64,000 nt of DNA from Frankia sp. R82 (GCF_023716925.1 NZ_JAMQQG010000009.1:1-64000); one strand, 5' to 3'; counted from the stretch's first letter, positions 1 through 64,000 are shown. Made by a program: numbers and translations. The notes: generated by a model not told the origin, from the letters alone.

Positions 1-2
1 GC

Positions 3-77
3 GCCCACTACTACCGCAACGAACTCACCATCGCCGCGATCTTCATCTGGCTCAAAGATCCACGAGAAACGGCCTAG
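3..77 (+). mobile_element. C-terminal tail of a possible transposase (partial)
   Basis: The first bases contain an open frame with no start in the window, ending in TAG at 75-77 and encoding 24 residues that include RNELTIAAIFIWLKDPRE. Tails of the form 'R..LTIAAxxIWL' are common at the end of actinobacterial IS transposases, so this is probably the end of an insertion-sequence gene lying left of the window. The IS family cannot be assigned from 24 residues and no terminal inverted repeat was recognised. A transposase would fit the edge of a defence island. Confidence 0.4.
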
Positions 78-157
78 TCCGCCCGCTCAGCCATCGTCGC
101 CGTCCTCCAGATCCTCGTTCGGCCACGCCCATGCCGCACGCTACAGGCCAGCCGGTA

Positions 158-1045
158 TCAGCACCATTTTCTCCGGCAATGATGCCCCGGAATGTAGCCA
201 CCGCTGACATGATGGCTCTCGTTGTCATTCAGTCCCGACGATCCGCTGTCGTATGTTCCCGCCGGCGGGTCGGCGGATGCCGTGTAGGTGGGCTGAGGTG
301 TTGGCTTGAGGACGACGGTGATCAGGCGGCCGGTCCGAACGTGCTCGCCTGGCCGAGGGAAACTGTCTGCCACGGTAGCGGTTGACGTGTAAGTTGTGGC
401 CGCGAGAACTTCCCGAGAGGCGCGTTCAGATGCCGGTTCAATTGATGGATCGGCAGATTTTTCTGTCGCCCCTGATGCCGGCTGAGTGCTGGGTGTGCTG
501 GTAGGTTGGGACGCGGTTTCTGTGCTGGGTGTGCTTTCAGTTGGGACTGAACGGTAATCGATGAGTTCGCGGATGCCTTCGAGCTGGGGGATGTTATCTC
601 CGGGTGTGCCAAGGGGTAGTTCTGGCATCGTCGAGTGCTGCTGAAACCAGGTGTACTCGTCGTTCCGAAGATAGTAGAGACGCACACTTTCGGTGCTCGA
701 AACAGGAAATCCAGGTGCTGGTACTGTTGCTGCCACCGTCCAGTTGCTCGTCAGCCAGACGCCCCGGCCGCGTGGTGAGAGATCTTGAGTCGTATAACCG
801 TGAGGGGCGGAATTCTTGACTTCGCCGAGCCTCATGCCGACAAGATTTGGCATCCTTGGTGAACTCGATGACTGGGTTCCGGCCGGCTGTGCGGTGAGGT
901 CCGCGAATCCAGTGCCCGATGCTTCTTCGTTACCATTCTGTCCCACTATGATACCGATAATGAGTAGGGCGGTGATGGTAGCAGTCCAGCGAGGATGGCG
1001 CGATACCCATTGGAATATCGACCGAATCCTCGTCTGGCCGCTCAT
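158..1045 (-). CDS. Membrane-anchored protein with one PASTA-like domain
   Basis: A 295-residue protein with a short basic cytoplasmic N-terminus, one hydrophobic segment at about residues 22-36 (TALLIIGIIVG) and an external part. Residues about 65-125 begin MPNLVGMRLGEV and resemble a single PASTA domain (peptidoglycan or muropeptide binding in PknB-type kinases and PBPs). The remainder is Ser/Thr/Pro-rich, low-complexity and likely disordered. No catalytic domain is visible. It lies 155 bp downstream of the defence operon on the same strand but is not coupled to it. Base composition is more AT-rich than the neighbouring operon, suggesting separate origin. Function unknown; the PASTA call rests on the NLVGM..GEV pattern only. 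Confidence 0.6.
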   Translation of the reverse strand: MSGQTRIRSIFQWVSRHPRWTATITALLIIGIIVGQNGNEEASGTGFADLTAQPAGTQSSSSPRMPNLVGMRLGEVKNSAPHGYTTQDLSPRGRGVWLTSNWTVAATVPAPGFPVSSTESVRLYYLRNDEYTWFQQHSTMPELPLGTPGDNIPQLEGIRELIDYRSVPTESTPSTETASQPTSTPSTQPASGATEKSADPSIEPASERASREVLAATTYTSTATVADSFPRPGEHVRTGRLITVVLKPTPQPTYTASADPPAGTYDSGSSGLNDNESHHVSGGYIPGHHCRRKWC

Positions 1046-1200
1046 GAAAGCCGACCATATTTAATAGTTATCAAAGCTCCCCCGTAGCTTCGCGTCTGTT
1101 CAAGGTGGCGCATGCTGAGCATAGCGGGCGCGGGTTTCGGGTCGGACTACGGGTGACCTGATCGCGATGACGTGGTCGCGCGACGAGAGGATGAGCCGTC

Positions 1201-3468
1201 CTAATGCTGCCCTTCGACGTAACGGGTAGGGATGAAGGGGCTCGGGGCTGCATGCCAGGTGACCAGGAGAGCATCTCGGGCTCGGGTCGCAGCGACGAAA
1301 AGCAGGGAGCGGTCCTTGCGGCGCTCGCGCTGGTAGCGATGGGGGTCGGAGTCCTGCAGGCGGTCGAGGAAGCCCCGGGGAATGAGCCCGTGGGCGGCGC
1401 CGGCAATGATGATCTGGCGGTATTCGAGCCCTTTGAACCGGTGCATCGTGCCCACGTGGACGGCCGCGGTGTCTCCGCCCACGGGCGGGCCGTCGGGGCC
1501 GATCTCCGCCGCGCTGATGCCGTCAGCTTGGAGGGTGGCCAGGACATCGGCGGCAAGCGCTCGGGTGGGGACGCAGACGGCGAGCTGGCCACTGGTAGAC
1601 GTGCGATGGGTGGGTTGCGGGACGTCGAGCCAGGTGCGGATCTGCGCACTGATGGTGCGCTGTTCGTCGGACCAGGTGGTGCGACCGATGAACAGGGGCT
1701 GGTCGCCGTTGAGAAGGCTGCGGTAGCCGGCGAGGTTCTCGGCTCCGTCATCGAGATTGTCGTAGCTTTCGCCGTGTAGAAGATCCAGAGCGACGCCGAG
1801 AATCTGACGGGTGGTCCGGTAGCTGAGGGTTAGCCGATGCGACCGGCCGCGGATGTTCACGCCGAGGCTACCCAGACTGACGACGTTGTCATAGATCCGC
1901 TGGTGGGTGTCGCCGACGAGAAACAGGTCGTCGACACCGGGTGGGACCATGGCGCGTAGGAGCTTCCAGTGCGCCGGGCTGAGATCCTGCGCCTCGTCGA
2001 CGATCACATGCCGGTAGCGGTAGCGCGGAATCGATGCGCCGGATTCGCTGCTGGCGGTGTCGCCGCTGCGGGCGGCCCGGGCAGCCCGGGCCATCTCCAG
2101 CTCAGCGGCGCGTTCAGCGACCTGCTGCCAGGTCCAGACCCCCCGGTCGGCAAGCCGTTTGGTGAAACGTTCGATGAGCTGCCAGATGGCATCGCGGTCC
2201 TGGCGGGCGAGCTGTCGGCCGCGGCCAGGACGGCGGGCCCGAAAATAGTCGGCCCGGGACCGCAGGACCTGGCCGAGGATCACCTGCGACCACTCGGCGG
2301 CGAGGAACTCCGCGCTCCACCGGGTCTCGCCGAGCTCGAGTAGCATCGCCGACCATTCCCTGATCTCGGCGTCCTGGCCGATGGTGCGACGTCGGGCGTC
2401 GTCGGCCTCCGAGACCACCCGGGCAGCCAGGCTATCGATGTTGATGATGTCCACGCGCGCGGTGTGTTCCGGTCCGGCGAGTTCCAGCAGCCGCGCCCGC
2501 AGATCGCCGGCGAGGTTCCGGTTGAACGTGGTGAACAGGATCGGCTTACCGTTGCTGCCCGAGGGCAGGTGCGTGATGAGATGTCGAGCGCGGTGCAGGG
2601 CGACGATCGTCTTGCCGGTGCCCGGCCCGCCGCTGACGCGCGCCGGGCCGCTGTAGGTGGTGTGCGCGAGTCGGTGCTGGGTCGGGTGCAGGAACACCTG
2701 CCACCGGGCGAAGGATTCGGCGAGGATGGCGCGCAGCGCCTCGTCGTCGGAGGTCACCGGGGTGGACGGGCGGCCCACGGCGGTCGCGAAGTCCTCCCGG
2801 TCGACGAGGCCCGGTGCCGCCACCGGCCGAGTGACGATGTCCAGGACCTCGTCGACACTCTTACCGTCGTGCAGCGCGATCAGGACATCCGAGGTCAGCT
2901 GCGGAACGCACTCGACGAACTGGAGCAGCTGCTCCTCGGTGCGCAAGGTGCGGACCGACGGAAGCAGCGTGGCGGCGACCCCGAGGTCGAGCAACGTCTG
3001 GTCGTCCAGACCGGAGAACAGCCTCTCGGCGGGAGCGGGCACCTGGTCGGGAGCGGGGGAGTGGGCCGGAGCCGGCGTTGATCCGGGCTCTGCGGCGGCG
3101 AGCATGCGGCCAGCGAGACTGTTGGTAACGGCGGACAGGTCGATGACCTCGATGCCGCCAGTCACCTGGTTGATCTCATAGCTGTAGCGGGTCAGATCGT
3201 CATAGGCATCCTTACGGTCCTTCACCGAGACCAGCAGATAGTCGGAGTTACCGGCGTGCAGCAGGAGCGCTCGATGGTCCTGACCGACACGCGCGGAGCA
3301 CAGCCGGCTTCCCTTGAGTTGTTTGAAGCGCAGCGATGGATGCTGCGGATCGGCGCGGAACTTCGACTGGAACTCGTAGACCGCACCCTTGACGACCCGG
3401 GGCAGCGCGAGAATCTCCTTGTCGGCCCGTTCGAGAATGCGAAGGGTGACCCGGCCCTGAGTGTTCAC
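1201..3468 (-). CDS. RelE-like / UvrD-family SF1 helicase fusion
   Basis: A 755-residue protein. Residues 1-95 resemble the RelE/ParE toxin fold: LRILERADKEILALP at the start, then FKQLKGSRLCSARVG and YLLVSVKDRKDAYD. A linker leads to a UvrD/Rep-type SF1 helicase with Walker A GGPGTGKT (about residue 280), Walker B/DEAQD in HVIVDEAQDLS, motif III GDTHQRIYD, motif IV-like LTLSYRTT, motif V VGTMHRFKGLEY and motif VI VAATRARD, so the ATPase appears intact. It is the last gene of the defence operon; its ATG overlaps the stop of the DUF1998 helicase by 4 bp, implying coupled translation. Probable role: ATP-driven DNA translocase or helicase in anti-phage defence; whether the RelE-like part is an RNase or a binding module is unknown. 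Confidence 0.82.
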   Translation of the reverse strand: MNTQGRVTLRILERADKEILALPRVVKGAVYEFQSKFRADPQHPSLRFKQLKGSRLCSARVGQDHRALLLHAGNSDYLLVSVKDRKDAYDDLTRYSYEINQVTGGIEVIDLSAVTNSLAGRMLAAAEPGSTPAPAHSPAPDQVPAPAERLFSGLDDQTLLDLGVAATLLPSVRTLRTEEQLLQFVECVPQLTSDVLIALHDGKSVDEVLDIVTRPVAAPGLVDREDFATAVGRPSTPVTSDDEALRAILAESFARWQVFLHPTQHRLAHTTYSGPARVSGGPGTGKTIVALHRARHLITHLPSGSNGKPILFTTFNRNLAGDLRARLLELAGPEHTARVDIINIDSLAARVVSEADDARRRTIGQDAEIREWSAMLLELGETRWSAEFLAAEWSQVILGQVLRSRADYFRARRPGRGRQLARQDRDAIWQLIERFTKRLADRGVWTWQQVAERAAELEMARAARAARSGDTASSESGASIPRYRYRHVIVDEAQDLSPAHWKLLRAMVPPGVDDLFLVGDTHQRIYDNVVSLGSLGVNIRGRSHRLTLSYRTTRQILGVALDLLHGESYDNLDDGAENLAGYRSLLNGDQPLFIGRTTWSDEQRTISAQIRTWLDVPQPTHRTSTSGQLAVCVPTRALAADVLATLQADGISAAEIGPDGPPVGGDTAAVHVGTMHRFKGLEYRQIIIAGAAHGLIPRGFLDRLQDSDPHRYQRERRKDRSLLFVAATRARDALLVTWHAAPSPFIPTRYVEGQH

Positions 3469-6400
3469 CGTGCTCCCCTGTCGGTGGTGGCTGCCATGGT
3501 GTCGGCCGCTGGGGTGTTGGGGGTACCGATCCGGCGGGCGAGTTCGGTGGGTGTCCAGGCACCGGGCGGGCGGACGTCCCAGCCAGCCGATCGATAGGCG
3601 TGATCCCGCCCGGCGGCTTCCTGGTCGTCGGCGCCGGCTGGGGCGAGCACGACACCGACGCGGGCCGCCGGCCAGGCCAGCTCCGCCTGCCAGGCGGCAT
3701 CGCCGAGCTCAAATCCGGGGGTCGGAAGGGCCAGGCGAGGCACCGCCTCCGGTCCGTGCGGGCCATCCAGTGCCACCAGACCACGCACCAGGTCCACCAG
3801 GCCGGGTTCGTCGGGGAGCAGATAGGCCAGCACCTCTCGCCAGCGTTCGCCGACGGCCGTGGGTGCGTCCAACCGCGCGGTGGACCTCTCGGGCAGCGGC
3901 GGTCGGCCAAGCCAGGTGGACGTCTCCGAATCCAGCGGCTGCCTGGCCCGGACCTCGGCGAGGCCGCCGCCGTCGGCCGCGGCGAGCAGGGATGGGTCGA
4001 CGTCGTCCATCCCGGTCACGGTGAGTTGTAGGGCGTCGCCGCCGCCGTCGTCGAGGAACTGGATCAGGTTCGTCCAGGCAAGCCAGGACCGCCACCGGCG
4101 CCGGTGCGAGGAGTCGTTTCCCGCGGGATCTGCGCTACCCGGCTCCCCGTCGCCTCCCCACTCGTCGAGGCCCAGCCCCACACCGGCGGAGCCGTGGTCG
4201 GCGGCCACCGTCTCAGGTCGGTCGTCGATTAAGACCAGCGCGGAGAAGACGCGTTCGGGCAAACCCCCTGTCCTGGTATCGATGAGCACGGTGATCGGGC
4301 AGCCGGCGTCGTCCCGCGCACGCACCACGGAGATCTTTCCGCCGGTTCGCGATGCGGGTAGCGGCAGGCCACGAAGGGCTGCCGTTACGGCGGCCGGAAC
4401 ACCAGGGGGATCGGTGCGGATCCGAGCGTTGCCCGGGGTTTTTAGCAGGCCACCCAGTGCAGCCTCCGCGCGGCGCCGCCACAGCCGCGCGTTCGGGTCG
4501 GCGAGGTAGGCGAGCAGCTGATCGACCGGGTTGGTCCAGGCATGGCGATCCAGGTCGTCGGCGGGCCGCGGCGGGTCGCTCACCTGCCGGTAGTAGTTGT
4601 GTGCCACGCCTTGGGCGAGGCCCTGGTAAGGCGGGCGGACAGTCGGTGGCGCGCCGGGCTCGCGGGTGCGCCATTCCTCGACGTCCCACCATGTCAGCTG
4701 GAAGACCCGCAGGCCGTGGGCGCGTAGGCGGGCGCGTTTGTCGGCATCGTCGGCGAGCCGGTTGTGTTCGGTGCTGGCGTGGTAGCGGAAGCCGTCGAGG
4801 TAGACCGCGACCTCGGTCGGTGGGCCATCGAGCCGGGTGAAATGCACATCTGGGCGGGTGCCCTGGACGGTGTGCTGCAGCCGCATCCGCCAGTGGGTGA
4901 TGGTGCCGTCCGGACCGCTCAGGCGCAGTTCGGCGACCCGGCCGTCACCAGCCGGGTCGGCTCCGGTGGTGACGCTGCCGGCGGTGTCCGGGCGGGTACC
5001 CCAGGCTCGCAGGCCGCCGAGGAAACGGGCCTCCAGTTCGCTTTCCACCAGCTGGACGAGCGACATCTGATCGGTGGGTGCGCTGTCGGTCACCGCCCAG
5101 CCGTCCAGCAGCTCGCGTAGCACCGCGATCGCTTCCTGTCGCTGGATCTGGGCGAATTCGTCGCCGCGGGCATACCGCAGCAGGCAGCGGGGGCAGCCCG
5201 CCCGGCCGGCGTCGACGCAGGCACACGTCTCGATGGCAGTCAGCGCGGTGGTGAGCACCGCGTGGAAGCTGGCTGGATCGGCCAGCCGGTGCAGGTAGCC
5301 GGTGCCGCCGGGCTGGCTGTCGTACAGGACGAGGAACTGCCGGGAGTGCCCGGTGGTCGCATCCGGCATGACGGCCGCGGTCAGCCGCAGATGGTCGGGA
5401 CTGCCGCTATACTGCCGGGCGATCCCGAGCCGCAGCGCCGCCGCGAAGGAGTGCCGCCGGGTGGTGATCGACGTGGTGAGAGCCGGGACGAGGATCCGTA
5501 CTGCCTCGGTGTGCAGCTCGTTGGCCAGCAGCAGCGACTGGTGGGTGGCGGCCAGGGGCGAACGCCGGTGGCGGCACCACAGCCGATGATGTTCGTGCCC
5601 GCGTAGCTCGTCCGCGGACTCGGAACGTTCTGCGCCTGCAGTCCCGTTACCGAACGCATCGGGCAGGACCGGCTGGCCGAAGCCACCGCCCGCATGGGTG
5701 GTCGGGGGACCGTCCACGCTGGTTCCGCCGCAGTCGACGCAGACGTGAAACGGGTTGAGGCTGACCGGCTCGCCGGCGAACATGTCGGTGGCCGTCCGGT
5801 CGACGCGGCTCGCGCCCAGGTTGAAGGTGCGGATGACCGCCGAGCGGGCGTAGTCGACCCCGAACGTGGCGTGGGAATGCCGCCAGGAGCGGGCGATGCG
5901 GGCCGGGTCGATGTCGACGGTGGTGACGGTCGTATAGGCGCGGCTGTCCCGGTCATCAAGGTCGTCGCGGATGCGGACGTCGTCGCGCCGGTCGACCGCG
6001 GTAACCCGGGTCGGCCGCAGCACCGCGAACCGCGCCCCGGCATCGCCGATCCCGGCATGCTGGCACCGATCACACGGGCTCGCGTCGTCGGCCACCTGCG
6101 CGGGACTGGCGTCGGAACCCGCGCCGGTGGTGCCCGTGTTCGAGGCCGCGGCCAGCGCGCTCTCACGAGGGGTGCGAACGTAGCCGCAGGCGGGGCAGAT
6201 CCGCCAGAACTCCCAGGCCGGACGGGCCCGCGGGCCGATGTCCAGCCCGGTGATCCGATGGGCGAAACCGCGCACGTAGTAGGTGTTGCCCGGGGCGATC
6301 TCGGTGAGCGCCTGGCTCACGGGACGGGCGTACTCGCGGACCTCGCTGCTGTAGAGGCGTTCGCCGTCCGGGCCGTCCTGCTCGCCGGTGAGCGTGGCCT

Positions 6401-9400
6401 CCAGGATCGTCGATCCGTCGAACAGGGCGTAGTTCGGCAGCAGGCCGAGCTCGACGAGGGTCGTGTGCGCGGATCGGCGGGAGAGCTCACCGGCGAGTTT
6501 CGCGAGGGCGCGTCGCTGCGCGGACAGCGAGCGCAGATCGCGGCGCTGCTCCTCATCGGAGCGCAGCAGCGCGTCGCGGGCACGGTCGATCGCGTCGAGC
6601 CGGTCGCGTAGCCCGGCGATCCGGGTCTCCCACAGCCGTTCGGCCGTGCGCGCCGCGTCGGAGAGGCCCGCCCGCGCGTAGGCGCGCAGATCGGCCGCCG
6701 CAGCGTCACTGACGTATTGGTCGGCCGGAGGAACGCCGAACAGGGCGAGGAAGATGTCGACCTGCGTCGGACCAGCCCGCAGACCTGCGGTGACGAACTC
6801 GGTCAGCCAGCCGTCCGGACCGAACAGCGCGCCGGTGACCCGCGGCAGTGGCCGGGCGCCGGGGAGTCGCTCCCGGGCGGCCAGATCGATCAGATGGGCG
6901 GTGTACTGGCGGCGCAGCAGTTCGATCGCCGACAGATAGGTCCCGGGCGGCGCGATCTCACCGGCGATCATGTCCCGCGGTTCGGCAAGGTAGTACTGTT
7001 CCCGCTCCCCGCGTTCGAGCAGGGTGAGGATGAACGCGTTGCCGCTGGCCCGTCCCGCCCGGCCGGCACGTTGGACGTAGTTCGCCGGCCCGGTCGGCAG
7101 TGACGCGAGCAGCACGGTCGACAGCGCACCGATGTCGATGCCCAGCTCCAGCGTCGGCGTGCAGGACAGCACGTTCGGATCGGTGTAGGTCGTACCGCGG
7201 CGGAAGTCGTGTTCGACAGTCTCCCGCTGCTCGCGGGTCAGCAGGCCGGTGTGCTCGGCGGTCACCACCCGGAACGGGCCGCCGTCGCGGTAGAGCCGTC
7301 GATAGTAGTCACCCGCCGCGCGGGGCAGTGGTGCGGGTCGCAGCCGGCCCGGGCAGCGGTAGCGCTGGCAGGGCTGGCCGGTCCAGCCGGCGACCCGGGC
7401 CGGTGGCACGGTCTGCGTCCAGGAGCATGCGTCACAGCGCACACCGGCTTCGACCGCGTCGTCATCATCGAGCCGCATGATCTGCAGATGTCCTGGTTGC
7501 AGGCCATAGACGGTGATGCCGGCGGCCGGGGTCGATCCCGCGCGGCCTCGACTCCGGCCACCCACGCGCCCATTGCCGGTGGGGCGGATGATGACCCGCC
7601 GGGCCAGCACACCCACGTCGGCGAGCCGTGGCAGGAGCACCCGCAGGTAGTCCGCTGCCTGGTCGCGTGGTAGGCCGAGGCAGCGCGTGGTCCAGTCCTG
7701 ATACCAGTTGCCAGTGTTGGACAGCACGTCGAACTGGGTACGCGGGCGCGGCGCGGTCATCAGGAACGCCGGTGCGGCAAGACCGCGAGGAAAGGCGGGC
7801 ATGCCGTCCGGGCGACCGCCCCAGATCCGGTAGCGCCGTCCGGCCTCGTCCAGGTACCGGCCGAGCCACTCGTGGTTAACACCACCCCGGAGTCGCAGCC
7901 GCTCCACCAAACCCCGCAGGTAGGCGTCGAGGCGGGCGTCGGTGAGGTCGCCGTGGTCCAGCGCCTGGACCTGCGCCTGCAGCAGCGTGTCCCGGGCCAG
8001 CGCACGGGCCATCGTGAGCTGCGGCAGGGCAGCCTCGGCGGCCACGGTGCGGGTCAGTTCCAGCGTGCGCCCGTTGCGGGAACGCAGCCCGAACTCCAGG
8101 ACGGTGGCGAACCCGAGCCGGTTGCCGAGCAGCCGCCAAGTGGGCCGCCGCCCACGTTCCCGGCCAGCGAGCAATGCGTCCACATCGTCGACGTCGTGCA
8201 GTTCCGGTGGGACGATCGCAGCCAGGATCTCCCGGTCGCCGGAGGCGTCGATGAGATCGGCGATCAGGTCGTTCAGCGCGACCGGCATGGTATCGGTGAG
8301 CTGCGCGGCCAGCAGCGCGCGCAGCGAGAACGTGAACGCCCGCGCCGCGACGAACCCGGCCCGGTGCGCCGCATCCTGCACCGAATCGTTGAACAACAAC
8401 GTCCGCTGGGATGTCCGGTCCGGTAGCTCACCGCCGGTGAACAACTGGCTGACCGCCACCGACGCGAGGGCGGCAAGCCCCGCCCCCAGATAGCGGATGC
8501 CCTGTTCCAGCCCGCACGCCGGGCAGCGGTCCGCCTCCGCCCCGACCGAATCGTCCAGTGCGCACAGGACGGGAATCCCCGCCTGGTCCGAGGCCGGATC
8601 GAAGATGTGCAGCTTTGTGCCGGAGACATCGAGCATCATCAGCGGACTACCCGCCGGCACACCGATCTCCTGTTCGGTCGCCCGAATCAGCGCCCGCACC
8701 CGTCGTTTGTCCCGACCGACACTGGCCCGGTAGACCTTCGCCGCGGTCGATTCCAACTCCTGTGGTTCACGTTCGGGGGACAGCGCCGCCCAGCCCGAGC
8801 GACCGCAGTGGCGGCAGTACACCGCGGGCAGCATCGGCTGCCCGCTGTCCGCGACCATCCAGGCCGCACCGTGCTCGCTCGTGTCCAGACCGAGCGGGTC
8901 CTCTTGTGGATGCCCGTCGCCGTCACCCGGGGTCAGTGCGGCTTGAGAATGACCGCCTGGTTCGGTGGCGGCCGTGAGGTCGAGCGTGGGAACTGGTGCG
9001 GGGCGCTGCTCGCCCTCCCAGGCGAACGCCGGCTGGGGGCCGACCGCGCGCAACAGCCGGGAGACGGCCCGCGCCCACAGATGCGTCTCGACGGTGACCA
9101 GCGGACGGCGTGCATCGTTGGGATCGCGGGCCACCGACAGCAGGGCGATAAACCGTGCCAGGCCCGCGGCCGCGACTGCCGGTTGGGTGGCCACCGCGAC
9201 ACTCCAGTCGCGCAGGTCCTCTCGGGCGAAGCCTTCCAGCGCCTCCTGTGCGGTGCGCGGCTCACCACCGAGCAGGTTCAGCACCGCCCGAGTCAGCTTG
9301 TGGCGGCGCAGCTGGGCGCCCAGCGCAGCCGGGCGCAGGTCAGCGTCGCGTAGCCCGGGGCCGAGGATAGCCTCGGCAAGAATCCGGGTCGAGGCGGGGT

Positions 9401-10403
9401 TGTCTCCGTTGATCTGCAGCGCGGCGAGCACGGCCGGCGTCGGCTCGTTCAGCGTGGCATCGGGCTCGCCCAGCACCTCGGCCGGAGCAAGCCGATCCTC
9501 TCCGATCACCGAACCCTCATCGAACCCGACGCCGAACACCTCCGTGGCCACCGCCCGGATCGCGCCCGTCGTGTCCTCGTCCAGCGAGCCGGATCCCAGC
9601 GTCGCCGAGGTGGCGACCGGGCAGACCGTACCCAGCGGCTGGCCGGGCCGGGAGACTCCGGTGACCGCGCCGAGCCGGCGCAGCAGCATCGCGACGTCGG
9701 TACCTTGCGCGCCGTCATAGGTGTGGAACTCGTCGAGTACCACGTAGGCGAGGCTGTTGTTCTCCCACAACGGCACGTCCTCCGGGCGCTGCAGCAGCAG
9801 GTCGAGCATCTTGTAGTTCGTGATCAGAATGTCCGGCACGGTGCGGCGGATCTCGCCCCGGTCCGTCATCACCCGCGGGTAGGACTGCGCCGGGCCTTCG
9901 CCGATGTAAAGGCCGGCGGTGACCTCGGCCAGCGCCGGATCCTGCAGGAAGGCATTGAGACGACCGGCCTGGTCGGTGGCGAGCGCGTTCATCGGATACA
10001 GCAGCAGCGCCTTCACCCCCGACTGGCCTTCGGCGCGAGCCCGTCGGCAGTGATCGAGGATCGGCATCAGAAACGCCTCGGTCTTGCCCGAGCCGGTACC
10101 CGTGGTCACCACGGTCGGCTTCGCTGTGCCACTCTTCGTCGACAGCCGTGCGAACGCCGTCGCCTGGTGCGCATATGGTGTCCACCCGTCCGGCGCCCAG
10201 GCGAGATGCTTCCGCCAGCCTTCGGCTGCCACCCGAAACGGTGTGCGGACCCGTAGGTAGGGGCCCCGGTAGATGCCGTACTCCGGATCGTCGAGGAACG
10301 AGGCGAGCGCCGCCTGCTCCGCCGAGTCGGCCAGTGCGAACGTCGTCGTCAGATACTGCGTCAACGTCTTTCGCAGCTCATCCGCCGCAACCGTCGGCCT
10401 CAT
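3465..10403 (-). CDS. Giant DEAD/DEAH helicase with DUF1998 region (DruE/DrmAB-like)
   Basis: A 2312-residue SF2 helicase of the COG1205/MrfA type. Walker A is TGTGSGKT at residues 101-108 and motif II is DEFH at 225-228; motif VI is YVQRAGRAGR in the C-terminal RecA lobe (about residue 1160). A DUF1998-type region includes SQPGGTGYL and the cysteine cluster CACVDAGRAGCPRCLLRY. Many further CxxC pairs (CRHCG, CPACG, CDAC, CDRC, CVDCGG) suggest several zinc sites. After DUF1998 there is an extension of about 600 residues with a DUF559/Vsr-like stretch (EVAVYLDGFRYHA, then RVFQLTWWDVEEW), possibly a nuclease. The size matches DruE of Druantia, or a fusion of DISARM DrmA (helicase) and DrmB (DUF1998). 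It overlaps both neighbours by 4 bp. Confidence 0.85.
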   Translation of the reverse strand: MRPTVAADELRKTLTQYLTTTFALADSAEQAALASFLDDPEYGIYRGPYLRVRTPFRVAAEGWRKHLAWAPDGWTPYAHQATAFARLSTKSGTAKPTVVTTGTGSGKTEAFLMPILDHCRRARAEGQSGVKALLLYPMNALATDQAGRLNAFLQDPALAEVTAGLYIGEGPAQSYPRVMTDRGEIRRTVPDILITNYKMLDLLLQRPEDVPLWENNSLAYVVLDEFHTYDGAQGTDVAMLLRRLGAVTGVSRPGQPLGTVCPVATSATLGSGSLDEDTTGAIRAVATEVFGVGFDEGSVIGEDRLAPAEVLGEPDATLNEPTPAVLAALQINGDNPASTRILAEAILGPGLRDADLRPAALGAQLRRHKLTRAVLNLLGGEPRTAQEALEGFAREDLRDWSVAVATQPAVAAAGLARFIALLSVARDPNDARRPLVTVETHLWARAVSRLLRAVGPQPAFAWEGEQRPAPVPTLDLTAATEPGGHSQAALTPGDGDGHPQEDPLGLDTSEHGAAWMVADSGQPMLPAVYCRHCGRSGWAALSPEREPQELESTAAKVYRASVGRDKRRVRALIRATEQEIGVPAGSPLMMLDVSGTKLHIFDPASDQAGIPVLCALDDSVGAEADRCPACGLEQGIRYLGAGLAALASVAVSQLFTGGELPDRTSQRTLLFNDSVQDAAHRAGFVAARAFTFSLRALLAAQLTDTMPVALNDLIADLIDASGDREILAAIVPPELHDVDDVDALLAGRERGRRPTWRLLGNRLGFATVLEFGLRSRNGRTLELTRTVAAEAALPQLTMARALARDTLLQAQVQALDHGDLTDARLDAYLRGLVERLRLRGGVNHEWLGRYLDEAGRRYRIWGGRPDGMPAFPRGLAAPAFLMTAPRPRTQFDVLSNTGNWYQDWTTRCLGLPRDQAADYLRVLLPRLADVGVLARRVIIRPTGNGRVGGRSRGRAGSTPAAGITVYGLQPGHLQIMRLDDDDAVEAGVRCDACSWTQTVPPARVAGWTGQPCQRYRCPGRLRPAPLPRAAGDYYRRLYRDGGPFRVVTAEHTGLLTREQRETVEHDFRRGTTYTDPNVLSCTPTLELGIDIGALSTVLLASLPTGPANYVQRAGRAGRASGNAFILTLLERGEREQYYLAEPRDMIAGEIAPPGTYLSAIELLRRQYTAHLIDLAARERLPGARPLPRVTGALFGPDGWLTEFVTAGLRAGPTQVDIFLALFGVPPADQYVSDAAAADLRAYARAGLSDAARTAERLWETRIAGLRDRLDAIDRARDALLRSDEEQRRDLRSLSAQRRALAKLAGELSRRSAHTTLVELGLLPNYALFDGSTILEATLTGEQDGPDGERLYSSEVREYARPVSQALTEIAPGNTYYVRGFAHRITGLDIGPRARPAWEFWRICPACGYVRTPRESALAAASNTGTTGAGSDASPAQVADDASPCDRCQHAGIGDAGARFAVLRPTRVTAVDRRDDVRIRDDLDDRDSRAYTTVTTVDIDPARIARSWRHSHATFGVDYARSAVIRTFNLGASRVDRTATDMFAGEPVSLNPFHVCVDCGGTSVDGPPTTHAGGGFGQPVLPDAFGNGTAGAERSESADELRGHEHHRLWCRHRRSPLAATHQSLLLANELHTEAVRILVPALTTSITTRRHSFAAALRLGIARQYSGSPDHLRLTAAVMPDATTGHSRQFLVLYDSQPGGTGYLHRLADPASFHAVLTTALTAIETCACVDAGRAGCPRCLLRYARGDEFAQIQRQEAIAVLRELLDGWAVTDSAPTDQMSLVQLVESELEARFLGGLRAWGTRPDTAGSVTTGADPAGDGRVAELRLSGPDGTITHWRMRLQHTVQGTRPDVHFTRLDGPPTEVAVYLDGFRYHASTEHNRLADDADKRARLRAHGLRVFQLTWWDVEEWRTREPGAPPTVRPPYQGLAQGVAHNYYRQVSDPPRPADDLDRHAWTNPVDQLLAYLADPNARLWRRRAEAALGGLLKTPGNARIRTDPPGVPAAVTAALRGLPLPASRTGGKISVVRARDDAGCPITVLIDTRTGGLPERVFSALVLIDDRPETVAADHGSAGVGLGLDEWGGDGEPGSADPAGNDSSHRRRWRSWLAWTNLIQFLDDGGGDALQLTVTGMDDVDPSLLAAADGGGLAEVRARQPLDSETSTWLGRPPLPERSTARLDAPTAVGERWREVLAYLLPDEPGLVDLVRGLVALDGPHGPEAVPRLALPTPGFELGDAAWQAELAWPAARVGVVLAPAGADDQEAAGRDHAYRSAGWDVRPPGAWTPTELARRIGTPNTPAADTMAATTDRGAR

Positions 10404-13400
10404 CGGCTGGGCTCTGGCTGCGCGGTAGCTGGCGTATCAGTCCCTCGGTCTACTACTGGATTCATCCAGCCGCTCGAGGTTTCCCGCCATCCCTCTTCTC
10501 GTGACGCCTCCAAACGTTTCGAGAAGACGGCATGTGCCGCTCGCATCTCATTCTCTCGGTCGGCTTTGTAAAAGGGAGGCGAATAGCCGGATGGCACCTT
10601 TGAATGTGGGGACTTAAAATGCGCTTGAAGATCGATCCAGTCTTGCTTTATCTGCCCATGGCCAAAGGAATTGAAGTTTGCGGAAATTTTCCGCCCATGA
10701 GCATCAAAAAACATTTCGGATTCATAGTCAAAAATTTGCGGAAATCGCGACTTGTAGATTGCCGCCAGCGCGTCGGCGGATATCCCGAGCCATACGGAGA
10801 CCAAGGCATCGAGTTCAACTAGTGCCGCCCTTCTTGCGTATTCCGATCGCAATGGAGTTAGTCGACTCCATTCCTGGTCGACACGCTCTAGGGGCGCCAT
10901 TTTTGGCCAATCTATTGCCCATTTATCAGAATTTTTCCAAACTGGATCGTAGACCTCATGCCATAGCTCTTCGTAGGCCTCGGTAAGGCAGTTCAGTCGA
11001 AGAGTCCGTAGTAGGAGAGACGTCATTAGAGGGTGTTCGGACTCGCCGGTCGGCATAACCCTTACGTCGGAGCTTCTTAGGTCTCCGCGCCCGCTTGCGC
11101 GCATCAAATAGTCGAGTGGAAGAGCACTCCAGAATCCGGCGGCCAGTACAAGCTGCTTCTTGGTTGGAAGTGTAAGTGAGTGGATTGAGTCCACGTGGGC
11201 CGGCCCTGGGGGCAGAATAGCGGCAAAAAGTGACCTTTCTCCGTTAGTTGCGATCCGGCGCCGCCAAGCTAGCCTGTAGTAGCTCGTGTACGGCCGTCCA
11301 GCCCAAATATCCTGCGTTTCAAAATACCGCTTTTCGGGGCAGTTTCTGGTGAAGTCACTCGCGGGAACAAAGTCGTTTGAGATGCGCGTCAAATCGGTTG
11401 ACTCGTCGTGAGATCCCAATGCCGGTGGCTGTTTGGCGATTGGAGTTCCAACGGCAATTTGAGGGCCGCGTAGAATTACATCTCTCCACTGTTCGCGCGC
11501 TCCGGTGTCTTTTCTAATTATTCCCCTCTTTTGCGCTCCGGTCTCATGGTATCCGGGGCTTATCATTGGAAGATCTCCGAGTCGGATCTTCCATGCGGCG
11601 AGGGCGGATATTGCAGATCGCTCTTCTTCTCCAACGAGGTAGAGAACGCGGGCAGAAAATATATCTCCTGCGGATTCTCCTGTTATAAGTTGCCATTCTC
11701 GGAGAACTTCGTGGTTGACAACGATAATTCGTTGTCGGTGTGGTCTTAAATCCCACGATCCATTGTGTTTGATACCTGGCGCAGGGCCATTGTTGTCATG
11801 AATGAGTGAGCCCGATAGTACTGAGGCATCGAAAATCCACGCTGCGTGCATAAAATTGATTGATTGTGGCGGTCCGTAAATGTGTAGGCCGAACTCCTGT
11901 GTGCGGCTCAGATCCGCAAAAGCCCAGTTTGCCACGTTAACAAAATGTGCGTGCGCGCGTAGGCGAGGAAATGCCTCTTTGCGTATTCTTTTTTCTCGGA
12001 CACCGTCAAGATGGGAGTCTGGATGGATCATTCCCACAGTCCCGGTCGGCTTGGCGTGTAGCCAGGCGCGGCACATAAATCCGCGATAGAGGTCTGGCTG
12101 TGTCCCTGCAAGAAGAGGATAATTGGTGACATCGCTAAGAAATCTATCAAATCCTGCATTTGCGGTAAGTTCATGAATGACCATTTTGTGCCATTTTGAA
12201 ATGCCAAAAATCCCTTCCCGGCGGACTTTCCACTCGTCGGTTTGGGTGCCGCGGGACAGCGCAAACCATGGGTCCGCCTCGGCGTATATTGAGCTTTCAT
12301 GCCAGTTCGGGCGAACCCATGGTGGGTTTCCTACCTGCAAGTCGAAACCTCCGTCGGCGAAAGCTGCGGAAAATTCGACTTCCCAGTGGAAAAAGCCGTG
12401 TTGGTTGGCAGCAGTCTCGACGGTGTCGAGCCAGGGGAAGAGTTCGGCCAGGCGGTGCCAGGCCTCCTGGCCGAGCCAGGTGGCTAGGTCTTCTTCGTGG
12501 GTTTCGAGCTCGTCGAGGGTGGAGAAGTGGGTGGCGAAGGTGTTCTGTCCGACGTCTGCGGTGCCGATCAGGGCGGTGGCGAAGCGGATCCAGTCGTCCA
12601 GGTTAGCAAGCGGGAAGGGACCACGGAGCCGTTCGGCGGGCCGGGCCGACTGGTTTCCTTGCCGCTTGCCGGCGGGGCTTGTGGTTCCGGCCTCGGGTGC
12701 GATGAGAGCGGCGTTTTCGATGGTGCCGTCGTCGCCGAACATGGAGGCCGTCTCCCAGGTGCGGGGCGAAACCGCCTCGAGTGCTGGGGCTGGAATTGGG
12801 GTCGGCTGGATGCGAGCAGGCGCGGCGGCATTTGTGACACGCAGGAATGTGCGTTGGTAGTCAGGGGCGGTGCCGTCCAGCAGGGAGGCGCTGTCGACGG
12901 GCCAGAACCAGAGGGCGCACCAGGTGTCCATCAGCTTTTTCAAGCGCCAGTAGGGCGTGCCAGGGGCCTCGAGGTCGGCGAGGATCTTGGCGCGGGGAAC
13001 GACGTCGCGGACCTCGGGCAGGTCCTCGGCGCCCCAGACGTCGATCTGGCGGCGGATCTCAGCCTCGGACAGGGCGAGGCGCTGCTGGACGAGGGTCCAC
13101 AAATACTCGGCGCGCCGGGTGAGCGCAGCGAGTATTGCCGCCTGGTTGGGCTTGCCCTTTGCGGCTTTCGTCGTGGGGGCCTTGGTGATGACGCGGCGCC
13201 AGGCGGCGAGTTTTTTGGCGTCGACCTCCGCCAGGTCCTTGGCTTCCTTTTCGGCGGCGACCGCGCCCCAGCCGGCAGCCGGGAGCAGGAAGTGGTGGAT
13301 GGCGTCCTTCGGTAGGTCGCCGTCGCGGAAGGGATGGTCGACGGGGGCGCTTGTTAGCCAGGAGCGGTCGGCGAGGGTGTCCTGGGTGTAGTAGCGGCGG

Positions 13401-15739
13401 CCGGCGCCGACGAGGGAGTTACCGCGGCGCAGGTGCAGGCCGAACCAGGGGGCCTGCAGGCCCGCATGCATGACGTTCAGCCAGAGGGAGACGTCAGCGA
13501 GTTCGATGGCGGTCGGGTTCAGGTCGACGCCGTAGCTGTTGTGCAGAGCGATGTACGCCTTGACCTTCTGCAGTTCGACGGCGTAGCGCTCCGGGTCGAG
13601 CGGCTCGTCGAGCGTACCGTCGGCGCGCTTCTCCTCTTGGCGGCGGCTCAGGTACTCGGCCGCGACCTGGTTGATGGCCTCGTTGAGGAACGCACCAGAG
13701 CCGAGGGCCGGCTCGCAGATCGTCCAGTCGAGCATCTCCCGGGCCTTGAAGTCCGGTCCGGCCTCCTTGATCCGGTATTGCAGCGCCAGCTGGACGGTGA
13801 CCTCGGTCAACGACTGGGGGGTGTAGTACGAGGCGGAGGTCTGTCGGTCGCGCCCGGATAGGCGATAGACGAACGAGCCGGCGGGGTAGCGGCGGCGCCG
13901 GTCGGTGCGGTGGCCGTCCTCGTCCACCTCGTGGACGAACACCTCGGGCGGGTACTCGTCGGCACGTGAGGTGGGAACGGTCCAACTGCCGTCCTTGGGA
14001 TCGCCGCCCTTGGCAACTTCGTAGAGCGCCTCACCAGCAATAAAGCCGGTGTAGGACATAAGGCCCTCGTAGACTGCGCCGAGCTGGGGGATGCCGAGCT
14101 GCCGGTAGGAGATGAACCCGCCTCGCCGCCGGGCACCACCGCGGGTCCGCCGACCACCCTTTGTGATCATTAGGCGGCGCAGAATCGCGTACAGCACGTC
14201 GTTGCGCAGGCGGGTGTCGAGGATCGCGGCGCGGCCGGCGGGCGCCGTCCCGTCCTCGTCGTCGTTCTCGGGCCAGGACAGGGACTGGCCGATGAGGGTG
14301 ATGGAGGAGGGTTCGAACAGGTCGGAGCGTAGTGCTTCGAACCGGATGCCCTCACGCTCGCTGGGCCGCCCGCCGGCGGCGCTGCCATCGCTGTCGGAGC
14401 CGCTGTCGACAGCGGTAGCGGCTGCGAGGGAGGAATTGGCAGGCTGGCTGGTGCCGTGGGCGTGGTAGCCCTCGTTGACGGCCTTGAAGAGCAAGTTCAG
14501 CGAGTCGAACAGGTGGGTGCCGGTGCGGGCCGCCGGGCTCGTTGGTGGGCGGCGGGCAGCCAGGTCACCAAGCCGCGCGAGGCTGTAGCCCTCGGCGTAT
14601 TCGGGATGGTCGACGGGGAGCATGCCGAGTTCGGGGCGGGCCTCGGCGTAGAGCAGCACGAGGATCCGGTAAAGGTAGCGAAGCGCCTCCCGGGTCAGTC
14701 GGTCGCCCAGGGATGTCAGGTCGTCGATCTGCTCCGGTCGCACACCGGCCTCGGCCAGGCGCGCTAGTACCTCGTTCGCGATCAGCTCGACCGATTCCTG
14801 CAGGCCGACACGCAGCTCCGCGGTGACGCCGACGGCCTGCTTCCGCGAGCCGGAGAGCAGGTCGGCGAGTGGTTCGGCACCGCCGGTTTCCGGTGGGCAC
14901 AAGGCATCCGCGCCGAACAGAGCGGCGATCACGTCGATCTCGCCGCCCGGTTTTGCGTCGTGGCGGCTGAACGCCGTATCCAGACTTGCGGCCAAGTAGC
15001 GGCCCTCACCCCAGGTCCGCCGGTCGGCGAGGATCACGACGCCGCCAGCGAGCAGCAGCACGTAGCGGGGCGGCTCCTCGACGACGAACAGGTGCGAGGC
15101 CAGCCGTATCCCGGAGGTGACCATCTCGCGCGGGCCAAGCACGACCGGGTGAAGCAGCCGGCCGGCGCCCGCCAGGTCGACCGCTGCGTCGGCCTCGGTG
15201 GCCCAGCCGCACTCCACTGCCCAGACCCCGTGGACGTCGGCGGCCAGCGGCACGGCAACCTCCACCCCGCCGTGGATCACCGTTCTGGTGTACCGGTGCG
15301 TCGGGAAACCGAGGGCACCGAGGACACCGTCGTGCAGCACCTGCAGCACCTCGGCCCGCTTGACGGCGTCGTCGTCCGGGTCGAGCGCGAGGAGATCGCT
15401 TTTGCGTTCGTAGTAGTACCGGCGAAACTCCCGCAACCCGGCGCGGGGCGTCACCGCGGTCGCGAAGCCGGCCGGTTCTGTGTCGAGCCTGGCGGCCGGC
15501 GAGTCGACCAGGATCGCTCCCAGTTCCGGCCCGATGGAACCCAGCAGGTTCGCGCCACCTGCGGGCAGGACAAGCGTCGGAGTCGTCTGCTCGTGCTCTG
15601 GTGACTCCAGGGCCTGTGCGGCCTTCTCCCGCTCGGCCCAGCGGGTCGAGATGTTCTTGCGGATCTCCCCGGGCAGGATTTCCTCGATGAAATACGGCGA
15701 GAAGTACTCACCGCGGTTGGTAAGAGCGTCGAAACTCAT
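10400..15739 (-). CDS. N6-adenine DNA methylase of the Eco57I/PglX/DrmMI type
   Basis: A 1779-residue class I methylase. The SAM-binding motif is ICEPALGSGAFLNEA at about residue 690 and the adenine-N6 catalytic motif is NPPW at residues 1138-1141; a YYTP motif precedes motif I as in type IIG and PglX enzymes. The N-terminal 600 residues are probably structural or regulatory, and the region after NPPW is probably the target-recognition part. It is about 50% longer than many PglX/DrmMI proteins. No PD-(D/E)xK nuclease was recognised, so it probably only modifies host DNA to mark self. It sits between the SNF2 helicase and the DUF1998 helicase with 4-bp overlaps on both sides. Its C-terminal third has markedly lower G+C than the rest (separate entry). 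Confidence 0.87.
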   Translation of the reverse strand: MSFDALTNRGEYFSPYFIEEILPGEIRKNISTRWAEREKAAQALESPEHEQTTPTLVLPAGGANLLGSIGPELGAILVDSPAARLDTEPAGFATAVTPRAGLREFRRYYYERKSDLLALDPDDDAVKRAEVLQVLHDGVLGALGFPTHRYTRTVIHGGVEVAVPLAADVHGVWAVECGWATEADAAVDLAGAGRLLHPVVLGPREMVTSGIRLASHLFVVEEPPRYVLLLAGGVVILADRRTWGEGRYLAASLDTAFSRHDAKPGGEIDVIAALFGADALCPPETGGAEPLADLLSGSRKQAVGVTAELRVGLQESVELIANEVLARLAEAGVRPEQIDDLTSLGDRLTREALRYLYRILVLLYAEARPELGMLPVDHPEYAEGYSLARLGDLAARRPPTSPAARTGTHLFDSLNLLFKAVNEGYHAHGTSQPANSSLAAATAVDSGSDSDGSAAGGRPSEREGIRFEALRSDLFEPSSITLIGQSLSWPENDDEDGTAPAGRAAILDTRLRNDVLYAILRRLMITKGGRRTRGGARRRGGFISYRQLGIPQLGAVYEGLMSYTGFIAGEALYEVAKGGDPKDGSWTVPTSRADEYPPEVFVHEVDEDGHRTDRRRRYPAGSFVYRLSGRDRQTSASYYTPQSLTEVTVQLALQYRIKEAGPDFKAREMLDWTICEPALGSGAFLNEAINQVAAEYLSRRQEEKRADGTLDEPLDPERYAVELQKVKAYIALHNSYGVDLNPTAIELADVSLWLNVMHAGLQAPWFGLHLRRGNSLVGAGRRYYTQDTLADRSWLTSAPVDHPFRDGDLPKDAIHHFLLPAAGWGAVAAEKEAKDLAEVDAKKLAAWRRVITKAPTTKAAKGKPNQAAILAALTRRAEYLWTLVQQRLALSEAEIRRQIDVWGAEDLPEVRDVVPRAKILADLEAPGTPYWRLKKLMDTWCALWFWPVDSASLLDGTAPDYQRTFLRVTNAAAPARIQPTPIPAPALEAVSPRTWETASMFGDDGTIENAALIAPEAGTTSPAGKRQGNQSARPAERLRGPFPLANLDDWIRFATALIGTADVGQNTFATHFSTLDELETHEEDLATWLGQEAWHRLAELFPWLDTVETAANQHGFFHWEVEFSAAFADGGFDLQVGNPPWVRPNWHESSIYAEADPWFALSRGTQTDEWKVRREGIFGISKWHKMVIHELTANAGFDRFLSDVTNYPLLAGTQPDLYRGFMCRAWLHAKPTGTVGMIHPDSHLDGVREKRIRKEAFPRLRAHAHFVNVANWAFADLSRTQEFGLHIYGPPQSINFMHAAWIFDASVLSGSLIHDNNGPAPGIKHNGSWDLRPHRQRIIVVNHEVLREWQLITGESAGDIFSARVLYLVGEEERSAISALAAWKIRLGDLPMISPGYHETGAQKRGIIRKDTGAREQWRDVILRGPQIAVGTPIAKQPPALGSHDESTDLTRISNDFVPASDFTRNCPEKRYFETQDIWAGRPYTSYYRLAWRRRIATNGERSLFAAILPPGPAHVDSIHSLTLPTKKQLVLAAGFWSALPLDYLMRASGRGDLRSSDVRVMPTGESEHPLMTSLLLRTLRLNCLTEAYEELWHEVYDPVWKNSDKWAIDWPKMAPLERVDQEWSRLTPLRSEYARRAALVELDALVSVWLGISADALAAIYKSRFPQIFDYESEMFFDAHGRKISANFNSFGHGQIKQDWIDLQAHFKSPHSKVPSGYSPPFYKADRENEMRAAHAVFSKRLEASREEGWRETSSGWMNPVVDRGTDTPATAQPEPSR
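10540..12325 (-). other. AT-rich segment of the methylase gene: presumed target-recognition domain
   Basis: Directly after the NPPW codons (12317-12328) the G+C content falls and stays low to about 10540, then recovers before the stop. By hand count the line at 10681-10740 is 38% G+C and the line at 11881-11940 is 55%, against roughly 70% in flanking genes. Third positions are often A or T here, unlike the rest of the operon. The segment encodes about 600 residues that would carry DNA target recognition. The frame is open throughout. The simplest reading is recombinational replacement of the specificity region from a lower-G+C donor. Confidence 0.7.
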
Positions 15740-18700
15740 CGGGCACCCCCCGGTGTCGGTGCGAGGACGGCGAGGACGCGCAGCATCGGCTCGCCGATGG
15801 TGTGCAGCCGCTCCACCAGCTCGCGCTGCCGGTTCTCGGTCTCGCGGACGAACCGCGCTCGTTTTGTCAGCGCCGCGACTGCCTGGTCGGTGCTGCCGGG
15901 CAGACTGCGGGTCACCCAGGTGTCCAGGCGGGTGAGGTAGGCGCGCAGCGGCTCGGCGATGTGCTCGTCCCAGTCGACCCGCTGGCGCTCAAGGTGGGCG
16001 CGGGCGGCTGCGACCGCCGCCGGTACGAGTGCCTGCAACGGCGCGAGGTCCAGGGCAGCCTGGATGTTCGTCATCCCCGGGCCGACGCCGGCCGCGGCCA
16101 GCGCCTCGTGCATCGGCCGGAAGCTGGCCGGGCCCGGCAGCCCGGCCAGCGCCATCCACTCGACGACGGTCGGCTGCCCGAACGCGTTGCAGTAGACGCC
16201 CTGAACCAGGAACGTCGGCTCGTCGACCGGGACGGTGAGCACCGGTGCCTGCTGCCGGTCTAGGCGCACCAGCACCTTGTCGACCAGCCAGTCAACGACC
16301 GGGTGAATGTCGGTCAGGAACCCCTTTTCCGGCCACAGCGTCTCCTTGCCCGCGCGGGATGCGGCCAGAGACGCCTCGGCTTCTTGCCGGTCCACCGTCA
16401 GCTGCAGCCGGAGCTGGCCCTGCTGGTCGCGCAGCCTGGACAGGTAGGAGCGGGGCAGGTCGGTGAGCCGGGCCTCCAGATCCTCCGGGGCCGTGAGTGC
16501 GAAATAGGTTGCCCGCTCCCGCCCGCCCGTCCCCCGGGCAGCGGCAAATCCGAGGGTCAGGCTGACTGTCGTATCCGCCCGTCCGTCGTAGACCTCGGAC
16601 AGCGCCTCGTCGACGAACGCTGCCACATCATGGAACAGTCGGGGTGGGCTGAACCGCTGCGGCGTAGGGTCCGCCGCGTGGGCGTCGAGGTCCGGATCGT
16701 CCTCCAGCCCAAGCGGATCGTCGGCCTCGACCGTCTCGTCCGCTTCGGCGGCATCGTCCGGCTCGTCGTCGAGTTCGAGTGCGTCCGCGCTGGCCGAAGC
16801 GGACGGTGCGCCGGACGTGCTGCGGCGGGCGGCGCTAGCCGCCAGCGACTGGTCGACGGTGCGGCCGGCGAGCAGGTCCTGCAGTAACCGGCGCTCCTCC
16901 CGGTCGGCCAGATACTCGCCGGTGACCGCCTCGGCGGTACCCAGGGTGCGATAGGCCTCCTCCTCGGCGGCGAGCAGTCGGGCGGCAACCGCCCGGTCGT
17001 CCAGCGACCGCGGGATCGCCGACGTGAGCAACAATGCCCCGAACCGGGGCTGCTGCCGCTGGCCGTAACGGTCGATCCGGCCGTTGCGCTGCTCGATGCG
17101 GATGAGGCTCCAGGGCACGTCGTAATGGATGAGCTGGTGGCAGGCCCGGTGCAGGTTCACGCCTTCGGAGGCCACGTCACTGGTGAACAACAACCGCACG
17201 GAGGCCTGGGTGAGGGAGAACTCCTCGACAATGCGCTGCTGATCGGCGACAGAAAGGTCGCTGTACAGAATGCGGGCGGCCCCGCGGTTTGCAGGATTGT
17301 TGAACGCCTGGTCGAACGAGGCGCCACGCTGCCCGCCGGGCTGCTTCGCCACCGGCAGGTCGAGCAGTGCGGGGACGACGCGGGCCAGCCAGCGCAGGGT
17401 GGTCAGTCGTTCGGAGAAGATGACGACCCGGGTGGGCGAGTCCGGCCCGACCCCGGCCGCGCGCAGCTGCGCCAGCAGGTGGCGCAGCTTGCTCGCATCG
17501 TCGTCGGACATGGCGGCGGCGAGTTCCTGTAGGCGTTCCAGCCGCGCCCGTTCTTCGGTCTGGTTCTCGCTGTTCGCCAGGGTGGACGAACGCAGCCGAT
17601 GGTCGATGGACTCCAACAGCGCATGATGCGAGGACAGAAACGCCTTCACTAGGGTGTACGGAAATAGCTGCTGCCTACCGCCACGGCGTGCGCCCGGGCT
17701 GCCCGGTGCCGTTGGAGCCGGGTCTGTCGCCTCACCGGGGGCCTGCACCCAGTGGGCGGTCAGTTCGGCAAAGACCCGTTCCTCCACCGGGCCGGCCGCA
17801 CAGATCAGCCGCTCCGAAGGGCCGCGGTCGGCCCAGACATCGGTGACCTTGTCTCGGACCTCCGAGGACATCTTCGTCCGGCGAATATAAAGGTGTTCGA
17901 TGTCCGAACGCTGGTAGGTCTTCAGGTTCGCGATCGCCACCGGGTCGAGCATCCGGATCAGCTCACCGAAGGAACGCTTGTTGCCGTTGTGCGGAGTCGC
18001 GCTGGCGAGGATCAGCGCGTCCGTCTGCGCGGCCAGCGTGCGGGCAAGTCGGTTGCGCAAGCTGTTCGCGCCGATCAGGTTGTGTGACTCGTCGATGACG
18101 ACCGCGTCCCAGCGGATGTCCTCCAGATGGTGGCCGTACATGCCAACGTTCTTGAGCGTGTCGACGGAAACAATCACCCGTTTAAAATAGGTGAACGGAT
18201 TGCGCCCTGCTGGGATCTCCCGCTGGATCCGCTCGATGCCGACCGCATCCAGGCGCACTAGGGGGATGGAGAACCGGGTCCACAGCTCATGCTGGAACTG
18301 CTCGAGTACGTGCTGTGGGGTGACCACGAGCAGCTTCTCGCCCCGGCCGCGCCGAATCAGCTCGCCGAGCAGCAGCCCGATCTCCAGGGTCTTGCCCAGC
18401 CCCACGACGTCGGCCACCAGCACCCGCGGTTCCAGCCCGCTCAGCGCCATGGCGGCTGGGCGAAGCTGATAGTCCAGAGAGTCAAGCAGGAACGTGTCGG
18501 TCAGAGCCAGGCGCCGTTCGGAGCGGGGCAGTGGTGTACGCCGCAGCACTGCCTCCAGGTACAGCCGGCTGCGGCGGAACTGCGCGGACCCGTCGTGGAC
18601 GAGTTCGGTCTCCTCGGGTAGCAGCGCGTGCACCTCGTCCAGCCCGGTGAAGAACGAGGCATCCAGGCCCCGGACGAACTCCGATGCCCCGGTGACCTTC

Positions 18701-18813
18701 ACCAGGTAGCCGTCCCGGTCCGTCGGCACGACACTGCGGACCAGCCATTCCTCGTCCCGGATGAGTACGCGTGCGCCAGGGGCGTAGGGCGTCGGGGACG
18801 GCGCTGTGACCAC
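15736..18813 (-). CDS. SNF2-family helicase/translocase (DrmD-like)
   Basis: A 1025-residue SF2 protein of the RapA/SNF2 type. Walker A is VVGLGKT (about residue 140), motif II is DESH in VVIDESHNL, motif III is ILASATPHNG, and the C-terminal lobe has LFTSDVASEGVNL and motif VI QRNGRIDRYGQ. A long acidic linker (about residues 690-720) separates the helicase from the C-terminal part. A SNF2 helicase next to an N6-adenine methylase and a DUF1998 helicase is the class 1 DISARM signature (DrmD, DrmMI, DrmA/B). The GTG start at 18813 gives MVTAPSPTPYAPG; an AAAGAGA stretch lies upstream. Its stop overlaps the methylase ATG by 4 bp. Confidence 0.87.
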   Translation of the reverse strand: MVTAPSPTPYAPGARVLIRDEEWLVRSVVPTDRDGYLVKVTGASEFVRGLDASFFTGLDEVHALLPEETELVHDGSAQFRRSRLYLEAVLRRTPLPRSERRLALTDTFLLDSLDYQLRPAAMALSGLEPRVLVADVVGLGKTLEIGLLLGELIRRGRGEKLLVVTPQHVLEQFQHELWTRFSIPLVRLDAVGIERIQREIPAGRNPFTYFKRVIVSVDTLKNVGMYGHHLEDIRWDAVVIDESHNLIGANSLRNRLARTLAAQTDALILASATPHNGNKRSFGELIRMLDPVAIANLKTYQRSDIEHLYIRRTKMSSEVRDKVTDVWADRGPSERLICAAGPVEERVFAELTAHWVQAPGEATDPAPTAPGSPGARRGGRQQLFPYTLVKAFLSSHHALLESIDHRLRSSTLANSENQTEERARLERLQELAAAMSDDDASKLRHLLAQLRAAGVGPDSPTRVVIFSERLTTLRWLARVVPALLDLPVAKQPGGQRGASFDQAFNNPANRGAARILYSDLSVADQQRIVEEFSLTQASVRLLFTSDVASEGVNLHRACHQLIHYDVPWSLIRIEQRNGRIDRYGQRQQPRFGALLLTSAIPRSLDDRAVAARLLAAEEEAYRTLGTAEAVTGEYLADREERRLLQDLLAGRTVDQSLAASAARRSTSGAPSASASADALELDDEPDDAAEADETVEADDPLGLEDDPDLDAHAADPTPQRFSPPRLFHDVAAFVDEALSEVYDGRADTTVSLTLGFAAARGTGGRERATYFALTAPEDLEARLTDLPRSYLSRLRDQQGQLRLQLTVDRQEAEASLAASRAGKETLWPEKGFLTDIHPVVDWLVDKVLVRLDRQQAPVLTVPVDEPTFLVQGVYCNAFGQPTVVEWMALAGLPGPASFRPMHEALAAAGVGPGMTNIQAALDLAPLQALVPAAVAAARAHLERQRVDWDEHIAEPLRAYLTRLDTWVTRSLPGSTDQAVAALTKRARFVRETENRQRELVERLHTIGEPMLRVLAVLAPTPGGAR

Positions 18814-18890
18814 GGACTGTCTCTTTTCGGATGGGAGGATTCGAGACGAGGGCGAGCAGGGCGTTGGTGCGGCCTGGGTCGGGCGCGCGG

Positions 18891-20132
18891 TCAGAGCGGG
18901 GCGTTGCGGGCATAGGCGGCCCGAAGCTCATTGGCGAGCCAGCCGACGTTGAGCGGCCGCGACCCGCGAGGCCGTGACAAGGGGGTCGGTCCCCTGCCGC
19001 CGGCGGCCGCGCCCACAGGCGGCACCGACGCGGGCGGCACCAACGCGGGCGGTGGAACGTCCGGCGGACTGATGATCACTGTCTGATCCGGTTCCGGTTC
19101 GGGCTCCGGTGGTTCTGGCTCGTGCTGTTCCGGCTCGTGTGTGGCCGGTTCACGTGCTTCGCCGATCGCGACCGGGGGAGCGGTGCCCTCGTCTGGGGCC
19201 GGCGAAGCCTCTGCCGCAAGTTCGGCGGCGATCTCGGGCGGCAACGCGTCGTGGTTCGGCGCCATGTAGGTGCGTTCTTCGAGGAGACGGCGCATCTCGT
19301 GCATCGGTCCGGCGGTCTCGGCGACGGCGACCAGGCGCTGCTGGACCTCCAGCACACCCGGGCGGGCGCCCGGGTCGAGCGCGACCATCGTGGCGATCAG
19401 CTCGGTCAGTTGGTCCGGAACACCTGCCAGGTCGGGTGCGGTCCGATCGTCGACGATCGCCGCGAGCAGCGCAGCTGCGGTCAACGCCGGGTACAGCGTG
19501 TGCCCGGTGGACGCGTAGACGAGCGTTGCGCCCAGCGCGTAGATGTCCGTTGCCGGGGTGAGCTGCCGGCTGCCACTTGCCTGCTCCGGCGGCAGATAGG
19601 CCGGGGTGCCGACGATGAACCCGCTGGCGGTCAGGTGCCCGGCCTGACCTTCCAGCACCGCGAGGCCGAAATCAATGACCTTCGGGCCGTCCGGGCCAAG
19701 AATGATGTTCTGAGGCTTAAGATCGCGGTGCAGGAGACGCGCATGGTGGAGCTTGGCGAGCGCGTCGGTCAATGTCACTCCGAGTGTGGCGGTTGCCGCC
19801 GCGTCCAGGGGGCCCTCGGCCTCGACATGTTGACGCAGCGTGCGGCCCGGGACGTATTCGAAGGCCAGCCAAGGCGGGTCCGTCTCCACCGCTGCCGCCT
19901 CGAACCGGGTGTTACGCGATCCGTGCACGAACTGCAGTGCGTCGATCTCCTCGGCGAACCGCTGGCGGATGTCGTCGCCCTCCAGCAGTTCCGGCCTGAT
20001 CATCTTGAGCGCGACCCGCTCCCCGGTGGGGGACTGCGCGAGGTACACCCGCCCCATGCCGCCTGTTCCCAGGCGCGCCACCAGCCGGTAGCCGCCGACG
20101 GTTGCAGGGTCGGACGGCACAAGTGGTTCCAA
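18891..20132 (-). CDS. Cytosolic Ser/Thr protein kinase, first gene of the defence operon
   Basis: Hanks-type kinase with glycine loop GTGGMGRVYLA, ATP-binding lysine in VALKMI, catalytic loop HRDLKPQNI, DFG in VIDFGLA, and GTPAYLPPEQ for the P+1/APE region, so the active site is complete. The C-terminal 130 residues are Glu/Pro-rich and end in a short conserved-looking segment (LNVGWLANELRAAYAR). No membrane segment is seen. A TTG start at 20132 is preferred: GAGGGGG lies 8 nt upstream and the protein then starts EPLVPSDPATVGGYRL as in similar kinases; an ATG at 20195 would add 21 unusual residues. It ends 77 bp before the SNF2 gene on the same strand, so co-transcription is likely. It may control the system by phosphorylation, as PglW is thought to do in Pgl/BREX-2. 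Confidence 0.8.
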   Translation of the reverse strand: MEPLVPSDPATVGGYRLVARLGTGGMGRVYLAQSPTGERVALKMIRPELLEGDDIRQRFAEEIDALQFVHGSRNTRFEAAAVETDPPWLAFEYVPGRTLRQHVEAEGPLDAAATATLGVTLTDALAKLHHARLLHRDLKPQNIILGPDGPKVIDFGLAVLEGQAGHLTASGFIVGTPAYLPPEQASGSRQLTPATDIYALGATLVYASTGHTLYPALTAAALLAAIVDDRTAPDLAGVPDQLTELIATMVALDPGARPGVLEVQQRLVAVAETAGPMHEMRRLLEERTYMAPNHDALPPEIAAELAAEASPAPDEGTAPPVAIGEAREPATHEPEQHEPEPPEPEPEPDQTVIISPPDVPPPALVPPASVPPVGAAAGGRGPTPLSRPRGSRPLNVGWLANELRAAYARNAPL

Positions 20133-20414
20133 CAGCGAATCCCCCTCGCCGATCGCGCGACTACTCGTGCACGTAAGCGCACAATAGTTACACATCGCAT
20201 AGGGTTGATCGCTTTAGGGGTATCTCATTGGGGAAAGTTGATGGTTGCGGGTGCTCTGCCCGCCCCCGCCTGGATGTGGTCGCGCCCGCCGCGCTGCTGA
20301 CGAGGCTCCCGCGGCGATCATCCTGGCGATGGCGCCGCACCGGTGTATCCCACGTGCGGCGAACGGGTAGCAGTGAGATCATTACCGGCAGTCCCTGCGA
20401 TCTGGAGGATCATC
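20133..20414. promoter_or_regulatory. Divergent promoter region between kinase operon and 20415 gene
   Basis: This 282-bp gap separates divergently transcribed genes and must hold the start of the defence operon. It includes an AT-rich patch at about 20180-20225 (CACAATAGTTACACATCGC and TATCTCATTGGGG). No clear -35/-10 pair or operator palindrome could be assigned by eye. Confidence 0.4.
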
Positions 20415-20954
20415 GTGTCCCACGCGCCGAGCGGCTCTGACCCCGATCGCCGCGCCAACCCTGATCAGGACGCGGTGTCCGAGCCCGCCGCGGCGCCGGC
20501 GACGGGCCCGGGCAGCTCGGCCGCCGAGCCCCGGCCGGACGGTTCCGCGGAACCGTCGGAGTCTGCTCCGCCTGCCGCCGAGGCAGCGGACCGTCAAGAA
20601 GACGCGACCACAGCGCCGAGAAAACCGTTGCGCCCGGTCGACTGGGACGGCTCCTTCACCCGCACCTGGGCCTCCCGCGACGCCAACGCGGTGACCGACC
20701 GTCTCGCAGATGAGTTCGAGGATGAGTTGGCTCAGCAGCAGGCAGACCGGTTGTCGCGGAAGTATCGCGACGAGGCGAATGCCCGAGCGGATGCGCGGCA
20801 GCGTGTGGAGCTTGACCGGTTGTTGGAGCAGCCCGCGGGCGATGATGCACGGCCGAGCCTGTTTGACCGGCTGGAAAATTTCGGTCGGGTCTGGGACGAC
20901 GAAGATCGGGGTTCCCCGGATGCTGGCTCCGGGGATTCCGCCGGACCCCGCTGA
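20415..20954 (+). CDS. Hypothetical acidic, Ala/Pro-rich protein
   Basis: A 179-residue protein from a GTG start with GGAGG 5 nt upstream (TGGAGGATCATCGTG). The N-terminal 75 residues are low-complexity Ala/Pro/Glu and probably disordered. The C-terminal half is charged and likely helical (RLADEFEDELAQQQADRLSRK) and ends RLENFGRVWDDEDRG. No domain is recognised, and no signal peptide or membrane segment is seen. It is divergent from the kinase and convergent with the TIR-NLR gene (38 bp between the stops). Function unknown; position inside the island suggests, but does not show, a link with defence. Confidence 0.6.
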   Translation: MSHAPSGSDPDRRANPDQDAVSEPAAAPATGPGSSAAEPRPDGSAEPSESAPPAAEAADRQEDATTAPRKPLRPVDWDGSFTRTWASRDANAVTDRLADEFEDELAQQQADRLSRKYRDEANARADARQRVELDRLLEQPAGDDARPSLFDRLENFGRVWDDEDRGSPDAGSGDSAGPR

Positions 20955-20992
20955 GGCTTGGTTCTGGCTGATGGTCGACGGTGCCACGCTGG

Positions 20993-23900
20993 TCAGGGAC
21001 CGGGGCGGGGGTATCTGATCTCGGGTGCGGCGGGTCGTTCTGCTGGTGCCGGCCGGTCTGGTGAAAACGGTCTGTCTGTCTGCGTCTGGTGCTGGGTGTC
21101 GGCGAGGCTGCGGCGGGCGCGAATGGTGTCCTGGTGGAAGGGACCGTGCTCGCGCATCGTGTCGGAAAGGGACGCGCGGTAGAGCGGCGCCGCGTCACCA
21201 TGCCGGCCGGCCTGCCGGTAGGTGTCGGCGAGGCTGGTTCGGCTTTCGCGGGTGTCAGGGTGAGCGGGGCCGAGAAACTCGCGGCGGGTGTCGAGGACGC
21301 GTTCGTGCAGCGTGACGGCCTGGGACAACCGGCCGGTCTGGCGGCATACCTCGGCGAGGTCGGTGGCGGTACGCAGAGTGCGTTCACCGGCGACGCCGTC
21401 GGTGCGCAGGCGGGCGGTGAGCTGCCGTTCGAGGTGGTGGTGTGCGCCTTCGGGGTGGCCTTGGTCGCGGTAGTGAGCGGCAAGGTCGTCGCGAGCGCCG
21501 ATGGTGCGTACGTGGGTCGCGCCCAGGACGCGTTCGTGCCGATCGAGGATGCGTTCCAGGTGCGGGGTGGCATCTGCCGGTCGTCCGACGGCGGAGTATG
21601 TCGAGGCCAGCAGCTCGCGGCCACGGACCGTGGCGGGATGATCGGCGCCGAGGGTGCGTTCGCGTCCGGCAGTGGCCCGGTCAAGTAAGGGGATGGCTTG
21701 CTCCGGCTGTCCGTTGTCCAGATGGACACGTCCCAGGGCGTCGGCGCTGTTGAGGGTCTTGCGGTGGTCGGGGCCGAGGATGCGTTCGCGGTTGGTGAGG
21801 GCGTGGTCGAGTTCGCGGGTGGCGTCGTCGGTGCGTCCGGCCTGGTGGTAGGTGATGCCGAGGCGGTGGTGGCTGGTGAGGGTGTCGGGGTGGTCGGGGC
21901 CGAGGGTGCGTTCGCGGGCGGCCAGGGTGGGTTCGGCGTGGGCGAGGGCGTCGTGGGTGGCGCCGGCGCGTTGGTAGGTGGTGGCGAGTTGGTAGCGGGT
22001 GGTGAGGGTGTCGGGGTGGTCGGGGCCGAGGATGCGTTCGCGGGCGAGCAGGGTGGGGCGTAGGAGGCGGGTGGCGTCGTCGGGGTGGCCGGTGTCGTCG
22101 AGGAGGGTGGCGAGGTTGTGGCGGCTGTCGAGGGTGGCCGGGTGGTCGGGGCCGAGGGTGCGTTGGCGGTCGGCGAGGGTGTCGGTGAACAGCTGGCGGG
22201 CGTGGTCGAGGTGGCCGGCGTGCTGGTAGGTGCGGGCGAGGGTGTCGCGGCTGGTGAGGGTGTCGGGGTGGTGGGGGCCGAGGGTGCGTTCGCGGTCGGC
22301 GGCGTTGCGTTCGGCCAGTGGGCCGGCGATGTTGAGGTGGTCGGCGTTGAGGGCGGCGCGGATGTGGGTGTCGCGGGCGGTGAGGGTGTCGGGGTGGTGG
22401 GGGCCGAGCAGGCGTTGCTGGGCGTCCACAGCGCGGGCGGCGAGGGGTTCGGCCTGCTGGGGGTGGCCGTGTTCGGTGAGGTAGGCGGCGGTGTGTTCGG
22501 CGAGCCAGGCGGTGTGGGGGGTGTCGGTGGCCGGTGCGGTGGCGTCCAGGGTGGCCAGGGTGTGGGGGAGCAGTTCGCGCCAGGCGGGCCAGGTGTCCGG
22601 GTTGGCGGTGGGGTTTTCGGGCAGGGCGGCGTGGAGCATGCGGGCGAGGCCGTCGCGCAGTTCGGCGGCCTGGTCGGGGGCGGTGTGGGCGCGGGCTGCG
22701 GAGCGGACCAGGGCGTGCATGGTGATGGCGGCGCCGTCGCGGTGGGCGAGTCCGGCGCGTTCGAGAGCGGCGGTGGTTGCGGCCAGGTCAAAGGGGTCGC
22801 TGGCGGCGGCCCGCAGTCGCGGGTCGGGGATGGTCTGCTGGTCGGCGGTCAGCACCCGCAGCGGGAAGCGGGTGGTGTCGCCGTGGGCGGCCAGGCGCAG
22901 CAGCGTGCCAGCGGCGGGATGTTCGGCGTCCAGGCGTTGGATCGTCGCGTCCCACAGGGTCGCCGTGGTCACCTCCGGCCGTCCCGGCACCGGATGATCG
23001 CCGAGGGTGGCCAGCAGGCTCTGGCTGGACGGCAGGCGTCCTGGCCCGTCGGCGCCCTGCCGTAGGCCGGTGGGGCCGGCGGCGCGTTCGAGGCTGGCGG
23101 CGCGTTCGAGGCTGGTGCGCAGGCCGTCGGCGTCGCCGTGGGCGTCGATGATGCGCCGGGCGGCCTGCTCCAACGCCAGTGGATGATCGCCGAGGAGGTC
23201 GGCGATGCGGTCGGCGGTGATCCGGTCGATGGGTGGCTGGCCGCCGCGGCGCTGGTCGGCGGGTAACCGGTCGGCGGGTAACCGGTCGGCGAGCAGGGCG
23301 ATCGACTCGCCGCGGGTGAACGGTCCGAGGCTGAGGACCTGCCCGTTCCAGGGGCCGTCGAGCTGGCGCTGCCAGTCCCACGCCGACCCCCGTGAGGTCG
23401 CCAGCACCCGCCCGGCGCCTTCGGATGGACGCAGCCAGCCGGGCAGCCCGCCCGCGTCGGCGATGTCGTCGAGGACGAGCAGCCACCGTCCACCGGCCGC
23501 GTCCAGACGGCCCAGCACTGCGGCGGGTTCGGCGTGGGCCGGAAGCCCGAGGGCCGGGGCGAGCTCGCGGACCCGATCGGCGACGAGTTCGGGTCGTCCG
23601 GCGGGCACCCACCAGACGGCCTGGTAGTCCATCCGGTGCCGGCTGACGAACTCGGCGGCCAGGCTCGTCTTTCCGATCCCGGCGAGCCCGGTCACCGTGA
23701 CCATGCCCCCGTCGGCGAGCGCCGCCTCGACCCGTCCCAGCTCGCTCGCCCGTCCCACGAACCGGGCCGGCGCCCGCGGCACATCCCACACCGCGGGCAG
23801 GTCGGCCGGAAAAACCGGGGCGCTCGCTGCGCCGGGAAACCGCACCAGCCCGTCACCAACACCCGGGGCGACACCGACACCGGGGGCTTCGCCGGGGACG

Positions 23901-24346
23901 GGCGGCGCGTCGCGACCCAGCCGGGCCCGCACCGCCCCGATCAGCACCGCTTCCGCCGCCGACTCACCCCGGTTGACCAGGTCAATCGGTGCGATCTGCC
24001 CCAGCAGCCCCGGAATCGGCCGGTCCGTCACCCGCGCCACCAGCAGCGGTCGCTCGGCGGGCGACCCGCCGGCCACCGGCGGCGACCAGGCCGCCCCCCA
24101 CTGGGCGACCGCCTCCGGCGATTCCAGATAGCCCTCGGACACCACCGCGATCGTGCACCCGGCGCGCTGCATCACCCGGTCCAACCAGGCCACCTGATGC
24201 GTGCCCGGGACCAGATCCCAGACCTCGTTGACCACCCCGAGCCCGGCCCGCTCCAACGCCGCGGAGATCCACTCCGCCCACGGCCGGCCATCATCCGCAT
24301 ACGACACGAAACAGTCGACGGCGCCCCCTTCGCCCCCAACCGTCAC
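20993..24346 (-). CDS. TIR / NB-ARC / TPR protein (NLR-like immune receptor)
   Basis: A 1117-residue protein with three parts. Residues about 8-150 resemble a TIR domain (CFVSYADDGRPWAEWI, then TIAVVSEGYLESPEA). Residues about 190-480 are an NB-ARC/STAND NTPase with Walker A GLAGIGKTSLA and Walker B-like WLLVLDDIAD. From about 600 to the end run TPR repeats of 42 residues marked by LGPDHPDTL, typical of ligand-sensing NLR-like proteins. By analogy TIR-STAND proteins sense phage products, oligomerise and deplete NAD+. In the TIR part the residue that is usually the catalytic Glu appears to be Gln (AVAQW), so NADase activity is uncertain. The start is the ATG at 24346. It is a single-gene unit convergent with the small gene at 20415. 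Confidence 0.82.
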   Translation of the reverse strand: MTVGGEGGAVDCFVSYADDGRPWAEWISAALERAGLGVVNEVWDLVPGTHQVAWLDRVMQRAGCTIAVVSEGYLESPEAVAQWGAAWSPPVAGGSPAERPLLVARVTDRPIPGLLGQIAPIDLVNRGESAAEAVLIGAVRARLGRDAPPVPGEAPGVGVAPGVGDGLVRFPGAASAPVFPADLPAVWDVPRAPARFVGRASELGRVEAALADGGMVTVTGLAGIGKTSLAAEFVSRHRMDYQAVWWVPAGRPELVADRVRELAPALGLPAHAEPAAVLGRLDAAGGRWLLVLDDIADAGGLPGWLRPSEGAGRVLATSRGSAWDWQRQLDGPWNGQVLSLGPFTRGESIALLADRLPADRLPADQRRGGQPPIDRITADRIADLLGDHPLALEQAARRIIDAHGDADGLRTSLERAASLERAAGPTGLRQGADGPGRLPSSQSLLATLGDHPVPGRPEVTTATLWDATIQRLDAEHPAAGTLLRLAAHGDTTRFPLRVLTADQQTIPDPRLRAAASDPFDLAATTAALERAGLAHRDGAAITMHALVRSAARAHTAPDQAAELRDGLARMLHAALPENPTANPDTWPAWRELLPHTLATLDATAPATDTPHTAWLAEHTAAYLTEHGHPQQAEPLAARAVDAQQRLLGPHHPDTLTARDTHIRAALNADHLNIAGPLAERNAADRERTLGPHHPDTLTSRDTLARTYQHAGHLDHARQLFTDTLADRQRTLGPDHPATLDSRHNLATLLDDTGHPDDATRLLRPTLLARERILGPDHPDTLTTRYQLATTYQRAGATHDALAHAEPTLAARERTLGPDHPDTLTSHHRLGITYHQAGRTDDATRELDHALTNRERILGPDHRKTLNSADALGRVHLDNGQPEQAIPLLDRATAGRERTLGADHPATVRGRELLASTYSAVGRPADATPHLERILDRHERVLGATHVRTIGARDDLAAHYRDQGHPEGAHHHLERQLTARLRTDGVAGERTLRTATDLAEVCRQTGRLSQAVTLHERVLDTRREFLGPAHPDTRESRTSLADTYRQAGRHGDAAPLYRASLSDTMREHGPFHQDTIRARRSLADTQHQTQTDRPFSPDRPAPAERPAAPEIRYPRPGP
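21270..22480 (-). repeat. Tandem 126-bp DNA repeats encoding TPR units
   Basis: The TPR-coding part repeats at the DNA level with a 126-bp (42-codon) period. Motifs such as GGGGTGGTCGGGGCCGAG and GGTGCGTTCGCGG recur in successive units on the plus strand. Nucleotide similarity among the units suggests recent duplication or gene conversion, and unit number could change by recombination. Confidence 0.75.
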
Positions 24347-24705
24347 CCGAACAGCATGGCACGGTCACACAGCCGCAGGAGCGACTACTCTCACGGCCGC
24401 AGGAGGGCGCTCCCGGCCGGCGGCGGCGTCGCTGGCGAAGCGGATGTCGTATTCATGGCCGGTGGGCGGCGGCGCAGCGCGCTCTCCGCGTAGGCTGCAC
24501 TCAGGACTTCCACAGTGGTTGGGATGTCACCGGTTTGCGATCCGGCCCGGGGCACGCAGGGCTGACTCGGGTATGCCAGCCACCGCTCCGCGCTGCGGGA
24601 TCATCCGGCCGGGGCGATCCGGCTGTCATCAAGGTCGACAGTCGCCTTCCCGTCATCGCGGGAGTCAGCGACAGCCGCGCGCCGTGGATCTGCTTCCTTT
24701 TGGGT
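24347..24705. other. Intergenic region, no gene seen
   Basis: This 359-bp stretch lies between the start of the TIR-NLR gene and the stop of the small RHH gene. It should contain the TIR-NLR promoter. Open frames here lack coding character and no repeat or hairpin stands out. Confidence 0.4.
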
Positions 24706-24924
24706 TCACTCGGTATGGGTGGCGGGCCGGGGGACGTGGCCGGAGCCTGGTGGGGTCGTCCGGATATCGGCTTCGGAGGCGCCGGCGTCGCTGCGGCGGC
24801 GGGAGATCTCCGTGTCGATCAGGCGGATGAGCCAGGTGTTCATCGAGACGCCGTCGCTGGCCGCGTGCCGTCTGGTGGCCTCGCGCACCTCGTCCGGCAG
24901 GCGAAGGGTGATGGTCCGGATCAT
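24706..24924 (-). CDS. Ribbon-helix-helix (CopG/Arc-type) regulator, orphan antitoxin-like
   Basis: A 72-residue protein starting MIRTITLRLPDEVREATRRH. It has the RHH pattern of a short beta strand (TITLRLP) followed by two helices, with GVSMNTWLIRLIDTE in the second helix. The ATG at 24924 is chosen because a perfect inverted repeat lies just upstream (24934-24956), as expected for an autoregulator; a longer frame to 25002 would run through that operator. No toxin gene follows on the same strand, so it is an orphan antitoxin or a repressor. It resembles the antitoxin at 25577-25846 (shared GVSMNTW), so the two are probably paralogues. Confidence 0.75.
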   Translation of the reverse strand: MIRTITLRLPDEVREATRRHAASDGVSMNTWLIRLIDTEISRRRSDAGASEADIRTTPPGSGHVPRPATHTE

Positions 24925-24933
24925 GACGGACAC

Positions 24934-24956
24934 GCTATCCGTGTTTGACGGATAGC
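24934..24956. promoter_or_regulatory. Perfect inverted repeat, candidate RHH operator
   Basis: GCTATCCGT (24934-24942) and ACGGATAGC (24948-24956) form a perfect 9-bp inverted repeat with a 5-bp spacer, 9 bp upstream of the RHH start codon. Position and symmetry fit an autoregulatory operator bound by RHH dimers. It lies between the RHH gene and the divergent endonuclease remnant and could have controlled both. Confidence 0.6.
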
Positions 24957-24968
24957 AAGATCGCGAGT

Positions 24969-25262
24969 ATGCGCCTCGTTGTGGTCCGTTCACTTCCGTC
25001 AACCCGGGGGGCGGGCGCCGACGAGCAGGAACGGGTGCGGAAGAACAATGCGGCCGTCGACCGCTTCGCCGCCGCCTTCTGCCCCGGTGCGCCGGACGCT
25101 GTCGCCACCAACGCCGATCCGATTGTGGGCGGACTGTTCGTCATTCAGGCAAAGCGTTACAAAAACGTGGTGGGCGTTGAATCGATCCGCGCGCTCGCCG
25201 GCGTGATGGAGGATGGGCGTGCCACGAAGGGCATCATGATGGCCACGTCGTGGTATGGGACA
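24969..25262 (+). pseudogene. Truncated Mrr-type restriction endonuclease remnant
   Basis: From ATG 24969 the frame encodes about 98 residues, including GLFVIQAKRYKNVVGVESI and ALAGVMEDGRATKGI. This is the catalytic C-terminal half of Mrr_cat endonucleases: QAK is the nuclease core, and the usual N-terminal DNA-binding part and the first catalytic Asp region are missing. After MATSWYG the similarity stops and the frame continues only antisense to the toxin gene. The original gene was probably cut by the arrival or rearrangement of the toxin-antitoxin pair. Not expected to be active. Confidence 0.65.
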
Positions 25263-25268
25263 TCCCGG

Positions 25269-25580
25269 TCAACGCTCTGGCGTGGCGAGAATCTTGAAAA
25301 GCATGGTGTTGACGTTGGTGAGTGTCTGCGTGTCGACCCGGCTGACGCAGGTCTCGAGGGAGGTCTTCAGCACGAAGGTGACCAGGCCCAGGACCGCCCA
25401 CCTGCCGTCGCCGAGATCGACACAGAAGCCCTCGTCGGTGGCCTGCCTGGTAACCAGCGCGGCCAGCACGGTCGGTTCCTGGGGGATCTCGTTGTAGACC
25501 GTGGAGCTGAGGACCAGGACCTCCCGGGGGGCCGCCCGGGTGCGGGTGCTCCAGATCTCGCCGCGGCGCGGTGGTCTCAC
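25269..25580 (-). CDS. PemK/MazF-like toxin of a type II toxin-antitoxin pair
   Basis: A 103-residue protein from a GTG at 25580 that overlaps the antitoxin stop by 4 bp (GTGA). It begins MRPPRRGEIWSTRTR, the usual N-terminal strand of PemK/MazF/CcdB-fold toxins, and ends with a helix (TLTNVNTMLFKILATPER). Family members are sequence-specific mRNA or tRNA endoribonucleases, some acting on gyrase. The size is normal. The order antitoxin then toxin with a 4-bp overlap is standard. The RGEIW start and the partner gene carry the call; the middle is divergent. Confidence 0.72.
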   Translation of the reverse strand: MRPPRRGEIWSTRTRAAPREVLVLSSTVYNEIPQEPTVLAALVTRQATDEGFCVDLGDGRWAVLGLVTFVLKTSLETCVSRVDTQTLTNVNTMLFKILATPER

Positions 25581-25846
25581 GCGGCGGGGTTCGCCACGTT
25601 GGGGAGCCCGGCATCGGCGAGCGCCTGCTGGTTGGCCTCCCCGAAGGCCAGTGCCTCCTCGATGACGGCGGGATTCGCCGAGATCCAGGCGGCGTGCGCG
25701 GCACACCGGCGCCGCATGTCCTCGGCGTCGAGAAGCCCTTCGACCCAGGTGTTCATCGAGACGCCGTCGGCCTGCGCGTACCGCTTGACCGCCTCGTAGT
25801 CGTCATCGGAGAGCCGAAGCGTGAGCGTCCGTGGCATGCAGATCAT
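25577..25846 (-). CDS. Ribbon-helix-helix antitoxin
   Basis: An 89-residue protein: MICMPRTLTLRLSDDDYEAV with the RHH strand TLTLRL, then GVSMNTWVEGLLDAEDM. The C-terminal 40 residues, ending ALADAGLPNVANPAA, would wrap and neutralise the toxin. The start is ATG 25846 or ATG 25837; both lie within the inverted-repeat operator, so leaderless or very short-leader translation is possible. It is followed by the PemK-like toxin with a 4-bp overlap. RHH antitoxins of this kind normally repress their own operon. Confidence 0.75.
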   Translation of the reverse strand: MICMPRTLTLRLSDDDYEAVKRYAQADGVSMNTWVEGLLDAEDMRRRCAAHAAWISANPAVIEEALAFGEANQQALADAGLPNVANPAA

Positions 25847-25863
25847 GCTATCAAGATCTGCAT
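25836..25863. promoter_or_regulatory. Perfect inverted repeat at the antitoxin start, candidate operator
   Basis: ATGCAGATC (25836-25844) and GATCTGCAT (25855-25863) are a perfect 9-bp inverted repeat with a 10-bp spacer. It covers the antitoxin start codons and ends 11 bp from the stop of the winged-helix gene. Placement fits autoregulation by the RHH antitoxin. Its sequence differs completely from the operator of the paralogous RHH gene at 24934, suggesting diverged specificity. Confidence 0.6.
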
Positions 25864-25874
25864 CACTCTCTGGA

Positions 25875-27056
25875 TCAGTCGTCGTCGGTGAGGAGGTCCA
25901 GGCGGCCGAGGGCCTGGGGGCCGGCGGCGTGGGCGTGGGTGCGCAGGTCGTGATGGGTGGGTGGGGGGACCTCGAGGGCGGTCGCGATGCGTTCGGCCTG
26001 GTGGAGCAGGCCGGTGCGGGTGATGCCGGGGCGGCGGGTGAGGGCCAGGGCACGGTCGAGGGCGGCGGTGCGGCGGGTGGCGGCGTCCTCGCACCAGAGC
26101 TGGGCCACGTGGTTCTTCGACAGTTCGTACGAGCCGAGGCGGTACAGCTTCAGCGCGGCCTCGCCGAAACCCGACGGTGGCAGGAGGATCCGCCACACTC
26201 CGGTGGACGTCTGCCGGACGGTCCCGGTGCCGCCGGCATAGCTGGCGAGCCAGGCCGTCCACAGGGTGCGCGGGTCGGCGGTGTCCTCGGCGTCGATGCG
26301 CTGGCGGACCGAGTCGACGTGGCGGCAGACCTCGGCGAGAAACGGGTCGCGTTCGTCGGAGACGTTCGTGTAGGCGAACAGTCCGTGCTCGGCGGTTTCG
26401 ATGAAGTAGCAGGGCAGGAATGCCTGGGTGGTGCCGAGTTCCTGGATGGGGCCCAGCGCCGCGGGGACGTTGAACTCGGCCCGGTCGGGGCGGGCGGCAA
26501 GCTGCTCGACGGATGTGGGACGCAGCGGAGTGGGCGTGTAGACCGGATGGAAACGGGTCCGGCCGGGTGCGCGGTCCGCGGGTATCTCGGCGTTGGGCAG
26601 GATAGCGATTTTTCCGTCGTAGTAGGCGCGGGGAAACGGCCAGCCGGTGAACTGTTCGAACATCAGCCGCTGACGGCTTTCCTTCGCCACATAGCGGACG
26701 CCGGCCCGCCACGACTGGCGGCCAAGCGACGTCAGCGCCAGACGTCCGGCCGGGCCGCCGGGTGCGGCGGTGATGTGGCCGATGGTGGTGAGGAAGTCCA
26801 GGCAGCGCTGGACGAGGGCGATGGGCAGGGAGAAGAACGCGGCGATCTCGTCCGCGGAGGTCAGCCGGCCCTCGGCGAGGGCGCGCAGCAGGAAGCGATC
26901 GAGCACCTCGAAAGCCTGTGGATCGTGCACGGACGCGCTGATCTCGATCTGCCACAGCGGCCACAGCACGGGAAACAGCCGCAGTGGGCGCACCCCGGGC
27001 ACGGCGGCGGCGTCCTCCAGGGCCCGGCGGGCCGGGTAGAGCACCGGTGTGGCCAT
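25875..27056 (-). CDS. Unrecognised winged-helix protein, third gene of helicase operon
   Basis: A 393-residue protein not assigned to a named family. Residues about 45-115 look like a winged helix: VLDRFLLRALAEGRLTSADE, then FFSLPIALVQRCLDFLTTIG and a wing with GRLALTSLG. The rest is mixed alpha/beta with motifs such as FPRAYYDGKIAILPN, QAFLPCYFIETAEHG and TGVWRILLPPSGFGEA, and a helical C-terminus. No nuclease or ATPase motif is evident. Its ATG overlaps the stop of the SF1 helicase by 1 bp (TGATG), so it is translationally coupled to it. It may be a sensor, adaptor or DNA-binding subunit of the three-gene system. Confidence 0.7.
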   Translation of the reverse strand: MATPVLYPARRALEDAAAVPGVRPLRLFPVLWPLWQIEISASVHDPQAFEVLDRFLLRALAEGRLTSADEIAAFFSLPIALVQRCLDFLTTIGHITAAPGGPAGRLALTSLGRQSWRAGVRYVAKESRQRLMFEQFTGWPFPRAYYDGKIAILPNAEIPADRAPGRTRFHPVYTPTPLRPTSVEQLAARPDRAEFNVPAALGPIQELGTTQAFLPCYFIETAEHGLFAYTNVSDERDPFLAEVCRHVDSVRQRIDAEDTADPRTLWTAWLASYAGGTGTVRQTSTGVWRILLPPSGFGEAALKLYRLGSYELSKNHVAQLWCEDAATRRTAALDRALALTRRPGITRTGLLHQAERIATALEVPPPTHHDLRTHAHAAGPQALGRLDLLTDDD

Positions 27057-30000
27057 CAGAAGCCTCCGTCCGCACCGGCACCGCCGTCGCCGCGGCCCCG
27101 GCCGTCGCCGTGGCTGCGGCCGTCGCCGTGGCTGCGGCCGTCGCCGTCGGGCAGCAGACGGGCGATCTCGCGCGACGGGCGCAGGTCACCGTAGGCGCGC
27201 AGATGGTCGACGAGGCCGCGGGCCATCGTGGCGAAGGGGGCGTCGGTGGCCGCACACAGCGTCGAGGTGTCGCCGACGAGAACGAGCTGCTGCTTCGCCC
27301 GGGTGATGGCGACGTTGAGCCGGCGCAGTTCGGAGAGGAACCCGACGGCTCCACGGTCGTTGCTGCGGGTGAAACCGTAGACGATCAGGTCGCGTTCGCC
27401 GCCCTGGAACGAGTCGACGGTGCCGATGTTCTCGCCGACCCGCGCCGGATCGCCGAGCCGGCGGGCGAGCGCCGCCTCGATCCGCGCCGCCTGTGCCCGG
27501 TAGGGGACGATCACGGCCCAGTCGGCGAAGTAGCGGGCGGCGTGGGCGACGTGGGCGGCGATCAGCTCGGCCTCCAGCTCGTTGACGTAGCCGCGCTGCT
27601 GCCACGCCTCGGTGGCACGCAGTTCCAGCTCGGCCCGTTCGGCGGCGGGACGGTCCGAGGTGTCGATCATCCCGAGGGGGCTGCGGAAGATCGGGTCGCC
27701 GCCGCCGCCGTCATGGGACGTGCGCAGTTGGCCGTGGTAGAAGGCGCCGGAGACGAACCGGGCGAGCACCTCGGGCATCCGGCGTTGCAGGGTGAGCTCG
27801 ACCCGCTGCTCGTCGCCGACGCGGGGGAACAGCCGCTCGAAGCCGCTGGCACGCAGCAGTTCGCCGATCTCCCGGGCGTCGTCGCCGGCGGCGAGCGTCT
27901 CGGACCAGCGGCGGACGTCCTCGTCCAGGAACGGCGGTAGCTGGTAGTGGTCGCCGACGAGGATCGAACGGCGGGCCCGCACCATCGGGACCAGCATGTT
28001 CGGGGTAGAGATCTGCCCGGCCTCGTCGATGATCGCCACGTCGAAGACGATGTCGGTCAGCAGCGGGCTGCTCGCCGTCCCGACGCAGGTGGCGGCGACG
28101 ACCTGCGCGTAGCGGACGAGTTCGTGGCGCAGTTCGGTCTCGGCGTCGCCGATCCGGGAGCGCCATTCGGCCAGCAGCGTCGCCCGGCCCCGCACCGTCA
28201 CGATCGCCTGTTCCGCCCAGGCGTGCAAGGACGCCCAGCCGGCGAGGTCATCCGGAGCCGGAAGATCATCTGTGTTGGTGCTCGCGAGGAGACCGCCGCC
28301 GGACGTGGGGCCGCCGGACGTGGAGTCGGCGGTGCTGTCGTGTGCGGTGAGCAGGGGGAGCAGGGCGCCGAGGACGACCCGACCGGCCTCGGCCAGGTGG
28401 TGGTGGCATTCGGCGATGGTCGCGGCCAGTTCGTCGCGTTCGGTGGTGAGGGCGGCGCAGTGCGGGTCGGCGGCGGCGAGGGCGGCGGTCTGGGCCCGGA
28501 GCTGCTCGCGGGTCTCGGCGAGGCGGGCGAGGTCGGTGTCGGCGGCGGCGCGGGCGGCCCGTGCCCGGTCGAGGCGGGACCGCAACCGGTTCAGCCGCCA
28601 GCCGCGCCACCACCCCAGCACGCCCACGGTGCCTGTGGTGCCTGTGGTGCTGTGGCCGTCGGCAGCGGTGGTGCCCTGGCGAGCTGCCACGGCGGCGTGC
28701 AGTGCGGCGAGTCGTTCGTCCAGCGCGGGTATCGCGTCGAGGATGCGGTCGGCGTCGGTGGTGGCCCGGCGGCGGGCGGCGGCGAGCTCGGGGGACAGCG
28801 CGAGGACGGCTTCGTCCACCGTGCGTTCGACCGTGGCCAGCCGGGCCCGCGTCTGCTCGGCGAGGGTGCGCTGCTCGGCGAGATGGTCCAGCCACTGGCG
28901 CAGCACCGGTTCGGCGCGGCCGAAGGAGGCCATCAGCTCCGGCAGGCGGGTGTCGGCGAGGACGTCCCGGCGGAACGCCTCGAGCAGGCTGTCGACGGTG
29001 CGGGTCCGGGCGGCAGCCGTCATCGAGGCCTCGCTGCCGATCCGCACGGCGTGCACGTCGGCGGGCAGGCCCGCGAGCACGTTGTCGACGGCCCGGTTGG
29101 TGTGCGAGGTGACCAGGACCGTCTCGCCGCGGGCCACGCATTCCAGGACGATCTCGGTGATGGTCCGGGTCTTGCCGGTGCCCGGCGGGCCGAGGACCAG
29201 CAGCAGGTCCGGCACGGTCAGCGCCCGGCGGAACGCGGTGAGCTGGTTGTCGTCCAGCGGGCCACGGGCGCGCGCCGGCGCGGCCGGCTGGTAGGGCAGG
29301 AACGCGCCGTCGACGAGGTTCGCGAGCAGGTTCGGGTTCGCCGCCAGGCCGTCGGCGAGGGTGTCCACCGCCTGCTGTTGGATCCGGTAGACCCGGTCGC
29401 TCGGGAGCACCCGCAGCGCACCCTGCGCGGGCAGCGCCCGGAAGTCCACGGCCTGCTCGAACCGGACGACGACCTCCCGGCCGTCCACCCGGTCGACCCG
29501 GCCGCGCAGCTCCGGGTGGTCCTCGACCTGCACCTGCGCACCCGCGACGATCCCCTGGGGGCGGGCCAGGTGGAACGCGTAGACGCCGCGGCCGGAGAAC
29601 CGCTGCTCGCGGGCCGCCTCCCGGCGCGCGTACGGCACCGGTGGGGCCAGCTCCTGGCGGGCGACCTCGATGTCCCGGCTCGCCTCGATGACCTGTGCGA
29701 CCAGATCGAGGTAGCGCTGGTGTTGCGGCGCGAGCCGCCCGCCAGGACCGGTCCCCGGCCCGCTCGCGGCGTCCGCTGTCCCTTCCCCGGCGCTGCCCGC
29801 CGACCCGGCCGCGGTCAGCCCCGCCCAGGCCTGGCGCAGCTGCGCCCACTGGGACGACCAGGGCTGGTCGAACGTGCCGCGTCCGCGCGGCAGGTCCTGC
29901 AGACGTTCGAAGATCCGCCATCCGGACGGGCAGGTCAGCACCAGCGCGGCGGCGGTCAGCCGGTCCTCGTCGTGGAACGTCCGGCGGCGGGCATGGCCCA

Positions 30001-30244
30001 GGCGGTATCCGTCCTGGTACTGGGTCGGGTAGAGCGTCGCGACGTACCGGCTGGCGTAGACGATCAGCCGGCCGCGGTCCGGGTCGTTGCGGTCGGGTTC
30101 CAGCCGGGCGGGCAGCATCCCGCGGGCCGACAGCTCGGTGAGTTCCTCGAGGAACCGGGTCGGCTGCCCGTCGAGCGCCTCGATGGCCTTCGCCGTCGGA
30201 ATCACGGCCAGCGGCCAGCGCACCGTGACCGGCAGCGTCGTCAT
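27056..30244 (-). CDS. SF1 helicase of the UPF1/DNA2-like COG1112 type
   Basis: A 1062-residue protein. The N-terminal 350 residues carry an OB/beta-barrel-like part (VEDHPELRGRVDRVDGREV) as in IGHMBP2/UPF1 relatives. Walker A is [12 protein letters not shown] (about residue 353), motif Ia follows in TSHTNRAVDNVL, motif II is DEAGQ in VAIIDEAGQIS, then motif III LVGDHYQLPP and motif VI LNVAITRAKQQLVLVGD; all look intact. A long predicted coiled-coil insertion of about 200 residues lies between motifs Ia and II. The C-terminus has 18-bp repeats (GRSHGDGRSHGDGRG). It is the middle gene of a coupled operon: 4-bp overlap with the nuclease-pseudokinase gene upstream and 1 bp with the winged-helix gene downstream. 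COG1112 helicases occur in Mokosh defence. Confidence 0.83.
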   Translation of the reverse strand: MTTLPVTVRWPLAVIPTAKAIEALDGQPTRFLEELTELSARGMLPARLEPDRNDPDRGRLIVYASRYVATLYPTQYQDGYRLGHARRRTFHDEDRLTAAALVLTCPSGWRIFERLQDLPRGRGTFDQPWSSQWAQLRQAWAGLTAAGSAGSAGEGTADAASGPGTGPGGRLAPQHQRYLDLVAQVIEASRDIEVARQELAPPVPYARREAAREQRFSGRGVYAFHLARPQGIVAGAQVQVEDHPELRGRVDRVDGREVVVRFEQAVDFRALPAQGALRVLPSDRVYRIQQQAVDTLADGLAANPNLLANLVDGAFLPYQPAAPARARGPLDDNQLTAFRRALTVPDLLLVLGPPGTGKTRTITEIVLECVARGETVLVTSHTNRAVDNVLAGLPADVHAVRIGSEASMTAAARTRTVDSLLEAFRRDVLADTRLPELMASFGRAEPVLRQWLDHLAEQRTLAEQTRARLATVERTVDEAVLALSPELAAARRRATTDADRILDAIPALDERLAALHAAVAARQGTTAADGHSTTGTTGTVGVLGWWRGWRLNRLRSRLDRARAARAAADTDLARLAETREQLRAQTAALAAADPHCAALTTERDELAATIAECHHHLAEAGRVVLGALLPLLTAHDSTADSTSGGPTSGGGLLASTNTDDLPAPDDLAGWASLHAWAEQAIVTVRGRATLLAEWRSRIGDAETELRHELVRYAQVVAATCVGTASSPLLTDIVFDVAIIDEAGQISTPNMLVPMVRARRSILVGDHYQLPPFLDEDVRRWSETLAAGDDAREIGELLRASGFERLFPRVGDEQRVELTLQRRMPEVLARFVSGAFYHGQLRTSHDGGGGDPIFRSPLGMIDTSDRPAAERAELELRATEAWQQRGYVNELEAELIAAHVAHAARYFADWAVIVPYRAQAARIEAALARRLGDPARVGENIGTVDSFQGGERDLIVYGFTRSNDRGAVGFLSELRRLNVAITRAKQQLVLVGDTSTLCAATDAPFATMARGLVDHLRAYGDLRPSREIARLLPDGDGRSHGDGRSHGDGRGRGDGGAGADGGF

Positions 30245-31776
30245 GAGTGTCCTGTCTCTGCGGCCGGGTCGTGTTCGCCGAGCGACAGGGGGCGCCGGGC
30301 GGCCCGCAATGCGTCGGCGAGCTCGTCGAGCCGGGGCCAGTGGCGCGGGTCGGCGGCGGCGGCCCGGGAAAGCACCTCGTCGAGCTGTTCCGGACCGCCG
30401 ATCCTGGACGGACGGCTGCCAAGCACGCCGCGCACCAGCGCCGCGACCTGCCGGACGTCGGTGGCCGCCGCGTCCGTTTCCCCGCGTTCCTCCATCCCGC
30501 CTGCGCCGCCCATCCCGCCTGCGCCAGCGGTGCCGTCCGGCGCGAGCCTCGCGCTCATCCCGACCAGGCCCAGGTCACGCAGCATCGGCGTGGTGCGGCC
30601 TCCGCTCGGGCGCTGGCGGGGGCCCCTGCTGCGCGGCTGGTCACGGCCTCCGCGACGGGCATGGGCCCCCTCGGCGGCAGGGAACACGATGTCGTCGGGG
30701 GTCAGTCGGCGGTGGGCCTGTCCGGCGCGGTGCAGCACCGCCAGCGTCTCGCACAGCGCCGCCGCGTCTGCCAGCACCCGCGCCGCGACGATCCGATCCG
30801 GACCAGTCGGGCTCGCCAGAACGGCGGACGCGGCTGCGGCCTCGCCGTGGACCTCACGCCAGGTCCGTCCCACCGGCGCGGACATGACCAGAACCGCATG
30901 GTCGCCGCGATGCCGAGGGGCGATCAGTTCGGGTAGACCCGCGGTGCCGCGCAGCGCCGTGAGCAGCTGGGCCTGGGTCCGTAGGGCGTCGTACCAGCTC
31001 GTGGCGTCCGGCGTGCGGTGGCGGACCCACAGATGGCGCAGGCGCACCAGGCGGTCGCCGGGTTCAAGTTCCCGCGCCGTCACGTCGCGCAGCACCCAGG
31101 ACCTGTCCGGGGCCGTCCACTGCGTGACGGGCTCGTGCAGCAGGTGGACGACACCGCCGACCCGCAGTTCGAGGCCGCCGTGCCAGGGCGTGGCATCCGG
31201 ACTCGCCGCGTCAAGAACGGTCTCGTCGGCCCGGATGCGCAGCGCCGACCCCGACGCCGCCTCGTGCGCGCGTGTCGACGACGAGCCGTAGTAGATCTCG
31301 CGCAGGCCGGAGCACTCCGGCTGGGACAGTAGCGTGCGCAGCCGGGTCTCGTCCCACAGCACGATGGGAACGCCGGTGAGCTGCGTCTGTTCCGCCCGCC
31401 ACCGTTCGAAACGCTGTGTCCGCGGGCCGTCCATGGTCACCGGAATGCACAGCGTCCATTCCTCGATCCGGTACCTCTGTTCCGACGCCGCTGTCCAGGC
31501 CCGGGCGAAGGATTTCCGGATGCTGGCGAGCTGGTCGTCCTTCACGCCGTCGATGAAGTACTTCACCTGCCAGATCCGCCCCTGGTCGGTGAGATCACCG
31601 GTGTAGACGTCGATGCCCCAGTCGCCGGGCGCCGGCTCGATGTTGTGCGCCGGACCCTGCAGCTGATCAACCAGCGACGTGACCATCTGCTCGAAGTCAT
31701 GCCGCCCGCCGGCGTCGTTGGACCGCAGCCGGTGCGCGTGGAAGTTGATGGGCGGCGACCCGACCGGAAGATCCAC
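30241..31776 (-). CDS. Mrr-like nuclease fused to a pseudokinase
   Basis: A 511-residue protein from GTG 31776, with AGGGAG 6 nt upstream. Residues 20-75 form a PD-(D/E)xK core of the Mrr type: APGDWGIDVYTG with the acidic residue D56, then WQVKYF with Q70 and K72. The region to about 165 completes this fold. Residues about 200-500 resemble a protein kinase that has lost catalysis: the HRDLKPxN loop reads HRRLTPDDI (Asp to Arg, Lys to Thr, Asn to Asp), the expected beta3 lysine is not evident, and DFG reads DLG. Glycine-rich spacer repeats (GAGGMGGAGGMEE) lie before the last helices. First gene of the operon with the SF1 helicase (ATGA overlap). Likely role: DNA or RNA cleavage gated by nucleotide or partner binding to the pseudokinase. 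Confidence 0.75.
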   Translation of the reverse strand: MDLPVGSPPINFHAHRLRSNDAGGRHDFEQMVTSLVDQLQGPAHNIEPAPGDWGIDVYTGDLTDQGRIWQVKYFIDGVKDDQLASIRKSFARAWTAASEQRYRIEEWTLCIPVTMDGPRTQRFERWRAEQTQLTGVPIVLWDETRLRTLLSQPECSGLREIYYGSSSTRAHEAASGSALRIRADETVLDAASPDATPWHGGLELRVGGVVHLLHEPVTQWTAPDRSWVLRDVTARELEPGDRLVRLRHLWVRHRTPDATSWYDALRTQAQLLTALRGTAGLPELIAPRHRGDHAVLVMSAPVGRTWREVHGEAAAASAVLASPTGPDRIVAARVLADAAALCETLAVLHRAGQAHRRLTPDDIVFPAAEGAHARRGGRDQPRSRGPRQRPSGGRTTPMLRDLGLVGMSARLAPDGTAGAGGMGGAGGMEERGETDAAATDVRQVAALVRGVLGSRPSRIGGPEQLDEVLSRAAAADPRHWPRLDELADALRAARRPLSLGEHDPAAETGHS

Positions 31777-32184
31777 CCACCGCTCCCTCTGTCGTGTTCG
31801 CTCCGTCCGCCGCCGCACCGGAGACGCCACGCGCCATGATCGGATGGGCACTCTGGTCGCCGGGGTGGCGGAGAATCCGTCGTCCTGCACCGTAGCCGTA
31901 TTCGGTACAGCACTGTGCGAATCTGGCCAGAACATGTCGCTATGGGGACATCTCACCAGGCGACGAGCGGTCGCCTCCGCGCACCGCCCAGCGGCTGTTC
32001 TCCATCCCGCACCCGTCCTGGCCTCGTCCTGATCTCGTCCTGGCCTGGCCCTGGCCTTGTGATCGGCTCGCGAGGTGGCCGACCGGCACCGACAAAACCG
32101 GAAAAGTCCGTGGTGGTCGGGACATCCACATCGGATGATCGGAGAGCGCAACGGCGTGTCTGCGTCGGGTGACGGTCTCGGACG
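31777..32184. promoter_or_regulatory. Divergent promoter region of nuclease-helicase operon and M50 gene
   Basis: This 408-bp gap holds the promoters of two divergent units. It is AT-richer around 31890-31960 and contains an imperfect tandem array of CGTCCTGGCCT/CGTCCTGATCT units at about 32017-32065. No palindromic operator longer than 5 bp per arm was found. Confidence 0.4.
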
Positions 32185-32889
32185 GTGAACGGGGTGGCGA
32201 GGGTGTCGGGCGGGACGTACGCCGCGGTACTGGACGGGACGGCCGCACCGCGGTCCGTCGTGGTGGTGACGGGGTTGCTGGCCCTGCTGGTCGTGCTGGC
32301 CAGCAAGTGGGGGGAGCGGTTCGACGCGGCGGTGCACGAGGGTGGGCACGCGCTGGCCGCCTACCTCACCGGCCGGCAGGTGCTCGCGGTGTGGGTCGAG
32401 GCGAACGGCAGCGGCGCCACCCTGACCCGCGGGCGTCCGCGCGGCGCGGGGCTGTTCGTGACGGTGGCCGCCGGCTACACCGGCCCACCGCTGGTCGGGG
32501 TCTGCTCGGCGGCGTTGCTTGCCGCGGGACGGGTCACCGCGGTGCTCATCCTGGCCGCGTTCGGCCTGGTGACGTTACTGCTGGTCACCGTCAACCGGTT
32601 CGGGCAGGGGCTGCTGGTCGGGGCGCTCGCGTCGCTGGTGGTGGCCGGGCGGTTCAGCCCCGACTGGGTGCAGCTCTGGTACGCCCACTTCCTCGCCTGG
32701 CTGCTGCTGCTGTCCGGGCCGCAGTCCGTGCTGATCCTGCACCGGGCCCGGCGCGGTGGCGCCGGCGGTTCGGACGCCGACCTGCTCGCCGCCCTCACCC
32801 ACATCCCCGCCCTGCTCTGGGTGCTCGGTTTCGCCGCGTTCAGCCTGTGGTGCGCCCTGCGCGGCGCAACCCTGCTCGTCCACGCCTGA
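32185..32889 (+). CDS. M50B-like membrane metallopeptidase
   Basis: A 234-residue membrane protein with five or six hydrophobic segments. The zinc-binding motif HEGGH (AAVHEGGHALAAYLTGR) lies at the end of the second segment, as in M50B peptidases; several actinobacterial homologues are annotated just M50 family. Family members cut proteins within or near the membrane, though the substrate here is unknown. GTG 32185 is the likely start (MNGVARVSGGTYAAV), with nearby GTG codons also possible because no strong ribosome site is present. It precedes ftsH on the same strand with a 319-bp gap, so co-transcription is uncertain. Confidence 0.75.
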   Translation: MNGVARVSGGTYAAVLDGTAAPRSVVVVTGLLALLVVLASKWGERFDAAVHEGGHALAAYLTGRQVLAVWVEANGSGATLTRGRPRGAGLFVTVAAGYTGPPLVGVCSAALLAAGRVTAVLILAAFGLVTLLLVTVNRFGQGLLVGALASLVVAGRFSPDWVQLWYAHFLAWLLLLSGPQSVLILHRARRGGAGGSDADLLAALTHIPALLWVLGFAAFSLWCALRGATLLVHA

Positions 32890-33208
32890 AGGCGCCCTCT
32901 TCTCCTGCACCTGCATCTGGCACCTGGACAGCAGGAAGCGGTCACGCGAGCGGGCTCAGGGTGAACTGCTGTCGATCACGGCAGATGGTCGCCGGACCGG
33001 ACGCGGGAGCGCCAGGAATCGTCGTTCCGCTCTCGGGCGAAGCGCTCACAGCTGTCGGTGCGACGTCCTGAGCGGATCTGACGGCTGTGCTGGTCCGAAC
33101 GTCCCGGCCGCTGGTCCGAACGGCTCTTCCGCGACGGGGCGGGGAAGAGGAGTGTGCTGACGAAAGCCAGTCCGTCAGCCGTCGTCATGCCTCCCCGGGA
33201 GCCACTCA
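32890..33208. other. Intergenic region before ftsH
   Basis: This 319-bp stretch shows no coding signal of its own. It should contain the ftsH promoter. GGGAG about 9 nt before the ATG (33193-33197) is the likely ribosome site. Confidence 0.4.
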
Positions 33209-35137
33209 ATGATCAGTCGGGTTCGTGTGGGCGGAGTGCACCACTCGGCGCCGGCCAAGTCCGGGCCGCCGCATGATCCGCCGCCGAAGCCCGTGCCGCC
33301 GCCGCCGCCCGCCTGGCGGCGCTGGCTGCTGCCCGTCGGCCTGCTCATCACCCTGGTCCTCCTGTTCGGCCGTGGGCTGTTCGTCGCTGCTCCGTCGACC
33401 TCGCTGAGTTACACCGACTTCGTCACCCGGGTGACCGCCGGCCAGGTGCGGGCCGTGACGCTGGATGACAAGGGCGGCGTCGACGGGACCCTTACCGACG
33501 GGAAGAAGTTCACCAGCCGGATTCCCACCGTCCTGGACAATCCGACGCTGGTGGGGCAGCTACAGGCGAAGCGGGTGCAGGTCAAGGCGAAGCAGACCGG
33601 GAGCTCGCTGCTCTCGGTCCTGTTCAGCTTCCTGCCGCTGCTGTTGCTGCTCGGGTTCTTCGTCTGGACCGGCCGGCAGGCGCAGCGTCAGCTCGCCGGC
33701 GGCATCGGCGGGATCGGCCGCTCCAAGGCGAAGATCAACGATGTGGAGCGGCCGACGACCCGGCTGGCCGACGTCGCCGGGTACGAGGGAGCCAAGCAGG
33801 AGATCGGCGAGGTCGTCGACTTCCTGCGCCACCCCGACCGGTACGCCAGGGCCGGCGCGGTCGGTCCGCGCGGGGTTCTGATGGTCGGGCCGCCGGGCAC
33901 GGGCAAGACGTTGCTCGCCCGGGCGATCGCCGGCGAGGCCGACGTGCCGTTCCTGTCGATCACCGGATCGGCGTTCGTCGAGATGTTCGTCGGGGTGGGC
34001 GCCGCCCGGGTGCGCGACCTGTTCGCCGAGGCCCGCAGGCGGGCCCCGTCGATCGTGTTCATCGACGAGATCGACGCGATCGGCGGCCGGCGCGGCGCCG
34101 GCCGGCTCGTCGGTGCCAACGACGAACGCGAACAGACGCTCAACCAGATGCTGGCCGAGATGGACGGCTTCGACACCGGCAGCGGAGTCGTGGTGCTGGC
34201 CGCGACGAACCGGCCGGAAACGCTCGACCCGGCGCTGCTGCGGCCGGGCCGGTTCGACCGGCAGGTGACCATTCCGCTGCCGAACCAGGGCGAACGGGCG
34301 GCGATCCTGGCCGTGCACGCCCGCGGTATCCAGCTCGCCGCCGACGTCGACCTGACCGTCGTCGCCCGCGGGACACCTGGCTTCTCCGGAGCCGACCTGG
34401 CCAATCTGGTCAACGAGGCAGCGATCAACGCGGTTCGTGCCGACCGGGAGATCGTCACCGCGGCCGACTTCGACACGGCCCGCGATCGGCTGCTGCTCGG
34501 CCGCCGCGACGCCTCCAACGCCCTGCTGCCCGACGAACGCCACTCGGTCGCGGTGCACGAGTCCGGTCACGCGCTGGTCGCGGCCCTGTCCGAGCATGCG
34601 GACCCGGTCGCCAAGGTGACCATCCTGCCGGCCGGTATGGCGCTCGGGGTCACCGAACAGCTCCCCGAGGCCGAACGGCACCTCTACAGCGAGGTCTACC
34701 TGCTCGACTCACTCACCGTCCGGCTCGGTGGCCGCGCCGCCGAACTGGTCGTCTTCGGCCACGGCTCGACCGGCGCCACCAACGACCTGGCCGGCGCCAC
34801 CGCGCTCGCCACCCGGATGGTGCGCGAGTTCGGGCTGTCCGCGGCGGTCGGGCCGGTCAGCTACTCGACCGGCGAGGCACAGTTCCTCGACGGCGAGGAC
34901 ATCATCGGCCGGCCCTACTCCGAGCAGACCCAGCAGCTGGTCGACAGCGAGGTCGCCCGGCTGCTGCGCGATGCCGAGCACCGTGCCGTCGATCTCCTGA
35001 CGACCCATCGCGGCCTGTTGGACCGGCTCACGGCCGAGCTTCTCGACCACGAGACCATCGATGGGTCCGTCGTCCAGCGGCTGGTCCGGGGCCCAGCGTC
35101 GAACGTCCGGGTCGGCGAGCCCGCCCCGCTCGGCTGA
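33209..35137 (+). CDS. ftsH: ATP-dependent zinc metalloprotease FtsH
   Basis: A 642-residue FtsH. A Pro-rich cytoplasmic N-terminus ([13 protein letters not shown]) is followed by one membrane segment ([15 protein letters not shown]), an extracytoplasmic domain, and a second segment ([18 protein letters not shown]). The AAA+ domain has Walker A GPPGTGKT, Walker [11 protein letters not shown], pore loop MFVGVG and arginine fingers in RPGRFDR. The zinc site is HESGH, with the third ligand in TNDLAGAT. All motifs are intact. FtsH degrades damaged or unassembled membrane proteins and some regulators. Actinobacteria often carry more than one copy; which copy this is cannot be told here. Confidence 0.95.
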
Positions 35138-35564
35138 CCCCTCGGTTGCGGCCGGTTCAGCCCCGGCCGGGTCCAGCTCTGGTGCGCCTTCTTCTGCTTC
35201 ATGGTCGGGTCCGGCCCGAGCCCGGTGTCGGGGCACCCCGACGAACTGACTCCGACCGAGACGGCCGAGGCAATCAGGTCCACAGCGGTCGCGGTCTGCT
35301 CGGCTGGTGCGCTGTCCGCGAATGTTCACGGGCAGCGCGCTGGTAGCTGTCTGGGCTGGGGCTGGGGCTGGGGCTGGGGCTGGTCGGGGCTGGGGCTGGC
35401 TGGTCGGGCTGTCGCTGGCTGGCGTCCACTGCCGTCCGTCGGCACTCTCCGGTGTTGTCCGGACACCATCCGAGGTCGCTCCGCTCCGCGGGGCTGGTTG
35501 CGACGGCCGACCTCGCCGCCGTCACGGGCCGTCGTCGGCGTCGGCGGGCCTGGCGGGGCGGATG
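35138..35564. other. Non-coding region with G-rich hexamer array
   Basis: Downstream of ftsH there is no convincing gene. At 35351-35402 the plus strand carries tandem GGGGCT hexamers with one TCGGGG interruption, which could form a G-quadruplex or promote slippage. The rest is ordinary high-G+C sequence. Confidence 0.5.
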
Positions 35565-35621
35565 GGTCCTTCTGTAGGGATGAAACGGACAAAATTTCGG
35601 TTTGACCCCTATAGAAGGACC
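35565..35621. repeat. 57-bp dispersed palindromic element, copy 1
   Basis: The left arm GGTCCTTCTGTAGGG (35565-35579) pairs with CCCTATAGAAGGACC (35607-35621): 14 Watson-Crick pairs and one G-T pair across a 27-nt loop containing CGGACAAAATT. A second copy of the same length is at 42108-42164. Both lie outside genes and are followed by ACG. It may be a MITE/REP-like element or encode a structured RNA. Confidence 0.75.
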
Positions 35622-35851
35622 ACGTTGATCGACATGCCCGGGATTGTCTCGACCTGCCGAGCCATTCTGGTCACGGTGCGTAATGCCGGTCGCCGGGTGC
35701 GGGTCGCCGGTGCCGGGTGGCTGCCTCCGGCCCCGGAGGATGTGCCCGCAGTCACCCGGTCACCCCGGCACCCCGGTCACCCCGCTACCCCTGCCACCCC
35801 ACCACCCTGGCGCCCGGCCACAACCGGAAACATTCATGGACGGCGCACTAG

Positions 35852-36010
35852 GCACGCACCCAGGTCGAGATCGGCAGCTTCTTCGACGGTCTCGAGCTCG
35901 TCGACCCGGGCGTCACCCTGGTGCGTCGCTGGCGCCCCGACGAGCCGTTGGACGAGAGCCGCACCGACGCCGCCGTCAGCACCTTCGGTGCCGTCGCGCG
36001 AAAGCCGTAG
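35852..36010 (+). pseudogene. C-terminal remnant of a DUF574-type SAM methyltransferase
   Basis: The frame ending in TAG at 36008 encodes about 52 residues: EIGSFFDGLELVDPGV, then RRWRPDEP and finally GAVARKP. This matches the end of the actinobacterial SAM-dependent methyltransferase family DUF574 (Methyltransf_19), which closes with FFDGLxLVxPG, WRPD and GVGRKP. A stop codon at 35849 lies just upstream in frame and no SAM-binding part precedes it, so this is a decayed fragment. Its stop abuts the stop of the convergent hydrolase gene. Confidence 0.65.
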
Positions 36011-37033
36011 TTACTCTTGGTAAAAGCCTGAGGCGTCGGTCGAATGTCGGGAAACCGCATTCTGGGCATCGGCGCTGCGGGAATCGGTGATACGGGCGAA
36101 ATGATCGTCCACGGCGGTCAGCCAGGCGAGCGGACGGCTGGCATGTGGGCTGTGGTCGGCGCCGGCGATGACGGCCAGCCGTGCCCCGGGAATCGAGTCC
36201 GCCATCGTCCGGGCGGAGGCGCGCAGGCTCGAGTCGTGCTCGCCGACGATGACCGTGGTCGGCACCGCGATCTCGCCCAGCCGGGAGACGAGCGACGGGT
36301 AGGTTCCGAGCTCCCGGCCGAACGAGGCGAGGGCGTTGGGATCGACCTTCCCGAGTCCGTCGGCCGCCCGCTGCTGTGGTGTCGGCCCGCTGCGTACCGC
36401 CTCGATCTCCGCTGTGGCGTGAGAGTCTGCGTCTGCGTCTGCGTCTGCGTCGGCGGGTTCGGCGGGATCCGTGTGTTGGCGGCCGGCGAAGGTGTCGGAC
36501 ACCTTGTCGAGGATCGAGCCGACGAGGCGACGGGCGATCGGGCCGGGGGCGTTGGCCGGTGCGGCGGCGGTGTCGACGAGGATCAGGGATCGCACCCGCC
36601 GCGGATGTTCCAGCGCGTAGCGCAGGGCGATGACGCCGCCCATCGAGTGGCCGAGCAGGTCCACCGGTGCGGGTCCGAGGGCGGCCAGAACGGCGACGAG
36701 GTCGGCGAACAGCAGGTCGAACGTGTATTCCGACCGTCCGCCGCAGGCCCATCCGCTCGCACCGTGGCCCCGGTGGTCGTAGGCGACCACCGGGCGGCTG
36801 GCCGCGAGACCGGTCGCCACCGCCGCCCAGTCCTCGGCGCTGCCCGCGATGCCGTGCACCAGCACCAGCGGCCCGTTGTTGCTGTCCACCGGACAGTCCG
36901 TGCTCCCGACAGAGCCGCCGGTCACGCCGGTCAGTCCTGCACCGGCGAAGCCGCCGCCGTCCGGTGCGATCTGCTCGACGTGCAGGCTGAGCCCGTTACC
37001 CACCGGTATCCGCCACTGTCGCGTCTCGACCAC
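36011..37033 (-). CDS. Alpha/beta hydrolase
   Basis: A 340-residue alpha/beta-hydrolase fold protein. The oxyanion region is LVLVHGIAGSAEDW, the nucleophile elbow is GHSMGG, and the catalytic His is likely in GADHSPHASRP; an Asp in VIVGEHDSSL supplies the acid. The cap region holds a simple Asp-Ala repeat (ADADADADS) from tandem GCGTCT hexamers at about 36420-36450. No signal peptide is seen. The substrate is unknown; the closest general types are haloalkane dehalogenase, lipase and 3-oxoadipate enol-lactonase relatives. It is divergent from cydA, with 185 bp between the start codons. Confidence 0.85.
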   Translation of the reverse strand: MVETRQWRIPVGNGLSLHVEQIAPDGGGFAGAGLTGVTGGSVGSTDCPVDSNNGPLVLVHGIAGSAEDWAAVATGLAASRPVVAYDHRGHGASGWACGGRSEYTFDLLFADLVAVLAALGPAPVDLLGHSMGGVIALRYALEHPRRVRSLILVDTAAAPANAPGPIARRLVGSILDKVSDTFAGRQHTDPAEPADADADADADSHATAEIEAVRSGPTPQQRAADGLGKVDPNALASFGRELGTYPSLVSRLGEIAVPTTVIVGEHDSSLRASARTMADSIPGARLAVIAGADHSPHASRPLAWLTAVDDHFARITDSRSADAQNAVSRHSTDASGFYQE

Positions 37034-37156
37034 ACCGGCATTCTCCCCCGGTCAGGCCGGACCATCCCCACCCGTGGCCTCGGGGCGAGGACGCGGGCGC
37101 GGGCGCGGGTGTCGGTCGATGTCCTGCGGTGTGGATCACATCGACGTCCCGCCCAA

Positions 37157-37200
37157 GAGGGTTATTCTACGGACTGTAGAAAGTTCGACGTCCCGTAGAA
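37157..37200. promoter_or_regulatory. Candidate operator and shared motif upstream of cydA
   Basis: GAGGGTTATTC (37157-37167) repeats the core motif found three times at 48073-48151. Overlapping it, TTCTAC (37165-37170) and GTAGAA (37176-37181) form a perfect 6-bp inverted repeat with a 5-bp spacer, and a further GTAGAA lies at 37195-37200, 19 bp on. The sites end 18 bp before the cydA ATG and fit a repressor that blocks the cydAB promoter. The regulator is unknown. Confidence 0.55.
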
Positions 37201-37218
37201 GATTGGTGGTGGGGCGGG

Positions 37219-38760
37219 ATGGAGCTGGCGGCGGGGGTGGCCGGGGCAACGGATCTGGCGCGGGCGCAGACGGCGTTCTCGCTGGCGTTCCACATCTGCT
37301 TCGCGGTGTTCGGCGTGGGCATGCCGTGGCTGCTGCTCTACACCGAGGGACGCTGGGTGCGTACCGGTGATCCCGGCTGGCTCGCGCTCACGAAGAAGTG
37401 GTCGCGGGCGTTCGCGGTGCTGTTCGCCGTGGGAGCGGTGTCGGGGACCGTCCTGTCGTTCGAGTTCGGCCTGCTCTGGCCGGCCTTCATGGCCCGCTAC
37501 GGCGGGGTGCTCGGGCTGTCGTTCACCCTCGAGGGGTTCGCCTTCTTCGCCGAGGCCGTCTTCCTCGGGATGTACCTGTACGGCTGGCGGCGGCTGTCCC
37601 CGCGCGTGCACTGGCTGACGCTGTGGCCGATCGCGATCGCCGGGACGCTCTCGACGGTCTTCATCATCACGGCCAACGCGTGGATGAACGTGCCCGGCCA
37701 TGTCCGCGAGGTGGACGGCACGGTGGTGTCCGCCGAGCCGCTCGCGCCGTTTCTGAGCCCCGCCGCGCCGGCGCAGGTGGTGCACATGCTGCTGGCCGCA
37801 CTGATGTGCACCGGGGGAGTGGTCGCCGGGATCTACGCCGTCGGCATGCTGCGCGGGCGCCGGGACGTCTACCACCAGCGCGGCCTGCGGATCGGGCTGA
37901 CCGCGGTGCTGGGGTGCGCGCCGTTGCAGTTCGTCTCGGGTGATCTCGCCGCCCGGGTCGTCGGCGCCCGCCAGCCGCTCAAGCTCGCCGCCATGGAGGG
38001 CCTGCTCCGCACGCAGCGCGGCGCCCCGCTGACCATCGGCGGCTTCTACGACGAGTCGACCGGCCGCGTCCGGTTCGGCCTCGAGCTGCCGAAGCTGCTG
38101 TCGCTGCTGGAGGGCTTCCACACCGACCACCGCATCACCGGCCTGGACGCCGCCCCACCCGCCGACCGGCCGAACGCCCTGCTCGTGCACAGCGCGTTCA
38201 CTCTGATGGTCGGCCTCGGCAGCGCGCTGCTCGCGCTCGCGGCGCTGGTCACGCTGGTCATGGTGCGCCGCCGCCGGCGCGGCCAACGGCCACTGCTGCC
38301 GACCGGCCGGCTGTGGCTGTGGGCGGCGGTGGGGACCGGACCGGCCGCGATGCTGGCGATGCTCGCCGGCTGGGAGGTCACCGAGGGCGGCCGTCAGCCG
38401 TGGATCGTCTACGGTCGGATGCGCGTCGCCGACGCCGTCACGTCCAGTCCCGGTGTCGGCTGGACGTTCGCCGGCACCGTCACCCTCTACCTGGGCCTGG
38501 CCGGCGCCCTGCTGCTCATCCTGCGCCGGATGGCCACCGGCGGACCGGGTCCGGACGTCCCACCCACTCCCGTCGCACCCATCCCGGTGCCGCCGACTCC
38601 CGTGCCGCGCGACGACGGCGAGCACCGGGATGAGCAGGCACCGTCGACCCCGCACCGGCCGAGACGTCCGGACCGGCAGGCTCCCGACCGGCAACGTCCT
38701 GAGCGGCAACGTCCCGGGCGGCGGCGCAGGGTTCCCGTGGGCGGGGGGACCGACCGATGA
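37219..38760 (+). CDS. cydA: Cytochrome bd-type quinol oxidase subunit I (CioA-like)
   Basis: A 513-residue integral membrane protein. Heme ligand candidates are H25 (SLAFHICFAVFG) and the histidine in QVVHMLLAAL. A short Q loop (RQPLKLAAMEGLL) and GGRQPWIVYG match the cyanide-insensitive CioA branch rather than E. coli CydA. It oxidises quinol and reduces O2 to water at high affinity without proton pumping. The Pro/Arg-rich C-terminus is disordered. The ATG at 37219 follows GGGGCGGG. It overlaps cydB by 4 bp (ATGA). No cydDC genes follow. Such oxidases suit low oxygen, as in nitrogen-fixing cells. Confidence 0.93.
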   Translation: MELAAGVAGATDLARAQTAFSLAFHICFAVFGVGMPWLLLYTEGRWVRTGDPGWLALTKKWSRAFAVLFAVGAVSGTVLSFEFGLLWPAFMARYGGVLGLSFTLEGFAFFAEAVFLGMYLYGWRRLSPRVHWLTLWPIAIAGTLSTVFIITANAWMNVPGHVREVDGTVVSAEPLAPFLSPAAPAQVVHMLLAALMCTGGVVAGIYAVGMLRGRRDVYHQRGLRIGLTAVLGCAPLQFVSGDLAARVVGARQPLKLAAMEGLLRTQRGAPLTIGGFYDESTGRVRFGLELPKLLSLLEGFHTDHRITGLDAAPPADRPNALLVHSAFTLMVGLGSALLALAALVTLVMVRRRRRGQRPLLPTGRLWLWAAVGTGPAAMLAMLAGWEVTEGGRQPWIVYGRMRVADAVTSSPGVGWTFAGTVTLYLGLAGALLLILRRMATGGPGPDVPPTPVAPIPVPPTPVPRDDGEHRDEQAPSTPHRPRRPDRQAPDRQRPERQRPGRRRRVPVGGGTDR

Positions 38761-39764
38761 CCGCCGCGGATCTCCTTCTGCTCGTGATGGTCGGCGGGCT
38801 GACCGCCTACGCGCTGCTGGCAGGCGCCGACTTCGGTGCCGGTGTGTGGGATCTGTTCGCCCGTGGCCGGGACGCGGCCGACCAGCGTCGGCTGATCGCC
38901 GCGGCGCTCGGGCCGGTGTGGGAGGCCAACCACGTGTGGCTGATCTTCGTGCTGGTGGCGCTGTTCAGCGGCTTCTCCGAGGCCTTCGGGATCATCGGGT
39001 CGACCCTGGAGGTGCCGCTGCTCGCCGCGCTGGTCGGGATCGTGCTGCGCGGATCGGCCTACGTCTACCGCGCCTACGGCGGTGGTGCCGCCGGCCCCGA
39101 CCACTGGTGGGGTCGGGTGTTCGCGGCAGCCTCCACCATCACCCCGTTCGCGCTCGGAGTGACCGGCGCCGCCCTGGCCACCGGCGATCTGGCGCCAGCC
39201 GCCCCCTGGCGCCCGTGCACCAACGCGTTCGGGCTGGTCTGTGGCCTGTTCGCGGTGACGGTGACGGCTTTCCTCGCCGCCGTCTACCTGTGCCGGGACG
39301 CGGCCACCGCGCCGACTACCGCGCACCTCGTCCCCGGCCTGCGCCGCCGGGCCCTCGGTGGGGCGCTCGCCTCGGGAGCACTGGCGGCCGTCCTGCTGCC
39401 ACTGCTGTGGTCGGACGCACCGGTTGTCGCCCACCGTTTCGCCGAGCGCTCGATCCCGTTCGCCGTCGCCTCGGCCATCGGCGGCATGGCTGCGCTCGCC
39501 CTGCTGTGGCGGCGCCGGTTCACCGCCGCCCGGATCGCCGCCGGCCTCGCCGTCGCGGGGGTGCTCTGGGGATGGGCCGCCGCCCAGTATCCCGACCTGG
39601 TCGTGGGACGTTCCACCGCCACGTCGGCCGCGGCGCCGGAGGCGAACCTGGTGGCGCTGCTCATCGCGATCGGCCTGGGCATGGCCGTCATCGTGCCGTC
39701 GATGGTGCTGCTGTTCCGCCTGTTCTCCCACCCCGACGTCTCCGACGGCCACGGACCCGGCTGA
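38757..39764 (+). CDS. cydB: Cytochrome bd-type quinol oxidase subunit II
   Basis: A 335-residue membrane protein with eight or nine hydrophobic segments. The N-terminus has the family motif LLAGADFGAGVWDLF followed by GPVWEANHVWLIF, and the loop IGSTLEVPLLAALVG. It forms the structural partner of CydA. Its ATG overlaps the cydA stop by 4 bp, so the two are translationally coupled. The length is normal for the CioB branch. It ends 76 bp from the convergent surE-like gene. Confidence 0.93.
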   Translation: MTAADLLLLVMVGGLTAYALLAGADFGAGVWDLFARGRDAADQRRLIAAALGPVWEANHVWLIFVLVALFSGFSEAFGIIGSTLEVPLLAALVGIVLRGSAYVYRAYGGGAAGPDHWWGRVFAAASTITPFALGVTGAALATGDLAPAAPWRPCTNAFGLVCGLFAVTVTAFLAAVYLCRDAATAPTTAHLVPGLRRRALGGALASGALAAVLLPLLWSDAPVVAHRFAERSIPFAVASAIGGMAALALLWRRRFTAARIAAGLAVAGVLWGWAAAQYPDLVVGRSTATSAAAPEANLVALLIAIGLGMAVIVPSMVLLFRLFSHPDVSDGHGPG

Positions 39765-39802
39765 CGTCGAGAAGAACCTCGTGGCCGTGGCGTCCGCGGG
39801 CC

Positions 39803-39840
39803 GCACGTGGCGCCGGCGGGAAGCACGTGGCGCCGGCGGG
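39803..39840. repeat. Direct repeat between convergent genes
   Basis: GCACGTGGCGCCGGCGGG occurs twice, at 39803-39820 and 39823-39840, with a 20-bp period. Each unit contains CACGTG and GGCGCC, which are self-complementary. It lies between the stop codons of cydB and the surE-like gene. No U-tract is present, so an intrinsic terminator is not supported. Confidence 0.5.
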
Positions 39841-40764
39841 TCAGGCCGGCGGGCGGGCGGGCACGGTGGTGAGGGTCGCGAAGCCGGCGTTGAAGGCGCC
39901 GACCTCGTCCTGGGGGGTGTCCGTCGCGGTGCACGACTGTGCCTTCAGCACGGCTGACATGTCGGCGAGCGTCGCCTCGCTGGCGACCTCCCGCAGACCG
40001 CGGACCTTCCCACCGGCAAAGCAGTTCGGGACGTTCAGGTTGGCGACGGTCAGGGCGGTGGCAGCGCCGCCGGCCTCGCTCGCCGGCCGGCCACCGGCCG
40101 CCGGGGCGGCGAGCAGGCCCGTACGGTGCGCCGAAACCCAGGCGAGGACCTGCGTGACGGCCGGACTGTAGTCGTAGGTGTCGCCGAGACCCTCGCTGAC
40201 GGCCAACGCCGGGATGCCCCGCTGGGCGGCGGCGCGCGCCGCACCGACGGTGCCCGACAGGTTCACCACCGGCCCGAGGTTCTGGCCCTCGTTGACGCCG
40301 GAGACGACCAGGTCCGGCTTCAGGCCGAGTTCGTCCAGGGCAACATGGACGGCGTCGGCCGGATAGCCACTCACCGCGGTGGCCTTCAGGCCGCTGGTCG
40401 TGGTGGTCTCCTCGTGGCTGACCTGGCCACCGCTGGTCTTCCCGCCGGTCCCGCTCTGGTTCGCCGCCGGGGCGACGACGTGGACCGACGTGTTCGGCAG
40501 GGCCGCCAGGGCGTGGGCGACGGCGTCGATGCCCGCCGAGCCGACACCGTCGTCGTTGGTGACGAGAACGTCGAGCGTGCCGTCCGGCGTCCGCCCGGTG
40601 CTCGCACCCGCGGTGGCGCCCGCACTCGCCGTGGTGCCCGCGGAGGCCGGCGCCGCCGACCCGGACGGCGCGGCGCCCCCGGAACTCGACCCGCAGGCGG
40701 CCACGGTGACAGCGACCAGAAGTGCCGCAACGGGCAGACACCTGCGAGCGAGCTTCGTCGACAC
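39841..40764 (-). CDS. SurE-like 5'/3'-nucleotidase with lipoprotein signal
   Basis: A 307-residue protein. Residues 1-24 are a signal peptide ending in a lipobox-like VAAC (LLVAVTVAAC), followed by a Ser/Ala/Gly linker. The SurE fold starts at about residue 60, with the metal-binding LVTNDDGVGSAGI, then SGVNEGQNLG and GTVGAARAAAQRGIPALAVS. SurE normally is a cytosolic survival nucleotidase of about 250 residues that dephosphorylates nucleoside monophosphates; here it would be anchored outside the cell membrane. It might salvage extracellular nucleotides or phosphate. It is transcribed towards cydB and away from the CitE-like gene. Confidence 0.83.
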   Translation of the reverse strand: MSTKLARRCLPVAALLVAVTVAACGSSSGGAAPSGSAAPASAGTTASAGATAGASTGRTPDGTLDVLVTNDDGVGSAGIDAVAHALAALPNTSVHVVAPAANQSGTGGKTSGGQVSHEETTTTSGLKATAVSGYPADAVHVALDELGLKPDLVVSGVNEGQNLGPVVNLSGTVGAARAAAQRGIPALAVSEGLGDTYDYSPAVTQVLAWVSAHRTGLLAAPAAGGRPASEAGGAATALTVANLNVPNCFAGGKVRGLREVASEATLADMSAVLKAQSCTATDTPQDEVGAFNAGFATLTTVPARPPA

Positions 40765-41075
40765 CGATCCTCCAGACCTATGCGGACATTCTGACCTTGT
40801 GGGGCTTGTGGGGCACTGGCGTGCGGGTACCTGTGGGTTGGACTGCCCAGGTGCAACGTGGCCACAACCTAGCGGCAGCAGCTCGTGGGCGTCCGCGGGG
40901 CGTCCGGTACCGGACGTCCGACCTGCGGTGATGCTCGTGTGTCCCGGCCCGAATGTGGGCTGCGTCGGTGATCAGAGCGCCGGGGATGGTCGGACAGTAG
41001 TGTGACGGCGCGGGTCGCGGCGCACGACGCTGACCGGATGACGCGGAACGGATCGCACAGCGACGGAGGACAACG
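40765..41075. promoter_or_regulatory. Divergent promoter region with a 16-bp palindrome
   Basis: This 311-bp gap separates the surE-like gene and the CitE-like gene. CGTCCGGTACCGGACG (40901-40916) is a perfect 16-bp palindrome about midway and could be an operator for either promoter. A direct repeat CTTGTGGGGC lies at about 40795-40815. For the plus strand, GGAGGA 6 nt before GTG 41076 is a strong ribosome site. Confidence 0.45.
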
Positions 41076-41972
41076 GTGACGGCCGAGGCGAAGCAGGCGG
41101 CGGACTTCCGGCCACGGCGCTCGGTGCTCTACATGCCGGGCGCGAACGAGCGGGCGCTGGAGAAGGCCAAGGGCATCCCGGCGGACGCGCTCATCCTCGA
41201 CCTTGAGGATGCGGTCGCGCCGTCCGCCAAGGAGTCGGCGCGCGAGCGGGTCTGCGCGGCCGTCGTCGACGGCGGGTACGGCCGGCGTGAGCTGATCATC
41301 CGGGTGAACGGGCGGGACACCGACTGGCACGCCGACGACCTGCGGGCCGCCGCCAAGGCCGGGCCGGACGCCATCCTCGTGCCGAAGGTCGGCTCGGCGG
41401 ACGAGGTGCACGCCATCGAGCGTGATCTCGTCGCCGCCGGCGCCCCCGAGCACACGAAGATCTGGGCCATGATCGAGACCCCGATCGCCATGCTGCACGC
41501 CCTGGCCATCGCCGGTGCCTCGCCGCGGCTCGCCGTCCTGATCATGGGCACGAACGACCTGGCCAAGGAACTGCGTGCCGAGCACGTCCCCGGCCGCGCG
41601 CCGCTGCTCACCGGCCTCGGCCTGGCCCTGCTCGCGGCCCGCGCTGCCGGCAAGGTGATCATCGATGGCGTCTACAACAACGTCAAGGATGCCGAGGGCT
41701 TCGCCGCCGAATGCCAGCAGGGCCGTGAGCTGGGCTTCGACGGCAAGACCCTGATCCACCCCGGCCAGGTCGAGCCGTGCAACACCGCCTTCTCCCCGAC
41801 CGAGGCGCAGCTCGCCGAGTCCGCCGAGATCGTCAAGGCCTGGGCCGAGGCGGAGGCCGAGGGCCGCGGCGTCGTCACCGTCAACGGTCGGATGATCGAG
41901 AACCTGCACGTCGACAACGCCCGTCGCCTGCTCGCCGCCGCCGACGCCATCAACGCCCTCGCCGCCGGCTAG
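41076..41972 (+). CDS. HpcH/HpaI aldolase-family CoA ester lyase (CitE/malyl-CoA lyase-like)
   Basis: A 298-residue TIM-barrel lyase. The N-terminus RRSVLYMPGANERALEKA is characteristic of the CitE/Mcl family, followed by the metal- and substrate-site segments LILDLEDAVAP, IWAMIETPIAM and FDGKTLIHPGQ. Relatives cleave or form malyl-CoA, beta-methylmalyl-CoA, citryl-CoA or citramalyl-CoA. The sequence fits malyl-CoA lyases more than citrate lyase beta because no citDF genes are next to it, but the substrate cannot be fixed by eye. The GTG start has GGAGGA 6 nt upstream. Monocistronic in appearance. Confidence 0.87.
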   Translation: MTAEAKQAADFRPRRSVLYMPGANERALEKAKGIPADALILDLEDAVAPSAKESARERVCAAVVDGGYGRRELIIRVNGRDTDWHADDLRAAAKAGPDAILVPKVGSADEVHAIERDLVAAGAPEHTKIWAMIETPIAMLHALAIAGASPRLAVLIMGTNDLAKELRAEHVPGRAPLLTGLGLALLAARAAGKVIIDGVYNNVKDAEGFAAECQQGRELGFDGKTLIHPGQVEPCNTAFSPTEAQLAESAEIVKAWAEAEAEGRGVVTVNGRMIENLHVDNARRLLAAADAINALAAG

Positions 41973-42300
41973 CAGCCGCTCGCCGCTGGCAGCCGCTCGC
42001 CGCTGGTAGCCGGCTGACTCTGGCCGCCGCCGCCGACGGCCGGCCGGCCGAAATCGTCGCCCCCATCACGGGTTGTTGCCCACGCCCGCAGCTTGGCCGG
42101 GTGTACGGGTCCTTCTGCAGGGATAAAGCGGACAAAATTGCTCGATCAACCCTGCAGAAGGACCACGACGAGTGTGGCGGGCGGGTCTGGCCGTGGTCGG
42201 GATAACCCGACCACGGCCCGGCGGGCGCACCGGCTGGGACGGAGCCGCCGGACGCGCCACTGTGGACCCTGTCCACGCCGCACCGCGACCCGAGGCATCG
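41973..42300. other. Intergenic region with short tandem and palindromic repeats
   Basis: Just after the CitE-like stop, a 17-bp unit GCAGCCGCTCGCCGCTG is repeated twice in tandem (41972-42005) with a third partial unit. A 57-bp palindromic element lies at 42108-42164. The histidine kinase promoter should be near 42165-42290. No gene is visible. Confidence 0.5.
42108..42164. repeat. 57-bp dispersed palindromic element, copy 2
   Basis: The left arm GGTCCTTCTGCAGGG (42108-42122) and right arm CCCTGCAGAAGGACC (42150-42164) are a perfect 15-bp inverted repeat around a 27-nt loop that contains CGGACAAAATT. It is the same length as copy 1 at 35565. Where copy 1 has T-A, this copy has C-G at the matching stem pair, so pairing is conserved despite change. 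Confidence 0.8.
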
Positions 42301-43983
42301 ATGACCATGACCTTCCCACCACCGCCGGATCCAGGTTCACCCTTCTCGCCGACCGCGCCCACCGCGCCCATCCCAGCGACCCGGCCGACCGCGCCGATCC
42401 CGTCGACCGCGCCGACCGCCACGGCCGCCACGGCCGCGGGTGTGCATGACCGCCGGGTGGATCCCACCGAGGTCCCGAACGCCGAAACCGGCAGTTTCGC
42501 ACCGGGGGAGGAACGTCCGGGAACATCTCGGGCGGGAACAGCTCAGGCTGGGGAACGGTCGGCGGTGGAACACCTGGCTGGGGAGCGGCCGATGCAGGAG
42601 CGCCAGGCGGGGGAGTGGCCGGCCGGGGGACGTGGACCGGTGGAGCGAGGCCCGCGTGCCGGTGCGTCCGGGGGGTGGTTGTACGGGCGTTTCATGCGGG
42701 AGGTCGGGTACACGCTGGTGTGTTTTCCGCTGGCGATTATCGGGTTTGTCTACGTGGTGGTGGCGCTGTCGACGGGTCCGGCGCTGGCGGTGACGTTCCT
42801 GGGGATTCCGTTGCTGGCGACGATGCTGGTGGGGGCACGGGGGTTCGGGACGGTGCAGCGTGCCCTGGCCGCGGAGATGCTGGGTGATCGGGTGGCTCCG
42901 CCGCGTCCGTTGCGCCCTCGTCGCCGAGGGGTGATGCCCTGGGTCTGGGCGGGGCTCAGGGATGGGGCCGGCTGGCGGGCATGTGTCTATCTGCTGGTGA
43001 AGTTTCCGCTGGCGATCACGAACTTCGTGGTGACCGTCGCGTTCTGTTCCGCCGGACTGGGTGGGGTGAGCTATCCGGTGTGGCAGAGGTACCTGCCCCT
43101 GCAGCATGACAGCGCGGGACGGCCGCATCGCGGTGCTTCCTTCGGCACCGACTACTTCCTGGACACCTGGCCGCGGATGGCGATGGCTGTCGCGGCCGGC
43201 GCCGCGCTGCTCTACCTGGCCCGGCCCCTGATTCACGGGCTGGTGGGGCTGGACCGGCTGCTCATCCGCGGCCTGCTCGGCCCGACGAACCGCCAACTCG
43301 CCGCGGAGCGGATGCACGAACTCGAGCTCACCCGGGCGTCCGCCGTCGACGACTCGGCCGCGGCGCTGCGCCGCATCGAACGGGACCTGCATGACGGCGC
43401 ACAGGCCAGACTCGTGTCGATGGCGATGAACCTCGGCACGGTTCGGGAACAGCTCGCCACCGCGGACGGCGACAGCCTCGACCTCGACCGGACCCGCTCC
43501 ATGATCGATGCCGCCCACCGCGACGTCAAGGAGGCCCTCACCGAACTACGCGACCTCGCCCGCGGCATCCACCCGCCGATCCTCGACCACGGTCTCGAGG
43601 CGGCGTTGGAAAGCCTTGCCGCCCGAGGCACCGGTCGCGGCCAGGCCGCCGGCGGTGGCGGGCAGCCGGTGGCGCTGCATGTCGACCTGCCCCAGCGGCC
43701 GTCGGCGGCGATCGAGACGATCGCCTACTTCTGCGCCGCGGAGCTGCTCACCAATGCCGTCAAACATGGCCAGGCCGACGAGATCCGGATCGGTGTCATC
43801 GGACGCGCCGGACGGCTCCGCCTCACCGTCGTCGACGACGGGACGGGCGGCGCCTCCCTGGAACCCGGTGGCGGCCTGACCGGGCTCGCCGAGCGGGTCC
43901 GCACCGTGGACGGCTGGCTTGACGTCACCAGCCCGACCGGCGGACCCACCCGCATCACCATCGACCTCCCCCTGCATGCCTGA
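42301..43983 (+). CDS. NarL-type sensor histidine kinase (HisKA_3)
   Basis: A 560-residue kinase. The N-terminal 120 residues are low-complexity (APTAPIPATRPTAPIPS and Glu/Arg-rich). Membrane segments include VCFPLAIIGFVYVVVALS, FLGIPLLATMLVGA, a pair around VKFPLAITNFVVTVAFC, and one near MAMAVAAGAALLYLA; two of these form a duplicated sensor-like domain. The phosphoacceptor is in IERDLHDGAQARLV and the HATPase region has LTNAVKHG and VVDDGTGG, then GGLTGLAERV. ATG 42301 is chosen over an upstream GTG at 42172, because GAGG lies 9 nt before it and the upstream frame overlaps the palindromic region. No response regulator gene follows, so the partner is elsewhere. The signal is unknown. Confidence 0.88.
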   Translation: MTMTFPPPPDPGSPFSPTAPTAPIPATRPTAPIPSTAPTATAATAAGVHDRRVDPTEVPNAETGSFAPGEERPGTSRAGTAQAGERSAVEHLAGERPMQERQAGEWPAGGRGPVERGPRAGASGGWLYGRFMREVGYTLVCFPLAIIGFVYVVVALSTGPALAVTFLGIPLLATMLVGARGFGTVQRALAAEMLGDRVAPPRPLRPRRRGVMPWVWAGLRDGAGWRACVYLLVKFPLAITNFVVTVAFCSAGLGGVSYPVWQRYLPLQHDSAGRPHRGASFGTDYFLDTWPRMAMAVAAGAALLYLARPLIHGLVGLDRLLIRGLLGPTNRQLAAERMHELELTRASAVDDSAAALRRIERDLHDGAQARLVSMAMNLGTVREQLATADGDSLDLDRTRSMIDAAHRDVKEALTELRDLARGIHPPILDHGLEAALESLAARGTGRGQAAGGGGQPVALHVDLPQRPSAAIETIAYFCAAELLTNAVKHGQADEIRIGVIGRAGRLRLTVVDDGTGGASLEPGGGLTGLAERVRTVDGWLDVTSPTGGPTRITIDLPLHA

Positions 43984-44460
43984 TCCTGACGCCGGACGGG
44001 TCAGTCACGGCGAACGCGCGGACGTCGACAATCCCGCCGTCGTCGACAATCCCGCCGACGCCATCCCCGCCGACGCCATCCCCGCCGCGGCGGCCCATGA
44101 CTGCGCCCTCGCCGCGGCCGTCGCCACCATCCCGGGTGATCCCGCCAAACTGATGCTCGTCGCGTACAACGCCGACCCCGGGGCGGTCCTGGCAAACCAT
44201 GGCGTACCCCCTATGTCGAAATCCCGCCCTGTTGGTACCGCCACGGCGACCTCGTCGAAGCACTGACCACCCCGACGCGCGATTCGACGATCCGGTCCGC
44301 TGGCTCGACTGGCTCGCCCGTGCACGGACCCACTTCGCCCGGCGATCTCCCCGCTGCGGAGTCGGTACCCACAAGGAAACCGGCCTGGGAGCGGCCTACG
44401 ACGACGGCGACTTCGCCGCGTTCGTCGCCAGGCAGAGCGCCAGCACCACAACGATTGCCA
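43976..44460 (+). pseudogene. Frameshifted remnant of a hypothetical actinobacterial protein
   Basis: A frame starting at ATG 43976 inside the histidine kinase stop encodes AVATIPGDPAKLMLVAYNAD, then the same product seems to continue in other frames: WYRHGDLVEALTTP near 44230-44270, and ARFDDPVRWLDWLARARTHF near 44275-44335 to YDDGDFAAFVARQ. These read as consecutive parts of one globular protein split over three frames. At least two frameshifts or deletions are needed. The early part has a short repeat (DNPAVVDNPADAIPADAIP). Function unknown. Confidence 0.5.
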
Positions 44461-45138
44461 CGGCCAGAGTCCGAGTATTCCTTACCAGTCGGCGACATCT
44501 CCGGACATGGAATGGCGATGAACGAGGAAACTCTCCCGCGGGTCCGGATCAACCTGCTTGTCCTTTACTGCTCCGATCTGCCGTCGTGCCCCGTAATCCC
44601 GATCCGGGGCTCACGTTCGACGGCCGGATGTACCCGCCCCGCGACGACTACATCAGTCGTCGGCCCGACGGCGGCCTCGTGGCAATCACCAAGGGCAACA
44701 GGCTCGGGATCGGGCCCACCGGCGAGACGACAGTCCTGAGCCGACGGTCCGAAGAAGCCATATACCATCGGCCCGCCGCGGACCCGATCGCAGCACCCGA
44801 TCGAGGTGCCTCCGACCGGATCAGGGACCTGCAGCACCGACTTGCCCAGGCGCCGCCCGATCCGATGCCGCAGCGGGGATCCGATCCTCCGCGCGAACGA
44901 TCCGTCCCCGGGACCGGAGCCGGACCGGGACATGGGCGTGGAGGGACCCGGCCTCCCGGGTTGAGACCGCGGTGTCTCGTGTGGAGAACAGTCTGGCTCT
45001 GTGGTTGGGCGACGACTGCTCCCTTGCCGCAGCCGTCGCCCGGCCGGCATCGAGGGTGCTCCCGCTCGGCCACCACCCGACCGGCGGAGGACTCCCGTTC
45101 CGGGAGAACAGGGGAGGCCCCGCACCCGCGTCGGGTGG
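44461..45138. other. Degenerate region, possible VOC-family gene fragment
   Basis: No intact gene. Near 44541-44585 the plus strand encodes RVRINLLVLYCSDLPSC, which resembles the start of VOC (glyoxalase/bleomycin-resistance) proteins; a shift of frame later gives PGLTFDGRMYPPRDDYISRR up to about 44760. Beyond that, codon bias is lost. I read this as one or two decayed genes between the histidine kinase and the flavoprotein. The VOC suggestion is weak. Confidence 0.35.
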
Positions 45139-45693
45139 TCAGGCGCCCTTGGAGGCCTCGAGGGCGTCGAAGGTCTTCTTCCACGGGAACATGGCTTTCC
45201 AGGCGTCGATGTCCGGGACGTCCTCGAGGACGACGTCCTCGTAGTCGAAGATGACCTGGACGCCCCAGGAGCGCAGGGTGGCGATGTTGGCCAGAAACGC
45301 CGGGTGCTTGGCGTGGGTCGGGTTCGGCGGCAGGGCGATGATGATCGGGATGCCGGAACCGATGGTCTCGTTGAGCAGGCTCAGCGCCAGGGTGTCGGAG
45401 ATGCCGCCGGCGAACTTGTTCACGGTGTTGAAGGTGGCCGGGGCGACGACGACGGCGTCGGGGATCGGGCGTTCCTCCTCGTCGTCCTCGACCAGGACGT
45501 ACTCGCTGCGTACGGCGTAGCCGGTGAGCTCGGCGAGCGCGCCGGTGTCGAGGAACTTCAACGAGGCCGGCGTGGCGACGATCCGGGTGTCCCATCCGGC
45601 GGCCTTCGCCTGCGAGACGAAGTCGGGCACGTCGTCGGCGGGGTATCCGCCGCCGCACACGACGATGTAGAGCGCGCGCGTGTCAACAGTCAT
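45139..45693 (-). CDS. PPCDC-like flavoprotein
   Basis: A 184-residue protein of the HFCD family (phosphopantothenoylcysteine decarboxylase, EpiD, Dfp). It begins LYIVVCGGGYPADDVPDFV and has the FMN-binding PDAVVVAPATFNTVNKFAGG, then SGIPIIIALPPNPTHAKHPA. The family cofactor is FMN and members decarboxylate peptidyl or pantothenoyl cysteine. The catalytic His and PXMNxxMW motifs of true PPCDC are not evident, so it may have a different substrate. ATG 45693 is preferred, with AGGTG about 6 nt upstream; GTG 45702 is an alternative. No coaBC partner is adjacent. Confidence 0.78.
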   Translation of the reverse strand: MTVDTRALYIVVCGGGYPADDVPDFVSQAKAAGWDTRIVATPASLKFLDTGALAELTGYAVRSEYVLVEDDEEERPIPDAVVVAPATFNTVNKFAGGISDTLALSLLNETIGSGIPIIIALPPNPTHAKHPAFLANIATLRSWGVQVIFDYEDVVLEDVPDIDAWKAMFPWKKTFDALEASKGA

Positions 45694-45702
45694 GGCATGC
45701 AC

Positions 45703-46059
45703 CTATCTCGAGGCCGTGCGCACCTCGGAAACCGAGGACGGCCGGGGTGGACGTGGAGCTGTGGAGCTGTGGAGCTGTGGAGCCGTGGCGCCGTGCGGAC
45801 AGAGCCGTGGGCAACCGGGTGAACGTGAGCCGGGCGGACGTGCGTCGTGGACCGGGTCATGCGGGCCGACCGGGTACATCTTCCGCCCGGATCTGCAGCT
45901 TTTCGGCAGAATAGGCAAACGGCGGCCAGGTTCCGAGCAAAAGTCCCTTCTGCGCCAGTCCCGAAGACCCGGTCCGGACGGGTTCAGGGTCCGATGCGGC
46001 CACTGCGCTGACTGCCCGCCCGGGTCGCGCCCGACTCGGGCGACGTCCCGGGCGGGACG
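45703..46059. other. Intergenic region with 8-bp tandem repeat
   Basis: At 45753-45784 the unit GTGGAGCT is repeated four times (the last unit ends CC). The remainder has no gene-like frame. It contains the promoter of the flavoprotein gene and the 3' side of the GNAT-AAA gene. Confidence 0.5.
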
Positions 46060-47472
46060 TCAGATGCGGGTGAAGGTCTGGGCGTCGCGGCGGAAGCGGT
46101 CCAGCTCGGTGAGGCTGATCGTCGGACGGGCGGCACGGGCGGCCTCAAGCAGGTCCTCGGTACGCAGCGGCGTCGTCGCGGCGAACGCGCCACCGTGCGG
46201 ACCGGCCGCGTCCGAGCCGGGCTTGCCGGCCTCCCCTGACTGGCCGGCCGCACCGGTCTCGTCCCTGCTCCCCACCCCGATCGTCGCCACTCCGACGGTG
46301 CTGCGGGCGCCGTCGGCCGCCCGGTGGAAGGCCGCGGCGGCGGAGCGTTGCACGACTGCGGACAGGTCCGCCGGGGTGAACAGGTCGGTCGCGGCGACCA
46401 CGGCGTCCAGGTCGATCTCGTCCTTGTTGGCGACCCGCTCCAACAGGCCGGCGAGCAGCACCCGCCGTCCGGTCGCGTCCGGCGGGCCGACCGGCAGGAC
46501 CAGGTCGAACCGGCCGGGCCGGACGAACGCCGGGTCCAGCGCGGACACCGCGTTCGTCGCGCAGATCAGCAGCCGCCCGGCCACCCCGCGAAACGCCGGG
46601 ATGGCCTTGAGCAGCTCGTTGACGACCGACTGGTTCTCCGGCCGGGTCTCCCGGGACTGCGCGATCTCGTCGACCTCGTCGATGAACACCACGACCCGCT
46701 CGACGCCCATCAGATCGTGGATGGCCGAGCGCAGCTCCGAGGCCAGCCCCGCCGCCCCGGACGCCAGCCGCGACGGCAGCAGCTCGACGAACGGCCACTC
46801 CAGCCGGGCGGCCACGGCCCGGGCGAACGAGGTCTTGCCCGTCCCGGGCGGTCCGAACAGCAGCATCGCCGTGGGAATGACCACGCCGTACGCCTCGGCG
46901 AGCTCGCGCTCGCGTACCGGCAGCAGCAGCCGCTGCTCGATGAGCGCCCGCTCCTCGGTCATCCCGGCCAGGTTCGACCACTCGGACGTGCTCAGCAGCG
47001 CCCCGCCCCACCGTTCGACGGTCGACACGTCCGCCGGGCGCAGCGGGATCTCCTTGTCGTAGAGCACCTGCCCGGTGGCGGCGAACCCGCGGTGCAGGAA
47101 CGCCTCCTCGTCGGTCTGCCCCGGAGTGATCAGGGTGGTGATCCGCCGGCAGCCCGCGTGCAGCAGCTGGTTCTCCACCGACTGCAACAGCCCTGACCCG
47201 ATCCCGTGGTGCCGCCAGGCCGGTGCGATCGCCACGGTGAGGACGCGACCCTGACCGCCCTCCTTGCGTCCGACGGCGGCGCCCACGATGTGCTCACCGG
47301 CGACGGCCACCACCGCCGGGCTCTCCGCGTCCGGCCCCTCGTGACGCAGGGCCAACACCGTGTCGGTCAGGTTGATCGGCGGACCGCCGGGTGTGCTGCG
47401 CACCTCCTCGAGCAGGCGGACGGTGGCCGCGTAGTCGACGGTCTCGTAGGGACGAATGTGCCAGATGGGCAC
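46060..47472 (-). CDS. GNAT acetyltransferase / AAA+ ATPase fusion
   Basis: A 470-residue protein with two parts. Residues 1-145 are a GNAT fold: VLTVAIAPAWRHHGIGSGLL carries the acetyl-CoA loop and HRGFAATGQVLYDKEI closes the domain. From about 165 there is an AAA+ ATPase of the FtsH/CDC48 branch with Walker A GPPGTGKT, Walker B VVFIDEVDEIA, sensor CATNA and arginine fingers in RPGRFDL. A Gly/Ala-rich insert lies at about 395-430. It may acetylate a client that the ATPase remodels. The start is ATG 47472. Two possible DosR-like boxes lie about 70-110 bp upstream. Confidence 0.82.
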   Translation of the reverse strand: MPIWHIRPYETVDYAATVRLLEEVRSTPGGPPINLTDTVLALRHEGPDAESPAVVAVAGEHIVGAAVGRKEGGQGRVLTVAIAPAWRHHGIGSGLLQSVENQLLHAGCRRITTLITPGQTDEEAFLHRGFAATGQVLYDKEIPLRPADVSTVERWGGALLSTSEWSNLAGMTEERALIEQRLLLPVRERELAEAYGVVIPTAMLLFGPPGTGKTSFARAVAARLEWPFVELLPSRLASGAAGLASELRSAIHDLMGVERVVVFIDEVDEIAQSRETRPENQSVVNELLKAIPAFRGVAGRLLICATNAVSALDPAFVRPGRFDLVLPVGPPDATGRRVLLAGLLERVANKDEIDLDAVVAATDLFTPADLSAVVQRSAAAAFHRAADGARSTVGVATIGVGSRDETGAAGQSGEAGKPGSDAAGPHGGAFAATTPLRTEDLLEAARAARPTISLTELDRFRRDAQTFTRI

Positions 47473-47544
47473 GCTGGCTCCTCAGGGTCGGTCACCGACG
47501 GATCGTCCCTGCCGACTCTCGTTGCCCAGAGTGACCATTTAGCC

Positions 47545-47580
47545 GGGACCGTTGGGGCCTTCTCGCGGGACCTTAGGACC
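47545..47580. promoter_or_regulatory. Two tandem GGGACC-type boxes (DosR/DevR-like)
   Basis: GGGACCGTTGGGGCC (47545-47559) and GGGACCTTAGGACC (47567-47580) lie 73-108 bp upstream of the GNAT-AAA start with a 22-bp offset, about two helical turns. They resemble degenerate actinobacterial DosR/DevR sites (GGGAC..., ...GTCCC/GGCCC), though each departs from the consensus in its second half. Assignment is tentative. Confidence 0.35.
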
Positions 47581-48072
47581 GCCACCCATGGACGTTGGCG
47601 CTGTGACCGCCCACCGGTGGTCCCCCCACGAGGGTCGCCGCCCTTGCCGCACCGCTGTGACCTGCGGCGCTATGGGCCGGGTACCCGCAGGCGGGAGGGT
47701 TGCTGCCTGGCCGTGTGACGATCGTCCCCGGCACCTTCGATGTCGGGCCCGCCCTCGGCCCGTTCAGGCGTCAGGTGGACAGTCCGTAGTCATCCCTGCC
47801 TCACCGCTCCTGGCCAGACCCGCGGTTCCGCTGTGCCTGGCCGGCTCCGCGGTTCTGCTGTGCCTGGCCGGCCCACCGTAGCCCGTCCGCCTGCCCTCGC
47901 GAGGCCGCCGGCGCTCCTCGCTGTTCGACCGTCCACGACGGTAGAGTCTTCCTGCGGTGGCTCCACCCGGCATCCTTCCTGTATGGAATATTTCCTCCAT
48001 ATAGGTGCGACATCCGCCCTCGATCGATCCCTGATCGATCTTTGTGTGTCGCCGCGGGGTGCGCGGAGATCT
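47581..48072. other. Intergenic region, no gene seen
   Basis: Part of an 860-bp gap. It contains an imperfect 27-bp tandem repeat (CGCGGTTCYGCTGTGCCTGG) at about 47820-47880. Open frames are low-complexity products of that repeat. Nothing else was recognised. Confidence 0.4.
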
Positions 48073-48151
48073 CATGCGGAGGGTTATTCGGTCGCATGTG
48101 GAGGGTTATTCGGGAAATCCGGGCTGATTCCTTGAATAACCCTCCACATGC
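48073..48151. repeat. Three copies of a GGAGGGTTATTC motif: direct plus inverted
   Basis: CATGCGGAGGGTTATTCG starts at 48073 and CATGTGGAGGGTTATTCG starts at 48095 (22-bp period). GAATAACCCTCCACATGC at 48134-48151 is the exact inverse of 48094-48111. The 18-bp perfect inverted repeat encloses 22 nt, so RNA from here would form a strong hairpin. The AT-rich motif is out of character for the genome, and an 11-bp part also occurs upstream of cydA. It could be a regulator binding array or a small RNA. Confidence 0.65.
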
Positions 48152-48330
48152 CCGTCGAAGGCGGCCGACTCTCGCGGTTGTGGTCGCGGCTCGCGGGGGT
48201 GCGCGTGCAGGTGGCAGACGGGTGACCTGGCGAGCTTGCAGCCCGTAGCTCGCGGCTCGCAGTCCGTGTCCTCGGAACGGCGGGTTGGGGAGCGGGTTCG
48301 TTCGGGACGCGAAGAATCATCGCGATAATC

Positions 48331-48654
48331 GTGACACTGGCCGCCGCAATCATGGCTGTGGCGGTTGTTTCATGTGGCACGGCCGGATCTGGTCCGGTGA
48401 ATCCACGGGTTACGGGCGTGGTCACCGTTGTGGGGCAGGACAGGTTTTGCGTCGGCCGCCCGGCCGCGCAGGGTGACTGTTTCCTGGCCGGGGTGTCGAT
48501 CCTGCGAGGTCTTCAGATCGGCCGGTGTGTCACCGTCGACTGGCTCGGCCAGAAAGGTGGCGAGACTCTGCGGCAGATTTCCGGGGTAGGGGAGGTGGCG
48601 GACGATCCGACCTGTGCGGAGGCGGCCGCCCTCTCCGCCGGCAAGGTCAGATAG
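48331..48654 (+). CDS. Small secreted lipoprotein, unknown function
   Basis: A product of about 107 residues from GTG 48331. It begins TLAAAIMAVAVVSC, a hydrophobic signal ending in a lipobox-like VVSC. The mature part has FCVGRPAAQGDCFLAGVSI and RCVTVDWLGQKGG, with paired cysteines likely forming a disulfide, and resembles an OB-like small beta domain. The open frame extends upstream through TRRIIAII without a start codon that has a clear ribosome site, so the true start is uncertain. Its neighbours give no functional clue. Confidence 0.5.
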   Translation: MTLAAAIMAVAVVSCGTAGSGPVNPRVTGVVTVVGQDRFCVGRPAAQGDCFLAGVSILRGLQIGRCVTVDWLGQKGGETLRQISGVGEVADDPTCAEAAALSAGKVR

Positions 48655-48720
48655 CGAGGTGTGGCCGCAGGTGGTCGTCCTGCCGGGATGGTGACCGGAA
48701 ACAGGATGCCAGGTGGACGG

Positions 48721-49323
48721 TCACGCCGCGGTGACCAGGCAGGTGCAGGAACCGTGGGCGATGAGTTTTCCGTCCGTGTTCACCACGGAGGCCTCGGCGG
48801 TGGCGGTGCGGCGGCCGACGTGGACGGCCTTTGCCTCGCAGGTCACCAGGTCGGCCGTCAGACTCACCGGGCGGACGAAGTTGACCTTGAGTTCGAGGGT
48901 CGTGTAATACGTGTCGGCCGGAAGCCTGGTGTAGACGGCGCTGCCCATCGCGGTGTCCATCAGCGTGGCGATGACGCCGCCGTGCACCGTGAGCATGGCG
49001 TTCGCCGCGGCGGGGGAGGGGCGGAAGGTCCACACGCTGCGACCGATGTCCAGCGTTACGAGGTCGATGCCGAGCGAGTGGCCGACGCCGACGCCCTCGG
49101 CGAGCCCCTGCTCGAGCAGTAGCCGCAGGTCCGCGATGCGCTGGTCGACCCCGGCAGGGCCCTCGGGCGCCGGCGCCGGCGCCGCCGTCGGTGGCGGGGT
49201 GACTGTGCCTGGCTGACCTGACCTGGCCGGCGGGGTGGGTGTGGCCGAGCGCAGACCGATCCGGTCGAGGATGCTGCCCTGGTCCGCCGCGCTGGGCTGG
49301 CCCGCGGTTCCGTTGTGGTCCAC
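48721..49323 (-). CDS. PaaI-type hotdog acyl-CoA thioesterase
   Basis: A 200-residue protein from GTG 49323 with AGGAGG 7 nt upstream. The N-terminal 60 residues are a Pro/Ala-rich linker (TPPPTAAPAPAPEGPAG). The hotdog fold follows: VHGGVIATLMDTAMGSAV carries the conserved HGG and the catalytic Asp, and LELKVNFVRPVSLTADL and VGRRTATAEASV complete it. Family members hydrolyse acyl-CoA or aryl-CoA. It is divergent from the lipid cluster that begins 543 bp away and may act with it or independently. Confidence 0.8.
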   Translation of the reverse strand: MDHNGTAGQPSAADQGSILDRIGLRSATPTPPARSGQPGTVTPPPTAAPAPAPEGPAGVDQRIADLRLLLEQGLAEGVGVGHSLGIDLVTLDIGRSVWTFRPSPAAANAMLTVHGGVIATLMDTAMGSAVYTRLPADTYYTTLELKVNFVRPVSLTADLVTCEAKAVHVGRRTATAEASVVNTDGKLIAHGSCTCLVTAA

Positions 49324-49866
49324 GCTTCGACCTCCTGTTGACGGGGCGCCGGCCGGTGGACGGGACCCGCCGTCCGGGCGACATGTGATCGGCCGATATG
49401 CCTGGACGATATCCATCTTCCATGTTCTGCGTCCGGGTTCACGGATTGCGTGATGGCGGGTCGCCGGTGGACGAACACCGGCCGAACGCGCGCCAACTGT
49501 GCGGTGCCGCGACACGTAATAGTTGGTGAACGTCAGGAAACCGTGGCCGGAGCATTCCGCGAAATGCGAGGTGTGTCCGTCCGGTGTGGCTCATTGCGGA
49601 CGACGATGGATCGATAGAAGAGGTAGTGCGTTCGTTGACCGCCCGGTGGCCGATTGTCAGTATTGGTGGCGGCAACCGGAACGCTGATGCCCCTCGACGG
49701 AACGTGCTCTGCCGCCATACCGGCCTGCGGACCATACCGGTTCGTGGACCAGGTCGACCTCCGGTCCACCCCGTTGCGTCATGAATGGTTCGCCCAGATT
49801 GCACCCGCGCGTGGCCATGCCCACCTGAGCAGATGACGACCGACCAGACGCGAAAGGGGTGGTGTC
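49324..49866. promoter_or_regulatory. Intergenic region holding the lipid-cluster promoter
   Basis: This 543-bp gap separates the divergent thioesterase gene and the PPTase gene. It has below-average G+C around 49500-49700. Short frames here have no recognisable product. The PPTase start GTG 49867 is preceded by AAAGGGG at an 8-nt distance. No operator palindrome was seen. Confidence 0.4.
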
Positions 49867-50850
49867 GTGCCGGGATCCCGAACCGTACCGCCGCCGCGGG
49901 CTGTGTCGGTGCCGCAGCTCCATCGCGGCGGCGGCGCGCGGCCGGCACTGGAGTGCCATCTGCTCGCGCTGACGGACCTGGCCGCGCTGACGGACCTGGC
50001 TGCCGTGACAGAGCGGGCTGCGCTGACGGAGCGGGTGGCGGTGTCGGAGCGGGTGGTCGAGTGGCCCAGGGCGCTGGTGCGCCGGGCCGGGCGGCTGCTG
50101 CTGGCCACCGTCCTCGCCGAGGACCGTGGAACCGCTGAGGCCGGCGTTGCCGCACTCGACGTCGCACCAGGCGGCCGGCCGGTGGCGCGGGGTGAGCAGG
50201 CGGCGGGTGCGCGGGCCGGGATCAGCCATGACGGGGGCGTGCTGGTCGTCGGCTTTCATCCGGCGGGCTGCGCGGTGGACGTCGAGGACACGCCGGTGCC
50301 GTTGATCACCGAGGTGGCCAGGCGGTTCTGCGGAACCGCGGACTGGCCGTCCCTGCCGGTGGGCGCGGCGGTGCGCGGGGTGTGGACGGCGAAGGAGGCG
50401 GTCGCCAAGTACACCGGCCTTGGCCTGCGAGCGGGGCTGCGCACGATCACGTTCGACGGCGACCCGCTCGCAGACTGGACGAGCGCGCGTCACCCGGGAA
50501 CCCATCGTGCGCCGCTGTGCCGGGTGGTCGCGACCGGTCGGCGTCATCTTGCCTTCGCCGTCGGCCCCAGAACGAACGCCGGGCCTGGATCGGGTGGTGG
50601 CTCCGGGACGGTGATCGGTCCGGTCATCGAGGTGCACCGGTGGGTGCCGGTCCTCGGCCCGGGTGCGGACGGGGATGCCGGCTCGCTTCGCCTGGTCCGT
50701 GCGGGCCTCGCACCGTCCGGGGAACTGACCGCGCTGGCCCACGCCGTCGCCGGGGCCGCAGCGGTGCCTGGCCCGGGCACCGGCCCACAGCAGACCCGCA
50801 CGTCGCCCACCAGCCCTGGACCCCTCTGCCCTGGACGGGAGCATTCCTGA
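49867..50850 (+). CDS. 4'-phosphopantetheinyl transferase (Sfp type)
   Basis: A 327-residue protein. The magnesium/CoA-binding CAVDVED and the signature WTAKEAVAKYTGLG (WxxKEAxxK) identify the Sfp superfamily. It activates carrier proteins by adding the phosphopantetheine arm of CoA. Both ends are extended with Gly/Ala/Thr-rich sequence, including a repeat LTDLAALTDLAAVTERAALT near residue 35, so it is longer than Sfp (about 225). First gene of the lipid cluster; its stop overlaps the next start (TGATG). It probably serves the ACP at 54179 and the PKS at 63090. Confidence 0.83.
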   Translation: MPGSRTVPPPRAVSVPQLHRGGGARPALECHLLALTDLAALTDLAAVTERAALTERVAVSERVVEWPRALVRRAGRLLLATVLAEDRGTAEAGVAALDVAPGGRPVARGEQAAGARAGISHDGGVLVVGFHPAGCAVDVEDTPVPLITEVARRFCGTADWPSLPVGAAVRGVWTAKEAVAKYTGLGLRAGLRTITFDGDPLADWTSARHPGTHRAPLCRVVATGRRHLAFAVGPRTNAGPGSGGGSGTVIGPVIEVHRWVPVLGPGADGDAGSLRLVRAGLAPSGELTALAHAVAGAAAVPGPGTGPQQTRTSPTSPGPLCPGREHS

Positions 50851-52685
50851 TGCGTGGCCTGACGCTGCCCGGCGCCCTTGACGAGGCGGCGGCGGCACAT
50901 CCGGACGCCGCCGTGACCTTTCCCAGCTCAGCAGAACGGGTGCGCCTTGCCGACCTGGCGACCGCCACCATCGACCTGGCCCATGGCCTGATCGCCGATG
51001 GTGTGGGCTTCGGTGAGCGGGTCGGGGTGTACAGCCGCAACAACGCCGACTTCCTCGTCGCCGTCATCGGGGCGAGCCGGGCCGGCGCCGTCGCCTGCCC
51101 CATGCCGATGCCCACCTCCGCCGCCGATCTGGCCGGCTATGCGAGCCGCCTGCACGCCATCACATCCGCGGCCTCGATTCGCCGGGTGCTGGTCGGCGCC
51201 GGTGTGGACGGCATCGTCCGCCGGCTCGGCCCCATCCTGCCCGACCTCGACTTCCTCGGCGTCACCACGCTGACGAAGGCCGGCTCCGCCCGCGCGGGGC
51301 TGCCGACGGTGACGCCGGCGGACGTGGCGATCGTCCAGTTCACGTCGGGCAGCACCGCGGTGCCGAAGGGCGTGGTGCTCACACACCGTAACGTCGTGCA
51401 CGGGACGGCGGCGATCGTCGACGGTATCGAACTCGGTCGACCCGGCGACCACGGGGCGACCTGGCTGCCGCTGTACCATGACATGGGGCTGTTCGGGACG
51501 CTCGCCGCGGTGCTGATCGGCACGCCGATGACGGTGTGGTCGCCGTCGACGTTCATCAAGAACCCGGCCGGCTGGCTGCGCGCGTTCGCGGCGATGGGCT
51601 GCACGGTGGCGCCGTCGCCGAACTTCGGCTACGACGCGCTGCTCACCGCCGTCGGCCCGGACGAGCTGGCCGACCTGGACCTGCGGCGCTGGCGGATCGC
51701 GTTCAACGGCGCCGAGCCGGTCAACCCGGTCACCGTCGATCGGTTCGCGGCACGGTTCGGTCCGGCCGGGTTCGCGCCCGAGACGATGTTCCCGGTCTAC
51801 GGGATGGCCGAGGCGACTCTCGCCGTCACCTTCCCTCAGCTGGGCCGGCGGCCGACGACGACCTGGGTCGACCGCGAACGCCTCGCCCGGGACGGTCTGG
51901 CGCTACCCGCCGGGGCGGGTGCGCCCGGGGCACGTGGCCTGGTCGGACTCGGGCGGCCCGTGCGGGGGATGCGGCTGCGCATCGTCGACGAGCAGGGCCG
52001 CGAGCTGCCCGACGGCACCGTCGGCGAGATCGAGATCGCCGGCGACGCCGTCACCGCCGGTTACCTGACCGCCGGTGCCGACCCCCGAACCCTGACCGCC
52101 CCCGCCTCCGCCCCTGCCTCCCTCGCGGCCGTCGCCGTCGCCGAGCCGGCCCCGGGCCTGGCCCCGGGACTGTCTCCGGCACCGGGCCTGGGCTCGGCAT
52201 CCGACCTGGTGGTGGCGTCCGACCTGACGTCGGCGACGGTTCCGGTGCAGCCCACCGCCGGCCGGCCGGCCGCGTCGACGTCGGACGACTGGCTGGCCAC
52301 CGGGGATCTCGGCTTTCGGGTCGGCGACGAGCTGTACATCAGCGGCCGGCGCAAGGAGATGATCATCATTCGCGGGGTGAACTACTACCCCGAGGACGCC
52401 GAGGCGCTCGTGCGCGACGCACCGGGGATCCATCGCCGTCGGTGTGTGGCCGTCGCCGACACCGACGACGCGGGCGTCGAGACACTCACCGTGATCGCCG
52501 AGACCACCCTGGAGCAGGCCGCCGACCGGATCGGACTGGCCACCGGGCTGCGCACGGCGATCGGCGCGGCGCTGGGCCTGGCCGAGGTGTCCGTGCGCCT
52601 GGTCGCCCCGGACGTGCTGCCACGCACCTCCAGCGGCAAGTTCCGCCGCGTGGAGGCCCGTGACCTGGCCCGATCCCAGCCCTGA
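50850..52685 (+). CDS. Fatty-acyl-AMP ligase (FAAL), adenylate-forming
   Basis: A 611-residue ANL enzyme. P-loop FTSGSTAVPKGVVLTH, A4 LPLYHDMGLFG, A5 FPVYGMAEATLAVTFP, and the hinge GRRKEMIIIRGVNYYPEDAE are typical of FAALs, which load long-chain fatty acids as acyl-AMP on to ACPs rather than CoA. The C-terminal lysine is in TSSGKFRR. An Ala/Pro-rich insert of about 70 residues before the hinge is unusual. It overlaps the PPTase stop by 1 bp and lies 88 bp before the first desaturase. Probable role: primes the ACP of this cluster. Confidence 0.85.
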   Translation: MRGLTLPGALDEAAAAHPDAAVTFPSSAERVRLADLATATIDLAHGLIADGVGFGERVGVYSRNNADFLVAVIGASRAGAVACPMPMPTSAADLAGYASRLHAITSAASIRRVLVGAGVDGIVRRLGPILPDLDFLGVTTLTKAGSARAGLPTVTPADVAIVQFTSGSTAVPKGVVLTHRNVVHGTAAIVDGIELGRPGDHGATWLPLYHDMGLFGTLAAVLIGTPMTVWSPSTFIKNPAGWLRAFAAMGCTVAPSPNFGYDALLTAVGPDELADLDLRRWRIAFNGAEPVNPVTVDRFAARFGPAGFAPETMFPVYGMAEATLAVTFPQLGRRPTTTWVDRERLARDGLALPAGAGAPGARGLVGLGRPVRGMRLRIVDEQGRELPDGTVGEIEIAGDAVTAGYLTAGADPRTLTAPASAPASLAAVAVAEPAPGLAPGLSPAPGLGSASDLVVASDLTSATVPVQPTAGRPAASTSDDWLATGDLGFRVGDELYISGRRKEMIIIRGVNYYPEDAEALVRDAPGIHRRRCVAVADTDDAGVETLTVIAETTLEQAADRIGLATGLRTAIGAALGLAEVSVRLVAPDVLPRTSSGKFRRVEARDLARSQP

Positions 52686-52773
52686 CCGGCCTGGCGCCCC
52701 CGCCAGGCCCGGCGACCCCGATGCGCTCGCTGACCCCGGTGACCCGTCCGGCCCCCGACGGAGGTTGATCCCG

Positions 52774-53559
52774 ATGCACGGCTATGACGTCTTCCGCCAT
52801 TACGAACGCAAACGCTGGACGATCGAGGATCTCCCCTTCGACGAGATAGACCTCGACCAGGTGCGTCCCGAGTACGTCACGATGGTCAAGAGCTCGGTGA
52901 TGGGGGAGGCGAACTCGATCGCCGCCCAGCACGGCTTCCTCAACGAGTTCGACGACTACGACTTCTCGGCGTTCGTCGCGGTCTGGGGGTACGAGGAGCT
53001 CCAGCACCACTTCGCCTTCCGGACCTGGCTGGACGCCGTCGGCGTGACCATGCCGAGCGCCCCGGTCGAGGCGATGCGTGCCCCGTACGGGCCAGGCACC
53101 ACCCCATGCGCCACCCTCGCCACGAACATCATCTCCGAGCTCACGGTCAACCACGTCTACCGGTCGGTCGCCGCCTGGGTGCAGGAACCGGTGCTGCGCG
53201 GCCTGATGCTGCGCGCGAGCCGGGACGAGGCCGGGCACGCCCGGGAGTTCGTCCACTACGCCCGCCGCCGTCTCCAGACGCACCCGGACGAGCTGTCCTC
53301 GGTGCTCGAGACGCTCTACGTGTACACGTCCGAGCAGCGCATCAAGCATCCCGTCGGAGTGTTCAAGAGCGGGCTCGCCGAGGTCGAGGACCACGAGACG
53401 ATCGACACCGCGTTCGACATGTTCCTCGCCGGCATCGCCACCGAGGGCGAGCTCGACCGGCTGCAGGACAACATCCGCCGCGCCTTCTCGGCGCTGACCG
53501 GCCTGGACGTCAGCACCAACGGACGCGTCCGCCGTCGACTCGCCGAGGCCCTGGCATGA
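52774..53559 (+). CDS. Diiron acyl-ACP desaturase-like protein (first copy)
   Basis: A 261-residue ferritin-like diiron protein. Helical ligand motifs are GEANSIAAQHGF, EELQHH (ExxH) and RDEAGHAREFVH (ExxH), as in stearoyl-ACP desaturases and related oxidases. It begins MHGYDVFRHYERKRW; ATG 52774 has GGAGG 9 nt upstream. No membrane segment is seen, so it is soluble and probably acts on acyl-ACP. It overlaps the thioesterase gene by 4 bp. The substrate and bond position are unknown; hydroxylase activity is also possible. Confidence 0.8.
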   Translation: MHGYDVFRHYERKRWTIEDLPFDEIDLDQVRPEYVTMVKSSVMGEANSIAAQHGFLNEFDDYDFSAFVAVWGYEELQHHFAFRTWLDAVGVTMPSAPVEAMRAPYGPGTTPCATLATNIISELTVNHVYRSVAAWVQEPVLRGLMLRASRDEAGHAREFVHYARRRLQTHPDELSSVLETLYVYTSEQRIKHPVGVFKSGLAEVEDHETIDTAFDMFLAGIATEGELDRLQDNIRRAFSALTGLDVSTNGRVRRRLAEALA

Positions 53560-54182
53560 CCACCGTCGAACCACCGCCCACCACCGCACCCGAGCTGCCG
53601 TGGGCGGTGCTGGAGGACTACCGCTGCTTCGGCTGCTCGCCGCACAACCCGCACGGCATCGCGCTGCAGTTCACCGACCATCCCGAGGGGATCGCGACCA
53701 CGTTCCGGCTCGGGCGCAGCTACGAGTCCTACCCGGGGGTCGTGCACGGCGGGCTGCTCGGCGTCGTCGTCGACGAGACGATGGGCAACCTCATCGTGGT
53801 GCGCACCGGGCAGGTCGCGTTCACCGTCAGCATGCGGCTGCGCTACCTCGCCCCGGTCAGTGTCGGCGCCGAGTACATCTGCGTGGCGCGGCTGGGTCAG
53901 GGTGCCGATGGCCCGCTGACCAGCGCGTCGGCGGAGATCCTCGACGCCGACGGCGCCACCGTCGTGACCGCCACGGCGACCTACCGCAACGTCTCGTTCG
54001 GTACCGCCCGGGACCGCATCGCGCTGAGCGCCCCGGAGGCCACCCGGCTCGGCCAGGCGCTGACCACCACCGCTGCCGACGCCTCGCCCGACCAGTCCGA
54101 CCAGTCCGACCAGCCTGACCAGCCTGACCAGTCCGACCAGCCTGCCCGGCAGGACCATCCGACCGCGAAGGAGCCGCAGTGA
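53556..54182 (+). CDS. Hotdog-fold thioesterase
   Basis: A 208-residue protein. CFGCSPHNPHGIAL is a common start of PaaI-like proteins, and VVHGGLLGVVVDETMGNL carries the HGG and catalytic acidic residue; MRLRYLAPVSVGAEY follows. The C-terminal tail is a Asp-Gln/Ser/Pro repeat (DQSDQSDQPDQPDQSD) from tandem 9-bp units. It begins with ATGA overlap of the desaturase and ends with GTGA overlap of the ACP. It may release or edit the ACP-bound chain. Confidence 0.82.
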   Translation: MTTVEPPPTTAPELPWAVLEDYRCFGCSPHNPHGIALQFTDHPEGIATTFRLGRSYESYPGVVHGGLLGVVVDETMGNLIVVRTGQVAFTVSMRLRYLAPVSVGAEYICVARLGQGADGPLTSASAEILDADGATVVTATATYRNVSFGTARDRIALSAPEATRLGQALTTTAADASPDQSDQSDQPDQPDQSDQPARQDHPTAKEPQ

Positions 54183-54439
54183 GCATCGACGCCGACGGCA
54201 TTGTCCGTCAGATCACCGAGATCGTCGCCGCCGAACTCGGCGTGACCGTGGACTCGCTTGTCCCCGACACCGACCTGCGTGGCATCGAGGGTGCCGACTC
54301 GGTGCGGCTGCTGCGGGTCGTCGCCAAGGTCGAGCAGACCTGGGACGTCGAGCTCGAGGACGACGAGGTCTTCGGCGTCTCTTCGATCGCGGACCTGGCC
54401 AAGGTCGTCACCGCCGCACTGCAGGTGCAGGCCGCGTGA
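54179..54439 (+). CDS. Acyl carrier protein
   Basis: An 86-residue acidic ACP. The phosphopantetheine serine is in IEGADSVRLLRVVAKVE (GADSV instead of the more usual DSL). The helices fit the carrier fold: DGIVRQITEIVAAELG, then VSSIADLAKVVTAAL. GTG start overlaps the thioesterase stop by 4 bp and its own stop overlaps the methyltransferase start by 4 bp. It probably carries the chain handled by the FAAL, the desaturases and the methyltransferase. Confidence 0.88.
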   Translation: MSIDADGIVRQITEIVAAELGVTVDSLVPDTDLRGIEGADSVRLLRVVAKVEQTWDVELEDDEVFGVSSIADLAKVVTAALQVQAA

Positions 54440-55350
54440 CCACCATCGCCGAAACCAGCCCCGCGACCGCCGACTCCGCCACCGCCGACTCCGCCACCGC
54501 CGACTCCGCCACCGGGCAGTCGCAGCCCGGGCAGACCAACCAGCACTACGACCTCGACCCGGAGATCTTCGGGCTGTTCCTCGACCCGCTGCGCAAGTAC
54601 TCCTCCGGGCTCTACCGCACCGAGCCGATCACCCTTGCCGAGGCGCAGGTCGCCAAGCTGCACTTCGTCGCCGACCTGCTGCACCTCACCCCCGGGTCGC
54701 GGCTGCTCGACGTCGGCTGTGGCTGGGGCTCGCTGATCCTGTTCATGGCCCGCGAGTACGACGCCAGGGTGACGGGCATCAGTCCGGCCGGGCGCCAGCA
54801 CGAGTTCATCGCCACCCGGGCCGCCCAGCTCGGCGTGATCGACCGGGTCACCACCACCGTCGGCCGGTTCGAGGACGCGGCACTGCCCGAGCGCTCCTTC
54901 GACGCCGTCACCATGCTCGGCTCCATCGTCCACATGCCCGACGTCGACCTCGCCGTGCGCCGAGCCCGGGCGATGCTGCGCCGCGGTGGGCGCTACTACG
55001 TCTCCGAGACGTGCTTTCGCAACGCCGCCGCCCGCGACGAGTTCGACCGGCGCGCCGGCACCGAGTTCGTCCGCAACTCCATCTTCGGCTGGGGCGACAT
55101 GCGCCCGCTGTCGGAGCTGGTCCGCGCGGTCGAGGACGCCGGGTTCTCGGTGGACGGTGTCGAGGACCTCACCGAGGACTACCGCCGCACCATCGAGGAC
55201 TGGCTGGTCCGGGTGGGGGAGTCCGCGGCCGCGATCGACGAGCTGCGCCCCGGCATGGCGGCAGCGCTCACCCGTTACCTCGAGGTCGCGAACGCCGGCT
55301 GGGGTTTCACCACCAAGCACTACGCCCTGGTCTGCCGCAATGGCCGCTGA
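54436..55350 (+). CDS. CFA/mycolic-type SAM methyltransferase
   Basis: A 304-residue methyltransferase. HYDLDPEIFGLFLD and KYSSGLY are the N-terminal signature of cyclopropane fatty acid synthases and their relatives. SAM-binding motif I is LLDVGCGWGSLILF. The N-terminus has a 15-bp tandem repeat (TADSATADSATADSAT). Such enzymes methylate or cyclopropanate double bonds of unsaturated acyl chains. Between an ACP and a desaturase gene this suggests modification of an ACP-bound unsaturated chain, although related small-molecule C-methyltransferases cannot be excluded. It overlaps the ACP by 4 bp and the next gene by 11 bp. Confidence 0.83.
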   Translation: MTTIAETSPATADSATADSATADSATGQSQPGQTNQHYDLDPEIFGLFLDPLRKYSSGLYRTEPITLAEAQVAKLHFVADLLHLTPGSRLLDVGCGWGSLILFMAREYDARVTGISPAGRQHEFIATRAAQLGVIDRVTTTVGRFEDAALPERSFDAVTMLGSIVHMPDVDLAVRRARAMLRRGGRYYVSETCFRNAAARDEFDRRAGTEFVRNSIFGWGDMRPLSELVRAVEDAGFSVDGVEDLTEDYRRTIEDWLVRVGESAAAIDELRPGMAAALTRYLEVANAGWGFTTKHYALVCRNGR

Positions 55351-56335
55351 CCTCCGCTCCGTGCCCGCCGGCGCCATCCCTTCGGACGCCACGGCACCTT
55401 CGGACGCCACAGCACCTTCGGACGCCACGGCCCGCCCGGGCGATGGGGGCGGCGCCGGGTTGCCGGCGTCGGCACTGGCGATGCCGGTGCGCTCGGTCGG
55501 GCTGCCCGCGGACGACCTGGACCGCGCCGTCACCGCGTTCATGGCCGCCTCGCCGGTGAGCCGGCGCTGGGACGTCGAGCGGGACTTCGACTGGGCCGCC
55601 GCCGACGCGAACCGGCTCACCGACGGGCAGCGCTCCGCCGTCCGGTTCATCACCTTCATCGAGGATCACCTGCCCGGCTACTTCGCCCTCTACGGCAGCA
55701 GGTTCCCCTTGGACGCCGACACCGACGTCGAGACGTTCCTGCTCAACCGGGAGATCTACCACTTCACCGTGCGCTGGGCGCAGGAGGAGGACAGCCACGC
55801 CCGGGCCCTGTTCCGCTACCAGGTGGAATCGGGGATCTCCGCGGCCGGACCGCTGCGCCGCGAGCTCGCCGAGGAGGGCCGCAAGCGGTTCAGCCTGCCG
55901 CACGAGCATCCCGCCGCGCTGTTCGCCTACACCCTGGTGCAGGAGAAGGCGACCCAGATCTACTACCAGAACCTCAAGGCCGTCGTCGGTGATCCGGTGC
56001 TCGCCGAGGTCCTCAACCGGCTCAGCCGGGACGAGGCCCGCCACTTCACCTTCATGGCCGACATGGTCGAGACCTACCTGCACCGCTACGGCGACGCCGT
56101 CGTCGAGCCGATCCGCGAGGCGATCGCCCAGTTCCGGATGCCTCTGGCCGACACCCTGCGCGGTTACTGGCGCTGGGCGCTGCGCATCGCCGACACCGCC
56201 CACTACGACCACACCGAGGCCTACGAGCACCTGGTCCGGGTGGTCCGCCGCGCGGTCGACGCCCCCTCCGACCGGGTCGACGAGCTGGACCACTTCGTCC
56301 GTGCCTGTCGCGCCCTGCCCGCCGACTCCCGCTGA
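55340..56335 (+). CDS. Diiron acyl-ACP desaturase (second copy)
   Basis: A 331-residue ferritin-like diiron enzyme. The ligand motifs are FIEDHLP (first Glu), QEEDSHARALF (ExxH), a later EKATQIYYQNL, and RDEARHFTFM (ExxH), giving the classic stearoyl-ACP desaturase pattern. The N-terminus has an 18-bp tandem repeat (SDATAPSDATAPSDATA) ahead of the fold at about residue 48. ATG 55340 overlaps the methyltransferase stop by 11 bp. It is distinct from the first copy and so may act at another bond. No membrane segment is seen. Confidence 0.85.
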   Translation: MAADLRSVPAGAIPSDATAPSDATAPSDATARPGDGGGAGLPASALAMPVRSVGLPADDLDRAVTAFMAASPVSRRWDVERDFDWAAADANRLTDGQRSAVRFITFIEDHLPGYFALYGSRFPLDADTDVETFLLNREIYHFTVRWAQEEDSHARALFRYQVESGISAAGPLRRELAEEGRKRFSLPHEHPAALFAYTLVQEKATQIYYQNLKAVVGDPVLAEVLNRLSRDEARHFTFMADMVETYLHRYGDAVVEPIREAIAQFRMPLADTLRGYWRWALRIADTAHYDHTEAYEHLVRVVRRAVDAPSDRVDELDHFVRACRALPADSR

Positions 56336-56507
56336 CACCCGCTCCCGTCCGCTGGCACCTGTTCCCGTCCGCACCCCGCCCATCCCGGGCTGTCAGCGGA
56401 ATGGGCAAAAGCCCGAAGGTGACTTTGTGTGACAAGGGTGGGGGCGGGACGGGAATGTGCCGCGCCATGTGGTCAGCCCTAATGACGATGCTGTGAGGAG
56501 CTCCGCC

Positions 56508-57830
56508 GTGGACACCTTCGCTGGTCCAGCCCCCACTATCGCCCCAGCCGCGGCCACCACGGGAGACGGCGTCGGCGCGCAGGCAGGAGGTGTCGACGTA
56601 GCCGGGATCACACCGGAACAGGCGGCGGTGAACATCTTCGATCCGGCCTGGCATCACGACACCTTTCCCAACTACCGGGTGCTGCGGGAGGCGGGGCCGT
56701 TCGTCCCGGCGCCGCTCGGGGGGATGCGGCTGGTCACCCGCTACCGGGAGATCGACGCGATCCTGCAGGACCCGGCGTGGAGCCACGCCGAGGAACGCGA
56801 CCTGATGCATCCCGACAGCGACGGGTCGGACCTGCCGACGTCCTTTCTGTGGATGGAGCCGCCGGACCACACCCGCATCCGGCGGCTGGTCAGCAAGGCG
56901 TTCAGCGGCCGGCGGATCGAGGCGATGCGGGTCCGGGCCCGGGAGCTGGTCACCGAACTGGTGGACGCGGCAATCGTCGCCGGTGAGGTGGACCTGGTCG
57001 AGGCGATCGCCTATCCGTTGCCACTGACGATGGTCGCCGAGCTGATGGGTGTGCCAGCGGCCGATCATGCAATGGTGCGTTCCTGGTCGCACGGGCTGGC
57101 TCGGGGGCTGGACCCGGACGTCCTGCTGAGCCCGGCCGAGGTCGACAACCGGCAGCGCTCGGCGCGGGCGATCCGCGCGTACTTCACCGAGCTCACCGCG
57201 CGCCGCCGAGCCGAGCCCGCCGACGACCTGGTCAGTGCACTCGCGCTCGCCGAAGCCGAGGGCGACCGGCTGACCGGCGACGAGATGCTCGCGACCCTGG
57301 TCGTCCTGCTTGTCGCCGGACACGAGACGACGGTCAGCCTGATCTCGAGCATGTTCGACAACCTGATCCGCCATCCCGACCAGTACGCCGCATTGCAGGC
57401 CAATCCGGATCTGGCCGGCCCCGCCGTCGACGAGCTCATGCGCTACAGCACCCCGTCGCACCTGACCACCCGCCGGGCGGTGCGTGACACCGAGGTCTCG
57501 GGGGAGCGGTTCACCGAGGGCGACGGTGTGATCATCCTGCTGGCCGGGGCGAACCGGGACGCAACGGTCTACGACGACCCGGACCGACTCGACTTCACCC
57601 GCTACGCGGGTGGGGCGCGGGTGCCGCGCCATCTCGGCTTCGGCCGTGGGCATCACTACTGCATCGGTGCGCCGATGGTGCGTCTCGAAGTGGAACTTCT
57701 GCTGCGAGAGCTCGCCCGCCGGGCACCGAGCATGATTCCGGTGGTCGACACCCCGCCCTACCGGCCGAACCTGATCGTGCGCGGCATCCAGGAGCTTCGG
57801 GTACAGCTGCTCCCGACAGCGGTGTTGTGA
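56508..57830 (+). CDS. Cytochrome P450
   Basis: A 440-residue P450. The I-helix is LLVAGHETTVSLIS, the K-helix ExxR is in DELMRYS, and the heme loop is FGRGHHYCIGAPM with the thiolate cysteine. The N-terminal 40 residues are Ala/Pro-rich. GTG 56508 is chosen because AGGAG lies 7 nt upstream; an alternative GTG at 56457 has no clear ribosome site. Soluble bacterial class I type, needing a ferredoxin partner not found nearby. It could hydroxylate or epoxidise the lipid product. 172 bp separate it from the desaturase; a small GGGC-AAAA-GCCC hairpin lies in that gap (56403-56414). Confidence 0.92.
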   Translation: MDTFAGPAPTIAPAAATTGDGVGAQAGGVDVAGITPEQAAVNIFDPAWHHDTFPNYRVLREAGPFVPAPLGGMRLVTRYREIDAILQDPAWSHAEERDLMHPDSDGSDLPTSFLWMEPPDHTRIRRLVSKAFSGRRIEAMRVRARELVTELVDAAIVAGEVDLVEAIAYPLPLTMVAELMGVPAADHAMVRSWSHGLARGLDPDVLLSPAEVDNRQRSARAIRAYFTELTARRRAEPADDLVSALALAEAEGDRLTGDEMLATLVVLLVAGHETTVSLISSMFDNLIRHPDQYAALQANPDLAGPAVDELMRYSTPSHLTTRRAVRDTEVSGERFTEGDGVIILLAGANRDATVYDDPDRLDFTRYAGGARVPRHLGFGRGHHYCIGAPMVRLEVELLLRELARRAPSMIPVVDTPPYRPNLIVRGIQELRVQLLPTAVL

Positions 57831-57987
57831 ATGGGTAGTGAATCAGTAGCGTGCTGTATGGATGTGGTGGGAGACACGCTGCGAAGCAGACGTTCGCCAC
57901 TGTGGAGACCCGTGGTGGGAAGGTGCGGTTCACCGGGGGTTAGTCGGCACCGTTACGCTGAAGCTCGATGCCCCTGTGGAGGTGGCC

Positions 57988-58929
57988 ATGGAGTTGCGGC
58001 ATCTGGTGTCCTTTCTGGCGATCGCAGAGGAGCTGCATTTCGGTCGCGCAGCCGCTCGCCTACATCTGTCCCAGCCGTCGCTGAGTCAGCAGCTGCAGCG
58101 ACTCGAACGTAATCTCGGTGTCGAGCTCGTCGCCCGGACGTCCCACGACGTTCGGCTCACGGCAGCCGGAAGGGCTTTCGAGGCCGAGGCCCGGTCCATT
58201 ATTTCCCAGATGAACAAGGCCACGCACACCGCTCGCGAGGTCGCCGCTGGGCGTACCGGGGTCGTGCGGGTCGGGTTCAATTTCCCCGGCGGTCAGCACG
58301 TCGTTCCGGTGGCCATGGCGAAGATGGCCACGGACTATCCCGATGTCAGTGTGAGCCTGGTCGAGCAGCGCACCGGGCCGCAGCTCGCGGGGCTCGCCTC
58401 CGGCGAGCTGGACGTCGCCATCGTGTACGGCCGTCCGTCGTCGCCGGAGTTCGCCTCCCGCCGGTTGTTCCGGGTGCCGCTGGTCGCGGTGGTCGGCAAC
58501 GCCCACATGTGGGCGGGGCGTGGCGGCATTGCCTTCGGCGAGCTCGCCCGCCAGCAGTGCGTGCTGTTCGCCCGGGAGAAGAGCCCGGCCATGTACGACG
58601 CGATTCACGCCGCCGCCGAGGCCAGCGGCATCACCCTGACGGTCGCCCACGAGGTCGACGATCCGAGTGCGACGGCGATCGTCGTGTCGGTGAAACCCCT
58701 GGTCGGGTTCGCATCGGTGTCCCGTGGCCTGCACATCGGCTCGGCGGTCGGCGGGCCGCGGCCCACCCCCGTCCAGCTGTACGACCCGGTGCCCACCCTC
58801 GACCTCTACGTCGTCTGGCGGGCGGCGAACGACGCGCCGCTGGTCGACCTTTTCCTCGAGTACGTCGAGGCGTCACGGCCATTCCAGATTCCAACCTACC
58901 GGGCCCCCGAGGTCCGGGCGCGGCGATAG
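57988..58929 (+). CDS. LysR-family transcriptional regulator
   Basis: A 313-residue LysR protein. The N-terminal winged HTH is MELRHLVSFLAIAEELHFG to SQPSLSQQLQRLERNLG, followed by the linker helix and a periplasmic-binding-like effector domain (from about residue 90). ATG 57988 has GGAGG 6 nt upstream. It sits inside the cluster, 144 bp before the acyl-CoA synthetase gene, and likely controls the cluster in response to a small ligand. An inverted repeat downstream of its stop is a candidate site. Confidence 0.92.
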   Translation: MELRHLVSFLAIAEELHFGRAAARLHLSQPSLSQQLQRLERNLGVELVARTSHDVRLTAAGRAFEAEARSIISQMNKATHTAREVAAGRTGVVRVGFNFPGGQHVVPVAMAKMATDYPDVSVSLVEQRTGPQLAGLASGELDVAIVYGRPSSPEFASRRLFRVPLVAVVGNAHMWAGRGGIAFGELARQQCVLFAREKSPAMYDAIHAAAEASGITLTVAHEVDDPSATAIVVSVKPLVGFASVSRGLHIGSAVGGPRPTPVQLYDPVPTLDLYVVWRAANDAPLVDLFLEYVEASRPFQIPTYRAPEVRARR

Positions 58930-58985
58930 GAAGAAACGACCGCTCGTATCAATCGAATAAATCGCCTTGCTGGCTCATCGGTGTA

Positions 58986-59007
58986 ATTCCACACTTGCTG
59001 GTGGAAT
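58986..59007. promoter_or_regulatory. Inverted repeat upstream of acyl-CoA synthetase gene
   Basis: ATTCCAC (58986-58992) and GTGGAAT (59001-59007) form a perfect 7-bp inverted repeat with an 8-bp spacer, in an AT-rich stretch 66 bp before the GTG of the next gene. Position fits an operator, possibly for the adjacent LysR regulator, though LysR boxes are usually T-N11-A. Confidence 0.5.
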
Positions 59008-59073
59008 CCTGGCCGTGTTTCACCCTGAAATGCGGTGCTACGGCTTCCGTGCTATGCAGGAAGGTGAGGGAAC

Positions 59074-60789
59074 GTGCCGAAATCCAGCACGGACGGTGCT
59101 GTCATCCTGCCCGATGACCAGGGAATCTGGTCCGCGGTCGAACAGGGCGCCCGGACGTATCCCGAGCGGACGGTGTTCGTCCGGGCGGACGTCCCCGCCG
59201 GCGAGCCGGGGGAAATCACCGGTCGTCAGCTTGTCCACCAGGCCCGCACCGTCGCCGCGCACCTGCTCATCGCGGGCGTCGAACCGGGCGACCGGGTCGC
59301 GATCATGGGGCGGACGAGCTATCCGTGGGCGCTGCTGAGCCTGGCCGCGCTCGGCCTCGGCGCGGTGATCGTCCCGGTCTATCCGACGGCGTCCGCGGCG
59401 CAGGTTCGCCACATCCTCGCCGACTCGGGCGCGAACTGGGCGTTCGCCGAGTCCGAGGAACAGGTCGATCTGGTCACCGAGGCCGCCGGCTCCGGACTGC
59501 GGCACCCGGTGTGGCCCCTGCCCGAGGTGGACGGCTGGGTGGCAGCCGACCCCGCCGAGCCGGCCGGGGACGACCGGTTCGGCGACGAGTTCGCCCAGCG
59601 TGGCGGCAAGGTCCGTGCGGACGACCTGGCAATGATCATCTACACGTCGGGTACGACCGGCCTGCCCAAGGGCTGCATGCTCACCCACCGCAACATCTGG
59701 GCCTCCTCGGCCGGCACCGTCGAGCAGACCGGCGACCTGTTCCGGGTGGATGCCGACGGCGCCCAGGCCACCACCGCGCTCGGCCTGCCGCTGGCGCACG
59801 TGTTCGGCCAGACGGTCCTGTTCGCCTGCCTGTACGCCGGCACCCGCACGGTGCTGCTGCCGGGCATCCCCGAGCTCGTCGGCGCGCTGGCGCAGCTGCG
59901 TCCGACGATGCTGTGCCTGGTCCCGTACGCGCTGGAGAAGATTCGCAAGCGGGTGCGCGACCTGGCCCACGACGAGGTCGCCGGCGCGCTCGGTGGCCGG
60001 CTCACCCATGTCATCTCCGGCGGCGCGTCCCTGGACGACACCACCGCGGCGTTCTACGCCAGCGCCGGAGTCACCGTCCTGAACTGCTACGGGCTCACCG
60101 AGGCCGCGACGGCGGTCACGGTGAACGCGCCGGGGACGAACCGCCGCTCGACCGTCGGACGTCCGATCCCCGGGGTCACCGTCGCCATCGCCGACGACGG
60201 TGAGGTGCTGGTGGCCGGGCCGAACGTCTCACCCGGGTACTGGTCGGGTCAGCAGCGCGCCGTCGGCCGGGACGCCACCGGGCCGGCCGAGGAGCGCTTT
60301 CTGCACACCGGCGACATCGGCCGTCTCGACGATGACGGCTATCTGGTCATCACCGGGCGCCGCAAGGAGATCCTGGTGACGGCCAGCGGCAAGAACGTCG
60401 CGCCGACGCCGTTGGAGGACCGGGTCCGCCTGCACCCGCTGGTGAGCAACTGCATCGTCCTCGGGGAGGGGCGGTCGTTCGTCTCGGCGCTGATCACCCT
60501 GGACCCCGTCCCGTTCGCCGCCTGGGCGCAGGCCAACGGCGTGCCCGTCGACTCCGAGGCACCGGGGCAGCCGGTGGCACATCTCGAGCATCCGCGGCTG
60601 CTCGCCGAGCTCCAGGTCGCCGTCGACGATGCCAACAGCCTGGTGTCACGGGCCGAGTCGATCCGCCAGTTCCGGGTGGTCGAGCCCGACTTCGCCGTCG
60701 CCGCCGGGCAGCTCACCCCGTCGTTGAAGCTGCGCCGCGCGACCATCGAACGGGATTTCACCGCGGCGATCGAAACTATTTACCAGTGA
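59074..60789 (+). CDS. Long-chain acyl-CoA synthetase-like AMP-dependent ligase
   Basis: A 571-residue ANL enzyme. P-loop IIYTSGTTGLPKGCMLTH, A5 NCYGLTEAATAVT, A7 HTGDIGRL and hinge GRRKEILVTASGKNVAPTPLE match long-chain FadD15-like synthetases. The C-terminal lysine is in LTPSLKLRR. It activates fatty acids as acyl-CoA, unlike the FAAL at 50850, so the cluster can make both acyl-ACP and acyl-CoA. The GTG start has AAGGTGAGGG upstream. Likely the first gene of a second transcription unit. Confidence 0.88.
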   Translation: MPKSSTDGAVILPDDQGIWSAVEQGARTYPERTVFVRADVPAGEPGEITGRQLVHQARTVAAHLLIAGVEPGDRVAIMGRTSYPWALLSLAALGLGAVIVPVYPTASAAQVRHILADSGANWAFAESEEQVDLVTEAAGSGLRHPVWPLPEVDGWVAADPAEPAGDDRFGDEFAQRGGKVRADDLAMIIYTSGTTGLPKGCMLTHRNIWASSAGTVEQTGDLFRVDADGAQATTALGLPLAHVFGQTVLFACLYAGTRTVLLPGIPELVGALAQLRPTMLCLVPYALEKIRKRVRDLAHDEVAGALGGRLTHVISGGASLDDTTAAFYASAGVTVLNCYGLTEAATAVTVNAPGTNRRSTVGRPIPGVTVAIADDGEVLVAGPNVSPGYWSGQQRAVGRDATGPAEERFLHTGDIGRLDDDGYLVITGRRKEILVTASGKNVAPTPLEDRVRLHPLVSNCIVLGEGRSFVSALITLDPVPFAAWAQANGVPVDSEAPGQPVAHLEHPRLLAELQVAVDDANSLVSRAESIRQFRVVEPDFAVAAGQLTPSLKLRRATIERDFTAAIETIYQ

Positions 60790-60999
60790 TGTCGACCACT
60801 CGATTGCGCGGTCTTATCGGCCGATGAGATGTCCACCGGCCAGGTGGATTTATCTCCGTCCGATCAGCACGATGACAACCGAGGCCGAGAAGAACGTCTC
60901 TCCACCCGCGCCGGATCCGTGACCGAGCAGGATCCGTGCGCACCCGAGGGGAACACCGTACAGCCGGCCGCCGCCGGACGACGACGGGAGGAACCGCAG

Positions 61000-62235
61000 A
61001 TGTACGACGTTATCGTGGTGGGCGCACGCTGCGCCGGATCGCCGCTGGCGATGCTGCTCGCGCGGCAGGGCCACAAGGTTCTCGTGGTCGACCGTGCCAC
61101 TTTCCCCAGTGACACCGTCTCCACCCACTACATTCACCAGGCGGGCCTTTCGCGGCTCAAGTCCTGGGGAATTCTGGACCGACTCGTCGCCACCGGTGTG
61201 CCGCCGATGCGGCACCTTACCTTCTCCTACACCGATATCTTTCTCCAGGGTTTCGCCGACCCGATCGACGGGATCACCGAGGTCTACTCGCCGCGGCGGA
61301 CCGTCCTCGACGAGATTCTCGTCGACGAGGCCCGCAAGGCCGGCGCCGAGGTGCTCGAGGGTTTCACCGTCACCGAGGTCGTCTTCGACGACGGACGGGC
61401 CGCCGGTGTGCGCGGCCGGGTGGGCGACGGTCCCGAGCAGGTTTTCCGCGCCCCGTTCGTGGTGGGCGCCGACGGCCGCAACTCCACCGTGGCGAACCTG
61501 GTCGGAGCCGAGATCTACCGGTCCGTGCCGGCTGCCTGCTTCGTGTACTACTCCTACTTCAGCGGCCTGGACTGGCCCTTCCACCACCGCACCGGTTTCG
61601 GCGAGCAGCAGTTCGGCGCCTGGCCCACGCACGACGGCAACATGCTGCTGGCCGTCATGCGCCGCCGCGAGCGGATGCGGGAGTTCCGCGCCGACATCGA
61701 CGGCAGCTTCCAGGAGATCTTCGACCAGATCGTGCCGGAGCTCGGCGAGGACCTGCGGGCCCGTGGAAAGCGTGAGGAGAACTTCCGGGCGATGTCCTAC
61801 CCGGACAACTTCTACCGCCGTTCCGCCGGGCCCGGCTGGGCCCTGGTCGGCGACGCCGGCTACCACAAGGACCCCTTCACCGGCTGGGGCATCACCGACG
61901 CCCTGAAGTACACCGAGGTACTCGCCGAGAAGCTGCACGAGGGCCTTTCCGGTGCCCGCCCGGTCGACGAGGCGGTTGCGGAGTACGTGAAGATCCGGGA
62001 TGCCGAGAGCAACGGCACGTTCGAGCTCACCTGCAGCATCGCGGAACTGAGCCTGACCCCCTACTACGACTCGGTCTTCCGGGCCACCAGCCTGAGCCCG
62101 GAATACACCACGAAGTTCTTCGGTCTCATCGCCGGTGGTATTCCCGGCGAGGAGTTCTTCGCCCCGTCCAACCTCGAGAAGCTCTACGAGGAGGTCGACT
62201 TCCCGGTCGACCGTCGGATCACCACCCGGTCCTGA
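61000..62235 (+). CDS. FAD-dependent oxidoreductase (geranylgeranyl reductase/halogenase-like)
   Basis: A 411-residue flavoprotein. The dinucleotide-binding motif is VIVVGARCAGSPLAMLLAR, the second FAD motif is VVGADGRNSTVANLV and the third is WALVGDAGYHKDPFTGWG. This set is typical of the geranylgeranyl reductase / aromatic hydroxylase branch. In this context it may reduce or oxygenate the unsaturated chain. ATG 61000 has GGGAGG 8 nt upstream. It lies 210 bp after the acyl-CoA synthetase and 63 bp before the SGNH hydrolase gene. Confidence 0.85.
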   Translation: MYDVIVVGARCAGSPLAMLLARQGHKVLVVDRATFPSDTVSTHYIHQAGLSRLKSWGILDRLVATGVPPMRHLTFSYTDIFLQGFADPIDGITEVYSPRRTVLDEILVDEARKAGAEVLEGFTVTEVVFDDGRAAGVRGRVGDGPEQVFRAPFVVGADGRNSTVANLVGAEIYRSVPAACFVYYSYFSGLDWPFHHRTGFGEQQFGAWPTHDGNMLLAVMRRRERMREFRADIDGSFQEIFDQIVPELGEDLRARGKREENFRAMSYPDNFYRRSAGPGWALVGDAGYHKDPFTGWGITDALKYTEVLAEKLHEGLSGARPVDEAVAEYVKIRDAESNGTFELTCSIAELSLTPYYDSVFRATSLSPEYTTKFFGLIAGGIPGEEFFAPSNLEKLYEEVDFPVDRRITTRS

Positions 62236-62298
62236 ACAGCACGTCAACGGCACGTCAACAGCGCGTCGCTTCGCGGCCTTCGAAAGGGGAGACGAACA

Positions 62299-62901
62299 AT
62301 GCCCGCAGCACGGTTCACCGCTCTTGGTGACAGCTTCGTCGAGGGCCGCGGCGACGTCGCCACCGACGGTTCCTACATCGGCTGGGCCCGCCGGTTCGCC
62401 CGGCGGATGGGCGTCTCCCCCCGGGAGACCCGCAACCTCGGTGCCTACCAGGCGACCACCCAGGTCGTCGTCGACACCCAGCTGCACCAGGCGCTGGCCC
62501 GCAAGTCGCCGCTGATCGGCGTCATCGTCGGCGTCAACGACCTGGTCCAGGACTACGCGCCGGACCGGTTCACCGCGAACCTGCGGACCATCTTCGAGTC
62601 GCTGTCGGGCCTGGACACCACCGTGTTCACCGCCAGTTACCCCGACATCCCGGCGAACCTGCCGCTGCCGGAGGAGTTCCGCGGCCTGCTGCGCGAGCGG
62701 TTCGCCTACGCCAACGAGGTGCTGCGCGAGGTGTGTGCGGCGACCCACACGCTGCACCTGGACATCGCCGCCGACGCCGACTGGTCCGGTCGGGCGCTGT
62801 GGAGTGCCGACGGTCTGCACCCGAACACCGGCGGCCACAGCCGGTTCGCCGACGACATGGCGGACCTCGTCGAGCGCGCCTCCTGGCTCACCGCCGCCTG
62901 A
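62299..62901 (+). CDS. SGNH/GDSL-family hydrolase
   Basis: A 200-residue SGNH protein. Block I is ALGDSFVEGRGD (nucleophile Ser), block III GVNDLVQDY holds the Asn, and block V is DGLHPNTGGH with the catalytic Asp and His. No signal peptide is seen, so it is cytoplasmic. Relatives are esterases and thioesterases. It may hydrolyse the thioester or ester of the lipid product. ATG 62299 has AAGGGGAG about 8 nt upstream. Confidence 0.85.
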   Translation: MPAARFTALGDSFVEGRGDVATDGSYIGWARRFARRMGVSPRETRNLGAYQATTQVVVDTQLHQALARKSPLIGVIVGVNDLVQDYAPDRFTANLRTIFESLSGLDTTVFTASYPDIPANLPLPEEFRGLLRERFAYANEVLREVCAATHTLHLDIAADADWSGRALWSADGLHPNTGGHSRFADDMADLVERASWLTAA

Positions 62902-62961
62902 CGGCCTCCCCTCCCCCCCCGGGCCCCTGGCCTCCACGGCCTGACGGCACCGGTCTGATTC

Positions 62962-63005
62962 CCGCCTGCCTGTTTTCGCCTGCCTGTTCCCGCCTGCCTT
63001 CTGCC
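62962..63005. repeat. 14-bp tandem repeat CGCCTGCCTGTTYY
   Basis: Three units of a 14-bp sequence (CGCCTGCCTGTTTT, CGCCTGCCTGTTCC, and a shortened CGCCTGCCTTCT) lie between the SGNH gene and the PKS gene. No function is assigned. Confidence 0.5.
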
Positions 63006-63089
63006 TGACGGCCGCCCCCACGGCCTGTCCGCGATCTTCGCGCCCCTCCGCCCGGCCACCCCCGTTGCCGGCCCTGAGAAGGGACCTTC

Positions 63090-64000
63090 GTGACCAAGCC
63101 CGCGCGCCCTACCGCGCCTGTCGATCTGGACTCCCGGCGGCTCGCCCGTAACCCGATCGCGATCGTGGGTATGTCGGGCCTGTTCCCGATGGCCCGTAAC
63201 CACCGCGAGTACTGGCAGAACGTCGTCGACGGCGCCGACTGCACCAGCGAGGTCCCCGCCTCCCGCTGGGACCTCGACGACTACTACGACGCCGACCCCG
63301 CCGCCCCGGACCGCACCTACTCGCGCCGCGGCGCGTTCATCCCGGACGTCGAGTTCAGCCCGCTGGAGTTCGGCCTGCCGCCGAACCAGCTCGAGGTCAC
63401 CAGCACCATGCAGACGCTGAGCCTCGGTGTCGCCCGGGACCTGCTGCGCGACGCCGGCGCCCGGGACACCGCCGGCCGCGACGCCGACTGGTACGACTCC
63501 GGACGCACCGGCGTGGTGCTCGGCACCACCGGTCCCGTCCCGCTGATGCACCCGCTGGCCGCCCGGCTGTCCACCCCGGTGCTGCGCGAGGCCGCCCGCA
63601 GCACCGGGCTGACCGACGCCGACGCCGACGAGATCGTCCGCCGCTACACCGCCGCGTACGCGCCGTGGGAGGAGAACTCCTTCCCCGGTCTGCTCGCGAA
63701 CGTCGTCGCCGGCCGGGTCGCGAACCGCCTGGACCTCGGCGGCCTGAACACCACGGTGGACGCGGCGTGCGCCGCCTCGCTGTCCGCGGTGCGCCTGGCG
63801 ATCGCCGAACTCCTCGATGGCCGGGCCGACACGATGATCACCGGTGGCGTCGACACCGAGAACACGATCTTCATCTACATGTGCTTCTCCAAGGTGCAGG
63901 CCCTGTCGAAGTCCGGCACGATCAGCCCGTTCTCCGACGACGCGGACGGCACGCTGCTCGGCGAGGGCATCGGCATGCTGGCGCTGCGCCGCCTCGCCGA
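63090..64000 (+). CDS. PfaA/HglE-like iterative type I polyketide synthase (start only)
   Basis: The first 303 codons of a gene that continues beyond the window. GTG 63090 has AAGGGA upstream. The ketosynthase domain begins NPIAIVGMSGLFPMARN and continues with SRWDLDDYYDADP and RRGAFIPDVEFSPLEFG, a pattern of polyunsaturated fatty acid synthase (PfaA) and heterocyst glycolipid synthase (HglE) ketosynthases. The catalytic cysteine is C227 in VDAACAASLSAVRL. Later domains (acyltransferase, tandem ACPs, ketoreductase) are not seen. It probably extends the chain started by the enzymes upstream. Confidence 0.83.
   Translation, partial: MTKPARPTAPVDLDSRRLARNPIAIVGMSGLFPMARNHREYWQNVVDGADCTSEVPASRWDLDDYYDADPAAPDRTYSRRGAFIPDVEFSPLEFGLPPNQLEVTSTMQTLSLGVARDLLRDAGARDTAGRDADWYDSGRTGVVLGTTGPVPLMHPLAARLSTPVLREAARSTGLTDADADEIVRRYTAAYAPWEENSFPGLLANVVAGRVANRLDLGGLNTTVDAACAASLSAVRLAIAELLDGRADTMITGGVDTENTIFIYMCFSKVQALSKSGTISPFSDDADGTLLGEGIGMLALRRLA

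Follow-up and report, generated by a model that had tools for sequence, protein, structure and literature searches.

Of the described anti-phage systems, that most closely related to the locus considered here is type I Mokosh, in which a single protein, MkoA, carries a Ser/Thr kinase with the catalytic VAIK, HRD and DFG motifs N-terminal to a COG1112/UPF1-type SF1 helicase, and the adjacent gene codes for MkoB, which combines a winged-helix N-terminus with a PLD nuclease. The canonical actinobacterial representatives recovered in the course of this study (loci L087 and L109) follow the same plan: the kinase fused to the helicase of each MkoA keeps intact HRDIKPGN/HRDVKPEN and AVK motifs, and each MkoB carries PLDc_2 further along. 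In type II Mokosh one protein, MkoC, unites an N-terminal RNA helicase with a PLD nuclease effector (PMC10013915). No published study of the mechanism of Mokosh was found in the literature searched. Exchangeable effector domains are a feature of both the LmuA-based Lamassu systems, where the partner is the SMC-like LmuB, and the Avs2 systems, where the sensor is a STAND ATPase. Two further precedents are relevant: in Hachiman, HamAB comprises a helicase sensor that restrains an effector nuclease until damaged DNA is met (PMC12278908), and in the vWA-MoxR-VMAP ternary systems of actinobacterial conflict most kinase domains are catalytically disrupted and have been proposed to act non-enzymatically (PMC7159879). 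Within the literature searched, mostly without subscription papers and bioRxiv, no description was found of a system combining an effector-pseudokinase fusion with an SF1 helicase and an MkoB-like protein.

The window, i.e. the whole stretch of 64,000 nucleotides of Frankia DNA analysed, was described in a preliminary account as containing three minus-strand genes joined by ATGA and TGATG junctions. The open reading frames and both junctions were confirmed by reading the sequence, and the resultant features, with the evidence for each in brackets, are as follows.

30241-31776, minus strand: g1, effector-pseudokinase fusion, 511 aa, GTG start (open reading frame, homologue starts, first gene of the conserved triplet)
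31282-31776, minus strand: Mrr/LmuA-like PD-(D/E)xK nuclease domain of g1, residues 1-165 (PADLOC, Pfam, motif, omega)
30286-31218, minus strand: pseudokinase domain of g1, residues 187-497 (PADLOC, family profile, VIA, motifs, hhalign boundary)
27056-30244, minus strand: g2, SF1 UPF1/DNA2-type helicase corresponding to the helicase half of MkoA, 1062 aa (PADLOC, Pfam, PDB, tree)
29168-29191, minus strand: Walker A of g2, GPPGTGKT (sequence; invariant in 12 homologues)
28016-28027, minus strand: Walker B of g2, DEAG(Q) (sequence; invariant in 12 homologues)
25875-27056, minus strand: g3, MkoB-like winged-helix protein without a PLD domain, 393 aa (PADLOC MkoB, hhalign, family alignments)
26697-26924, minus strand: winged-helix domain of g3, residues 45-120 (AlphaFold2 model and VIA fold match)
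25878-26594, minus strand: C-terminal region of g3, residues 155-393 (family conservation; no Pfam family and no PLD match)

The g1/g2 junction (ACTCATGACG) is a 4-base ATGA overlap and the g2/g3 junction (TTCTGATGGCC) a TGATG with a 1-base overlap, the equivalent junctions across the family loci being mostly overlapping also. The frame of g1 is open upstream to 32349, and since its homologues align from the residue corresponding to the GTG at 31776, this start was accepted. Conservation of the genes as a set, on which the preliminary description had made its reading depend, was found at all 21 testable loci with a full-length g3, each holding the order g1-g2-g3; a locus was deemed testable when g3 was matched over its whole length and sufficient contig was available (L126, for example, ends inside g2). 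These loci, several of them closely related, comprise 13 from Frankiaceae including the window, two of the Actinoplanes type and six from Streptomycetaceae, with frameshifts breaking g2 in L035 and g3 in L037. Given the same order at 20 loci other than the window, the triplet is not a product of chance, and chance open reading frames were ruled out as its explanation.

PADLOC matches to the MkoA kinase (g1 residues 240-367; 6.4e-5), the MkoA helicase (g2; 1.1e-107, profile positions 523-1081 of 1112) and the N-terminus of MkoB (g3; 3.6e-11) fall on three consecutive genes, and thereby indicate a Mokosh-related operon in which MkoA is split and MkoB shortened. No Mokosh profile of PADLOC 2.0.0 matched these proteins over full length, MkoA being covered over about half and MkoB over about a quarter, so that loci of this kind may be overlooked or mislabelled by current profiles. 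The prior suggestion of a Mokosh-like or new system is upheld as to homology. Strict membership of type I fails: kinase and helicase are coded for by separate genes at all family loci, unlike the fused MkoA of L087 and L109, the catalytic residues of the kinase are incomplete, and g3 lacks the PLD nuclease. Judged by homology, the triplet is derived from the same stock as type I Mokosh, of which it is not a strict member, and has an exchangeable effector. The likeness to type II is confined to an SF1 helicase coupled to a nuclease, there being three genes and no PLD here in place of the single MkoC.

Pfam searches with g2 returned AAA_11 (3e-38) and AAA_12 (9e-35), the closest solved structures in the PDB were SMUBP-2, DNA2 and UPF1 (5e-62), and the helicase motifs, between which an insert is located, proved invariant across 12 family members, in keeping with the intact UPF1/DNA2-type SF1 enzyme originally described. 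The profile comparison with Mokosh recommended at that time likewise points to g2 being the helicase half of MkoA with the kinase split off.

The third gene had been left as an unrecognised winged-helix protein and extra subunit. Its winged helix was confirmed by an AlphaFold2 model (mean pLDDT 85.8) in which residues 45-120 match a MarR/Csa3-like fold (VIA Z 12.0, rmsd 1.8, 74 residues), but its status as a novel subunit was not: the hhalign alignment to canonical MkoB (three proteins; probability 96.9, E 1.9e-10) covers residues 17-155 and goes no further. On this profile evidence the N-terminal 140 residues of g3 are homologous to MkoB, the protein being a PLD-less relative, and an unknown extra subunit was therefore rejected. 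Residues 155-393 are conserved in the family and occupy the place of the PLD nuclease in canonical MkoB. Pfam searches detected no PLD family in g3 and no match of any kind in this C-terminal region, nor was a fold recognised there by a fold search that barely covered it. A degenerate PLD protein found no support in family matches or in profile alignment past residue 155, its C-terminal fold having been barely tested.

The preliminary claim of a nuclease fused to a degenerate kinase was substantiated on both counts. In the AlphaFold2 model of g1 (mean pLDDT 74.8), residues 194-497 adopt a protein-kinase fold (VIA Z 17.7, rmsd 3.5, 233 residues aligned), and the family profile matched PknB-type kinases (1.5e-11). 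The protein from the window has HRR for HRD, lacks the VAIK Lys and retains DLG; in its relatives the VAIK Lys is also absent and the DFG Asp usually kept. Replacement of the HRD Asp extends to all g1 catalytic loops read, the other variants including HRA, HQR, HLA, HRC and HGA.

With regard to the nuclease, for which an Mrr type in place of PLD had been proposed, PADLOC profiles matched residues 6-168 to LmuA (5e-35) and, more weakly, to the N-terminus of Avs2 (2.6e-8). Pfam Mrr_cat was matched weakly by six of 14 g1 family members (best E 0.0085), the protein from the window itself giving no Pfam match at E 1, and all 12 nuclease-type loci with g2 and g3 contain the motif GD.GIDV...WQxKYF. 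In the window this reads GD.GIDV...WQVKYF, with a predicted catalytic Lys near residue 72. The relationship to Lamassu is one of domain-level homology only. No LmuB match was among those listed by PADLOC for the three proteins, and both here and in comparison with Avs2 it is the sensor partner that differs, an SF1 helicase plus a winged-helix protein standing in place of LmuB or the STAND ATPase. Searches of PDB sequences with the nuclease profile yielded chance matches only, and a PHROGs search assigned no family to g1 or g3. The domain has an omega of 0.20 against its nearest relative.

The nuclease is not, however, the only domain carried by this pseudokinase, a finding beyond the reach of the preliminary description because it is visible only with other genomes. 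Over the 21 loci the effector is a nuclease in 12 (all from Frankiaceae, the window among them), a TIR domain in one, DUF4145 in two and a nucleoside phosphorylase in six. The TIR type was found in Pseudofrankia BMG5.36 (L051/L059; TIR_2, 6.5e-31) and the phosphorylase type in L108 (PNP_UDP_1, PF01048, 5e-32), to which L127-L131 were added by sequence similarity. For the DUF4145 type, Paractinoplanes deccanensis (L061) gave a direct match (9e-7), and Actinoplanes KI2 (L060) was so classed through PADLOC matches to PDC-M16A and a type I REase N-terminus common to it and L061. When nuclease-type g1 proteins were compared with that of L060, hhalign aligned them only from residue 187 onward; as these alignments indicate, the segment of g1 ahead of about residue 187 is exchanged among relatives with the helicase and winged-helix partner constant. 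In the phosphorylase domain two motifs of MTA/SAH nucleosidases, ME and RGISD, are retained. L051 has a TIR that aligns with those of the TLR/IL-1R type; neither a catalytic Glu in this TIR, when inspected by eye, nor an obvious HEPN-type motif arginine in the DUF4145-like domain of L060 was evident, so these two domains may serve for binding rather than catalysis.

In a tree of the helicases, the 20 from split systems grouped together as a single clade to the exclusion of canonical MkoA (100/100). The phosphorylase and DUF4145 types each constituted a single clade, and the TIR type was sister to the group containing the window (100/100). Nuclease-type helicases were not monophyletic: they made up two groups, separated by the DUF4145 and TIR types. 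The well-supported branches force at least two changes of nuclease label, a result compatible with the nuclease being either ancestral or gained twice.

The gene for g1 is also found without its partners. A g1 homologue was present in 18 of 35 genomes of the same order as the window, and Frankia relatives share a conserved chromosomal site, which follows a RecQ-like gene, frequently has conservon-type genes next to it and holds the full triplet (L041), g1 alone or the pseudokinase alone; the loci concerned are L041, L044 and L046-L050, with kinase-only copies in L031 (G000:C32, in the same genome as the window) and L052-L054. All pairs tested gave an omega well below 1 (about 0.1-0.33), even with the nuclease site lost. 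As orphan g1 is under purifying selection in the absence of helicase and g3, it may have some function apart from them, and the variation at this place may have arisen by loss in steps, some role being kept, or in the opposite order. The nuclease Lys is retained in 12 of 12 nuclease loci with g2 and g3 and altered in four of eight g1 copies without them (L043, L045, L048 and L050); constraint on the nuclease site thus seems tied to the presence of the helicase, a pattern that is suggestive only, related strains not being independent. Ahead of the g1 start codon there is a leader, GGAAGAGCGATCTCG(A/C), that is almost invariant in L041, L044, L046-L049 and L052-L054, and variants such as GGAGGAACGATCC occur upstream of other g1 genes.

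The triplet system is rare. Searches of 346 genomes of the class with g3 profiles gave matches in 16, of which three were partial. In a sample of 346 Streptomycetaceae, seven had a full-length g3, and in one of 396 genomes taken from across the phylum, namely that of the window, a full-length match was obtained. Within the named collection g3 was recovered from Frankia, Parafrankia, Pseudofrankia, Actinoplanes and Paractinoplanes. Searching the phylum with the MkoB profile returned mostly PLD proteins and generic winged helices. A mobile-element origin was also considered and dismissed, tblastn of g2 against plasmids (E<=1e-60), tblastn of g3 against phages and a scan of viral contigs for g3 having produced no copy.

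As to siting among defence genes, this held for some Frankia loci and not for several from Streptomyces, whose neighbours are ordinary genes with none obviously concerned with defence. DISARM genes (DrmD and DrmMI) lie directly downstream of g3 in L038 and, judged by near-identical gene starts, in L036 and L039, and type I-E Cas3 and Cas8e are located about 4 kb downstream in L034. None of g1, g2 and g3 itself matches a Drm family, the DISARM genes being neighbours only, and at other loci. Further along the same strand the window codes for a TIR-NB-ARC-TPR protein of the FxSxx type and a Ser/Thr kinase, and also for an SNF2 protein resembling DrmD and a restriction-methylation protein of type IIG-like character.

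These data are consistent with the triplet being a Mokosh-derived abortive-infection anti-phage system, the reading considered reasonably probable, in which a helicase-winged-helix sensor would be connected by a pseudokinase adaptor to an interchangeable effector. In such a system g2 and g3 would together sense nucleic acid, the winged helix binding and the helicase translocating on or remodelling infection-specific (phage) molecules; the pseudokinase would dock on this sensor and pass a conformational signal, but no phosphate, to the fused effector, which would then destroy either DNA (nuclease type) or a nucleotide pool (phosphorylase type), with the cell killed or arrested and the phage stopped. 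Relative to canonical type I Mokosh, where the effector would be the PLD domain of MkoB, the killing function would have shifted to the kinase-like subunit and become exchangeable. Weighing against this reading are the ordinary surroundings of several Streptomyces loci, the lack of copies in the plasmids, phages and viral contigs searched, the doubtful activity of the TIR and DUF4145-like domains, and the persistence of orphan g1. The closest mechanistic analogy is Hachiman, which differs in its helicase and effector and has no pseudokinase; the vWA-MoxR-VMAP ternary systems share inactive kinases but are built on vWA/MoxR, without an SF1 helicase and MkoB. The constant helicase and MkoB-like parts, set against a changing fused domain, provide a natural series separating sensor from effector, in that the part held constant probably senses and the part swapped probably kills, and the family is a candidate case, in bacteria, of a pseudokinase serving as an immune adaptor. 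A wider proposition, advanced more tentatively and as slightly short of an even prospect, is that helicase and MkoB-like sensor form a general immune platform that could license any pseudokinase-fused effector cassette without phosphotransfer.

An Mrr-like nuclease accompanied by a helicase and a winged helix of DNA-binding type, with DISARM neighbours, might suggest direct restriction of a type IV or DISARM-like kind, in which the nuclease, driven by helicase and winged helix, cuts phage DNA and the host survives, the pseudokinase acting as a scaffold and nothing more. In close relatives, nevertheless, pseudokinase and helicase are the same but a TIR or a nucleoside phosphorylase takes the place of the nuclease, and as neither domain can restrict DNA directly this explanation appears unlikely. 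More doubtful still is an ordinary type I Mokosh variant with an unchanged mechanism, its genes having undergone fission without functional consequence: such a variant would show the homology to MkoA and MkoB that g1, g2 and g3 have, but an active fused kinase and a PLD nuclease were looked for and not found, and the split-system helicases form a separate clade.

Least probable is that the operon serves filamentous actinobacteria in housekeeping or in stress/DNA repair and has no part in phage defence. The loci set among ordinary genes, and the orphan g1 maintained by purifying selection at a conserved place downstream of a RecQ-like gene, are what such an operon would predict, but its patchy presence (the seven of 346 Streptomycetaceae and one of 396 genomes across the phylum given above), the exchange of immune-type effector domains, the homology to Mokosh, LmuA and Avs2, and the DISARM and CRISPR neighbours all favour the abortive-infection system.

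A number of further gene arrangements were recorded. Directly downstream of g3 in the window are two minus-strand genes, named by eye, for a ribbon-helix-helix antitoxin-like protein (25577-25837) and a MazF-like toxin (25269-25580), a pair also located downstream of g3 in L035 and L037 and absent from the other loci searched. Four consecutive overlapping genes at 1201-18813 (minus strand), possibly a separate DISARM/RM-type system, code for a UvrD-like helicase, a 2312-aa protein, the 1779-aa type IIG-like restriction-methylation protein and the DrmD-like SNF2 helicase. Another split Mokosh-like variant was encountered in a Streptomyces-type genome (L088, G195:C2, 1929-10626), its parts being a separate kinase with YQD for HRD plus a zinc ribbon, a helicase, an MkoB-N protein in which PLD was not detected, and a PDC-M26A AAA protein. 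At the phosphorylase-type loci L108 (1-7695, minus strand) and L131 (12708-19901, plus strand), the next gene is a large one (coding for a VWA protein in L108 and of similar size in L131), after which come an open reading frame of 1280-1562 aa and a gene with the common start VIVLDLRSGAH, these neighbours representing a possible linked second system.
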